A DNA stretch of 32,415 nucleotides from a virus. Position 1 is the stretch's first letter, and each line of letters opens with the position of its first letter. The DNA lies in IMG/VR virus record IMGVR_UViG_3300037137_000410, positions 1 to 32,415 of that record. One strand, written 5' to 3'. Of this stretch, positions 1 through 32,415 are shown piece after piece. Both the position numbers and the translations under genes were made by a program. Below the pieces are notes generated by a model. That model saw nothing but the letters and a program-made list of their open reading frames with translations, searched no databases and was not told the DNA's origin.

Positions 1-498
1 CGTTTCGCCTTCATCGGCGTAGGCCGAATGCCCCTTGATATCCAGTGTGCGTGTATCTCTGTTTGCGCCGATCAGCACGGGAGAGACCTCATATGTTTCG
101 CCAGCGATCAGATAGCGCACCGGATCATCAATCCCATCGTCAAAGCGGCCTATTTTGGATTCGTTGACACTGAACCCAAAAGACCACTCTTGCAACCCGC
201 CTAGATTTTTGATTGTCCGATAGTGTTGCAGGCCGCTATCGGTATCCATGAAAAATGCCCCATCAAAAACCGCCCCCTCCTGCATGACGCGAATGATGCC
301 CTTGCCGGGTGGCAACGTGCCCCAGTCATGTCCCCAGGACGACATGACCATCTCTTGGCCGTCCATGAAAAACGATGGCAGCACAACGTCATGGTCGCTA
401 TCCCGCATGTTGAAAACCGAAAACATGGCCTGTACGCGCCCGCTGTCTTCGGATTCCAGCAATTTTACCTTTGCCTTGAAACGTTTGATCTCAGCCAT
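1..498 (-). CDS. HK97-family prohead protease (Peptidase S78-like), 3' end off window
   Basis: The frame is open from an ATG at 498 to the left edge (166 residues, no stop), with GGAGGAAT just upstream as ribosome-binding site. The N-terminal half reads FSVFN.RDSDHDVVLPSFF, followed by SSWGHDWG near residue 54 and QEWSFGFSV near residue 103, then EVSPVLIGANRDTRT. This matches the HK97 prohead protease pattern, in which the His of the HDW segment and the Ser of the EWSFGF segment are the likely catalytic residues. The family cleaves scaffold and capsid N-termini during head maturation. It is the last head gene visible on the leftward operon; the major capsid gene would be expected next, outside the window. 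The function is well supported by the motifs and by its place downstream of the portal gene. Confidence 0.88.
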   Translation of the reverse strand, partial: MAEIKRFKAKVKLLESEDSGRVQAMFSVFNMRDSDHDVVLPSFFMDGQEMVMSSWGHDWGTLPPGKGIIRVMQEGAVFDGAFFMDTDSGLQHYRTIKNLGGLQEWSFGFSVNESKIGRFDDGIDDPVRYLIAGETYEVSPVLIGANRDTRTLDIKGHSAYADEGET

Positions 499-529
499 CG
501 CTATTCCTCCATTGACCCGGTAAGAGTTC

Positions 530-540
530 TTATCACCACA
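530..540 (+). repeat. Polar intergenic motif, copy 1 (exact TTATCACCACA)
   Basis: Exact copy lying in the gap between the stop of the 543-1199 gene and the ribosome-binding site of the protease gene. Both flanking genes are on the minus strand while the motif reads on plus. Confidence 0.8.
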
Positions 541-542
541 AC

Positions 543-1199
543 CTACGCCGCCCCGAGATGATCCGCCAGCCGCTTGACCTGCGCCGCCAGGCCGGTGATC
601 GCCGTCACCACGCCCGCCAGGTCACCCGTTGGATCGGGATCCGGATCGGGATCGGGATCCGGCTCCACCGTCCGTGGCTCCGCCTGAAAGACGACGAAGG
701 TGCTGACATGCTGCGTGTACCCGCTCAGCAGCGGCATATCGACGCCATTCAGCACATCGGCCGGCCCGACGATGGTGCCCCGCCATGAGCCGTGCGCGCC
801 CTTCGAGGGATCATAGGTATTCTCCAGAACGATGTTCTCCGAACCGTCGTTCTTGGCGTTGCGGAGGATCCACGGCGCACCATTCTGCGACCAGATGAGG
901 CCTGCTCCTGGCATGTCGTTGCCGGCTGCATCGCGCCGCTTGATGAAGAAATGATGCGAGCCGCCCGCGCCGTCGAACTTGGCCCCCGACCAGTAATCAT
1001 TCTTCGCCCAGTCGTCAACGCCGCCGAAGTCATTTGACAGTTCCCACGATCCCTCATGCGTCGTGAACACGTCCACGATGCGCCACACCTGATCGCCCTT
1101 CCACTCGTCTTTGTCGGCGCGCTCCTCGAATGGCGTGATCGTCAGATTCAAGCCGCCCGTGCCTTCGATCCACTTGCCAATGCGTTGAGTCAGTGCCAT
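543..1199 (-). CDS. Putative virion surface protein with Asp-Pro stalk
   Basis: Protein of 218 residues. I chose the ATG at 1199 because GAGGGTGAG lies just before it and the upstream gene ends at 1207; a frame extension to 1265 lies inside that gene and repeats the same MALTQ start. I do not recognise the family. It has a compact aromatic- and Gly-rich N-terminal domain of about 170 residues (many W, F and D, as in beta-sandwich or binding domains), then a PDPDPDPDPDP linker, then a short hydrophobic heptad-like tail of about 30 residues that could trimerise. It sits between portal and protease, so a head fibre or decoration role is plausible, but this is inference from position and layout. 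Confidence 0.75.
   Translation of the reverse strand: MALTQRIGKWIEGTGGLNLTITPFEERADKDEWKGDQVWRIVDVFTTHEGSWELSNDFGGVDDWAKNDYWSGAKFDGAGGSHHFFIKRRDAAGNDMPGAGLIWSQNGAPWILRNAKNDGSENIVLENTYDPSKGAHGSWRGTIVGPADVLNGVDMPLLSGYTQHVSTFVVFQAEPRTVEPDPDPDPDPDPTGDLAGVVTAITGLAAQVKRLADHLGAA
630..662 (-). repeat. Hexanucleotide repeat encoding an Asp-Pro stalk
   Basis: Five consecutive Pro-Asp codon pairs built from a near-perfect GATCCN hexamer. Gain or loss of units would keep frame and change stalk length. Confidence 0.7.
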
Positions 1200-1206
1200 C
1201 TCACCC

Positions 1207-1947
1207 TCACACAATGTACTCGTGCAGGCCCAGGTAGAAATCGACCGTCCCTGTGTCAGCGCCAATCACCATAACGCGCGCCCAGGCCAGCGTATCATTC
1301 GCCTGCCGGCGCGTCATCACGTCGATCGGCGTTTCCTCGGTGTTGGTCGCTTGCGGCTTGTAGACAAACTCCGTATAGGTATTGGCGAGCAGCGCCGCCG
1401 CCCCGGTTGCGCCGAAGCCGATCTGTATGAAATGCGTACTGGCGTCCCGCTCCATGTCCACGATCATCAGGCGGTGCATGTCCCATTTCGTGTTACCCGC
1501 CACGGCTGGCGTATCATCCTCGCCCAAGAGCTGCACCCACGTTCCCCACGTATCATTTCCGGCGTCGATCCGGAAGGGTACTTCTGCCCCGCCCGCTTCG
1601 GTCTTGCCGATGCGGGCAGCGAAGTGCGTCGCCGTCTCCGTGCCCGCGACCGCCTTGCCGAACCAGCGTTCGTAATTGTGGAAGTGGCGCTCGATTTCGT
1701 AGAGGCGATTGTAGATCGGCTCATTCGCCACGTCACCCAGGATCGCGCCCAATGACGGCGTGCCCCCGGTGTTGGTCAGCGTGCCGAGCTGCGTCTCTTG
1801 GATGTAGCGCAGCACCTCCGCCAGACTCACATCATTCGCCGCCGCCGCTGCTGCCGGATACGCTGCGATGCCGGCCGCGCCGTAGAGCGCATTCTGTACC
1901 GTCGATATATCGGCGACCGTGGCCGCCAGTGGATTGCTCAGAGGCAT
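1207..1947 (-). CDS. Putative phage structural protein, unknown family
   Basis: Protein of 246 residues starting at an ATG preceded by GAGGGGG. The first 70 residues are Ala-rich and helix-prone (a run of AYPAAAAAAND near residue 29), followed by a segment suited to a coiled coil (EPIYNRLYEIERHFHNYERW) and a C-terminal domain rich in beta-type sequence with several W, F and Y. The layout of an N-terminal anchor, helical neck and C-terminal beta domain resembles phage fibres or head decoration proteins. It sits in a tight head operon, 1 nt after the 1949-2236 gene and 7 nt before the next start. No enzymatic motif is visible. Confidence 0.78.
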   Translation of the reverse strand: MPLSNPLAATVADISTVQNALYGAAGIAAYPAAAAAANDVSLAEVLRYIQETQLGTLTNTGGTPSLGAILGDVANEPIYNRLYEIERHFHNYERWFGKAVAGTETATHFAARIGKTEAGGAEVPFRIDAGNDTWGTWVQLLGEDDTPAVAGNTKWDMHRLMIVDMERDASTHFIQIGFGATGAAALLANTYTEFVYKPQATNTEETPIDVMTRRQANDTLAWARVMVIGADTGTVDFYLGLHEYIV

Positions 1948-1948
1948 G

Positions 1949-2236
1949 TTACACCCCCTCGGAAATGAGCAGGATCTTCCCGCCGCTCGCGCAGATGCAA
2001 TTGACCGCCCCGACGTACAGGCTGCCCCCGGTCAATTCGAGCGAGCCGCCCGCTGCGTTGATGCGGATGCCCTGATTCAAGACAGCCGCCGCCCCGATCT
2101 TGACGTACACCGTCTCGTCGGAATCGTTGACCAGCAACAGCCATTTGCGGTCAGCGTTGGCCGCTTTAGCGACCGTTGTCGCCGCCCCCACGGTCACGGC
2201 CGTGTGAGTAACAGTTGTTATCGCAGCAATAGCCAT
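1949..2236 (-). CDS. Small phage structural (head-decoration-like) protein
   Basis: Protein of 95 residues with TAGGAGGATT before its ATG. The sequence is Ala/Val/Gly-rich and beta-prone, with the core ADRKWLLLVNDSDETVYVKIG followed by NQGIRINAAGGS and a C-terminal GGKILLISEG. Small proteins of this composition are common near portal genes in siphoviruses and resemble beta-sandwich decoration or spike-base proteins. This is a family resemblance by eye. It lies directly downstream of the portal-MuF gene, separated by a 56-nt gap that contains a copy of the polar motif. Confidence 0.8.
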   Translation of the reverse strand: MAIAAITTVTHTAVTVGAATTVAKAANADRKWLLLVNDSDETVYVKIGAAAVLNQGIRINAAGGSLELTGGSLYVGAVNCICASGGKILLISEGV

Positions 2237-2253
2237 CGAATCCTCCTAGAGTT

Positions 2254-2264
2254 TTATCAGCACA
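2254..2264 (+). repeat. Polar intergenic motif, copy 2 (TTATCAGCACA)
   Basis: One mismatch to the consensus. It lies in the 56-nt gap between the portal gene stop and the ribosome-binding site of the 1949-2236 gene. Confidence 0.7.
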
Positions 2265-2292
2265 CTGCAGGTAACTTTGATTGCGCGCGCAA

Positions 2293-4509
2293 TCAGGCTT
2301 CCTCGACAATCGCTGAAAACGCGCGTAAGCAGCGCGGATGCGCCAACGGATATTCGTCCGCAACGTCGAAGCTCACGATCATACCGTCAGCCTTCTCCGG
2401 GTCATCATGGGAACGTAACCCGCAATCATCGCCATCAAAAATCTTCATCGCCTTGACCAGCGGGTTGACACGGCACGCCGTGATGTTCGTCTTGTTCATG
2501 GCGGTCCCTGTCTCGGTGCGTGCAATCGTCTCGCTGCGATACTGCCGGGCCGCCCGATCACCCGCCTTCTCGGCCGCCACATCGCCCCAACCGCGCAATT
2601 TGGCCCGGTCGAAGGCTTCCTGGTACACGCCCGGATACATATCCCGGCCCTCGACATAGCCCCGGATGCGCCTGGCCAGCGCCTCCGGCCCATCGCCCAC
2701 CGCCTTACCGTCGGCGAGCGCCGCCATGATCGCCTCGCGTGTCTGCGTCGTGATGTCGGCCAGGCCCTTGCGCGTCGCCCAGTTGCGGATCATGTCCCGC
2801 GCGATGGGATCCTCGATCATCACGCTGATCGGCAGGCTCAGTGTATCCGTCACCGTCAGCATGGTTGTCGAGAAAATGGACTCAAAATTTGCCGTGTACA
2901 ACACCTTGAACGTGGCGTCGATAGCTTCCGGCAAGGCGACCTGCACGATTTCACCGCCCGTGAGCGCAACCCGGAAAGCCGCACCCGCCAGCGCGCCGTC
3001 AACCACAATCATCGTATCAGCCGCCACGCCTTCGAAGGCGTCACTCAGATCGGCGGCGAATTTCGCCATGAGCCGGATGCGGTCACGCTCGAGGCGTGCC
3101 AGGAGCTTGCGTTGCGCCGGCGTCATGCCCCGGCGTTTGGTCTCGACCTGGCGCAGCCCCTTTGCCGGCGGCGTCTCATCTGCCGGCGCTTCGTCCTCCG
3201 TCGTCCCGTCGGCCGTCGGTCGTCCGCCGTCCGTCGTCAACGCTGCCGGCACCGGCGCCGGCTCCCGAATCTCGCCGATCTGCACTTCCTCGCTGGAAGA
3301 AGAGCGCAGATAGACGTTATCCGCTGCCTCGGATTGCTCGCCGACCATCTCCTGCGCGCGTGCCACCGTGAGCCAGCCGCCACGCACGGCCGTATCGACA
3401 CGCACCCAAAGCTTGTTCTGGTCCTCCTGCAGCACCCGCACATTGCGGTAGTCCCACGCGACGCGCTGTTTGCCCGTCGCATCCCACTCGGGCAGGAGCT
3501 GGCTGGTCAGATCCGCAGCGAACAGCCGTTGATTCGGGATGATGTTGCTCTCGTAAGCCATCTCCCGCGCTTCGCTCATGTTGGCGAATGTCGAGCGGTC
3601 CAGCCCGGCCCCCAGGCCGGCCACGATCGCGGGCACGCCAAGCACGGCTGATACCCGCTCTTCCGGGATGCGCCGCAGGGCTTTCACGTCCATCTGTTGC
3701 GGATCGAAGCCTAGCGGCGTCACTTTCACGCGCGCCGGCATCACCATCGGATCGCCGCGATTGTCGCCGCTCGAAAGCTGCTTGAACTCCGCTTTGATCG
3801 CCTTCGCATCGTCCGGCGTAACGTTGACCTCGTCGGTGTCCGGAGCGATGATCACCCCCGGCACGCCCACATTGCGCAGCAGGCTGGCCGTGTAGTTGGC
3901 CGCCTCATCGTCCGTGAAGATCTCCCGCAACAAGCTGCCCAACGGGCTCAGCCCCTTGCGCGTGTTGGTCGGATCCATGCCGTCCCGGAAATGCACGATG
4001 TCGGCCGGGTCGTAGTTGATCTGCGCACCATTCGGCGTGTAAATGTAATAACTCAGATAGGCGCTGCCATCCTGCGGCCACCACGGCTGCACCAGATGCT
4101 CAGGCAGCCACCAGAGCTCCACCGGCTCGCGCATCCCGTTGCGGATCTTCAGCCAGTAGGCGTTCCCGCTCACCGTCCAGTCGGCCAACGTCGCCCGCCA
4201 CAGCAGCTCTCCGGAGTAGTAGAGGTTCGGCTTGCGGAGCAGGCTGATCAGCCGCGCATCGGGCACGGCGATCTCCGTCCCATCGCGCTGCATCTGGAGC
4301 ACCTGGAGCTGCGCCTCGGGAAACGTGCGGCAAATCCAGCGCACGCACGCTTCCACCGCCGAATTGCCCCGCCCGTTGCCCTGCACCTGGCCGGCGTAGT
4401 CGAACTTCGTGCGTCCCAGCAGCGAGGCCAGGCTCCAGCCGGAGAAGCCGCCCGACCACTGCATCACCGCCGCTCGGAGTGCTTTTGATGCCCGGTCGAA
4501 TACGTTCAC
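2293..4509 (-). CDS. Portal protein fused to a MuF-type minor head domain
   Basis: Protein of 738 residues from a GTG start with AGAGG upstream. Residues about 30-400 match HK97-family portals: a CVRWICRTF helix, SGELLWRATLADWTVSGNAYW, WWLPEHLVQPW, DIVHFRDGMDP.NTRKGLSPL and VPAIVAGLGAGLDRSTFAN. Residues about 420-450 form a low-complexity linker rich in Ala, Pro, Thr and Glu. The C-terminal third is a Mu gpF/SPP1 gp7-like domain: ARTETGTAMN near 665, then KIFDGDDCGLRSHDDP and a final EYPLAHPRCLRAF. The portal ring is the vertex channel for DNA and tail attachment; MuF proteins ride with it into the head. The two are usually separate neighbouring genes, so the fusion is notable, and no stop or frame break separates them. 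Confidence 0.9.
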   Translation of the reverse strand: MNVFDRASKALRAAVMQWSGGFSGWSLASLLGRTKFDYAGQVQGNGRGNSAVEACVRWICRTFPEAQLQVLQMQRDGTEIAVPDARLISLLRKPNLYYSGELLWRATLADWTVSGNAYWLKIRNGMREPVELWWLPEHLVQPWWPQDGSAYLSYYIYTPNGAQINYDPADIVHFRDGMDPTNTRKGLSPLGSLLREIFTDDEAANYTASLLRNVGVPGVIIAPDTDEVNVTPDDAKAIKAEFKQLSSGDNRGDPMVMPARVKVTPLGFDPQQMDVKALRRIPEERVSAVLGVPAIVAGLGAGLDRSTFANMSEAREMAYESNIIPNQRLFAADLTSQLLPEWDATGKQRVAWDYRNVRVLQEDQNKLWVRVDTAVRGGWLTVARAQEMVGEQSEAADNVYLRSSSSEEVQIGEIREPAPVPAALTTDGGRPTADGTTEDEAPADETPPAKGLRQVETKRRGMTPAQRKLLARLERDRIRLMAKFAADLSDAFEGVAADTMIVVDGALAGAAFRVALTGGEIVQVALPEAIDATFKVLYTANFESIFSTTMLTVTDTLSLPISVMIEDPIARDMIRNWATRKGLADITTQTREAIMAALADGKAVGDGPEALARRIRGYVEGRDMYPGVYQEAFDRAKLRGWGDVAAEKAGDRAARQYRSETIARTETGTAMNKTNITACRVNPLVKAMKIFDGDDCGLRSHDDPEKADGMIVSFDVADEYPLAHPRCLRAFSAIVEEA

Positions 4510-4558
4510 ACTGCCTCTTTTGTCAGCAACAGCCGGCCCACCGTTGCGAGAAGTTGCA

Positions 4559-4569
4559 TTATCACTACA
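4559..4569 (+). repeat. Polar intergenic motif, copy 3 (TTATCACTACA)
   Basis: One mismatch. It overlaps the TAG stop (4565-4567) of the 4565-5800 gene and lies upstream of the portal gene start. Confidence 0.7.
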
Positions 4570-5800
4570 GATTGATCGTCATGGTCGGCGTGTAGACGGC
4601 GTCAAATGTGCCATCCACCAGGATGCTCGATGAGCCATCCGCCAGCATCAGCTTCAGATCGTAATAGACTTTTTGCTTGGTCAGCAGCGCCGTCACGTCG
4701 TCTTGGATCAGCAGCGTAACCGCGCCGTTAGGCTGATCGACCGTCAGCGCCGCCTTCGCCAAGTACCCGCCGCCTGCCAGTCCCATGTACCGCTGCAAGC
4801 CGTCGCCGCCGGCCCCCGGATTGCTGATGAGCACCTGTAGTAGCGCCGTGGTGTCGGCCCCGTCGAGCAGCTTCTTCGCCGTGAACACGATGGCTGTCCA
4901 GGTGGCCCCGATGTTCAGCCCCGACCAAGTGACCGTGAAAGTAGTGGCGATGACGCACTCCAGGTTGTCGGCGTCGGGATCGGCAATCACGGAGGTCTGC
5001 ACCTGCGTGAGCGTGCGCGTGGCGTTAGCCCAAACAGCCGCCGCCGATGCGGCCAACGTTGCCGGTAGTGTCGTGCCGGTATCCAGCAGAATCTCATCGA
5101 GGTGCTCGTCAACGCTGCCCGCCGAAGGTGCGCCCGCCGTGGGTGCCAGCTTCATGGCGTCGCGCGTCTGTTGCGCCGTGAGACCGCCGCCACCGCCTAC
5201 GCTGCTCACATCGGCGTCGAGGTGCGTCGCGTTGACTGATTGTGATTCCAGCGTCCCGATACGATACGACGAACCGGCTGCCGGGTTGACTTCCCAGTTT
5301 GGCGCAACCGTCGCGATTTTAGACGCGCCGTCGTAATACGTGATATGGCGCACTTGGCCCGATCCGGTGTTGGCCCAGATTTGCACATACATGCCCCGAT
5401 AGATGTTTTCGATGGCGCTCTCGGTTGCGTGCAGGGTGATCTCGCCAGCGTCGCCGGCTTGCGCTGTGGAATCGACCACCTCGATAATGCGCTCTGGAAA
5501 GAGTTGCAGGCCGATGGTGACGCAGTTGGCGCTCTTGATTTGCAGCGTAACGGTATCGGCGCCCATCTCGGCCGCGGTCAGCGTCAGATAACCGTATGCT
5601 GAATCGACCGCGCCGCCAACCTCTTTCAGCAGCGTGACCTCTTCCCAACAGTCGGCGAACGTGCCGCCGTTTTTCGAGACCTCGCTGTCAAGCGTTGCAG
5701 GGCTGAGCGTCGTGCCGTCAGATTTGCGGAACTCCAGAAAGAGCGTATGTTTTGAGCCATAAACGGGCGTATTCTTGGAATGTGTCACGCTGTTTGCCAT
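4565..5800 (-). CDS. Putative phage fibre or baseplate-like structural protein
   Basis: Protein of 411 residues with AAGAGGT before the ATG. The N-terminal region (about 1-110) reads like the beta-sandwich heads of baseplate-upper-protein-type domains (GSKHTLFLEFRKSDGTTLSP, then LTLTAAEMGADTVTLQI). A Gly-rich hinge follows near 205 (SSVGGGGGLTAQQTRDAMKL). The segment AAAVWANATRTLTQ near 256-270 is a phrase often seen in phage fibres, and the C-terminal 130 residues are again beta-rich. It lies between terminase and portal, an unusual place for a fibre. The function is inferred from sequence texture and neighbours; no catalytic motif is seen. Confidence 0.75.
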   Translation of the reverse strand: MANSVTHSKNTPVYGSKHTLFLEFRKSDGTTLSPATLDSEVSKNGGTFADCWEEVTLLKEVGGAVDSAYGYLTLTAAEMGADTVTLQIKSANCVTIGLQLFPERIIEVVDSTAQAGDAGEITLHATESAIENIYRGMYVQIWANTGSGQVRHITYYDGASKIATVAPNWEVNPAAGSSYRIGTLESQSVNATHLDADVSSVGGGGGLTAQQTRDAMKLAPTAGAPSAGSVDEHLDEILLDTGTTLPATLAASAAAVWANATRTLTQVQTSVIADPDADNLECVIATTFTVTWSGLNIGATWTAIVFTAKKLLDGADTTALLQVLISNPGAGGDGLQRYMGLAGGGYLAKAALTVDQPNGAVTLLIQDDVTALLTKQKVYYDLKLMLADGSSSILVDGTFDAVYTPTMTINL

Positions 5801-5803
5801 CGT

Positions 5804-6850
5804 CTACCTCTTGAAGCCGAAGCCCTGCCCGGATTGCTGGAAGCCGCCGCTGGCGCCCACGTATGTGCCTTCGAGCGTCGTGCGATTGTAGATGACGCCA
5901 TCCTTGACATCGGTAACAGCCGGATAGTCGTTGGACATTGATATATCGTCGCCCGCCGAATCCTTGACGACGATCACATTGTAGTCGGCATCCAACGCCA
6001 TCTTGCAGAAACCGTGAAGTGCTGAGTTACCATTTGCCTGCGAGCCGATGTGCTTGTAGGTGGTCGTACCACCGGAAACCGCACCTGATAGCCCAGGCGT
6101 ATTGAATGCTGAACCGCCAACTGCCTTGTCCACCGAAATGGTGCCCGTAGAAACATTGTATGCGCCGACATTGGTGGCCACGCTGCCGCCCGTGCTGGTG
6201 CCCGAAATGTTGATCGTGCCGCCCACCGCGTTGTATGCGCCATAGCAGGTGCCCGCGCCGCCCGATGATGCCACATTGCCCGTGATCGTAACCGTGCCCG
6301 TGCTGTAGTTATTTACGCCCTGAGTGCCACTACCGGCAGCAGCCGCCACGTCGCCGGTGATGTTGACCGTGCCCGTTGATGCGTTCTGGATGCCATGCGA
6401 CGCCGATCCCGAACCAGCAGTAACGTTGCCCGTCACGTTTAGGATGCCGGAGGAGGCATTTTTGACACCCAAACAATTACTGCCGCCACCGCCTGTCACC
6501 GTGCCGACAATCGTCAGCGTACCTGCCGCGTTGTTGCCAACGGCCACTTGTGCGCCGCCGGTGACGTTGCCGTTGAGGGTGACTGTACCAGCCGCATGTG
6601 TGCAGCGCAGACCGCCATTGGTCGGATACGTCGTGTTCATGACGTAGTTGGCGTTGATCGTCTTGCCGCCACTCGTGACCTCGAAATGGCCGCTGGACGT
6701 GGCTTCGATAGTCGTGCACGTCACGTCCTGGTCAATCGTGACGGTGTACGCGCCGGTTTGCGCGATATCTCCGACGCCGGGCTTAACGCCTCCTGTCCAG
6801 GTTGCGCCCGCGCTCCAAGCGCCCGTTGCCGCCGCGACGATGGTAGCCAT
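5804..6850 (-). CDS. Beta-helix-like repeat protein, putative fibre or capsid spike
   Basis: Protein of 348 residues, coupled to the upstream gene (its ATG is 1 nt after that stop; ribosome-binding site weak). Residues 1-70 (GAWSAGATWTGG, DIAQTGAYTVTIDQDVTCTTI) look like a cap. Residues about 106-253 are six tandem 25-26-residue repeats on the pattern N(A/S)STG(T/I)(V/L)N(I/V)TGNV followed by Gly/Ala/Ser and G(V/A/I). This is typical of a right-handed beta-helix with one rung per repeat. The C-terminal 70 residues are non-repetitive and end in a Gly-rich GFQQSGQGFGFKR. It is probably a trimeric fibre on the virion surface. Together with the 4565-5800 gene it forms a two-gene insert between terminase and portal. 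Confidence 0.75.
   Translation of the reverse strand: MATIVAAATGAWSAGATWTGGVKPGVGDIAQTGAYTVTIDQDVTCTTIEATSSGHFEVTSGGKTINANYVMNTTYPTNGGLRCTHAAGTVTLNGNVTGGAQVAVGNNAAGTLTIVGTVTGGGGSNCLGVKNASSGILNVTGNVTAGSGSASHGIQNASTGTVNITGDVAAAAGSGTQGVNNYSTGTVTITGNVASSGGAGTCYGAYNAVGGTINISGTSTGGSVATNVGAYNVSTGTISVDKAVGGSAFNTPGLSGAVSGGTTTYKHIGSQANGNSALHGFCKMALDADYNVIVVKDSAGDDISMSNDYPAVTDVKDGVIYNRTTLEGTYVGASGGFQQSGQGFGFKR
6092..6598 (-). repeat. Tandem coding repeat, about 75 bp per unit
   Basis: Codes for six 25-26-residue beta-helix units plus one partial unit. The DNA repeats are degenerate; the protein pattern STG-T-V-N-I-TG-NV is clearer than the base identity. Confidence 0.7.
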
Positions 6851-6851
6851 G

Positions 6852-7166
6852 TTACAGCCCCGTGCTCAGGTACTTGCTGAGGATCGCGCCGATCTCCGCC
6901 ACCGCTGCGCCGATCTCGCTCTTGCTCTCGACGGCTTCGATGGCCGAGCCGATGGAGAGCGTCTTGGTCATGCTCTCCGGCGCTACGTCAATCGAGCCAT
7001 CCTTGAGGATGCGATACGGTTTCGCCATGATCGAGGCGTTGGCGTCCACGATGCCAGGATGATCCAACTTCGGAGCCATCGACAGCCAGATCAGCAGGCC
7101 GCTGTATGGCGTCTCAGGTTCGAGCGGAGGAATCGGTGTGCCCAGGATCGGAAATAGATCAGCCAT
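6852..7166 (-). CDS. Hypothetical phage protein downstream of terminase
   Basis: Protein of 104 residues. I chose the ATG at 7166 because CAGGAG precedes it; a longer frame runs back into the terminase gene. The N-terminus is Pro-rich (FPILGTPIPPLEPETPYSG), the middle is polar, and the C-terminal 45 residues form a likely amphipathic helix (IGSAIEAVESKSEIGAAVAEIGAILSKYL). No known domain is recognised. It sits 26 nt after the terminase stop, with a polar motif copy in that gap. It could be a small structural or scaffolding protein, but this is only position-based. Confidence 0.7.
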   Translation of the reverse strand: MADLFPILGTPIPPLEPETPYSGLLIWLSMAPKLDHPGIVDANASIMAKPYRILKDGSIDVAPESMTKTLSIGSAIEAVESKSEIGAAVAEIGAILSKYLSTGL

Positions 7167-7189
7167 GTTGATTGCTCCTGTAACCTGCA

Positions 7190-7200
7190 TTATCACAACG
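7190..7200 (+). repeat. Polar intergenic motif, copy 4 (TTATCACAACG)
   Basis: Two mismatches. It overlaps the stop codon of the large terminase gene. Confidence 0.65.
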
Positions 7201-8410
7201 GCCGCATTGACCGTTTCCGGTTGACCAGCAGCTCCGTGCCCGCCCAGACCAGCGCGTCGAGCCTGTTCGGGCTGGCGCCGCCCTGCTCCCACTGGCACAT
7301 CTCGTCCTCGAGGAGCGGGAAGGCCCCGACGTGGTGCCCGTGTCCCTGCTCATAGAACGCTGCTACCGGCTCCGCTCTCGTGAGCTTGCCCCGGCTGGCG
7401 TGTACGGCCGTGTACGGGATCTGCCGATCCACCGTGCGCAGCGTCTGCTCGACCATCTCGCCGCCGTTGTTCACCTCGGCGATGATCCGGTCGGCCTTGA
7501 ACTTGTGAAAGGCCGTGATCGCCGCGCTCGCCCACTGGAGCGGCGAACCGTGCAGGCTGGCATCTTCCAGCACGTAGAACTGCTCACCCGCCACGCCCGC
7601 CACGATGATCCCTGCCTCATCTCCCGCGGCCGTCGCCGTCGGATCAATCGCCACGACGATGCGCTGGAGGTCCGGCGCCTTGATCACCCGCCCGGCGTCG
7701 ATGTTGTCCCGCTTCCACAATGCGCCGGGATTGTCGTCCAGGATCTCCCCGGCGATCTCCTGCCGCCCCAACCGGGTTCCCTCGTACTTCGAGATGATCT
7801 GATTCAGGAACTCCGGCGCCAGGTTCGGCGCATTGTCGTAAGTCTTGCCTCTGGTAACGTGCGATGTCTTGGCTTTCGCCAGATCCTTGATGATCGTCGT
7901 CGGCCTGGGCGTCGTGGTGACCACCACTTGCGGATGCCGCCCGAGCCGCAGCCCCATCATTGCCTGATCCCACGCTTCAGGATACCGCCAGCTCGCCAAC
8001 TCATCGGCCCACAGCCGCATGTGCTGCTTGCCCCGCAAGCGTTCCGGCTCGTCGGCGGTGAAGATCAGGCTCTTCGCCCCATTCGGCCAGGCGAGCTGCC
8101 GTTTGCTCGCCAGATACCGGGGCCGCTCTCCCGCCGGGCAGATCGCCAGGATGCCGCTCTCGCCCTCGATCATGATGTCCCTGGCGTCGTCGGCCGTCGC
8201 GCCGATCAGGTTGACCAGGGGACTCGTGCGCACTTGCGCTCTGACCCACTCCGCCCCGGTGCGGCTCTTGCCCCACCCACGCCCCGCCAGGATCAGCCAG
8301 CAGCGCCAGTCCCACGCCGGCGGGATCTGTTCCGGCCTGGCCCACTGCGCCCAATCGTAGAGCAGCGCATTGACCTCATGATCCGTCAGCCCCGCCAGCG
8401 CCGCCAACAT
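7193..8410 (-). CDS. terL: Terminase large subunit
   Basis: Protein of 405 residues from the ATG at 8410. A GTG start at 8473 would add 21 residues, but its ribosome-binding site would almost touch the start codon. The N-terminus LAGLTDHEVNALLYDWAQWARPEQ is typical of this terminase group. The Walker A motif is AGRGWGKS (residues 42-49), Walker B is LWADE (133-137), and a TTTPR coupling motif follows near 165. The RNase-H-like nuclease has Asp in VVAIDPTAT (about 256), Glu in AEVNNGG (about 312) and Asp in NRLDALVWA (about 385). It powers DNA translocation into the prohead and cuts the concatemer. The start overlaps the end of the small-subunit gene by 35 nt. Confidence 0.93.
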   Translation of the reverse strand: MLAALAGLTDHEVNALLYDWAQWARPEQIPPAWDWRCWLILAGRGWGKSRTGAEWVRAQVRTSPLVNLIGATADDARDIMIEGESGILAICPAGERPRYLASKRQLAWPNGAKSLIFTADEPERLRGKQHMRLWADELASWRYPEAWDQAMMGLRLGRHPQVVVTTTPRPTTIIKDLAKAKTSHVTRGKTYDNAPNLAPEFLNQIISKYEGTRLGRQEIAGEILDDNPGALWKRDNIDAGRVIKAPDLQRIVVAIDPTATAAGDEAGIIVAGVAGEQFYVLEDASLHGSPLQWASAAITAFHKFKADRIIAEVNNGGEMVEQTLRTVDRQIPYTAVHASRGKLTRAEPVAAFYEQGHGHHVGAFPLLEDEMCQWEQGGASPNRLDALVWAGTELLVNRKRSMRPL

Positions 8411-8903
8411 CTGCGCTTCCCGCCCGGCCGGCGAGGAGCTTGGCGAGTTTGGCCCTGGCATCATCCGCCCCACTCTCCTGCGATACCGTTCCCTTCGTCG
8501 CCGTCTCCAGGCCCGCCCGATCCAAGATGCCGAATGCGGCGCGCAGTAGAATGCTTTCGTCCTGCGATGCCAATAGGCTGATCACCTTGCCGACTGCTAC
8601 CGGACTGGCGAGCGCCAACCGCTCCGCCGCATCTTGCAGCGCCCTGACGCTGCGCGTGTCCTTCCAATCTATCGCCAGCTTTGTGACCGTTTCGAGCGCC
8701 TCAGCAAAGTCCGGCTCTTGCTTCCAGCGCATGTGATAGGTGCGCCGATTGCACACCTCGGGCCGCTTCCAGATCGTTTCTTCGGACCTTCCGGCCAATC
8801 GCGCATCCACCAGGGCGATGATCGTCGCTTTCTTCTTCTCCCTGTGCGGCTCTCTCAACCCCGCCAAAGCGGAGGAAACCGCCGCTTCCCACTCAGCCGC
8901 CAC
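8376..8903 (-). CDS. terS: Terminase small subunit-like protein
   Basis: Protein of 175 residues from a GTG start preceded by AAGGGG. The N-terminal 80 residues contain a helix-turn-helix-like stretch (IALVDARLAGRSEETIW, then CNRRTYHMRWKQEPDFAEAL), as in small terminases that recognise pac or cos DNA. The middle is a long helical, possibly oligomerising segment (RSVRALQDAAERLALASPVAVGKV), and the C-terminus is a flexible Gly/Ala tail. It is immediately upstream of the large subunit and overlaps it, the usual pairing. The fold is less conserved than in TerL, so the call rests on the HTH-like segment plus position. Confidence 0.8.
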   Translation of the reverse strand: MAAEWEAAVSSALAGLREPHREKKKATIIALVDARLAGRSEETIWKRPEVCNRRTYHMRWKQEPDFAEALETVTKLAIDWKDTRSVRALQDAAERLALASPVAVGKVISLLASQDESILLRAAFGILDRAGLETATKGTVSQESGADDARAKLAKLLAGRAGSADVGGAGGADGS

Positions 8904-8927
8904 GTCTGCCCCTTGCGGTAAGCTTGA

Positions 8928-8938
8928 TTATCAAGACA
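8928..8938 (+). repeat. Polar intergenic motif, copy 5, degenerate (TTATCAAGACA)
   Basis: Two mismatches. It overlaps the methyltransferase stop and is also part of a small palindrome CTTGATTATCAAG. This is the weakest copy, but position and strand match the others. Confidence 0.5.
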
Positions 8939-9893
8939 CCAGCACCGGCGTAATCCCCAGGCCGCTGACCCGTTCCAGAATCACAGCGCAATACTTCGGA
9001 AGCATCTCGATACCCATGCCCCGCCGCTTGTTGTTGTGCGCGGCGACGATGGTCGTGCCACTGCCGCAAAACGGATCAAGCCACACGTCGCCCGCGTCCG
9101 AGTAGGCGCGCACGAAGAAGTCGGGCAACGCGACGGGAAAGGCTGCGGCGTGCCCAAGCGTGTAGTCCCCACCCGATGCAGAAGACACATCTATGACGTT
9201 GCCGGGGAAAGCGCGTCCCTCTCCCCGCTCCGTAAATGGATCGGCCACGCCCTGCATACTGGAATTGCTTCCTCTCGATTTCGTTGGCACGTTATCGGAC
9301 TGAAATGATACTGACTCGAAACGCGTCTTGCATTTCCCATCCGAAAAGTGATAGACCGGCTCAAACTGGTTTTTGAGTCTGTCGCCGTAAAGACCGGGCA
9401 TTCCCTGATTCTTCCAGCAAAGTTCATCCACGAAGCGCCAACCCCATTCCCGCTTCATCGCCAGCACGAGATCAAACACGTACAGCACCCGCTCGCCGTC
9501 TGCGCAGTGCGGCTTGATGTTCACGAAGAACGAACCATCGGGCGCGAGATGCGCCTTGACGTTGGCCTGCACCGCTTCCCACCATGCCACGTATTCGGCG
9601 GCTGGCGTCCCGCCGTATTGCTCCTTGCGCTGCTCGGCATAGGGCGGGGACGTGAAAACGCCATTGGCCTTGACGCCCGAAAGCAGACGTGTCCAGGAAG
9701 CAGGCTCCCGACAATCGCCGCAGAGTAGACGATGGTCGCCCATACCCCACAGGTCGCCGGGTTGCACGTTCCACTTGGCTTGTAGCTCCTCCGCCTTGTC
9801 GAGCTGTGCGCCCGGATCTTCGGCGGGCTGCGCCGGCGCACGCAATCCACACCGCCGGCCAGCCCAAGCGCCGCGCCGCTTCCACCAGGCCAT
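8931..9893 (-). CDS. DNA N4/N6 methyltransferase, C-terminal part of a broken ParB-MTase fusion
   Basis: From about residue 23 the sequence is a good phage adenine/cytosine-N4 methyltransferase: EDPGAQLDKAEELQAKW, GDHRLLCGDCR, motif IV TSPPY (81-85) and, near the C-terminus, motif I DPFCGSGTTI (273-282). Motif IV before motif I is the beta-class permuted order. It methylates exocyclic amines in DNA from S-adenosylmethionine. Phages often carry this domain fused behind a ParB/sulfiredoxin-like domain; here that domain is in another frame just upstream (9847-10089). Residues 1-22 are an out-of-frame reading of the ParB coding DNA, so the ATG at 9893 may only work by re-initiation after a GGCGGGG. 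All MTase motifs are intact, so activity is possible. Confidence 0.82.
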   Translation of the reverse strand: MAWWKRRGAWAGRRCGLRAPAQPAEDPGAQLDKAEELQAKWNVQPGDLWGMGDHRLLCGDCREPASWTRLLSGVKANGVFTSPPYAEQRKEQYGGTPAAEYVAWWEAVQANVKAHLAPDGSFFVNIKPHCADGERVLYVFDLVLAMKREWGWRFVDELCWKNQGMPGLYGDRLKNQFEPVYHFSDGKCKTRFESVSFQSDNVPTKSRGSNSSMQGVADPFTERGEGRAFPGNVIDVSSASGGDYTLGHAAAFPVALPDFFVRAYSDAGDVWLDPFCGSGTTIVAAHNNKRRGMGIEMLPKYCAVILERVSGLGITPVLVS

Positions 9894-10089
9894 GCCCCGC
9901 CAGGATCGTCTCCCGCCAGGTCACAATCGGCTTACGCTGCCCAAAGCGCCGCAGCGAGGTCATCAGGTCGGTCACCTGCGGCTCGCCGTGGCGATTGTAG
10001 TTTTGCGGATGCGCCTGAAGCTCAGCCACCGCCCCGGTCAGCACACCATCGGGAAAGTGGGGACTCTCAGGCGACTTTGCTTTTGTCAT
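9847..10089 (-). pseudogene. ParB-like N-terminal domain, truncated and frameshifted against the MTase
   Basis: The ATG at 10089 overlaps the stop of the upstream gene (ATGA). About 81 residues read as a ParB-N domain: LQAHPQNYNRH, then LMTSLRRFGQRKPIV, then the signature ILAGHGLVEAARRLGWPAVW. After this the frame turns into non-homologous Arg-rich sequence and ends at 9472, while the MTase continues in another frame. In intact relatives the domain runs on for roughly 60-80 residues (DLP..., ADNRLAE...) before the PAEDPGAQLDKAEEL joint. Both that middle part and the frame are missing, which fits a deletion whose length is not a multiple of three. A sequencing error alone would not remove the middle. 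Confidence 0.7.
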
Positions 10090-10796
10090 TTCTGGCCCAT
10101 CGGCGGCACCGCCGCCGCCCCATTGGCATCCTGCGCTATGGCTACGCGCAGCACGTCCCACTGTTGCGGATCCGCGCTGGCGAGCTTGTCAATCGCCTCG
10201 ACGACTGCCCGCTGTGCGGCAGCCTCCACGTACTGGTCAACCCACCGACACGCCTCATACCACTTCACGTCGCCCCGCTGGCACGCCCCGGCGAGCCGAT
10301 CCATCCCAGGCGTGCCCACCCTGGCTTTCACTGTGAAGACTTGATCACGGTCAATCTGCTCTGGCTTATTGCTCTCAGGATGATGCCGGGCCGTCTGCTT
10401 CGTTTGCTGGGCGGCATCCTCTTTCAGCCGTTGCCGATCCTCGGCCACGATCTGCCGCGCTTCCGCAATGCGCCGGGCATCCTCGGCATCGCGCCGAATC
10501 GTCTGCCGGAACAGCGAGAACCAGTGCGTCAGGATCGCATACGCACACAGGACCAAGTACGCGCTATAGCCCGCCCGCAGCAGCCAACGCTGCTCAACGA
10601 GATTGATGAACGGCGGCTGAAACGTGCCCAGCGTCGTCAGGGCAAACACGCTGCCTAGCACGACGTAGGTCAGCGTATTCCAGACAACGCCGAGCGGCCT
10701 GAACTTGCCCAGCGCCCATAGCAGCGCCAGGTAGAGCTGCGTCGCGCACAACAACGCGTACAGCAGGACGACGCCCTCCCGGGGATAATCTGCCAT
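10086..10796 (-). CDS. Three-helix membrane protein with a cytoplasmic coiled coil
   Basis: Protein of 236 residues whose ATG overlaps the upstream stop (TGATG). Three hydrophobic segments are visible near residues 7-30 (VVLLYALLCATQLYLALLWAL), 36-60 and 72-96 (YLVLCAYAILTHWFSLF). They are followed by a charged, helix-forming stretch (RRDAEDARRIAEARQIVAEDRQRLKED) and a soluble C-terminus of about 90 residues. I do not recognise the family. It is the third of three consecutive membrane-protein genes upstream of the packaging genes. A holin/lysis role or a superinfection/defence role would both fit; nothing in the sequence decides between them. Confidence 0.78.
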   Translation of the reverse strand: MADYPREGVVLLYALLCATQLYLALLWALGKFRPLGVVWNTLTYVVLGSVFALTTLGTFQPPFINLVEQRWLLRAGYSAYLVLCAYAILTHWFSLFRQTIRRDAEDARRIAEARQIVAEDRQRLKEDAAQQTKQTARHHPESNKPEQIDRDQVFTVKARVGTPGMDRLAGACQRGDVKWYEACRWVDQYVEAAAQRAVVEAIDKLASADPQQWDVLRVAIAQDANGAAAVPPMGQK

Positions 10797-11290
10797 CAGT
10801 GCCCGTTAAGCAAAAGCTGCCCCACCGTGTACAACAACACCACGGCCAGCGCCAGCCCGATGACTGCCACCGCCCACGTCTGCCATCCGACCGCCTGCGG
10901 CCGCTCGATGAAGCGGTCGAGATGCTTCTCCAACGTCGCCAACCGCTGGTTCTGGCTTTCGATCTTGACCATCAGCTCCGCCACGTCCGCACGTAACTCA
11001 TCCATATTGCGCACCATGCGCTCGATGCCCGCTGGCCCCCAGTCATTCATCGGCAGCCCGGGCTGGCTGGTAGATTGCGTTGTGCGAGCATTGCGCGCCG
11101 CCCGGTCAAGGTCTGCGTATCGGTCATGTCGATTACACCATTCGATGAGCGCCTGCACGCGTGCGGCTTTGCCGCTATCTGGTGCGCCTAAATCCTCAAA
11201 CGGAATGTTGAGGTCGAACGCCAGCACCCGCAATTCTGTATCCGAAAACTTCTCGGCCAGAAACGTGCGTAGCTCGGCTGCCGTCATCAT
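10796..11290 (-). CDS. Membrane-anchored protein with an effector-associated (death-like) domain
   Basis: Protein of 164 residues (two ATGs in a row at 11290 and 11287; no clear ribosome-binding site, so probably coupled to the upstream gene). Residues about 4-66 (LRTFLAEKFSDTELRVLAFD, then NIPFEDLG, then KAARVQALIEWCNRHDRYADL) follow the helical pattern of bacterial effector-associated domains: F..eEL..L.fdL.i..e.L....k..r...Li....r..r...L. These are adaptor domains described in conflict-system ATPases, proteases and other effectors. Residues about 88-128 form a coiled coil and about 136-158 a single transmembrane helix, with a 6-residue tail. Finding an EAD on a phage membrane anchor is unusual. 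The EAD call is by pattern and moderately sure; the subfamily is not assigned. Confidence 0.72.
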   Translation of the reverse strand: MMTAAELRTFLAEKFSDTELRVLAFDLNIPFEDLGAPDSGKAARVQALIEWCNRHDRYADLDRAARNARTTQSTSQPGLPMNDWGPAGIERMVRNMDELRADVAELMVKIESQNQRLATLEKHLDRFIERPQAVGWQTWAVAVIGLALAVVLLYTVGQLLLNGH

Positions 11291-11296
11291 CAAAGG

Positions 11297-11536
11297 TCAT
11301 TTGCGCACCGGGGAGGGCACGAGCATCCCGATCAGCCCGCCCACCACGGCCGACGGCACGGCGATCAGAAGATCCGAGCCGGGCTTGCCCTGGTAGCTGA
11401 GCAGGCCCACCAACAGGATCGCCGTCATCATGGCCGCACCCAGGAAACCCACCACCAGCCGATACAACAGCGGATCGGTCGCCTGCGATGGCGGCGGCTC
11501 AACTTCCCGGGATATCTGCCGTGCTGGGTCATCCAT
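11297..11536 (-). CDS. Small two-helix membrane protein, holin-like candidate
   Basis: Protein of 79 residues with CGGAG before its ATG. A polar N-terminus of about 25 residues (MDDPARQISREVEPPPSQ) is followed by two hydrophobic segments: RLVVGFLGAAMMTAILLVGL and LLIAVPSAVVGGLIGMLV, ending in SPVRK. Length, two membrane spans and a basic tail are compatible with a class II holin. Many unrelated small phage membrane proteins look the same, and no endolysin gene is recognisable nearby. It is the first gene of the leftward packaging/head operon and lies just past a terminator. Confidence 0.7.
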   Translation of the reverse strand: MDDPARQISREVEPPPSQATDPLLYRLVVGFLGAAMMTAILLVGLLSYQGKPGSDLLIAVPSAVVGGLIGMLVPSPVRK

Positions 11537-11554
11537 GATCTACTCCGTGCGAGA

Positions 11555-11592
11555 CAACAAAAAGGGGCGCACTCATAACGAGTACGCCCCTT
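11555..11592 (-). terminator. Rho-independent terminator, leftward
   Basis: Inverted arms AAGGGGCG (11562-11569) and CGCCCCTT (11585-11592), extended by ACTC/GAGT around a short loop. On the minus strand the stem is followed by TTTTTGTTG. It lies 22 nt past the stop of the 11615-11809 gene and directly upstream of the packaging operon, so that operon needs read-through or a hidden promoter. Confidence 0.82.
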
Positions 11593-11614
11593 CCGGGTAA
11601 CGCGATCTGAATTG

Positions 11615-11809
11615 TTAGCTCTGTTGGCTCACCTGCTCAGTGCGTTTGATGACATCAGAATACGTTTCGACCACCGCCCGCACATTGCCACCTGCCGAGC
11701 CATTCAACGTGATTTTCCAGTTTACCCCAGTACCCACCAGCCGTGCGGCCTCCTCTCGGACAAACCGCGCAACTGCGTCGACGGTTTCTGGAGTGGGGTA
11801 TTGTTCCAT
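11615..11809 (-). CDS. Small protein between an early promoter and a terminator, unknown function
   Basis: Protein of 64 residues from the ATG at 11809. A GTG at 11818 lies directly beside the predicted -10 box and upstream of the predicted transcription start, so it is unlikely to be used. The N-terminal half is a likely helix (ETVDAVARFVREEAARLV), followed by beta-prone NWKITLNGSAGGNVRAVVETY and a polar tail. No family is recognised. The predicted message would start about 3 nt before the ATG, so translation would be nearly leaderless. Position alone (promoter, small gene, terminator, late operon) recalls antiterminator genes, but no motif supports that. Confidence 0.65.
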   Translation of the reverse strand: MEQYPTPETVDAVARFVREEAARLVGTGVNWKITLNGSAGGNVRAVVETYSDVIKRTEQVSQQS

Positions 11810-11818
11810 GACACACAC

Positions 11819-11847
11819 ATTCTACCACGGCGCGCATAGTATGTCAA
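11819..11847 (-). promoter_or_regulatory. Leftward sigma70-like promoter
   Basis: On the minus strand TTGACA (11847-11842), a 17-bp spacer, then TAGAAT (11824-11819). Predicted start near 11812, leading into the 11615-11809 gene. The spacer contains one arm of the 11-bp inverted repeat described in the next entry. Confidence 0.75.
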
Positions 11848-11960
11848 TCCCCTAGACGTAAATCTCCCCGCAGAAGTTACGGCGCCGTGTTGATAACATC
11901 CGTTCTCGCTTCAACCGGAAATCTATTGACAAGGCGTGCGCGCCAACGCACTATGCGCGC
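11830..11960. promoter_or_regulatory. 11-bp inverted repeat, candidate operators
   Basis: GCGCGCATAGT at 11830-11840 and its exact reverse complement ACTATGCGCGC at 11950-11960. The first arm lies inside the spacer of the leftward promoter. The second lies 20 bp after a lone TTGACA at 11926-11931. Two identical opposite arms flanking a promoter fit a repressor that binds both and loops DNA. Confidence 0.5.
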
Positions 11961-12092
11961 TCCGGTAACCCCGAAGGCCCCCCAAAAGCGGCCCATCGCG
12001 ACTTTGTACACCCCTCTGTTGTGATAATACAAATTCCAGCAACACGGGCTGATCTCCAACCTTAACGTTAGCGCACTTCGCCACATTGGGTA
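11848..12092. other. Intergenic control region between divergent transcripts
   Basis: No convincing gene. It holds the distal operator-like arm, a TTGACA at 11926 without a good -10, and one reversed copy of the polar motif at 12017. A short minus-strand frame (11877-12086) shows no family features. This is the most likely genetic-switch region of the element. Confidence 0.6.
12017..12027 (-). repeat. Polar intergenic motif, the one reversed copy (TTATCACAACA on minus)
   Basis: One mismatch and on the opposite strand to all other copies. It is followed on the minus strand by GAGGGG, much as the 12401 copy is followed by GGAGGGG on plus. Confidence 0.65.
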
Positions 12093-12121
12093 TTGACAAT
12101 GATAATGAGCTATGATATATG
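12093..12121 (+). promoter_or_regulatory. Rightward sigma70-like promoter
   Basis: TTGACA at 12093-12098, a 17-bp spacer, then TATATG at 12116-12121, in a locally AT-rich stretch. Predicted start near 12128, about 30 nt before the ATG of the 12161 gene. It probably drives the central plus-strand block. Confidence 0.7.
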
Positions 12122-12160
12122 TATCTCAGAATAACGATTCGATGGATGAGCGGAGGTTAT

Positions 12161-12391
12161 ATGGAAGAAACCAGCAAGGCGATTTTTACCACCGTCAGTT
12201 TTTTCCCATCGCAGAAGCAGATCGTGGCCGACTTTGCCGCGCAGGATCACAGATCGTTTTCCAATGCGTTGCAGGTCATCGTCGAGGATTGGAAGCGGAT
12301 GCGTGAGGCGCTTGCCGATGGGCGGATGGTGGTATTGCAGATCAGGCCCGAGGATCGTCAGCCGATCAGTAACCAGATCGGATTGCAGTGA
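12161..12391 (+). CDS. Ribbon-helix-helix-like small regulator candidate
   Basis: Protein of 76 residues from the ATG at 12161, chosen for the GCGGAGG ribosome-binding site; the frame extends to 12119 without one. The sequence fits a strand-helix-helix plan: AIFTTVSFF (strand), PSQKQIVADFAAQDHRS (helix), then SFSNALQVIVEDWKRMREAL (helix). This is the layout of CopG/Arc-type DNA-binding dimers. It is the first gene after the rightward promoter and beside the operator-like inverted repeat, the expected place for an autoregulator. No direct motif proves DNA binding. Confidence 0.75.
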   Translation: MEETSKAIFTTVSFFPSQKQIVADFAAQDHRSFSNALQVIVEDWKRMREALADGRMVVLQIRPEDRQPISNQIGLQ

Positions 12392-12400
12392 GAATCTTGA

Positions 12401-12411
12401 TTATCACCACA
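12401..12411 (+). repeat. Polar intergenic motif, copy 6 (exact)
   Basis: Exact TTATCACCACA, followed at once by CGGAGGGG, the ribosome-binding site of the 12424 gene. Confidence 0.8.
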
Positions 12412-12423
12412 CGGAGGGGACTC

Positions 12424-12504
12424 ATGGAAGCCTTTCTCATGCTCATGGTGGGCTTCATCGCTATGATCATCCTGGCCTTGATCTGCGCTGCCGGGATCCT
12501 GTAG
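12424..12504 (+). CDS. 26-residue single-helix membrane peptide
   Basis: ATG preceded by CGGAGGGG. The product is one almost uninterrupted hydrophobic segment (FLMLMVGFIAMIILALICAA) with one Glu near the N-terminus. It is followed without a gap by the 12505 gene (TAG then ATG). The very strong ribosome-binding site and the tight spacing to two further small genes support it as real. Membrane peptides of this size act in toxin, lysis or regulatory roles; none can be chosen here. Confidence 0.6.
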   Translation: MEAFLMLMVGFIAMIILALICAAGIL

Positions 12505-12618
12505 ATGCTCGCCAACATCGCACTGTTCATCGGCACATTCGTCATCTGTTCGGCCATACTCTACGGCAGCCTGTGGCTTGCTCGTCATCTCGACGACACC
12601 AACGAGGAGGATCGATGA
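12505..12618 (+). CDS. 37-residue single-helix membrane peptide
   Basis: Starts on the base after the previous stop. Residues 1-27 form a hydrophobic span (ANIALFIGTFVICSAILYGS) followed by a charged tail (ARHLDDTNEEDR) that would face the cytoplasm. The last codons supply the GAGGAGG ribosome-binding site for the next gene, whose ATG overlaps this stop. Translational coupling makes the three genes one unit. No family is recognised. Confidence 0.6.
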   Translation: MLANIALFIGTFVICSAILYGSLWLARHLDDTNEEDR

Positions 12619-12821
12619 AACTCAACACCGCCAAACGTCTGATCGTCGCCGCCGGCATTCTTGCCACCCTGCTCGCACCGGCCGCCGTCCACGCTGCGCC
12701 GGCGCAGAGCAACAGCGCCCGTATCTGCGTCGCGTGGCGCAATCAGTGCATCGCATACCGCTACGTGTTCGGCATCAAGTATTGCACGGTGCATCAGTTT
12801 ACGTGCATCCGGTGGCTGTAG
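12615..12821 (+). CDS. Small secreted four-cysteine protein
   Basis: Protein of 68 residues. The N-terminus is a textbook signal peptide: MKLNTAKR, a hydrophobic core (LIVAAGILATLLAPAAV) and a probable cleavage after HAA or AHA near residue 28. The mature part is about 40 residues with four Cys (ICVAWRNQC, KYC, FTC) and many aromatic residues, suggesting a small disulfide-bonded domain. It follows two membrane peptides in a coupled operon just after the putative regulator. It could be exported to the envelope or medium; role unknown. A lysis-accessory, superinfection-exclusion or signalling peptide are all open. Confidence 0.7.
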   Translation: MKLNTAKRLIVAAGILATLLAPAAVHAAPAQSNSARICVAWRNQCIAYRYVFGIKYCTVHQFTCIRWL

Positions 12822-12842
12822 AGGCACTCCCATGACCCGCCG

Positions 12843-13136
12843 TTGGTCCACTCTCTTCGACATCGCGAAAACCAAGCCGCCGAACTCACCAGGTCGCCTG
12901 GTCGACCTGGTGAGCGCACCTATCGCAATAATCGCCTGAATCTCGATCTGATCCTGTGGCATGACGGGGATGAATCGTGGAAGCTGACCATCAAACGCGC
13001 CGGGTCCATGCCCGATGCTGGCGCTGTAGCCTTCGCCCGCGCCGCCTACCGCGTGCCCGATGAAGCCGTCGAACGGCCGTTCACCAACCGGCGTGAAGTA
13101 TCGCCCAAAACCGGCGTTACCAGGGGCTGGACTTGA
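12843..13136 (+). CDS. Hypothetical protein with uncertain start
   Basis: The frame is open from a TTG at 12843 to 13136 (97 residues). From about residue 26 it looks like real protein: YRNNRLNLDLILWHDGDESW, KLTIKRAGSMPDAGAVAFARAAY, ending in a polar tail. The start is unclear. The only good ribosome-binding site (GAGG) serves an ATG at 12832 in a different frame, giving a 35-residue product that ends at 12939. A frame change within the first 70 bp, near a perfect hairpin at 12886-12913, is possible. No family is recognised. Confidence 0.45.
   Translation: MVHSLRHRENQAAELTRSPGRPGERTYRNNRLNLDLILWHDGDESWKLTIKRAGSMPDAGAVAFARAAYRVPDEAVERPFTNRREVSPKTGVTRGWT
12886..12913. repeat. Perfect 11-bp inverted repeat
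   Basis: TCACCAGGTCG (12886-12896) and CGACCTGGTGA (12903-12913) around a 6-nt loop. No T-run follows, so this is not a classic terminator; it could be an operator or an RNA hairpin. Confidence 0.6.
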
Positions 13137-13295
13137 TCTGGAGAGAGACCGTGTAATCAGACTGTGCCGAGAGCGCCTATCTCAGATTTCCTCCCTCCAA
13201 GACGAGACTGACTGCAAACCAAATGAGGTCCTCCTTTTCTGAGATAGACGCTTTCTGGACAGCCTGAGAACCTGTCCGGTTCCTCCTTTTTGTTC
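13137..13295. other. Non-coding region upstream of the integrase, candidate attP region
   Basis: No convincing gene. It contains the inverted repeat CTATCTCAGA (13177-13186) / TCTGAGATAG (13238-13247) with a 51-bp interval, and a pyrimidine-rich stretch. Palindrome-rich DNA next to an integrase gene is where phage attachment sites usually lie, but no core can be named without the host junctions. Confidence 0.4.
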
Positions 13296-13325
13296 GCCGT
13301 GCTGGGATGTGGGTCCCAGCACGGC
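13296..13325. repeat. Perfect 12-bp inverted repeat before the integrase gene
   Basis: GCCGTGCTGGGA (13296-13307) and TCCCAGCACGGC (13314-13325) with a 6-nt loop. It ends 14 nt before the integrase ATG and just before its AAGGA ribosome-binding site. It could be an mRNA hairpin or a protein-binding site. Confidence 0.65.
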
Positions 13326-13339
13326 AGAAGGAAAACATA

Positions 13340-14470
13340 ATGCGCACCATCACAGAAACCGATGTCGATCTATCGGACGCACCCATCATCGTGATTCCCG
13401 ATGAGCGCGTCGAACTAGACTGGTATGTCGCACCAGAAGAGCGCGAGATGTATGCCGTGTGGCAGGAATGCCGCCGGCAGTGGCTCAACAGCATCGAGCG
13501 CAAATCCGGCAAGCGCAATTCACGCCGCGCTTACGATCGGGATGTGATCCAGTTCTTCATGTTCTTTAGTCTGCAGAATCTCCATGAGTGGCAAGTAAAC
13601 AAAATTCACGCCGCCATGTGGGTTGAGGGCATGGCCGCCGAGGGGCTGGCGCCCGCAACCATCAATCGCAAAATCGCCGCGCTCAGCTCATTCTATCGCT
13701 ACGCCTCCAGTGATTTTGTTACGACTACCGGCGATGGCCTCTGGTCACACGCCAACCCGTTCAGCTCACGGAGCATCCGCTACAAGGTGGAGCCTTACGA
13801 GAGAGCCGTCTATCCGTCCACCGATGATGTGGCCGCCATCCTGCGCCAGATCGACACCAAAACGCTGGTCGGGCTGCGCAACCTCACCATCATCTCCGGC
13901 ATGTTTGCCACCGCCCGCCGCGTCTCCGAGTGGCTTGGCCTGCGCTGGGGCGATCTGCACAACAGCCCCACCGGCTACTGGTTTGATTACGTCTACAAGG
14001 GCGGCTTACACCGCCGCCAGGCCATTCCCGGCCACGTTTGGGAGCTGATCCAAAAGTACCTCGTAGCATCGGGCCGGTGGGGGACGATGGCCGCCAGCGA
14101 TTACGTGTTCATCGCCCACGATGGCTGCGCTGCCAATCTGAAGACAAAGGACGGCGCGCCGCTCATCCCCAACTATCACCTGGGCGAGCATCCCCTCAGC
14201 GCCTCCTACGTCAACGCCCTGCTCAAACGTTACGGCCTATCGGCCGGCGTCGATGAGGCGCTGTGTCACAATCATGGCCTCCGCCATGCCGGGCTGCGCG
14301 CTCGCAAAGACGACGGCGCCGACATCTTTGAGCTTCAGAAGACCGCCGGCCACAAGTCGATTGCTACGACGCAGATCTACACCGATGCGGTGCTCACCAC
14401 CCCCACCGATGACCGCGGGGATCGCATCGTCGGCCACGTCATGCCCAAACAGTTGAAATTCAACGTCTGA
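13340..14470 (+). CDS. int: Tyrosine recombinase / phage integrase
   Basis: Protein of 376 residues from the ATG at 13340 (AGAAGGA upstream; an in-frame ATG at 13307 lies within the hairpin and lacks a ribosome-binding site). Residues about 35-150 form the SAM-like core-binding domain (SRRAYDRDVIQFFMFF, then ATINRKIAALSSFYRYA). The catalytic domain shows Arg in ATARRVSEWLGLRW (about 194), Lys in VYKGG (220), HGLRH (His 312, Arg 315), AGHKS (His 338) and the nucleophile Tyr in QIYTD (347). All catalytic residues are present, so it should be active in site-specific integration or excision, or in dimer resolution. No excisionase is recognised, though small neighbours could serve. Confidence 0.93.
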   Translation: MRTITETDVDLSDAPIIVIPDERVELDWYVAPEEREMYAVWQECRRQWLNSIERKSGKRNSRRAYDRDVIQFFMFFSLQNLHEWQVNKIHAAMWVEGMAAEGLAPATINRKIAALSSFYRYASSDFVTTTGDGLWSHANPFSSRSIRYKVEPYERAVYPSTDDVAAILRQIDTKTLVGLRNLTIISGMFATARRVSEWLGLRWGDLHNSPTGYWFDYVYKGGLHRRQAIPGHVWELIQKYLVASGRWGTMAASDYVFIAHDGCAANLKTKDGAPLIPNYHLGEHPLSASYVNALLKRYGLSAGVDEALCHNHGLRHAGLRARKDDGADIFELQKTAGHKSIATTQIYTDAVLTTPTDDRGDRIVGHVMPKQLKFNV

Positions 14471-14478
14471 TCCCGTTG

Positions 14479-14500
14479 GGGCGATCCTGCGTGATCGCCC
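14479..14500. terminator. Hairpin after the integrase gene
   Basis: GGGCGATC (14479-14486) / GATCGCCC (14493-14500) with a 6-nt loop, 9 nt past the integrase stop. There is no T-run, so termination is uncertain. Confidence 0.4.
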
Positions 14501-14516
14501 GTTGCGAGAACTGGCA

Positions 14517-14527
14517 TTATCAGAACA
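14517..14527 (+). repeat. Polar intergenic motif, copy 7 (TTATCAGAACA)
   Basis: Two mismatches. It precedes the GGAGAGG ribosome-binding site of the 14545 gene. Confidence 0.6.
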
Positions 14528-14544
14528 AACGTAGGAGAGGAACC

Positions 14545-14850
14545 GTGGAAACGAGTAGCATCCTATTCGGGATTCTTTTGGGCCTGGCGTGGGGCATCGC
14601 CTACGCCGCGTTTCTGGAGTTCACCGCCGTCGGCCGCTACATCGTCGAGCGCGTCACCTGGCTCAGCGTCGTCATCGGCGTCGGCTGCGATCTCCTGATC
14701 GCCGGGCCCTTCATCGGCTGGCCCGTCGTCCTGGCCCTGGGCGCCATCATCGGCGCATCGTCCGTCGGCATCATCGCCCGCTCGCTGATCCACTACCAGA
14801 AGAATCACGACGCCTTTCTGCGCATTCTGGATCACGAGGATGGCGAATGA
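14545..14850 (+). CDS. Small membrane protein, two to three helices
   Basis: Protein of 101 residues from a GTG start with TAGGAGAGG upstream. Hydrophobic segments lie near residues 6-26 (ILFGILLGLAWGIAYAAFLEF), 39-59 (WLSVVIGVGCDLLIAGPFIGW) and 61-81 (VVLALGAIIGASSVGIIA). The C-terminus is polar (YQKNHDAFLRILDHEDGE). No family is recognised. It ends in an ATGA overlap with the next gene, so the two are probably translated together. Confidence 0.7.
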   Translation: METSSILFGILLGLAWGIAYAAFLEFTAVGRYIVERVTWLSVVIGVGCDLLIAGPFIGWPVVLALGAIIGASSVGIIARSLIHYQKNHDAFLRILDHEDGE

Positions 14851-15134
14851 TGGCGACACCCACCAGGCTCGCCAACAAGACGCAGTGGGCGCTCGATGAC
14901 ATCATGCAACACTGCCGGGAGGCGCAGACGGCGTGGCAAGCCGTATACAAGCTCGCAAAGGCGCGCATGGATCCGGCCATGCTCGCCGGACTGGCCGAAC
15001 TCCGGGACGAAATGGCAACCGTCGAACGCCTGGCGCGCATGGCCCGCGCTGGAGAGTACGATTACGACGGAGAGAGGAACGAAGAGGCCATTGGCACATC
15101 GGGGGAACGGACTACCTCCAGGTCGAGGGAATGA
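14847..15134 (+). CDS. Hypothetical helical protein
   Basis: Protein of 95 residues whose ATGATG start overlaps the previous stop, with GAGGATGG as ribosome-binding site. The N-terminal 70 residues look all-helical (TQWALDDIMQHCREAQTAWQ, then DPAMLAGLAELRDEMATVERLARMA), followed by an acidic, disordered tail. There is no known domain. Coupling to the membrane protein suggests a joint function. Confidence 0.65.
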   Translation: MMATPTRLANKTQWALDDIMQHCREAQTAWQAVYKLAKARMDPAMLAGLAELRDEMATVERLARMARAGEYDYDGERNEEAIGTSGERTTSRSRE

Positions 15135-15212
15135 GATCAACCGTTCCCCCGTTAAACCGAACGCCCCCAGGGGCCGTCCTGAGAGCGTTCGCGCCGCACC
15201 ATCACGCACGGA

Positions 15213-15236
15213 GCAAATCGAGTATAGCAGATTTGC
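15213..15236. repeat. Small inverted repeat
   Basis: GCAAATC (15213-15219) and GATTTGC (15230-15236) flanking GTATAG, in the 124-bp gap before the 15259 gene. It is a possible operator around a weak -10-like sequence; no good -35 is seen. Confidence 0.35.
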
Positions 15237-15258
15237 CCCGCTTTGACAAGAGGGGAAC

Positions 15259-15477
15259 ATGCCTGACGACACCGCGTACTTTTGGTTCGGAACGCTGAAC
15301 ATCGACCAAGCCCTGCACGCCTTCGAAGCGCACACTGGCCGGCCCGCCACGCAGCTCATCTGCCGCACGGCCGACGAGTTGGTCGTCGCCGCCCAGTTGC
15401 GGCCCGAGGGCGTGGAACTCCACGCCAACAACTACGTGCAGCGCGGCACGCTCTACGTCGCGGCCGAGGCCGCATGA
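15259..15477 (+). CDS. Hypothetical small protein
   Basis: Protein of 72 residues with AGAGGGGAAC before the ATG. A mixed alpha/beta sequence (DTAYFWFGTLNIDQALHAFEAH, then LICRTADELVVAAQLRPEG) suggests a compact globular domain. Its stop overlaps the start of the next gene (ATGA). Family unknown. Confidence 0.68.
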   Translation: MPDDTAYFWFGTLNIDQALHAFEAHTGRPATQLICRTADELVVAAQLRPEGVELHANNYVQRGTLYVAAEAA

Positions 15478-15713
15478 GGCTCTGCCGCTGGTGGCAGACC
15501 GCCCCACATGGCTGCGGCCTGTCAAATGCCAACGGCTGCACATTCTGTAAGGAGCAACAAACGATGGAACTCGAACCTACGATCCGGGAACTCAGACAGG
15601 TGATCAAAGACCTGGCGCAGCGCGTCACGGACATCGAGGAGCGGATGGACAAGTACGATGTTGACCAGGCCCTGGCCGAATCTGTGGCGCTCTACACGCC
15701 CGCACAGAGCTAA
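15474..15713 (+). CDS. Small protein with four-cysteine N-terminus and coiled-coil C-terminus
   Basis: Protein of 79 residues if it starts at the ATG overlapping the previous stop. The N-terminal 30 residues contain four Cys (LCRWW, HGCGL, GCTFC), which could bind zinc. From residue 31 a highly charged helix follows (ELEPTIRELRQVIKDLAQRV, then DIEERMDKYDVDQALAES). An internal ATG at 15564 with GGAG at 15550 would give only the 49-residue helical part. Both starts look usable, so the gene may make two products. Function unknown. Confidence 0.6.
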   Translation: MRLCRWWQTAPHGCGLSNANGCTFCKEQQTMELEPTIRELRQVIKDLAQRVTDIEERMDKYDVDQALAESVALYTPAQS

Positions 15714-15749
15714 CGTTCTGTATCGATAAGCAGACTTCTGGCAACAACA

Positions 15750-15773
15750 CCGCCGGCGCTGATACGCCGGCGG
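15750..15773. terminator. GC-rich hairpin
   Basis: CCGCCGGCG (15750-15758) and CGCCGGCGG (15765-15773), 9-bp perfect stem and 6-nt loop, in the 122-bp gap after the 15713 stop. There is no T-run; it may stop or pause transcription. Confidence 0.4.
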
Positions 15774-15835
15774 GACCGTGGCAGAGGGATTGCCCACGGG
15801 TGAACCTATCATAGCACAGAGCACAGAGGGATAAC

Positions 15836-16285
15836 ATGACCATCGACACCTTCCCGACGGACACGTTAGCCGACTTCGAGACCATCGACGTCGACGGCGG
15901 CGCCGTGCCCATCGTCACAGCTTTCGTCCACGGCCAGCCCGCCCCGCTGATCGGCGACATGATCGCGTCCGCGTGCGATCACGCCGGGGCCACCTGGTCC
16001 AGCGATCTCGCGCTGCGCTGCCCATTCTGCGGCGTGCCGCTGTTCCTGCCGCCGCGGCTGTTGGCGCATCTACCGGAGCAGCGCATCGAGCAGATGTTTC
16101 GGTTATGGCAGGTCGCGGGCTGCCCCCCCTGGTATCCCAGTGGCTGGGGCATCACGCCGGGCTACTGGACCGTGCTACCTATCCGGCAATTCGCCAAGAC
16201 CGGCGGTCTGCCGGTGCTCAACGAGCGCGTTGCGAGCATCCGTGAGGATGTCCGCGCGGTGCTATCGGCGCTGGGGTCGTCCTGA
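15836..16285 (+). CDS. Hypothetical protein with a CPFCG knuckle
   Basis: Protein of 149 residues; AGAGGGATAAC precedes the ATG. A single CxxC (LRCPFCGVPLFLPP) near residue 61 resembles half a zinc ribbon. The surrounding region is aromatic-rich (CPPWYPSGWGITPGYWTVLP). The N-terminus is acidic and the C-terminus helical. The gene ends 1 nt before the start of the FtsK-like gene, so they are co-transcribed. No known family is recognised. Confidence 0.7.
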   Translation: MTIDTFPTDTLADFETIDVDGGAVPIVTAFVHGQPAPLIGDMIASACDHAGATWSSDLALRCPFCGVPLFLPPRLLAHLPEQRIEQMFRLWQVAGCPPWYPSGWGITPGYWTVLPIRQFAKTGGLPVLNERVASIREDVRAVLSALGSS

Positions 16286-16286
16286 G

Positions 16287-17801
16287 ATGCAGCAGTCTAT
16301 CGATGGCAAAACGAGTACCAGCAATGGACGTGTGCAGGTCGTGGTGTTTACGATGGCGTGCATCGTCTTGATGCTCGGCGGCCTGATCCTGGTCATGTGG
16401 TTCGACCCGGATAACGTCCGGGCGCGCAATGCGCTAACGCCGGACTCGATCAATGTGCAGCGCGGGCTGCTGTACGTGGGCGCACTGGCGCTAAGCATCT
16501 TCCTGCTGGGCGAAGCTGCGGGACGCGCCCGCTGCCGCTGGAAGAGCGCCAGGCACATCTACGCCCATGAGGGCCTGCTGCCCGCCGTCGAGCGCCGCGA
16601 CGGCACCCTGGACACCAGCCACATCGTCGATGCTGCGCAAATCATGGGCGCCACAGTCGGCGGCCTGGGCCATGTTGACCGCCTGCCCGGCGCGGGCATG
16701 AAAGAGGCTGTCCGACTGCCGGAACTCATGGCGCCTGAGCCTGTCAAGATCAGCGTCACGCCCGACCAGATCCTCGACGGCTACGTCCCGCAGCGCGAGC
16801 CGCACTGGCTGTTACTCGGCGAAACCGGCTCGGGCAAATCACGCGCCGTGATGCACATCGCCGACAGCATCGCCCACCGCTACCCAAGCCAATTTCTGGT
16901 TGCCGAACGCGGCGGGATCGACTGGAACACGCAGGCCGACGCGCACACCGTGCAGGGCTATGCCGAACTGCTGGATGCCGTCGAAAGCGAGCGCCAGTAT
17001 CGCGCCGGCCTGCTGCGCGCCAATGACGTTGACCACGTGCTACGCCTCAACGAGCCGCTGCCGTTGCTGGTCGTGATCATCGAGGAGGCCGAAAACATCT
17101 ACAAGCGACTTTTTGAAGCCGACCGCGCGCAAGCCAAACGCTTCGAAGCGACCCTGCAGGATCTGGCCGGCCTGGGCCGCAAACAGGGCATCGTGCTGAT
17201 CGTCGCCACGCCGACCGGCACGTCCAGTGTGTTCGACGGCCCGACGCGCCGCAACCTGGGTAACAAGCTGATCTTCCGCAGTGAGGTCATCGTGGGCGAT
17301 CAGTGGGGCATCCCGCGTGACGTGAATCTAGCCAAGCTACCGTCTGGCACGGCCTACACCACGAAATACGGCTGTACCGTGGCATTCCCGTTGACCAGTC
17401 GGCCCAAGCTGCCCAAATCCCGGCTCTACCACGAAGAGGACGAAATGCTGGAACTGCCGGTCAACGCGACCGCCGATGACGTAGACGGCGTAGATCTGCC
17501 GGATAGCCCGCACGAGTTGCCTGACAACCAGACAACGGTTGTGCCAACCACAACCGCCGACAACCGGTCAAATCGGGGAGTGTATCAGACGGTTGTGCCG
17601 GTTGTGCGCGGCCCGTTCGGTATTCCGAAGATCAAGAGCCGTAGACCACCGACTGCGGACGAGGCCGGCATGATGCGCGCGGCGTACCGCCGCGGCGCGT
17701 CTATGACGCGTCTCTGCATGGCCGCTTGGGGCTACAAGGACGGCTCTGACACTGAGCCGGTATGGGCATGGATGAAAGACGCACTGGAAGGCAGACTATG
17801 A
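16287..17801 (+). CDS. FtsK/SpoIIIE-like membrane-anchored DNA translocase ATPase
   Basis: Protein of 504 residues. Two hydrophobic segments (about 16-37 and 60-75) anchor the N-terminus. The ATPase has Walker A GETGSGKS (178-185), Walker B LLVVIIEEAE (260-269), a sensor-like VLIVATPT (303-310) and nearby Arg residues (321-322), as in FtsK/HerA-type hexameric motors. A low-complexity Thr/Pro/Asp linker follows (about 400-440). The C-terminal 60 residues (PTADEAGMMRAAYRRGASMTRLCMAAWG) look like a small helical DNA-binding domain. FtsK-type motors move DNA in segregation, conjugation and unit-length resolution. It sits in an operon with small unknown genes, not with the packaging genes. Conjugative coupling proteins are an alternative, but no relaxase is present. 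Confidence 0.85.
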   Translation: MQQSIDGKTSTSNGRVQVVVFTMACIVLMLGGLILVMWFDPDNVRARNALTPDSINVQRGLLYVGALALSIFLLGEAAGRARCRWKSARHIYAHEGLLPAVERRDGTLDTSHIVDAAQIMGATVGGLGHVDRLPGAGMKEAVRLPELMAPEPVKISVTPDQILDGYVPQREPHWLLLGETGSGKSRAVMHIADSIAHRYPSQFLVAERGGIDWNTQADAHTVQGYAELLDAVESERQYRAGLLRANDVDHVLRLNEPLPLLVVIIEEAENIYKRLFEADRAQAKRFEATLQDLAGLGRKQGIVLIVATPTGTSSVFDGPTRRNLGNKLIFRSEVIVGDQWGIPRDVNLAKLPSGTAYTTKYGCTVAFPLTSRPKLPKSRLYHEEDEMLELPVNATADDVDGVDLPDSPHELPDNQTTVVPTTTADNRSNRGVYQTVVPVVRGPFGIPKIKSRRPPTADEAGMMRAAYRRGASMTRLCMAAWGYKDGSDTEPVWAWMKDALEGRL

Positions 17802-18019
17802 GGACAGGTATGCTGCCACTCATCTACCTCATCACATTAACCCGCAACGAGAACGGCCTTTGGCTGGCCGTATTTGGAGACATCGTTGGACAACCGGCCG
17901 ATGATCTACAAGCGGCGCTCGCCAACTTGGCACGACTCCTAGAACTCCATCGCGAGCTAGCCGATCTTCTGTTATCCGAAGATACTTTTCAGCGCTTGAC
18001 AAAAGGATCTCAACCATGA
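17798..18019 (+). CDS. Hypothetical small protein
   Basis: Protein of 73 residues; the ATG overlaps the FtsK-like gene stop (ATGA) and GGAAGG precedes it. It starts with LIYLITLTRNENGLWLAVFGD, which reads as two beta strands with a turn, followed by a helix (DDLQAALANLARLLELHREL). That strand-strand-helix plan resembles HicB-type or antitoxin-like small folds, but no specific motif confirms it. It overlaps the next gene as well, so it is part of the same operon. Confidence 0.62.
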   Translation: MRTGMLPLIYLITLTRNENGLWLAVFGDIVGQPADDLQAALANLARLLELHRELADLLLSEDTFQRLTKGSQP

Positions 18020-18426
18020 CCGCACCAACCATCCTACCCGCCGACCTGCTCGCCCAGATCGGTGACCTGATCACCGCCACCCAAACCGTCAGCGCCGACG
18101 CCGAGAAATGGCGCGAGCTGCTCCGTAAACTCCGGGACGTGGGCTATGGCCCGCAACTCAGCCCGGACCAGATCGCGTATCTCATTCCCAGTGCCCGCTA
18201 CGTCGCCGAGATCGCCGCCGCTAGCCAGGAGGTTCCCGCCGCCAGCGCGGCGCCCAAAAGCGCAGCCGGCAAACGCAAACGGCGGATCATCACCGATCAC
18301 GATCGGGAGATCATCCACCGTGCTCACGCCGATGGCATTAACGTCCAGGCCATCTGCGTGGAATTCGGCTACAGCAAAAGCACCATCGAACGGACCTTGC
18401 ATCCCACCAACGGAGACGGAGCTTGA
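18016..18426 (+). CDS. Helix-turn-helix DNA-binding protein
   Basis: Protein of 136 residues; ATGA overlap with the previous gene and AAAGGA as ribosome-binding site. The N-terminal 70 residues are helical and acidic. A basic linker (KSAAGKRKRRI) leads into a C-terminal helix-turn-helix: ITDHDREIIHRAHADGINVQ, then AICVEFGYSKSTIERTL. The second helix (YSKSTIERTL) is of the resolvase/transposase HTH kind. It lacks a serine-recombinase catalytic domain, so it is more likely a regulator or accessory DNA-binding protein. Confidence 0.75.
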   Translation: MTAPTILPADLLAQIGDLITATQTVSADAEKWRELLRKLRDVGYGPQLSPDQIAYLIPSARYVAEIAAASQEVPAASAAPKSAAGKRKRRIITDHDREIIHRAHADGINVQAICVEFGYSKSTIERTLHPTNGDGA

Positions 18427-18433
18427 TACCCTG

Positions 18434-18742
18434 GTGCTGCGCGCCGGATTGCGCACGCCCACCCCGGCCGGCCTGCTCAGCGCATTGCGCGCCGCCCACG
18501 GCCTGGTCGCGCGGTATACGCCGCCCGCCGCTCTGCCCGATCGGGATGATGATGCGGAGATCGTCCATGTCGTCATCCCGATCGGCCTCGATGAGCGCTG
18601 GTGCGGCCACTGCGGCGAGGTCGTCATGGCCGCGATGGGCATGGCGGGCCGGCTCACTGGCCACGCCGCAGATTGCTGCCGCCGGCCGCAACCCGTTCCC
18701 GTCCTCGAGATCCTCCAGCCGGAGGAATACTACCTGCGATAG
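18434..18742 (+). CDS. Small cysteine-rich (zinc-binding-like) protein
   Basis: Protein of 102 residues from a GTG at 18434 (GGAG at about 18417; a CTG at 18431 is also possible). The reading frame is protein-like throughout: LRTPTPAGLLSALRAAHGLV, then DDAEIVHVVIPIGLDERWC. It has a CGHC pair followed by HAADCC about 20 residues later, a likely zinc site. A competing longer frame over the same bases reads as shadow sequence. Function unknown; several neighbours carry similar Cys pairs. Confidence 0.55.
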   Translation: MLRAGLRTPTPAGLLSALRAAHGLVARYTPPAALPDRDDDAEIVHVVIPIGLDERWCGHCGEVVMAAMGMAGRLTGHAADCCRRPQPVPVLEILQPEEYYLR

Positions 18743-18757
18743 TAGCAGTAATAGACG

Positions 18758-18768
18758 TTATCACCACA
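18758..18768 (+). repeat. Polar intergenic motif, copy 8 (exact)
   Basis: Exact TTATCACCACA, followed by CCGGAG, the ribosome-binding site of the 18783 gene. Confidence 0.8.
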
Positions 18769-18782
18769 CCGGAGCAACCATC

Positions 18783-19022
18783 ATGCCAGACCTACTCATC
18801 CATCTCGAGGCCCTGCTCGCCAGCCACATCGGCGCGCTGTCCCGCCTGCTCGCCGAAACGCGCCGCCTCACGGCCATCAGTGACGGCCCGCGCAGCGCCA
18901 TCCCCTGCAAGTGCCCCCAGGGTCATGCAGGCTCCATCTACTACATCGTCCCCGACGTGGTGCGCTGCCCGATCTGCGGTATCCATGACATCGCCAAATC
19001 AAAGACCGTAGAGCTGCTGTAA
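18783..19022 (+). CDS. Small zinc-ribbon protein
   Basis: Protein of 79 residues with CCGGAG upstream. An N-terminal helix (LLIHLEALLASHIGALSRLLAE) precedes a zinc-ribbon-like region with ligands CKCPQGH and, 20 residues on, RCPICG. Such single-ribbon proteins are common in phage early regions and often bind nucleic acid or partner proteins. It lies just upstream of the replication gene. Confidence 0.68.
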   Translation: MPDLLIHLEALLASHIGALSRLLAETRRLTAISDGPRSAIPCKCPQGHAGSIYYIVPDVVRCPICGIHDIAKSKTVELL

Positions 19023-19044
19023 TACCCATTACAAGGCCATCATC

Positions 19045-19968
19045 ATGCCATATCTCGAATTCGACTTGAACCTACCTAATCACCCAAAGACGGCCTATGC
19101 GGCGCGCCTGGCCGGGATATGCGTCCCGCAACTCATCGGCCATCTCACCTGCCTTTGGGCCTGGGCCATCGATTACGCGCCCGATGGGGATCTCAGCATC
19201 TACCCGCCCGAGGTCGTCGAGTCCGCTCTGCAATGGGCCGGCGAGCCTGGCAAACTGATCGCCGCGCTCACCGGTTGCCGCTTTGGGCCTAAATTCGGCT
19301 TCCTGGAGGCGAACGGCGATGGCTTGCTGATCCACGACTGGTGGGAGCACGCCGGTAAATTGATCGAGAAACGGCGCACCGATGCCGAGCGTAAGCGGGA
19401 ACTGCGAGGCGACAAATCTGATCCGGATCCCGCTCCAGATTCCGTGTCCGATGGACATCCACAGGATGTCGCAGCGCCGTCCGATGGACATCCGCAGGAT
19501 GTCGCAATCCCGTCCGATGGACGGCGCAATATACCAGACCAGACCAAACCAGACCAAACCAGACCAAACCAAACCAAAACCCACCCCACCAGACCGAAAA
19601 AGGGGGGGGGTGGGGGGGTGAAAACGGATGGGAAGGGGGGCAAATCTCCCGGCCCGGAAACCGTACAAGCGCTTTTGACCGATCCCGACGTGGGCATGGC
19701 CCCCGAACGCGCTGAGCAGTTTGCCAAATTGCCGCTTGATGCCGTCCTGGGCCATGTCCTGACCTGGCAGCGCGAGGGCAAAACGGGCGCCGTGGGCATG
19801 GGCGCCTTGATCTGGCGGCTCAAAAATCGCCCCAATGCGCCGGTTTTGACAGATCAGGATCGCACAGCTCCGCTTTACATCCGCTATGTGTTCGGCGGAG
19901 ACAAAGGGGCCGCCGAGGCCGCCGCCAACAAGGCGCGTTATGGCGGCTGGCCGGGAGTGCAGTCGTGA
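19045..19968 (+). CDS. Phage replication organizer-like protein (DnaD/O-like)
   Basis: Protein of 307 residues. The N-terminal 120 residues follow the phage replication-protein pattern: HPKTAYAARLAG, VPQLIGHLTCLWAWAIDYAP, DGDLS, ESALQWAG, GFLEANGDGLLIHDWWEHAG, KRRTDAERKRELRG. Residues about 133-200 are a repetitive linker (DGHPQDVAAPSDGHPQDVA, then Asn/Gln/Thr/Pro-rich, then a Gly run). The C-terminal 90 residues (EQFAKLPLDAVLGHVLTWQR, then GALIWRLKNRP) resemble the helicase-loader-binding half. Such proteins bind the origin and recruit the helicase. As in lambda O, the linker DNA carries repeats that may be the origin. No helicase, primase or polymerase gene is recognisable, so host factors are probably recruited. 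Confidence 0.78.
   Translation: MPYLEFDLNLPNHPKTAYAARLAGICVPQLIGHLTCLWAWAIDYAPDGDLSIYPPEVVESALQWAGEPGKLIAALTGCRFGPKFGFLEANGDGLLIHDWWEHAGKLIEKRRTDAERKRELRGDKSDPDPAPDSVSDGHPQDVAAPSDGHPQDVAIPSDGRRNIPDQTKPDQTRPNQTKTHPTRPKKGGGGGVKTDGKGGKSPGPETVQALLTDPDVGMAPERAEQFAKLPLDAVLGHVLTWQREGKTGAVGMGALIWRLKNRPNAPVLTDQDRTAPLYIRYVFGGDKGAAEAAANKARYGGWPGVQS
19446..19522 (+). repeat. Dyad-bearing direct repeats inside the replication gene (candidate origin)
   Basis: Two 33-bp units (19446-19478, 19479-19511) and a partial third (19512-19522). Each unit contains GTCCGATGGAC (itself a small palindrome) overlapping GACATCC-NCA-GGATGTC, a 7-bp inverted repeat. Iteron-like sites within an initiator gene are a known origin design. 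Confidence 0.6.
19536..19575 (+). repeat. Tandem 10-bp repeat AGACCAAACC
   Basis: Three perfect units at 19541-19570 with partial units on both sides. The strand is almost free of T, so this is a strongly purine/pyrimidine-skewed stretch that may help origin melting. Confidence 0.65.
19602..19618 (+). repeat. Homopolymeric G runs (nine G, T, seven G)
   Basis: Nine G at 19602-19610, then seven G at 19612-19618, both within the replication gene. The frame is open through them. They are prone to polymerase slippage and could form G-quadruplex structure together with the later GGGAAGGGGGG. Confidence 0.7.
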
Positions 19969-19991
19969 ATTTCGAGGTAGGAGCAAGCAAC

Positions 19992-20240
19992 ATGACTCAG
20001 TTAGTCAAACCACAATGTGACGACTCCGAGCCACCTATGGCCCAAGCCACGCGTGAATGCATCCTCGCCATCGGCCTCGACCACCTGGTCGCCGTCGCCG
20101 AGTGGGACGGCTATCTGCGCGCCGTCCTCGCCGACTACCGCCGCCTGAAAGCCGGGGACATCGGCAGCCGGATCGTACCGTCTATCGATAGTATCAAGTT
20201 TTTAAGGGTAGGACTTCTGATACTGGGCTTGACTGCTTGA
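19992..20240 (+). CDS. Small conserved paralog A (WDGYL-AVLADYRRLK family)
   Basis: Protein of 82 residues from the ATG at 19992, chosen for TAGGAG 8 nt upstream; a GTG at 19965 overlapping the previous stop is the alternative. The core (ILAIGLDHLVAVAEWDGYLR, then AVLADYRRLKAGDIGSR) is nearly repeated in the 20589-20795 gene. The C-terminal 15 residues are hydrophobic and differ from the paralog. Family not recognised. The stop lies inside the TGATACTG repeat cluster. Confidence 0.65.
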   Translation: MTQLVKPQCDDSEPPMAQATRECILAIGLDHLVAVAEWDGYLRAVLADYRRLKAGDIGSRIVPSIDSIKFLRVGLLILGLTA

Positions 20241-20260
20241 TACTGCTGAGTCTGATACTG
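20190..20260. repeat. TGATACTG octamer cluster, candidate operators
   Basis: Direct copies at 20218-20225, 20238-20245 and 20253-20260, and an inverted partial copy AGTATCA at 20190-20196. They lie in the end of one gene and the 40-bp gap before the 20281 gene. A local regulator-binding site is plausible. Confidence 0.5.
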
Positions 20261-20280
20261 ACCCTCTGAGGAGTCAAAAA

Positions 20281-20592
20281 ATGCACGGCCCAACCCTGCA
20301 AGAGATCGCCGATCAGATGTACATCACGCTGCAAGCCCGGCCCACGGGCCGCTGCTACCTACAGCTCAAACACGGGCTGGGGATCCAGCTGGAGCGTAAC
20401 GAGGCGGATATGCTGCTCAAGCTCGGACGCCAGAAGGTCTATCCCTCCGTGCTCGAAACCACACTCTGCAAGCGCGCGTTTCGCCTGCACGACGATCACC
20501 CGGATGAGCGCCTTGCCCCAGACGCCAACGGCTGGCACGTCGTCGCCATCCGCTGGCCAGGCGCCAGCCCCGCACCTAAGAGGACATCATGA
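20281..20592 (+). CDS. Hypothetical protein between two paralogs
   Basis: Protein of 103 residues with CTGAGGAG before the ATG. Likely helix at the N-terminus (TLQEIADQMYITLQ), then beta-type sequence (RCYLQLKHGLGIQLERNEAD), then a C-terminal GWHVVAIRWPGASP. No domain is recognised. Its stop overlaps the ATG of the 20589 gene. Confidence 0.68.
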   Translation: MHGPTLQEIADQMYITLQARPTGRCYLQLKHGLGIQLERNEADMLLKLGRQKVYPSVLETTLCKRAFRLHDDHPDERLAPDANGWHVVAIRWPGASPAPKRTS

Positions 20593-20795
20593 GCGGCTTC
20601 GCACCCTTGAAGATCACCGATCCCGTAACGGACGCGACACGCGCTCGCATCCTCGCCATCGGCCTCGACCACCTGGTAACCGCCGCCGCCTGGGACGGCT
20701 ACCTCGCCGCCGTCCTCGCCGACTATCGCCGCCTGAAGGTCGAGGATCTCGGCAGCCGGACCGTGCCGCCCGTAGATCGTCCGTTGTCACAGTAA
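20589..20795 (+). CDS. Small conserved paralog B (WDGYL-AVLADYRRLK family)
   Basis: Protein of 68 residues, ATGA overlap with the previous gene, AAGAGGA upstream. The core (RILAIGLDHLVTAAAWDGYL, then AAVLADYRRLKVEDLGSRTV) matches the 19992-20240 product almost residue for residue, so the two arose by duplication. It keeps the core and a short Pro-rich tail, without the hydrophobic end of paralog A. Confidence 0.68.
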   Translation: MSGFAPLKITDPVTDATRARILAIGLDHLVTAAAWDGYLAAVLADYRRLKVEDLGSRTVPPVDRPLSQ

Positions 20796-20801
20796 CGCTG
20801 A

Positions 20802-20812
20802 TTATCACCACA
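20802..20812 (+). repeat. Polar intergenic motif, copy 9 (exact)
   Basis: Exact TTATCACCACA, followed by CTGGAG, the ribosome-binding site of the sulfurtransferase-like gene. Confidence 0.8.
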
Positions 20813-20824
20813 CTGGAGATAGCC

Positions 20825-21970
20825 ATGCAACAACAGCCATCGCTGTTTGAAAATAGTCGTTTACGGCTGGAAGACGCCGTAGAATTGTCCCTGGCGAGTC
20901 TGGCGGCCTATGGCGAAAACTATCCGCATTGGGCGCTCGCATATTCGGGCGGCAAGGACTCATCCGCCACGGTTACGTTTGTGGCATGGGCGATTCGATC
21001 GGGACGTATATCAGCGCCGAAGAGTTTGACTGTGCTTTATGCTGATACCCGCATGGAATTGCCCCCACTACAACGCACCGCGTTCGAGCTCCTGGACCGA
21101 TTACGAGTCGATGGATTTGAGGCGGAGGTCGTCTTGCCGAATATGGATGATCGGTTCTACGTGTATATGCTCGGTCGCGGTGTGCCGCCGCCGTCGAACA
21201 CATTCCGCTGGTGTACTGCGCAACTCAAGATCGAGCCTATGGAGGCGAAACTGCAATCGCTGCGTGAATTGACTGGGCAGAAGCTGCTCATGCTGACTGG
21301 TGTGCGCCTCGGAGAGAGCGCCGCACGCGATCAACGCATCGCCGTCTCGTGCAGCCGAGATGCAGGCGAATGTGGACAAGGCTGGTTCCAGGCCAGCACC
21401 CATGATGCAATTGCCGATACTCTCGCTCCGCTGCTGCACTGGCGTTTGTGCCATGTCTATGACTGGCTGTATTTTGACGAACGGCACAGCTACGATGTAC
21501 GAGACATCGCTGCTGTCTACGGCGACGGCGAGGTGCGCACTGGTTGCGTTGGTTGCAATCTCGCCAGCCGTGATACGGCGCTGGAACGGCTGATCCGCCA
21601 TCCAGACTGGATACATCTGACGCCATTGACGGAATTGCGCCCGCTCTATGCAGAATTGAAACAGCCGCGTTGGCGTAAACGAAAGGCGTCACCCGAGCTG
21701 CGTCAGGACGGAAAGTTTTCCGTCAATGGACAGCGCATGGGGCCGCTGACAATGCCCGGCCGCGCCTACGGACTGGAACGGATACTCGATATCCAGGAGC
21801 GCGCTGGCGTTGATCTCATTAACGCTGAAGAAGAAGCGCGTATCCGGGAGATGTGGGCGTTGAATGTCTGGCCGCAGAAATGGTCAGAGGCCGATATCTC
21901 CGCTGACGTGCCGATTGATCGGATCACGGTTACAGCCGACGGGTTGATCTATGAGCCGCTTCTGATCTGA
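20825..21970 (+). CDS. DndC/PAPS-reductase-like sulfurtransferase
   Basis: Protein of 381 residues; CTGGAG precedes the ATG. The PP-loop SGGKDS (41-46) binds the nucleotide, followed by LYADTRMELPPL (71-82), RWCTAQLKIEP (129-139), LTGVRLGESAARDQR (157-171), ECGQGW (182-187), PLLHWRLCHVYDWL and GCVGCN (240-245). This is the pattern of PAPS-reductase-family enzymes closest in feel to DndC, which activates sulfur transfer in DNA phosphorothioation. Cys 130, 183, 241 and 244 could hold an iron-sulfur cluster. No dndA, B, D or E partner is visible. Base composition is lower in GC than the neighbours, so it may be a late acquisition. Plain PAPS reductase or tRNA sulfur chemistry are alternatives. 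Confidence 0.82.
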   Translation: MQQQPSLFENSRLRLEDAVELSLASLAAYGENYPHWALAYSGGKDSSATVTFVAWAIRSGRISAPKSLTVLYADTRMELPPLQRTAFELLDRLRVDGFEAEVVLPNMDDRFYVYMLGRGVPPPSNTFRWCTAQLKIEPMEAKLQSLRELTGQKLLMLTGVRLGESAARDQRIAVSCSRDAGECGQGWFQASTHDAIADTLAPLLHWRLCHVYDWLYFDERHSYDVRDIAAVYGDGEVRTGCVGCNLASRDTALERLIRHPDWIHLTPLTELRPLYAELKQPRWRKRKASPELRQDGKFSVNGQRMGPLTMPGRAYGLERILDIQERAGVDLINAEEEARIREMWALNVWPQKWSEADISADVPIDRITVTADGLIYEPLLI

Positions 21971-21986
21971 CAACGAGGTCACATCG

Positions 21987-22223
21987 ATGCCCGAAACCTT
22001 GATCGCCCACTGCGGCGCGTGTGCCGGCCGCATGATCATGCGCCAAACCGCCGAAGGCGTCTGGTTTGTCTGCCAGAACTGCCGCACTGAAACCACTATG
22101 CGGCCAACTGCCGCCGAAGCCGGGGAAGATGTAGTTTGGGTCACACTGGCCCAGGAGCAACACTATGAAGACCAAACTGTTGACCATCGCCGCCGAACTG
22201 GCGGAGGATCTGACCGAGGATGA
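21987..22223 (+). CDS. Small zinc-ribbon protein
   Basis: Protein of 78 residues with ACGAGG before the ATG. Two Cys pairs form a zinc ribbon: HCGACAGRMIMRQ and, 15 residues later, VCQNCRTE. Past residue 55 the frame runs 59 nt into the next gene and reads as charged, probably disordered sequence. The overlap is long but both ribosome-binding sites are good. It follows the sulfurtransferase by 16 nt, so a partner role is possible. Confidence 0.62.
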   Translation: MPETLIAHCGACAGRMIMRQTAEGVWFVCQNCRTETTMRPTAAEAGEDVVWVTLAQEQHYEDQTVDHRRRTGGGSDRG

Positions 22224-22722
22224 CTATCGCTGCATCTATGACGAGCTGCGCGAGAAGTGCAGCCTGCGCCAGTTCGCCGAGTTCATCCATTCGGACGTGA
22301 GCCACGCGTGGTGGGGCCGGTATGAGAATCAGATCGTCCAGTTGCATCACGAGCGCCGCAACGAGCTGCGCCGCGCCGTGGGCCTGCCGGAGCTGCCCTG
22401 GACGGTCGCACAGTCGCTCTCGAACGTCTCGCCGAATGCCGCCGTGTGGGCGCTGGGTGAGCAGCCTGCCGAGCATGTGGTGCTGGTTGGCGGCGATGCG
22501 CCGCAGGAACTGACGATGCGCCTAAATGGCAAGCTCACCGTGATCGAGGATGCGCCGCAGGAAGCCCGTGTAATGGGGCTTACACGGCGCAAGACGCACA
22601 AGGTACACAAGACGGTGAATCTGTCCCCCACAACGTGGGAACGCCTCAATACGGCCCGCAAATCAGCCGGGCTGACGTGGGAGCAACTGGCCGCGCAGTG
22701 GGCGGAGACGTTGGCGCCGTAA
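22165..22722 (+). CDS. Putative DNA-binding protein (HTH-like N-terminus)
   Basis: Protein of 185 residues; CCAGGAG precedes the ATG. Residues about 18-75 (YRCIYDELREKCSLRQFAEF, then VSHAWWGRYENQ, then RRNELRRAVGLPELP) resemble a divergent XRE-type helix-turn-helix found in phage and plasmid proteins. The C-terminal 45 residues (KTHKVHKTVNLSPTTWERLN, then GLTWEQLAAQWAE) look like a second strand-helix-helix DNA-binding unit. It is the last gene of the plus-strand block. A regulator role is likely; target unknown. Confidence 0.68.
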   Translation: MKTKLLTIAAELAEDLTEDDYRCIYDELREKCSLRQFAEFIHSDVSHAWWGRYENQIVQLHHERRNELRRAVGLPELPWTVAQSLSNVSPNAAVWALGEQPAEHVVLVGGDAPQELTMRLNGKLTVIEDAPQEARVMGLTRRKTHKVHKTVNLSPTTWERLNTARKSAGLTWEQLAAQWAETLAP

Positions 22723-22728
22723 CTCTCG

Positions 22729-22739
22729 TTATCACCACA
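22729..22739 (+). repeat. Polar intergenic motif, copy 10 (exact)
   Basis: Exact TTATCACCACA in the convergent gap, not before any gene start. Its last three bases are the outer arm of the hairpin at 22737-22763. Confidence 0.8.
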
Positions 22740-22763
22740 GAGGCAGGCAACGCCTGCCTCTGT
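22737..22763. terminator. Strong hairpin between convergent operons
   Basis: ACAGAGGCAGGC (22737-22748) and GCCTGCCTCTGT (22752-22763), a perfect 12-bp stem with a 3-nt loop. There is no T-run on either strand, but the position between the plus-strand block and the leftward tail operon suits a bidirectional terminator. Confidence 0.6.
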
Positions 22764-22819
22764 CACCTCCTCCAATCCCCGGATAGCATCCAACCATAAA
22801 GGCTGCTAAATACTCGACC

Positions 22820-25066
22820 TTACTGCAAGAGCACCGTGCGCGTCGGCGCGATAATCTGCTGATCGAGCTGGCCCCCATCGTCATCGTCGATCAAGCCGAA
22901 CACCAGGCCGATGATGCGCTGCGTCAGTGTGGGCAGTTCGATGATGGCTTTCGGAATGCCGATCTCGAATTGCCAGCCGCCGACCGTCAACGTGGTTGCT
23001 ACCGTCGCCGTGATCGGCAGCGTCGCCAGATCCCTCAGCCGCCCATCCTGCGTGATCGTCAGCTCATGATCATCCGCCCGGTAGCGCAGGAAGCCATCCC
23101 CCCAGCCGTCCACCGCAATCTGCGCGGCGTCATCGTCAATCGGCGCCGAGTCCTGGTAGAGCACCGAATCTGTAATCACCCCGCTCAGGTAGAGCGTGTC
23201 TGAGCTATGGGCGCACCAGAAGATGCCGGACAGATCGGCAACACTGGGCGTCACTGCCGGCCAGATGTAGGATGCATTGGCCGCGCTCAGCGGCATCGGC
23301 GTGGCGGGGATCGCTGTCCAGTCGGCGCGATTCGCATCCACCGTCACAACCGCCGTCGGACAGGTGATGCCGCTCCAAGCTGTGGGCGTGAGTGTTGCCG
23401 TGGCCGTGGCGCGCGTCGGCCCCGGCGTGCGCGTCACAGTGGGCGATGGTGTTGGCGATGGCGTGCGCGTCGGGCGCGGCGTCGGCGTCGGCCCGCAATC
23501 GACGGCGATCTCGATGGCGCTGCCGGCAGATGAACAGATCGGGCCAAACGAGAGGCCGCCGCCGAATGCTTGAATTTGCAGCCTGTCACTGTAGTTTTGA
23601 CTCAGCACGCCGAAAGGATAAACCCACCACCGCTCATCATACATCCCGCTGTGTTCGCCGCCTACGGGAACTCCGCCAAATGTACAGGGTTGCGTCTGCG
23701 CTCCGCCGAATAGCTCCCGATAATTTGACGGCGCGGTGCAGGCGTTGAAGGCCGGGTAGCAGCCCACCACCCCGATAAATGCCTCTGAGTAGCCGGTAGT
23801 CAGCCATGTCGAGGATAGGTCGCATTGTTTGGGGATGTCGCCCACGTTGCATACAACCAAACTGGAAACATTTAGACCTACGTCCTCATACACCGCCGAT
23901 CCGCTGATACTCCAGGTCTCAGTCGCGCCCGCCGCGACCAGCGCGGTGCAGTTGCCACTGTAGGCGTTGAACGTGTCAATGTCATAAACGTGAATGTTGT
24001 CGCTGCTTTGGTTGGCGATGGTGGGCCGTGGCGTCGGCGTCGGCCCCGGCGTATTAGTCGGCGCTGGCGTAGCTGTGGGCGCTGGCGTCCACGTCGGCGC
24101 GGGCGTGGGCGTTATCGTCGGCGTATTGCTCGGCGTCGGCGTGAACGTGTTGGTTGTTGCTGGCGTCGGACTGTTGGTGGCCGTGACCTCGACGTAGAGC
24201 GGCTGCGGCGTGGGCGTCACACAGGTTCCCGATGCCGAGCGGCAGACCTCGACCAGCACATTGTCGAGGGCGAATTTGTAGGATGATGATTGCAGTTCCG
24301 ATCCAAACAAAATCCTGGTGATCGTGTTGGTGCCGTCCCACTCAAGACTTGGAGCCAGTCCGGTAGGCGTTGCGATTGGGGTGCCATCAATCGATACCGT
24401 GTGCGGATATTCTCCCGCCTGTGGTGTTTTGGTGGATCGATAGTTCTGCGGCTGCTGATCCGCATAGATATCGACGTGCTGCCAGGTGTTGGGGCTGATA
24501 GCCCACTGCCACGTGATACCGTTGTAGGGTGTATACTCAAACACACCAGAGTTCCTAATTACCAATTTCGGCCAGAAAGTGGTGCTTCCGGGTTTGAGCA
24601 TAAAGACATTCGCATCACCACTAGGCGTTTCAAGCACCTGTATGTCAAACGCTATATGTAGCGAGGCATCAGGCGTGGCGTCTATGAGATACGGCGTGGG
24701 CAATGTCCAGTAGACATAGGCACTCGCGGCTGATGGAGTTTGTTTGTTCCACTGCCAACAGTTATTCGTCACACATGAGGATGTGGGCTGCACTGTAACC
24801 GGCCCGGAACGCGAATAGACGCTCCACCCTTCGGCTGTTGCTGTAGACGGTACAACCTCCATCGGACTCCACAGCGTAGCCATCGGTGGGCGCGTGGCCG
24901 TCGCCATCGGCGTCACCATCACGGTCATCAGATCGCCGCGCGGCTGCATGATGCCCCGGCTCTGCCGCACGTCCGGCGTGCCATCATCCGAGCACGCCAG
25001 CGCGACCAGCGCCAGCAAGCCCGCCATGAGCGCCGCCATCGACCAGGCCCGCTTATTGGGCGTCAT
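22820..25066 (-). CDS. Lipoprotein with Thr-Pro stalks and a CBM9-like C-terminal domain
   Basis: Protein of 748 residues from the ATG at 25066, which overlaps the previous stop and has CGGAGG upstream. It opens with a signal peptide and lipobox (MAALMAGLLALVALAC), predicting lipid anchoring at the Cys near residue 25. A LamG-like jelly roll of about 200 residues follows (GWSVYSRSGPV, LHIAFDIQVLE). A long Thr-Pro stalk (NTFTPTPSNTPTITPTPAP), a second Cys-rich domain and a shorter Thr-Pro stalk come next. The last 190 residues (DANRADWTAIPATPM, IFWCAHSSDTLYL, then AQIAVDGWGDGFLRY) fit a CBM9-type sugar-binding fold. It is the last gene of the tail operon, where receptor-binding proteins usually lie. 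A virion protein would not normally carry a lipobox, so host-surface display is equally possible. Confidence 0.8.
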   Translation of the reverse strand: MTPNKRAWSMAALMAGLLALVALACSDDGTPDVRQSRGIMQPRGDLMTVMVTPMATATRPPMATLWSPMEVVPSTATAEGWSVYSRSGPVTVQPTSSCVTNNCWQWNKQTPSAASAYVYWTLPTPYLIDATPDASLHIAFDIQVLETPSGDANVFMLKPGSTTFWPKLVIRNSGVFEYTPYNGITWQWAISPNTWQHVDIYADQQPQNYRSTKTPQAGEYPHTVSIDGTPIATPTGLAPSLEWDGTNTITRILFGSELQSSSYKFALDNVLVEVCRSASGTCVTPTPQPLYVEVTATNSPTPATTNTFTPTPSNTPTITPTPAPTWTPAPTATPAPTNTPGPTPTPRPTIANQSSDNIHVYDIDTFNAYSGNCTALVAAGATETWSISGSAVYEDVGLNVSSLVVCNVGDIPKQCDLSSTWLTTGYSEAFIGVVGCYPAFNACTAPSNYRELFGGAQTQPCTFGGVPVGGEHSGMYDERWWVYPFGVLSQNYSDRLQIQAFGGGLSFGPICSSAGSAIEIAVDCGPTPTPRPTRTPSPTPSPTVTRTPGPTRATATATLTPTAWSGITCPTAVVTVDANRADWTAIPATPMPLSAANASYIWPAVTPSVADLSGIFWCAHSSDTLYLSGVITDSVLYQDSAPIDDDAAQIAVDGWGDGFLRYRADDHELTITQDGRLRDLATLPITATVATTLTVGGWQFEIGIPKAIIELPTLTQRIIGLVFGLIDDDDGGQLDQQIIAPTRTVLLQ

Positions 25067-25302
25067 AACGTCCTCCGAATGTAGGCGGCGCTGCTCCAAC
25101 CGACCGGCTCAGCGCGCCGCAAGAGGCTGGAGACCATATACCACCCGCCGAACTCCGCCCAGATCAGCAGCGTCTCAGCCATCTGCCACAGTGCCACCGC
25201 CCGCGCATTGATTTCAGGCTGCTCACGGGCATACAACGGCGAGGTAGTCACCCCCTCGCCGATCCCCGCCCCGGTCCAGTTTGCAAGAGGATCAGCGGCC
25301 AT
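25063..25302 (-). CDS. Small hypothetical protein
   Basis: Protein of 79 residues; no strong ribosome-binding site, but it overlaps the lipoprotein gene by ATGA and follows the hub-like gene by 30 nt. The middle is hydrophobic and aromatic (VALWQMAETLLIWAEFGGWY, then MVSSLL), which could be one membrane span or an amphipathic helix. The C-terminus is basic. Unknown function; its place between tail hub and lipoprotein hints at tail or surface biology. Confidence 0.55.
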   Translation of the reverse strand: MAADPLANWTGAGIGEGVTTSPLYAREQPEINARAVALWQMAETLLIWAEFGGWYMVSSLLRRAEPVGWSSAAYIRRTL

Positions 25303-25320
25303 CTGTGTGCAGAATCCGCA

Positions 25321-25331
25321 TTATCACCACA
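25321..25331 (+). repeat. Polar intergenic motif, copy 11 (exact)
   Basis: Exact TTATCACCACA in the gap between the hub-like gene stop and the 25302 gene start, both on minus. No further copy was seen from here to the right edge. Confidence 0.8.
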
Positions 25332-25332
25332 C

Positions 25333-27210
25333 TCAAGATGCCTCAGTAACGGCAACGATGATGCCGTTCTCGACACGGATCTCGCCCATGTTACCCAACC
25401 CGCCTTGACCTGTCTCAAATGTGCCGCTGACACCGGCCACCCGGTTGATAGCCGTCACCATGCCATTCTCGACGCTGATAAATGACGGCGTGCCGAGCGC
25501 CGTCGAATTGCGCCCCAGCGTCGGCGGCGCCACAGCCGCCAGGCCGGTGGATTGCGCCATGCTGTTAGTGCTCAGCCCCGCCGAGGTCTGCGGCGCACGT
25601 GGCAGCGTCGCCATTTGCAGGCCGGTCATATGCACGCCGGAAGCGTTGATCTCGGTCGTGGTGTCAATCACCCACAGCACGGCATCGACGGCGACGGCGT
25701 GATAGCCGTCCACAAACTCATCATAGACGACGCGCACCCGATAGCCCGGCAGCAATGGCCGGGAGAGTTTCAGCACGTTGGCACTGTAGGTCTCCAGCGG
25801 CGTGGCGTGCTCCTGAAGAAACTCCAACGCCCGGTCAAATAGCGCGTCGGCGGCTTCGGCTTTCTGCGTGCCGCTGGTGTCCTTCGCGACGATGTCGCTC
25901 CACGCCTGGACGACTTCGATGCGCCCGTAGGCCGTCTCGGTCGCATCGCACTTGAGATAGTTGTTTGTCGTGTCCAGGGTGTAGCCAGCCGGCGCGCTCT
26001 TCGTGGTCAAGGCCAGCGTCGGGCGCATCTTAGCGATGCCGCCTCCGAATGGATAGACGCGGCTGATGATGTCCGAGGCGTCGCCGTCGGGCGCGGCCTG
26101 CAGGTCGGAGATCAGCACGATCTCGGGCGCATCCTCCGCCGCGATGGGATCAATATGCGCCACGGCCCGCAAGCCCGAATCCCGCTGCTCATCCTGTAAC
26201 CAGATCAGGTTGCGCCCGAAGCCACCGGTGAAGTTCTCGCCGGTATGCTCCGCAATCCTGATGAGCGTCGTCAGGACGCTTTCGCCGCTCATGGTCAGAT
26301 ACACGCCGGCTTTCGTCGCCGTGTAGCCCAGGCCCGCATCGAGCGACCAGCCCGCCGGCGCAAAGGCCATCACGTCTGCTAACGCCGTTGTGGTTGGCTC
26401 GAAGATCTTGACCTCGATCTCGGCGAAGTCCACATCATCGATATCGGCGGTCACATAGAAACGCACCAGGTAGTCGCTACCGAGCGGCTCCCACCCGGAA
26501 GGCGGATCGAAAGTCACGATGCCGGATTGCGCAAAGGTCTTTTCGTTCGGCGCGGCCCCGGTCTTCGTGCCATCCGTCGTGATTTTGGCAGACTCCCAAC
26601 CCACCGAGCCGTCAGCGTAGGTGCTCAGGAATTGGCCGCGCAGCTCGGAGTTTACGGCGTTGACGTTGACCCCCAGCGTGAACGAAACCCGGCTGAACTC
26701 CTTCGTATGGCCGACATATATCCAGTCATTGGGCGCGCCCGTGGCTGAGCCGGTCAGCGTCACATTTTCAGATGTGCCCAAGTTGCCGTCATAGGCGTCA
26801 GTGAGCACGTCGCCCGATGGCGGCGATGCGATCTGCTGACTGACCTCAGTCGGCGCATAAGTGCTTTCGACCATCAGCTTGAGATCGCCAACCGTCCTAT
26901 CTGCCAGCTCGCGCAGCAGATCGCCCCCCATGACCTGGATGATGGCCGCCCCGGATGCGTCAACGGACGTGCGCAGGGTTTCCACAACGCCGGAGCCGCC
27001 ATCCACCAGCCTCTTGAGGAGCGGATCAAACTCCCAACAGCGCACGCGCCGCCGATACGTCAGATCAGCCGCTTTCGGATCGCTCGCCGGGAAGGTAAAT
27101 GCGAACTCGCCGGCGCGCTTGAGGCGCTTGGTCTGGCGCCAGCCGCTTGCCGTGGTCAGCGGCCCGCTGCTGAGCTTGTTGCCCGCGGCGTCCTCGATGT
27201 CAATCCACAT
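25333..27210 (-). CDS. Tail hub / baseplate protein (Gp37-like or Tal-like)
   Basis: Protein of 625 residues with GGGAG before the ATG. The N-terminus (GWRQTKRLKRAGEFAFTFPA, then RRRVRCWEF) is typical of siphovirus tail hub proteins of the ReqiPepy6 Gp37 / gp27-like group, in which paired beta domains form a ring at the tail tip. A middle beta-sandwich region (about 120-280) reads like an inserted carbohydrate-binding domain (TLTGSATGAPNDWIYVGHTK, then RVSFTLGV). The C-terminal part returns to hub-like sequence (LSRPLLPGYRVRVVYDEFVD) and ends in a small Gly-rich repeat (SVENGMVTAINRV, RVENGIIVAVTEAS). It follows the Dit-like gene by 3 nt. Confidence 0.8.
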   Translation of the reverse strand: MWIDIEDAAGNKLSSGPLTTASGWRQTKRLKRAGEFAFTFPASDPKAADLTYRRRVRCWEFDPLLKRLVDGGSGVVETLRTSVDASGAAIIQVMGGDLLRELADRTVGDLKLMVESTYAPTEVSQQIASPPSGDVLTDAYDGNLGTSENVTLTGSATGAPNDWIYVGHTKEFSRVSFTLGVNVNAVNSELRGQFLSTYADGSVGWESAKITTDGTKTGAAPNEKTFAQSGIVTFDPPSGWEPLGSDYLVRFYVTADIDDVDFAEIEVKIFEPTTTALADVMAFAPAGWSLDAGLGYTATKAGVYLTMSGESVLTTLIRIAEHTGENFTGGFGRNLIWLQDEQRDSGLRAVAHIDPIAAEDAPEIVLISDLQAAPDGDASDIISRVYPFGGGIAKMRPTLALTTKSAPAGYTLDTTNNYLKCDATETAYGRIEVVQAWSDIVAKDTSGTQKAEAADALFDRALEFLQEHATPLETYSANVLKLSRPLLPGYRVRVVYDEFVDGYHAVAVDAVLWVIDTTTEINASGVHMTGLQMATLPRAPQTSAGLSTNSMAQSTGLAAVAPPTLGRNSTALGTPSFISVENGMVTAINRVAGVSGTFETGQGGLGNMGEIRVENGIIVAVTEAS

Positions 27211-27213
27211 ACG

Positions 27214-28038
27214 TCACTCCCAGGGCGGGTAGAATACATAGCGCAGATAGGCGTAATCAGATTCGCCGGTGGCGTAAATGTCAAGTTCGTTGTTGCCGGG
27301 CGCAAACTCCATCCAACGTTCCTGCGTCGTAGGCCGCACGAATCCCCTGTAGGCGTCAACGCCGTCATTCGTGATGGTCTGCGCGCCGCAGTTGATGATT
27401 AGCGCCTTGTTCTGGCCTAACGTGCCGTTCCACTCGATTGTGTGCCCGGTCGTGTTGTTGACGATCTTGAGATAGGTCAGCGTCGAGCCGATTGTCACGA
27501 CGCTATTCGTCAGGGTGATTACGGCATCGATAACGTTACAGTTGCCGGTGTTTTCGAGCGTGCGACTCATCTCGTGCGCCGGCCCGAAATATGGCCCGGT
27601 CGTGTTGACCTGTGTCACGCTGTACCATGACGGCGAACTGATCTGGAACGCCAGTTCCAATTCCGCCATGCCGCGATTGTCTTTGCGATCCGCCCGGCCG
27701 CCGACGCGCAACAGCCGCGCACAGGTCCATTCGACGGTCGCCGCCACGTCCGACCAAGTGCGATACAGTTTCTCCCGCGTGCCCACGAGCACACGCAGCG
27801 CGTTGTATTCAGTGCGCGACACATCGGCGGCCGTCTCGATATCGGTCGGCTCCGAGATCAGCGAGCGGCGCACGGTCAGCGGCAGCGGATTGCGCCGCGA
27901 GCGCTCGCCGCCGCGCACGTCGAACCAGCCATCGGGCAGCGTGACCACCGAGTTGCGCGCCTCGAACGTGCTCACGTCGTCTTCCGGGTCGAGATCCGGC
28001 AGCGTCACCGTGCCGAACTGCGTGATTCTGTAACTCAT
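27214..28038 (-). CDS. Distal tail (Dit)-like protein
   Basis: Protein of 274 residues; ATGA overlap with the tape-measure gene. The N-terminal half (NSVVTLPDGWFDVRGGERSR, then ARLLRVGGRADRKDNRGMAE) and the phrase LELAFQISSPSWYSV fit the phage tail protein/Dit family, with a second beta domain (ENTGNCNVIDAVITLTNSVV) and a C-terminal MEFAPGNNELDIYATGE. Dit forms the hexameric hub joining tail tube to tip. Assignment rests on these phrases and on its place directly downstream of the tape measure. Confidence 0.82.
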   Translation of the reverse strand: MSYRITQFGTVTLPDLDPEDDVSTFEARNSVVTLPDGWFDVRGGERSRRNPLPLTVRRSLISEPTDIETAADVSRTEYNALRVLVGTREKLYRTWSDVAATVEWTCARLLRVGGRADRKDNRGMAELELAFQISSPSWYSVTQVNTTGPYFGPAHEMSRTLENTGNCNVIDAVITLTNSVVTIGSTLTYLKIVNNTTGHTIEWNGTLGQNKALIINCGAQTITNDGVDAYRGFVRPTTQERWMEFAPGNNELDIYATGESDYAYLRYVFYPPWE

Positions 28039-30320
28039 CGCATCCCCATTGCGCGCGCCGCACTCAGCACGCCCTGCTCAGCCGCCCGGCGCACCTGGTT
28101 GGCGTCGCCGCCTGGCGCATGGATCGTCACGTTGAAGGTGTTTTGATAAGAACGGTTACCGCTACCCGCCGCGGCCGTCGCTGCCGTCATGGCCCCCAAA
28201 CCGGTCATAGAATTCACGCCGGTCGGCCCGGCTGGGCCGGTTGGCGGCGTTGCGCCGCCGGGTGTCAATGATGGCAAAGTCGGCATCATCGCCGCGAGCG
28301 TCTTCATCACCGTGGCCCAATAATCGATCATCGCCTGCTGCTGCAGCTTCATACCGGCGATGATGTTGTCCATGAACGTACTGCCGATGGCCTGCACATC
28401 TTTGACGATGGTATCCAGCGCGCCCTTGACGCCGCCGACAATCGCCGTCGCCGTCTTGTCGGCGCCGACAATCGCCGCTTTCTTGTCGCCGGTACTCCCA
28501 CCCGCCGCGCCGAAGAGGGCTTCCACCACCGATGTACCCGTGCCCGCCGCGGCCGCAATATCGGCCACGAACTTGTCTTTGAGCGCCGCGGCCGTCTGTG
28601 CCGTCTTGGCCGCCTGGATCAGCGCCGGCACATTGATGAGCGCCTGCACAGCCCCGGTCATCGCACCGCTGGTAAAGTCCTTGACGATCTGCATGGCGGC
28701 TTCTTGCGTCAGCCCCAACTTCTCAGCCCAGGGCGACTTTGCGCCGTTGACCGCCACGTCGGCGGCCCGGAAGATGTTCTCAAACGGGCCATTCTCGCCC
28801 GGCTTCATGCCGCCGCCCGCTGCGCCGAGCGCATCACCCATCAGCCGCTTTACGTCATCCATCGCCGTTCCGAGATAGCCCGAAACCAGGTTGACCGCCG
28901 CGCTCATTTTCTGCGAGTAGTCCCCGGCGACGGAGGTATTCAGCCGCTTGCCATTGGCGGCGATGGTTTCCTGGCCGGCCAGCACGCGGGCCATGACCGC
29001 CGCCTGCTCCTCCTCGGTCGGCGCATCATCGAAACGGGGCTGCGGCATGTTCTGAATCACGCCCATCCAATCCAGATTCGGCCCGGTGGGCATGGCCCTG
29101 CCAAGAAACTTTTCGCGCTCGCGCAACGCCAGCAGCGCCGCAAGCTGATCCTTCTGGCGCTCCAACGTATCGGCGATCATGCCGCCCGCGCGCACCAGGC
29201 TTTTATTCGCTGCGTTGAAGTCGTCAATACCTTCTGATGCCTCACCCGCCGCGCCCGCAACCTTTTTGAGCGCGCCTTCCTCCGCGTGGGCCGCGTTGAT
29301 GCCATCCAACGCTGCCACCGCCGCATCACGCCGGGCCGTCGCCAGATCCACGGCCGCTTGCGCAGCGGAGGTATCCATGCCCGCCGCGCGCGCCTGGTTC
29401 AGCCAATTTTCGGCTTCCGCCAGGTTGTTCGTGCTGACTTCCAACATGCCCACGGCGTTCTGTAGCGCCTGAATCTGCGCCGCGCCTTCGGCATCGGTCA
29501 ACACCTCGCGCGCGCTGCGGGCGATCTTGGCGAGCGCATCCGCAAACTGTGTAAGCAGCGGCAGTGCCGAGCCGCCAACCGCCTCCTTGAAGTTGTTTAC
29601 CTCGTTGGTCGCGATCTGCATCCGGCCCGCAAACGATTGCCCCGCCGCCGCCGCACTGCCGCCGAACTCCTTCGACAGCTCCTGCAGAATGATCGCTTGC
29701 GCGCCGGCGACATCGTTCATCTCCATCATCGTCTTGATGGCATCTTTTTGCGACTCGGAGAATGCCACCCCGACGCGCCTGAGCGCCGTCAAGCCGGTGA
29801 TGGGATCGTTGAGCGCCTTGCCGACCAGGATGGTCGTTTGCCGCAGTTGTTCTTCGGCGGGGATCGCGCCGCCGTTCATGGCGGTTGCCATGTCGAGAAT
29901 GGCCTGCGTTGCCTGTGGGAAGGTAGAGCCGCCGACGCTCGTAAACGTCAGCAGCATGGACTGCGCGCTGGTGATCGCGTCGTCTTCCACCCCAGAGAGG
30001 ACGGCGAGCGAATCGGAGAGTCGCGTGATTGATGCGGAAGTCTGGCCCGACGCGCCGCCCGTGGAGGTCAGCGTGGCGTTGAGCTGCGCCATGATGCGAT
30101 CAGCGGCAGCGGCCTCCTTGACTGAATCGGCCAGGAAGCCGCTTACCGCCGCGATTGCGCCACCGATGCCCGCGCCGATGCCGACCATGCCCAGCATTGA
30201 TCCGCTGATGCGGGATGACCAGCCCTTCACATCGCGCTCAGCCTTGCTCAGACCGCGGCCTATCCCCGCGTCATCGGTCGTCAGCGCCAGTACCGCCCGG
30301 CCCAGAGTTTCATCACCCAC
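28035..30320 (-). CDS. Tape-measure protein
   Basis: Protein of 761 residues from a GTG start overlapping the tail-chaperone frame. The N-terminus (LTTDDAGIGRGLSKAERDVK) leads to a Gly/Ala-rich hydrophobic stretch near 40-65, then a PhageMin-type tail domain (ALTGLTALRRVGVAF-like DPITGLTALRRVGVAFSES, then AAGQSFAGRMQIATNEVNNF). Long helical segments and a second hydrophobic region follow, ending in Pro/Gly-rich and Ala-rich tails. At about 0.15 nm per residue the tail would be near 110 nm. It sets tail length and probably aids DNA entry. Confidence 0.92.
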   Translation of the reverse strand: MGDETLGRAVLALTTDDAGIGRGLSKAERDVKGWSSRISGSMLGMVGIGAGIGGAIAAVSGFLADSVKEAAAADRIMAQLNATLTSTGGASGQTSASITRLSDSLAVLSGVEDDAITSAQSMLLTFTSVGGSTFPQATQAILDMATAMNGGAIPAEEQLRQTTILVGKALNDPITGLTALRRVGVAFSESQKDAIKTMMEMNDVAGAQAIILQELSKEFGGSAAAAGQSFAGRMQIATNEVNNFKEAVGGSALPLLTQFADALAKIARSAREVLTDAEGAAQIQALQNAVGMLEVSTNNLAEAENWLNQARAAGMDTSAAQAAVDLATARRDAAVAALDGINAAHAEEGALKKVAGAAGEASEGIDDFNAANKSLVRAGGMIADTLERQKDQLAALLALREREKFLGRAMPTGPNLDWMGVIQNMPQPRFDDAPTEEEQAAVMARVLAGQETIAANGKRLNTSVAGDYSQKMSAAVNLVSGYLGTAMDDVKRLMGDALGAAGGGMKPGENGPFENIFRAADVAVNGAKSPWAEKLGLTQEAAMQIVKDFTSGAMTGAVQALINVPALIQAAKTAQTAAALKDKFVADIAAAAGTGTSVVEALFGAAGGSTGDKKAAIVGADKTATAIVGGVKGALDTIVKDVQAIGSTFMDNIIAGMKLQQQAMIDYWATVMKTLAAMMPTLPSLTPGGATPPTGPAGPTGVNSMTGLGAMTAATAAAGSGNRSYQNTFNVTIHAPGGDANQVRRAAEQGVLSAARAMGMR

Positions 30321-30606
30321 GGCTCACCATCCCCAAGCTCTGCATCATGCGCTCGAACTCTTCCCGCTTCATCGGCTCGCGCTTCGCTTTCGGTTTCCTT
30401 GTCGATCCGTCCACCTGGCGCCGCCAGCCGTCTAGCACCTTCTGGCGCTTGCGGTGATCGATGTTGCTGTCCGCTGCCATGCCGATCTGCGCGCCCAGCA
30501 GCGCTTCTTCGGCCTGTAATGGCCCATACATGGCCTGGTAAGCCCGCAGCCAGCGCAGCGGCAGGTTCAGCCAGACGTCCGGATCCCCGCCGTAGAAACG
30601 CTGCAA
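30313..30606 (-). CDS. Tail assembly chaperone, T-like extension made by -1 frameshift
   Basis: Drawn from the TTG at 30606 (97 residues), but this is probably not an independent gene. The same frame stays open upstream through the end of the 30615-30983 gene and reads sensibly there: GGEPAPGAPVADEPADWGAL, then IPRLQRFYGGDPDVWLNLPL. There is no ATG or ribosome-binding site for it. It is one base back (-1) from the upstream frame, the classic lambda G/GT arrangement, so it should be made as a fusion by ribosomal frameshifting. The C-terminal tail is basic (KRQKVLDGWRRQVDGSTRKP). It chaperones tape-measure and tail-tube assembly. Confidence 0.72.
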   Translation of the reverse strand: MQRFYGGDPDVWLNLPLRWLRAYQAMYGPLQAEEALLGAQIGMAADSNIDHRKRQKVLDGWRRQVDGSTRKPKAKREPMKREEFERMMQSLGMVSRG

Positions 30607-30614
30607 GCGGGGAA

Positions 30615-30983
30615 TCAGGGCGCCCCAGTCGGCTGGTTCGTCGGCGACGGGAGCGCCTGGGGCTGGCTCGCCTCCGTCGCCTCTCGAAAAGCCTTGATGA
30701 TGGCGAGCTTCTGACCATCCCGCAACCGATCCCGCACCTCGACCGGCATCTCCGGCAGCACCAGGGCCGTCAGATCGTCCAACACCCCCGCCAGCCGGTC
30801 AATCTCCGCATCGGTCAGATCATCCCGATCCATCAATCCGGCCAGATCGTTCTGGGCGCGTTGGATGCGCGCCAGGTCGGCCAGGCCGAAATCCTCAGCC
30901 GTTTTGAGCGTGTAATCGGTCTTATCAATACAGACCACGGGCCGCTCCGCCAGGGTGTCCAGCGTCAGGATGCGCGTCGCCAT
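30615..30983 (-). CDS. Tail assembly chaperone, G-like
   Basis: Protein of 122 residues; its ATG overlaps the major tail protein stop (TAATG). The sequence (DKTDYTLKTAEDFGLADLAR, then RLAGVLDDLTALVLPEMPVE, then LRDGQKLAIIKAFREATE) fits siphovirus tail chaperones (a DUF-type domain binding the tape measure). Its last 20 residues overlap the open T-like frame. It lies between major tail protein and tape measure, the universal place for this pair. Confidence 0.82.
   Translation of the reverse strand: MATRILTLDTLAERPVVCIDKTDYTLKTAEDFGLADLARIQRAQNDLAGLMDRDDLTDAEIDRLAGVLDDLTALVLPEMPVEVRDRLRDGQKLAIIKAFREATEASQPQALPSPTNQPTGAP
30684..30693 (-). promoter_or_regulatory. Candidate -1 frameshift site
   Basis: On minus: GGCTTTTCGA within AAG GCT TTT CGA. 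The TTT codon can re-pair in the -1 frame. It is not a perfect heptamer, and CCC-containing sites further on are alternatives. Confidence 0.35.
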
Positions 30984-31561
30984 TATGCCGCCACGGAGGC
31001 TTGCGCGCGATACGTGCCAAAGCGCCCTGGATATTCCAAGTCTTCGAAGGCGGACAGCTTGACAGACAGCGTCGAGGCGTCGGCTTTCGAGTATTGCACT
31101 TCCACCGTATCCGAGACGGACACGCGCGCATACTCGTACTGTGCATCGGCATCGGAGAGCGGGGATGCGCCCCGAATCAGGCAGGCGTATTGCGCCGGCG
31201 TGCTGTTGGGCGCGATGCGAAAATACTGCGTGCCAGGCGTGCCACTGGCGGCAGCGACAGCGACCACCGCGGCATCATCGAGCAGCCTGGCGTAGCGCTG
31301 CGGGGTGATCTCCGCTAAGTTGAAGGCGATCTCGTCGCGCGCGCTGTTCAGGGTGACCTTCTGCACCTGCGGAGAGCACCCTTTAAAGTGCTCATCGTAC
31401 TCCCGGATATGCGAGACGGTCACGCCGTCATCGTCGGTGCAGCCCAGATCAAGCCAATACGCCCCCGGCGTTTCGTCGGTGTCGGGGAACGCAGTCCCCA
31501 CGGGCGCGAGATACACGTGGCCCACGCCAACGATGATCTCGTAAGGTAAATTGTTTCCCAT
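30983..31561 (-). CDS. Major tail protein
   Basis: Protein of 192 residues from the ATG at 31561, chosen for AGGGAG upstream; the frame extends to 31627 without a site. The opening GVGHVYLAPVGTAFPDTDE, then WLDLGCTDDDGVTVSHIREY, then VQKVTLNSARDEIAFNLAE is characteristic of siphovirus tail-tube proteins, which stack as hexameric rings. The C-terminus (LSAFEDLEYPGRFGTYRAQA) completes the domain. It lies directly upstream of the tail chaperones, as expected. Confidence 0.86.
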   Translation of the reverse strand: MGNNLPYEIIVGVGHVYLAPVGTAFPDTDETPGAYWLDLGCTDDDGVTVSHIREYDEHFKGCSPQVQKVTLNSARDEIAFNLAEITPQRYARLLDDAAVVAVAAASGTPGTQYFRIAPNSTPAQYACLIRGASPLSDADAQYEYARVSVSDTVEVQYSKADASTLSVKLSAFEDLEYPGRFGTYRAQASVAA

Positions 31562-31581
31562 GATCCAATCTCCCTGTGTTG

Positions 31582-31989
31582 CTATTCGCTGGCGATGACA
31601 CGCCAGCTTGACCACGTTAGCGGCCAATCAGTATCCGGGTCACGCAGTTCCATTGGCCCGGAAAGTTCGACGGCAGAATGCAAGAGCGAATCCGCCGCAA
31701 GGTCGCGGCGCAAGGTGCGCAGCGCCGCCCGCGTTGCCAGATACAGGCTTGTCGCCTGCAAGCCGGTCGCGCCGTAGCAGGTCACATCGATCACGATCTG
31801 CATGATCGGCACATCGGACGCCGGGCCGCCGCCCCCGGCCAAAGTCACAACCACGGCTTGCCGCGGCATGGCGCTCGCATCGGTCTTCGGCAGCTCGCCC
31901 GCATAGATGCGCGTGCTCGCGAGCGTGCGCAGATCGGCATCGTTCAGCAGATGCGAGCGGACTGCCGTCAACGGGTTGGCGATGCTCAT
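31582..31989 (-). CDS. Tail completion / terminator protein (DUF3168-like)
   Basis: Protein of 135 residues from the ATG at 31989 (GAGGGG upstream; ATGA overlap with the gp10-like gene). The opening (LTAVRSHLLNDADLRTLAST, then IYAGELPKTD) and the middle (VVTLAGGGG, then IVIDVTCYGATGLQATSLYL) fit tail terminator proteins that cap the tail tube and join it to the head. The final LSGPMELRDPDTDWPLTWSS is also typical. The gap to the major tail gene is 20 nt. Confidence 0.78.
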   Translation of the reverse strand: MSIANPLTAVRSHLLNDADLRTLASTRIYAGELPKTDASAMPRQAVVVTLAGGGGPASDVPIMQIVIDVTCYGATGLQATSLYLATRAALRTLRRDLAADSLLHSAVELSGPMELRDPDTDWPLTWSSWRVIASE

Positions 31990-32333
31990 GCGCCCCTCGC
32001 AAAGAAGGCGCGAATCCTGCCCGCTAGACGCGGGTACTGGATCTGCGCCGCCGGTCGCAGATACGGCTGCGCCGACATGCGCGCCGTGCCGATCTCCTGC
32101 CACAGGGCATATGAAACATCTGCCGAGCCCCAGCGGCCCACCCACCTTCCGCCCTCGCGTCGTGCCGCCTGATGCCCTCTCGGAATGCTGCGTCGCAGAT
32201 TGCCCGTGCGCACGCGCACCCGGCTCATGGCCGGGTCCTGACAGGCCAGCGTCGTTTCATCGATGCCGAGCCGCTGGGCCTCTTCGATGCGCTTTTTGAT
32301 CTTGTCGCCGTACCAGGTCAGCTTGACGCTCAC
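31986..32333 (-). CDS. HK97 gp10-like head-tail joining protein
   Basis: Protein of 115 residues from a GTG start overlapping the previous stop (GTGA). Motifs match HK97-gp10-like proteins: RVRTGNLRRSIPRG near residue 40, VSYALWQEIGTARMSAQPYL near 73-92, then RPAAQIQY. The family acts at the head-tail interface. It marks the beginning of the tail module in the transcribed direction. Confidence 0.85.
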   Translation of the reverse strand: MSVKLTWYGDKIKKRIEEAQRLGIDETTLACQDPAMSRVRVRTGNLRRSIPRGHQAARREGGRWVGRWGSADVSYALWQEIGTARMSAQPYLRPAAQIQYPRLAGRIRAFFARGA

Positions 32334-32415
32334 GATTGCACCGTCTCCAACACGAGCAGCAGATGGTCGACCTTGCGCACGATCTGTGTGATGTTGAACA
32401 CCGCCGCCGTGATCG
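32330..32415 (-). CDS. C-terminal fragment of a gene running off the right edge
   Basis: Only the last 27 codons and a TGA are in the window. They read TAAVFNITQIVRKVDHLLLV followed by LETVQS, with the stop overlapping the gp10-like GTG. By position it should be a head-tail connector or head completion protein, but the fragment is too short to assign. Confidence 0.55.
   Translation of the reverse strand, partial: ITAAVFNITQIVRKVDHLLLVLETVQS

Follow-up and report, generated by a model that had tools for sequence, protein, structure and literature searches.

Dif-like sites of 28 bp arrayed along the gene borders of a viral genome that encodes an Xer-like recombinase and a divergent FtsK/TcpA-type ATPase

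Our analyses identify, on the basis of site anatomy, an array of 28-bp dif-like sites in a viral record of 32,415 bp (G000, hereafter the window, meaning the whole stretch of DNA analysed), which has terminase and portal among its virion genes and is best explained as part of the genome of a temperate, tailed phage. This array is the finding worth following: the sites occur in about 18 copies, lie almost wholly at gene borders, are conserved in related phages and coincide with several breaks of homology between them. Our confidence is evenly balanced that they constitute dif-like module-boundary sites, whose likeliest user would be the phage's own Xer-like recombinase. A broader proposal, in which the whole genome including its virion genes would consist of modules between the ~18 sites, with a recombinase of its own, base-precise swaps of blocks and possibly an FtsK-like helper, is more tentative, and we place it on the doubtful side. 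It has long been asked how the joints of mosaic phage genomes come to fall so neatly between genes. Recombinase core sites placed by a phage at its own gene borders would offer a direct, testable mechanism for such joints; if true, the dif-module idea would reach from plasmids to viruses.

The element follows the consensus TGtnGCgGtAA-N6-TTATCAccACA, an imperfect dyad of 11-6-11 layout with a variable centre, and the motif TTATCACCACA corresponds to its right, better-conserved arm. Across 14 aligned sites, conservation is limited to exactly 28 bp, with no conserved positions in the flanks; TTATCA..AC of the right arm is invariant in 14/14, while the weaker left arm retains G at -16 in 13/14 and AA in all 14. 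The arms are inverted repeats, the left arms scoring on average +1.8 bits on the right-arm matrix against a background of -17.4, and leave-one-out scores of the sites (19.5-32.1) exceed the maximum of 16.1 reached across 30 simulated sequences. The 11-bp arms, the 6-bp centre and the inner inverted repeat are those of dif and pdif sites: a pdif site (PMC6449649) spans 28 bp, in which a 6-bp centre of variable sequence separates two 11-bp arms with inner inverted repeats, one arm being the more conserved, and dif/pdif site anatomy is also given in PMC5357621. Beyond the inner TAA/TTAT, however, the arms of the phage sites depart from canonical Xer arms.

Exact matches to TTATCACCACA number six on the plus strand of the window and none on the minus strand, and allowing up to two mismatches yields 15 sites against 4.05 expected. 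From such counts the first-pass annotation had described a short strand-polar motif, acting like KOPS to steer the FtsK-like ATPase to a resolution site, a proposal for which the 6:0 count and the presence of an FtsK-fold ATPase and an Xer-like recombinase in one genome both speak. That polarity arose because one arm was scored strictly: over all copies (15 strong and one weak in the window, and two in the bridging part of the sister contig G001, ~18 in total) the orientation is 12:6 and not significant (p = 0.24). Furthermore, KOPS are short, non-palindromic, strand-polar octamers, whereas the unit found here is a 28-bp dyad with two arms, placed almost wholly at gene borders, and a Pfam scan of the C-terminal 64 residues of the ATPase (E up to 10) gave no match to FtsK_gamma, as compared with 52.5 bits (4e-14) for a control gamma domain. 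We consequently reject the KOPS reading on account of the dyad, the 12:6 orientation and the lack of an FtsK_gamma profile match; it is very improbable, and is to be dropped under either of the main readings of the sites. Were it a dimer-resolution site, one copy would be expected, against the ~18 observed. Classical KOPS/SRS octamers are too few in the window for judging. In anatomy the motif resembles dif, which completes the trio with FtsK and Xer, and not KOPS.

The centres of 12 of the 15 window sites are intergenic, against 5% expected (P ~1e-13, with gene models that come partly from this analysis), and three sites are internal to ORFs, two of them in structural genes. From the left end, strong sites occupy 513-540 (+, centre GAGTTC), preceding a protease gene, kept in the related contig L254 and missing at that place in the related contig L248; 4542-4569 (+, GTTGCA) and 7173-7200 (+, CCTGCA), the left and right junctions of a block exchanged in L248; 8911-8938 (+, GCTTGA); 11886-11913 (-, CGGATG); 12017-12044 (-, TTTGTA); 12384-12411 (+, TCTTGA); 14500-14527 (+, CTGGCA); and 15719-15746 (-, GTCTGC), the last scoring 25.0 bits from outside the set used to build the matrix. 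They continue with 18741-18768 (+, TAGACG); 20785-20812 (+, CGCTGA); 22712-22739 (+, CTCTCG), between convergent genes; 25304-25331 (+, TCCGCA); 28139-28166 (-, CCGTTC), within the tape-measure gene and at a SNP boundary relative to G001; and 30905-30932 (+, TCGGTC), within a gene, which scores 23.2 bits, likewise from outside the matrix-building set, and has a homologue in L254. The weak site at 2201-2228 (+, CAGTTG) scores 15.2 bits, inside the shuffle range, and is kept in L254. Directly after the site between convergent genes stands a hairpin, GAGGCAGGCAACGCCTGCCTC (22740-22770), a possible terminator. The centres of all 18 copies differ, so that sites within one genome should recombine poorly with each other; the last three centre bases are shared only slightly more often than chance predicts (p = 0.015, in one comparison out of seven).

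The sister contig G001 matches window positions 1-11368 without a difference and 27757-32414 at 99.2% identity, and the 4,298 bp of it that join the two window ends contain the major capsid gene. Since G001 spans both ends, the phage genome would be circular or circularly permuted, with a length of ~36.7 kb. Related phages that carry the 28-bp sites are represented by partial contigs only, L248 (capsid protein identity 86%, six sites) and L254 (88%, seven sites).

Comparison with these contigs places several homology breaks at the sites. The 2.6 kb between portal and terminase (4570-7172, -), a gene block between direct sites, is replaced in L248 by an unrelated block of 5.0 kb, and both junctions fall inside sites: on the left, L248 shares the left arm and the centre with the window but has a different right arm, and on the right it shares the right arm and has a different left arm. 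In the window phage and in L248 alike, the flanking sites are direct repeats. Between the window and G001 there are 27 SNPs in 27757-28143 and none in 28144-32320 (4,177 bp), the last SNP of the cluster falling within the site at 28139-28166. Similarly, homology of L254 to G001 resumes at G001 position 5905, within the G001 site at 5903-5930. L248 has a site with the same centre as the window site at 513-540 (GAGTTC) at a different place, in inverted orientation, and with an 18-bp core in common with the corresponding site of L254. The junctions in L248, G001 and L254 and the different place of the GAGTTC-centred site in L248 all fit recombination in the site centre.

Six of seven gene-border breaks collected by hand lie at or adjoin sites (P ~0.006-0.019 if 33-40% of borders bear a site), a coincidence that is suggestive only, since the sites fill short intergenic gaps and breaks at gene borders therefore tend to fall on them. 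Other breaks lie off the sites, at L248 positions 1495 and 5090, at L254 positions 2055, 3259, 5985, 10782 and 11694, and at window 32306-32321. An extra gene of L248 (988-1482, -), absent from G001, adjoins the site at 971-998 on one side and has no site on the other. Breaks both at sites and elsewhere would also be produced if the sites were boundary sequences offering short homology to general recombination, with no dedicated enzyme; but the 22 conserved positions in ~18 copies, together with the free centre and the dyad symmetry, imply a dedicated binding protein, and we regard this explanation as improbable. Excised circles and alternative junctions were not seen, and there is no known attP/attB pair. 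A cluster of 12 SNPs relative to G001, in 67 bp at the end of the contig (32321-32387), follows 4.2 kb free of SNPs and marks another strain boundary, off the sites.

The candidate enzyme is encoded at 13307-14470 (+), an Xer-like tyrosine recombinase (integrase) of 387 amino acids, whose presence the first-pass annotation had recognised. By motif, its catalytic set is kept (R205, K231, H323, R326, H349 and Y358), and the best NCBIfam match is XerD, with 100 bits over residues 59-360; as this lies under the equivalog cut-off of 329.6, the protein is to be called Xer-like and not XerD itself. The R-K-H-R-H/W-Y catalytic residues and the full-domain match together place it among the Xer recombinases. 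The site at 14500-14527 lies 30 bp past its gene and may represent the attP core. We propose that TTATCACCACA would be an arm of a dif-like core site and would not be read by the ATPase; that the recombinase would act on the 28-bp sites with one protomer bound per arm, in a site-specific reaction; that strands would be exchanged within the 6-bp centre; and that the sites would mark borders where related phages exchange gene blocks, akin to the pdif/dif modules of Acinetobacter plasmids.

The likeness to those pdif-bounded modules is close, extending to the 28-bp length, the 11-6-11 layout, the one stronger arm, the variable 6-bp centre and the many copies bounding blocks. The phage array differs in occurring in a tailed phage, around virion genes, and in its presumed enzyme, which is encoded by the phage in place of the host XerC/D; furthermore, movement of the phage modules is putative. 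An Xer-like recombinase, sites of dif-like anatomy and an FtsK-family ATPase are also common to XerCD-dif-FtsK and to the single-recombinase Xer systems (XerH, XerS, XerA), from which the phage is set apart by having ~18 sites instead of one, by the lack of a detected gamma domain and by the lack of KOPS. Phage-borne integron cassettes (CALINs, with attC sites) are likewise arrays of recombination sites in phage genomes; they form a local array, whereas the dif-like sites are genome-wide, and attC sites act through single-strand folding and do not have the 11-6-11 dif-like layout.

In the main and serious rival to recombination, the sites would serve as operators, bound by a dimeric phage repressor or other regulator (possibly of recombinase fold, as in MrpR) that would silence many gene starts in lysogeny. 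The sites are at gene borders and often just ahead of Shine-Dalgarno sequences, HTH proteins are encoded by the phage at 18016-18426 and 22165-22722, and operators sitting at gene borders would make homology breaks coincide with them. Scattered phage operators are known, as in the 20-30 stoperators along the genomes of cluster A mycobacteriophages (PMC6550527) and in the SPBRE element of SPbeta, a short element repeated intergenically in a temperate phage and bound by MrpR, a protein of tyrosine-recombinase fold (PMC10516654). Stoperators, however, measure 13-14 bp, have no dyad and are oriented with transcription (PMC6550527), whereas the phage sites measure 28 bp, are dyads and are not aligned with transcription. 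SPBRE, at 15 bp, is also shorter than the phage sites, and MrpR has lost its catalytic residues (PMC10516654), unlike the 13307-14470 recombinase, which retains them. One site (22712-22739) lies between convergent genes and two lie in structural genes, positions that fit poorly with operators, and sigma-70-like promoters show no excess in 12000-23000 (2 against 3.5 expected), a count to be read with the possibility that host promoters differ. We judge the operator reading possible but the less probable of the two; were it correct, the phage would harbour a dyad, recombinase-like set of operators of unusual length, of interest beside MrpR.

The gene of the FtsK-like protein that drew attention to this genome (16287-17801, +) is a real ORF encoding 504 amino acids, in which hydropathy confirms two N-terminal hydrophobic helices (residues ~18-36 and ~60-78), as the first-pass annotation had proposed. 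These are followed by the ATPase domain (~168-372), a disordered linker (~373-452) and a three-helix domain (~456-500). Assignment as an FtsK-like ATPase is borne out by Pfam FtsK_SpoIIIE, at 25.2 bits just over the cut-off of 24, and by an AlphaFold model with a confident core (~168-372), for which Foldseek ranked FtsK motors first (match to 6t8b, E = 1.8e-11), with TcpA and EccC after them. The Walker motifs, earlier described as intact, are so only in part: Walker A is present as GETGSGKS (residues 178-185), but Walker B reads hhhhEE, with Glu-Glu at 266-267 in place of the family Asp, and the family QRP motif is replaced by PTG at 309-311, both family residues being kept in at least 90% of the 37 proteins aligned (this protein and 36 viral FtsK-like proteins). 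Because the HerA-FtsK core fold is present despite these losses, we classify the protein as a divergent, membrane-anchored FtsK/TcpA-type ATPase of the FtsK/SpoIIIE (HerA-FtsK) superfamily, which is likely, though not certain, to be active. It has the membrane anchor, superfamily and core fold in common with TcpA, FtsK and EccC, and differs from them in its low identity (16-23% in fold alignments), its altered Walker B and QRP motifs and its C-terminal domain.

The helical nature of the C-terminal segment also holds, the 64 residues folded alone (single-sequence model, mean pLDDT 76) giving three helices without a wing. The DNA binding earlier ascribed to it is hinted at by this single-sequence model through a weak HTH-like similarity, the nearest shape being the IstA HTH (Z 3.9, in a fold search that was not significant). 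FtsK-gamma was absent among the fold-search matches listed for this domain, an absence that excludes nothing. The most likely role predicted for the protein is moving phage dsDNA at the membrane, by which the circular form would be segregated or transferred; assistance in synapsis is possible but unsupported, and any tie between the ATPase and the 28-bp sites would be putative.

As a separate question from the readings of the sites, the ATPase alone might be a coupling protein of the TcpA or Streptomyces TraB type, derived from or serving the transfer of an integrative element and unrelated to the sites. Its best PDB sequence match is TcpA, the coupling protein of pCW3 (E = 5.5e-5), which also ranks high in the fold search, and a relative on a Streptomyces plasmid adjoins a replication initiator, an HTH gene and an integrase, gene kinds with equivalents in the phage. 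Against this, neither a relaxase nor any other transfer gene was identified among the window proteins scanned (part of the ORFs), terminase and portal are among the virion genes on the contig, and the fold search scores FtsK motor structures no lower than TcpA; for the ATPase, this reading is possible though less probable than not.

With the protein query alone, no close ATPase relatives were found in viral contigs; the FtsK proteins retrieved with a two-sequence profile were all distant ones from prophages, ~340-530 amino acids long in most cases, and none had a C-terminal end resembling that of the 16287-17801 protein by inspection, and a search of 32 contigs with related terminases, five genomes and 400 Chloroflexota genomes gave only four distant FtsK matches. 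No integrase relatives were found in viral contigs, and the two in Chloroflexota (30-34% identity) have no matching sites nearby. The 28-bp pattern matched once across the 400 Chloroflexota genomes, about the chance level, and looking de novo for 11-6-11 arrays in contigs whose terminases are 53-66% identical returned only noise. Among the contigs searched, site arrays thus appear confined to this clade, and we found no report of dif-like arrays in tailed phages in the openly accessible literature. Lone TTATCACCACA matches in five other viral contigs were read as chance; the two copies in the contig L204 have the same 28-mer, whose left arm is poor.

Several further features of the window were recorded. 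The octamer GAGCAGGG occurs six times on the minus strand (7281, 7344, 12667, 14217, 18811 and 28072) and never on the plus strand, for which codon use or chance are possible explanations. At 8931-10161 (-), a gene for a DNA methyltransferase (PF01555) and the ORF upstream of it, ParB-like in appearance, lie in different frames and look like one gene split by a frameshift, an arrangement that is identical in G001. A direct repeat of 147 nt with 81% identity (20046-20192 and 20634-20780) stems from two small paralogous genes. Behind the replication gene lies a gene with a PAPS-reductase domain (20825-21970, +), and 22820-25099 (-) encodes a Thr/Pro-rich protein of 759 amino acids with a CBM9-like domain, perhaps involved in surface binding.
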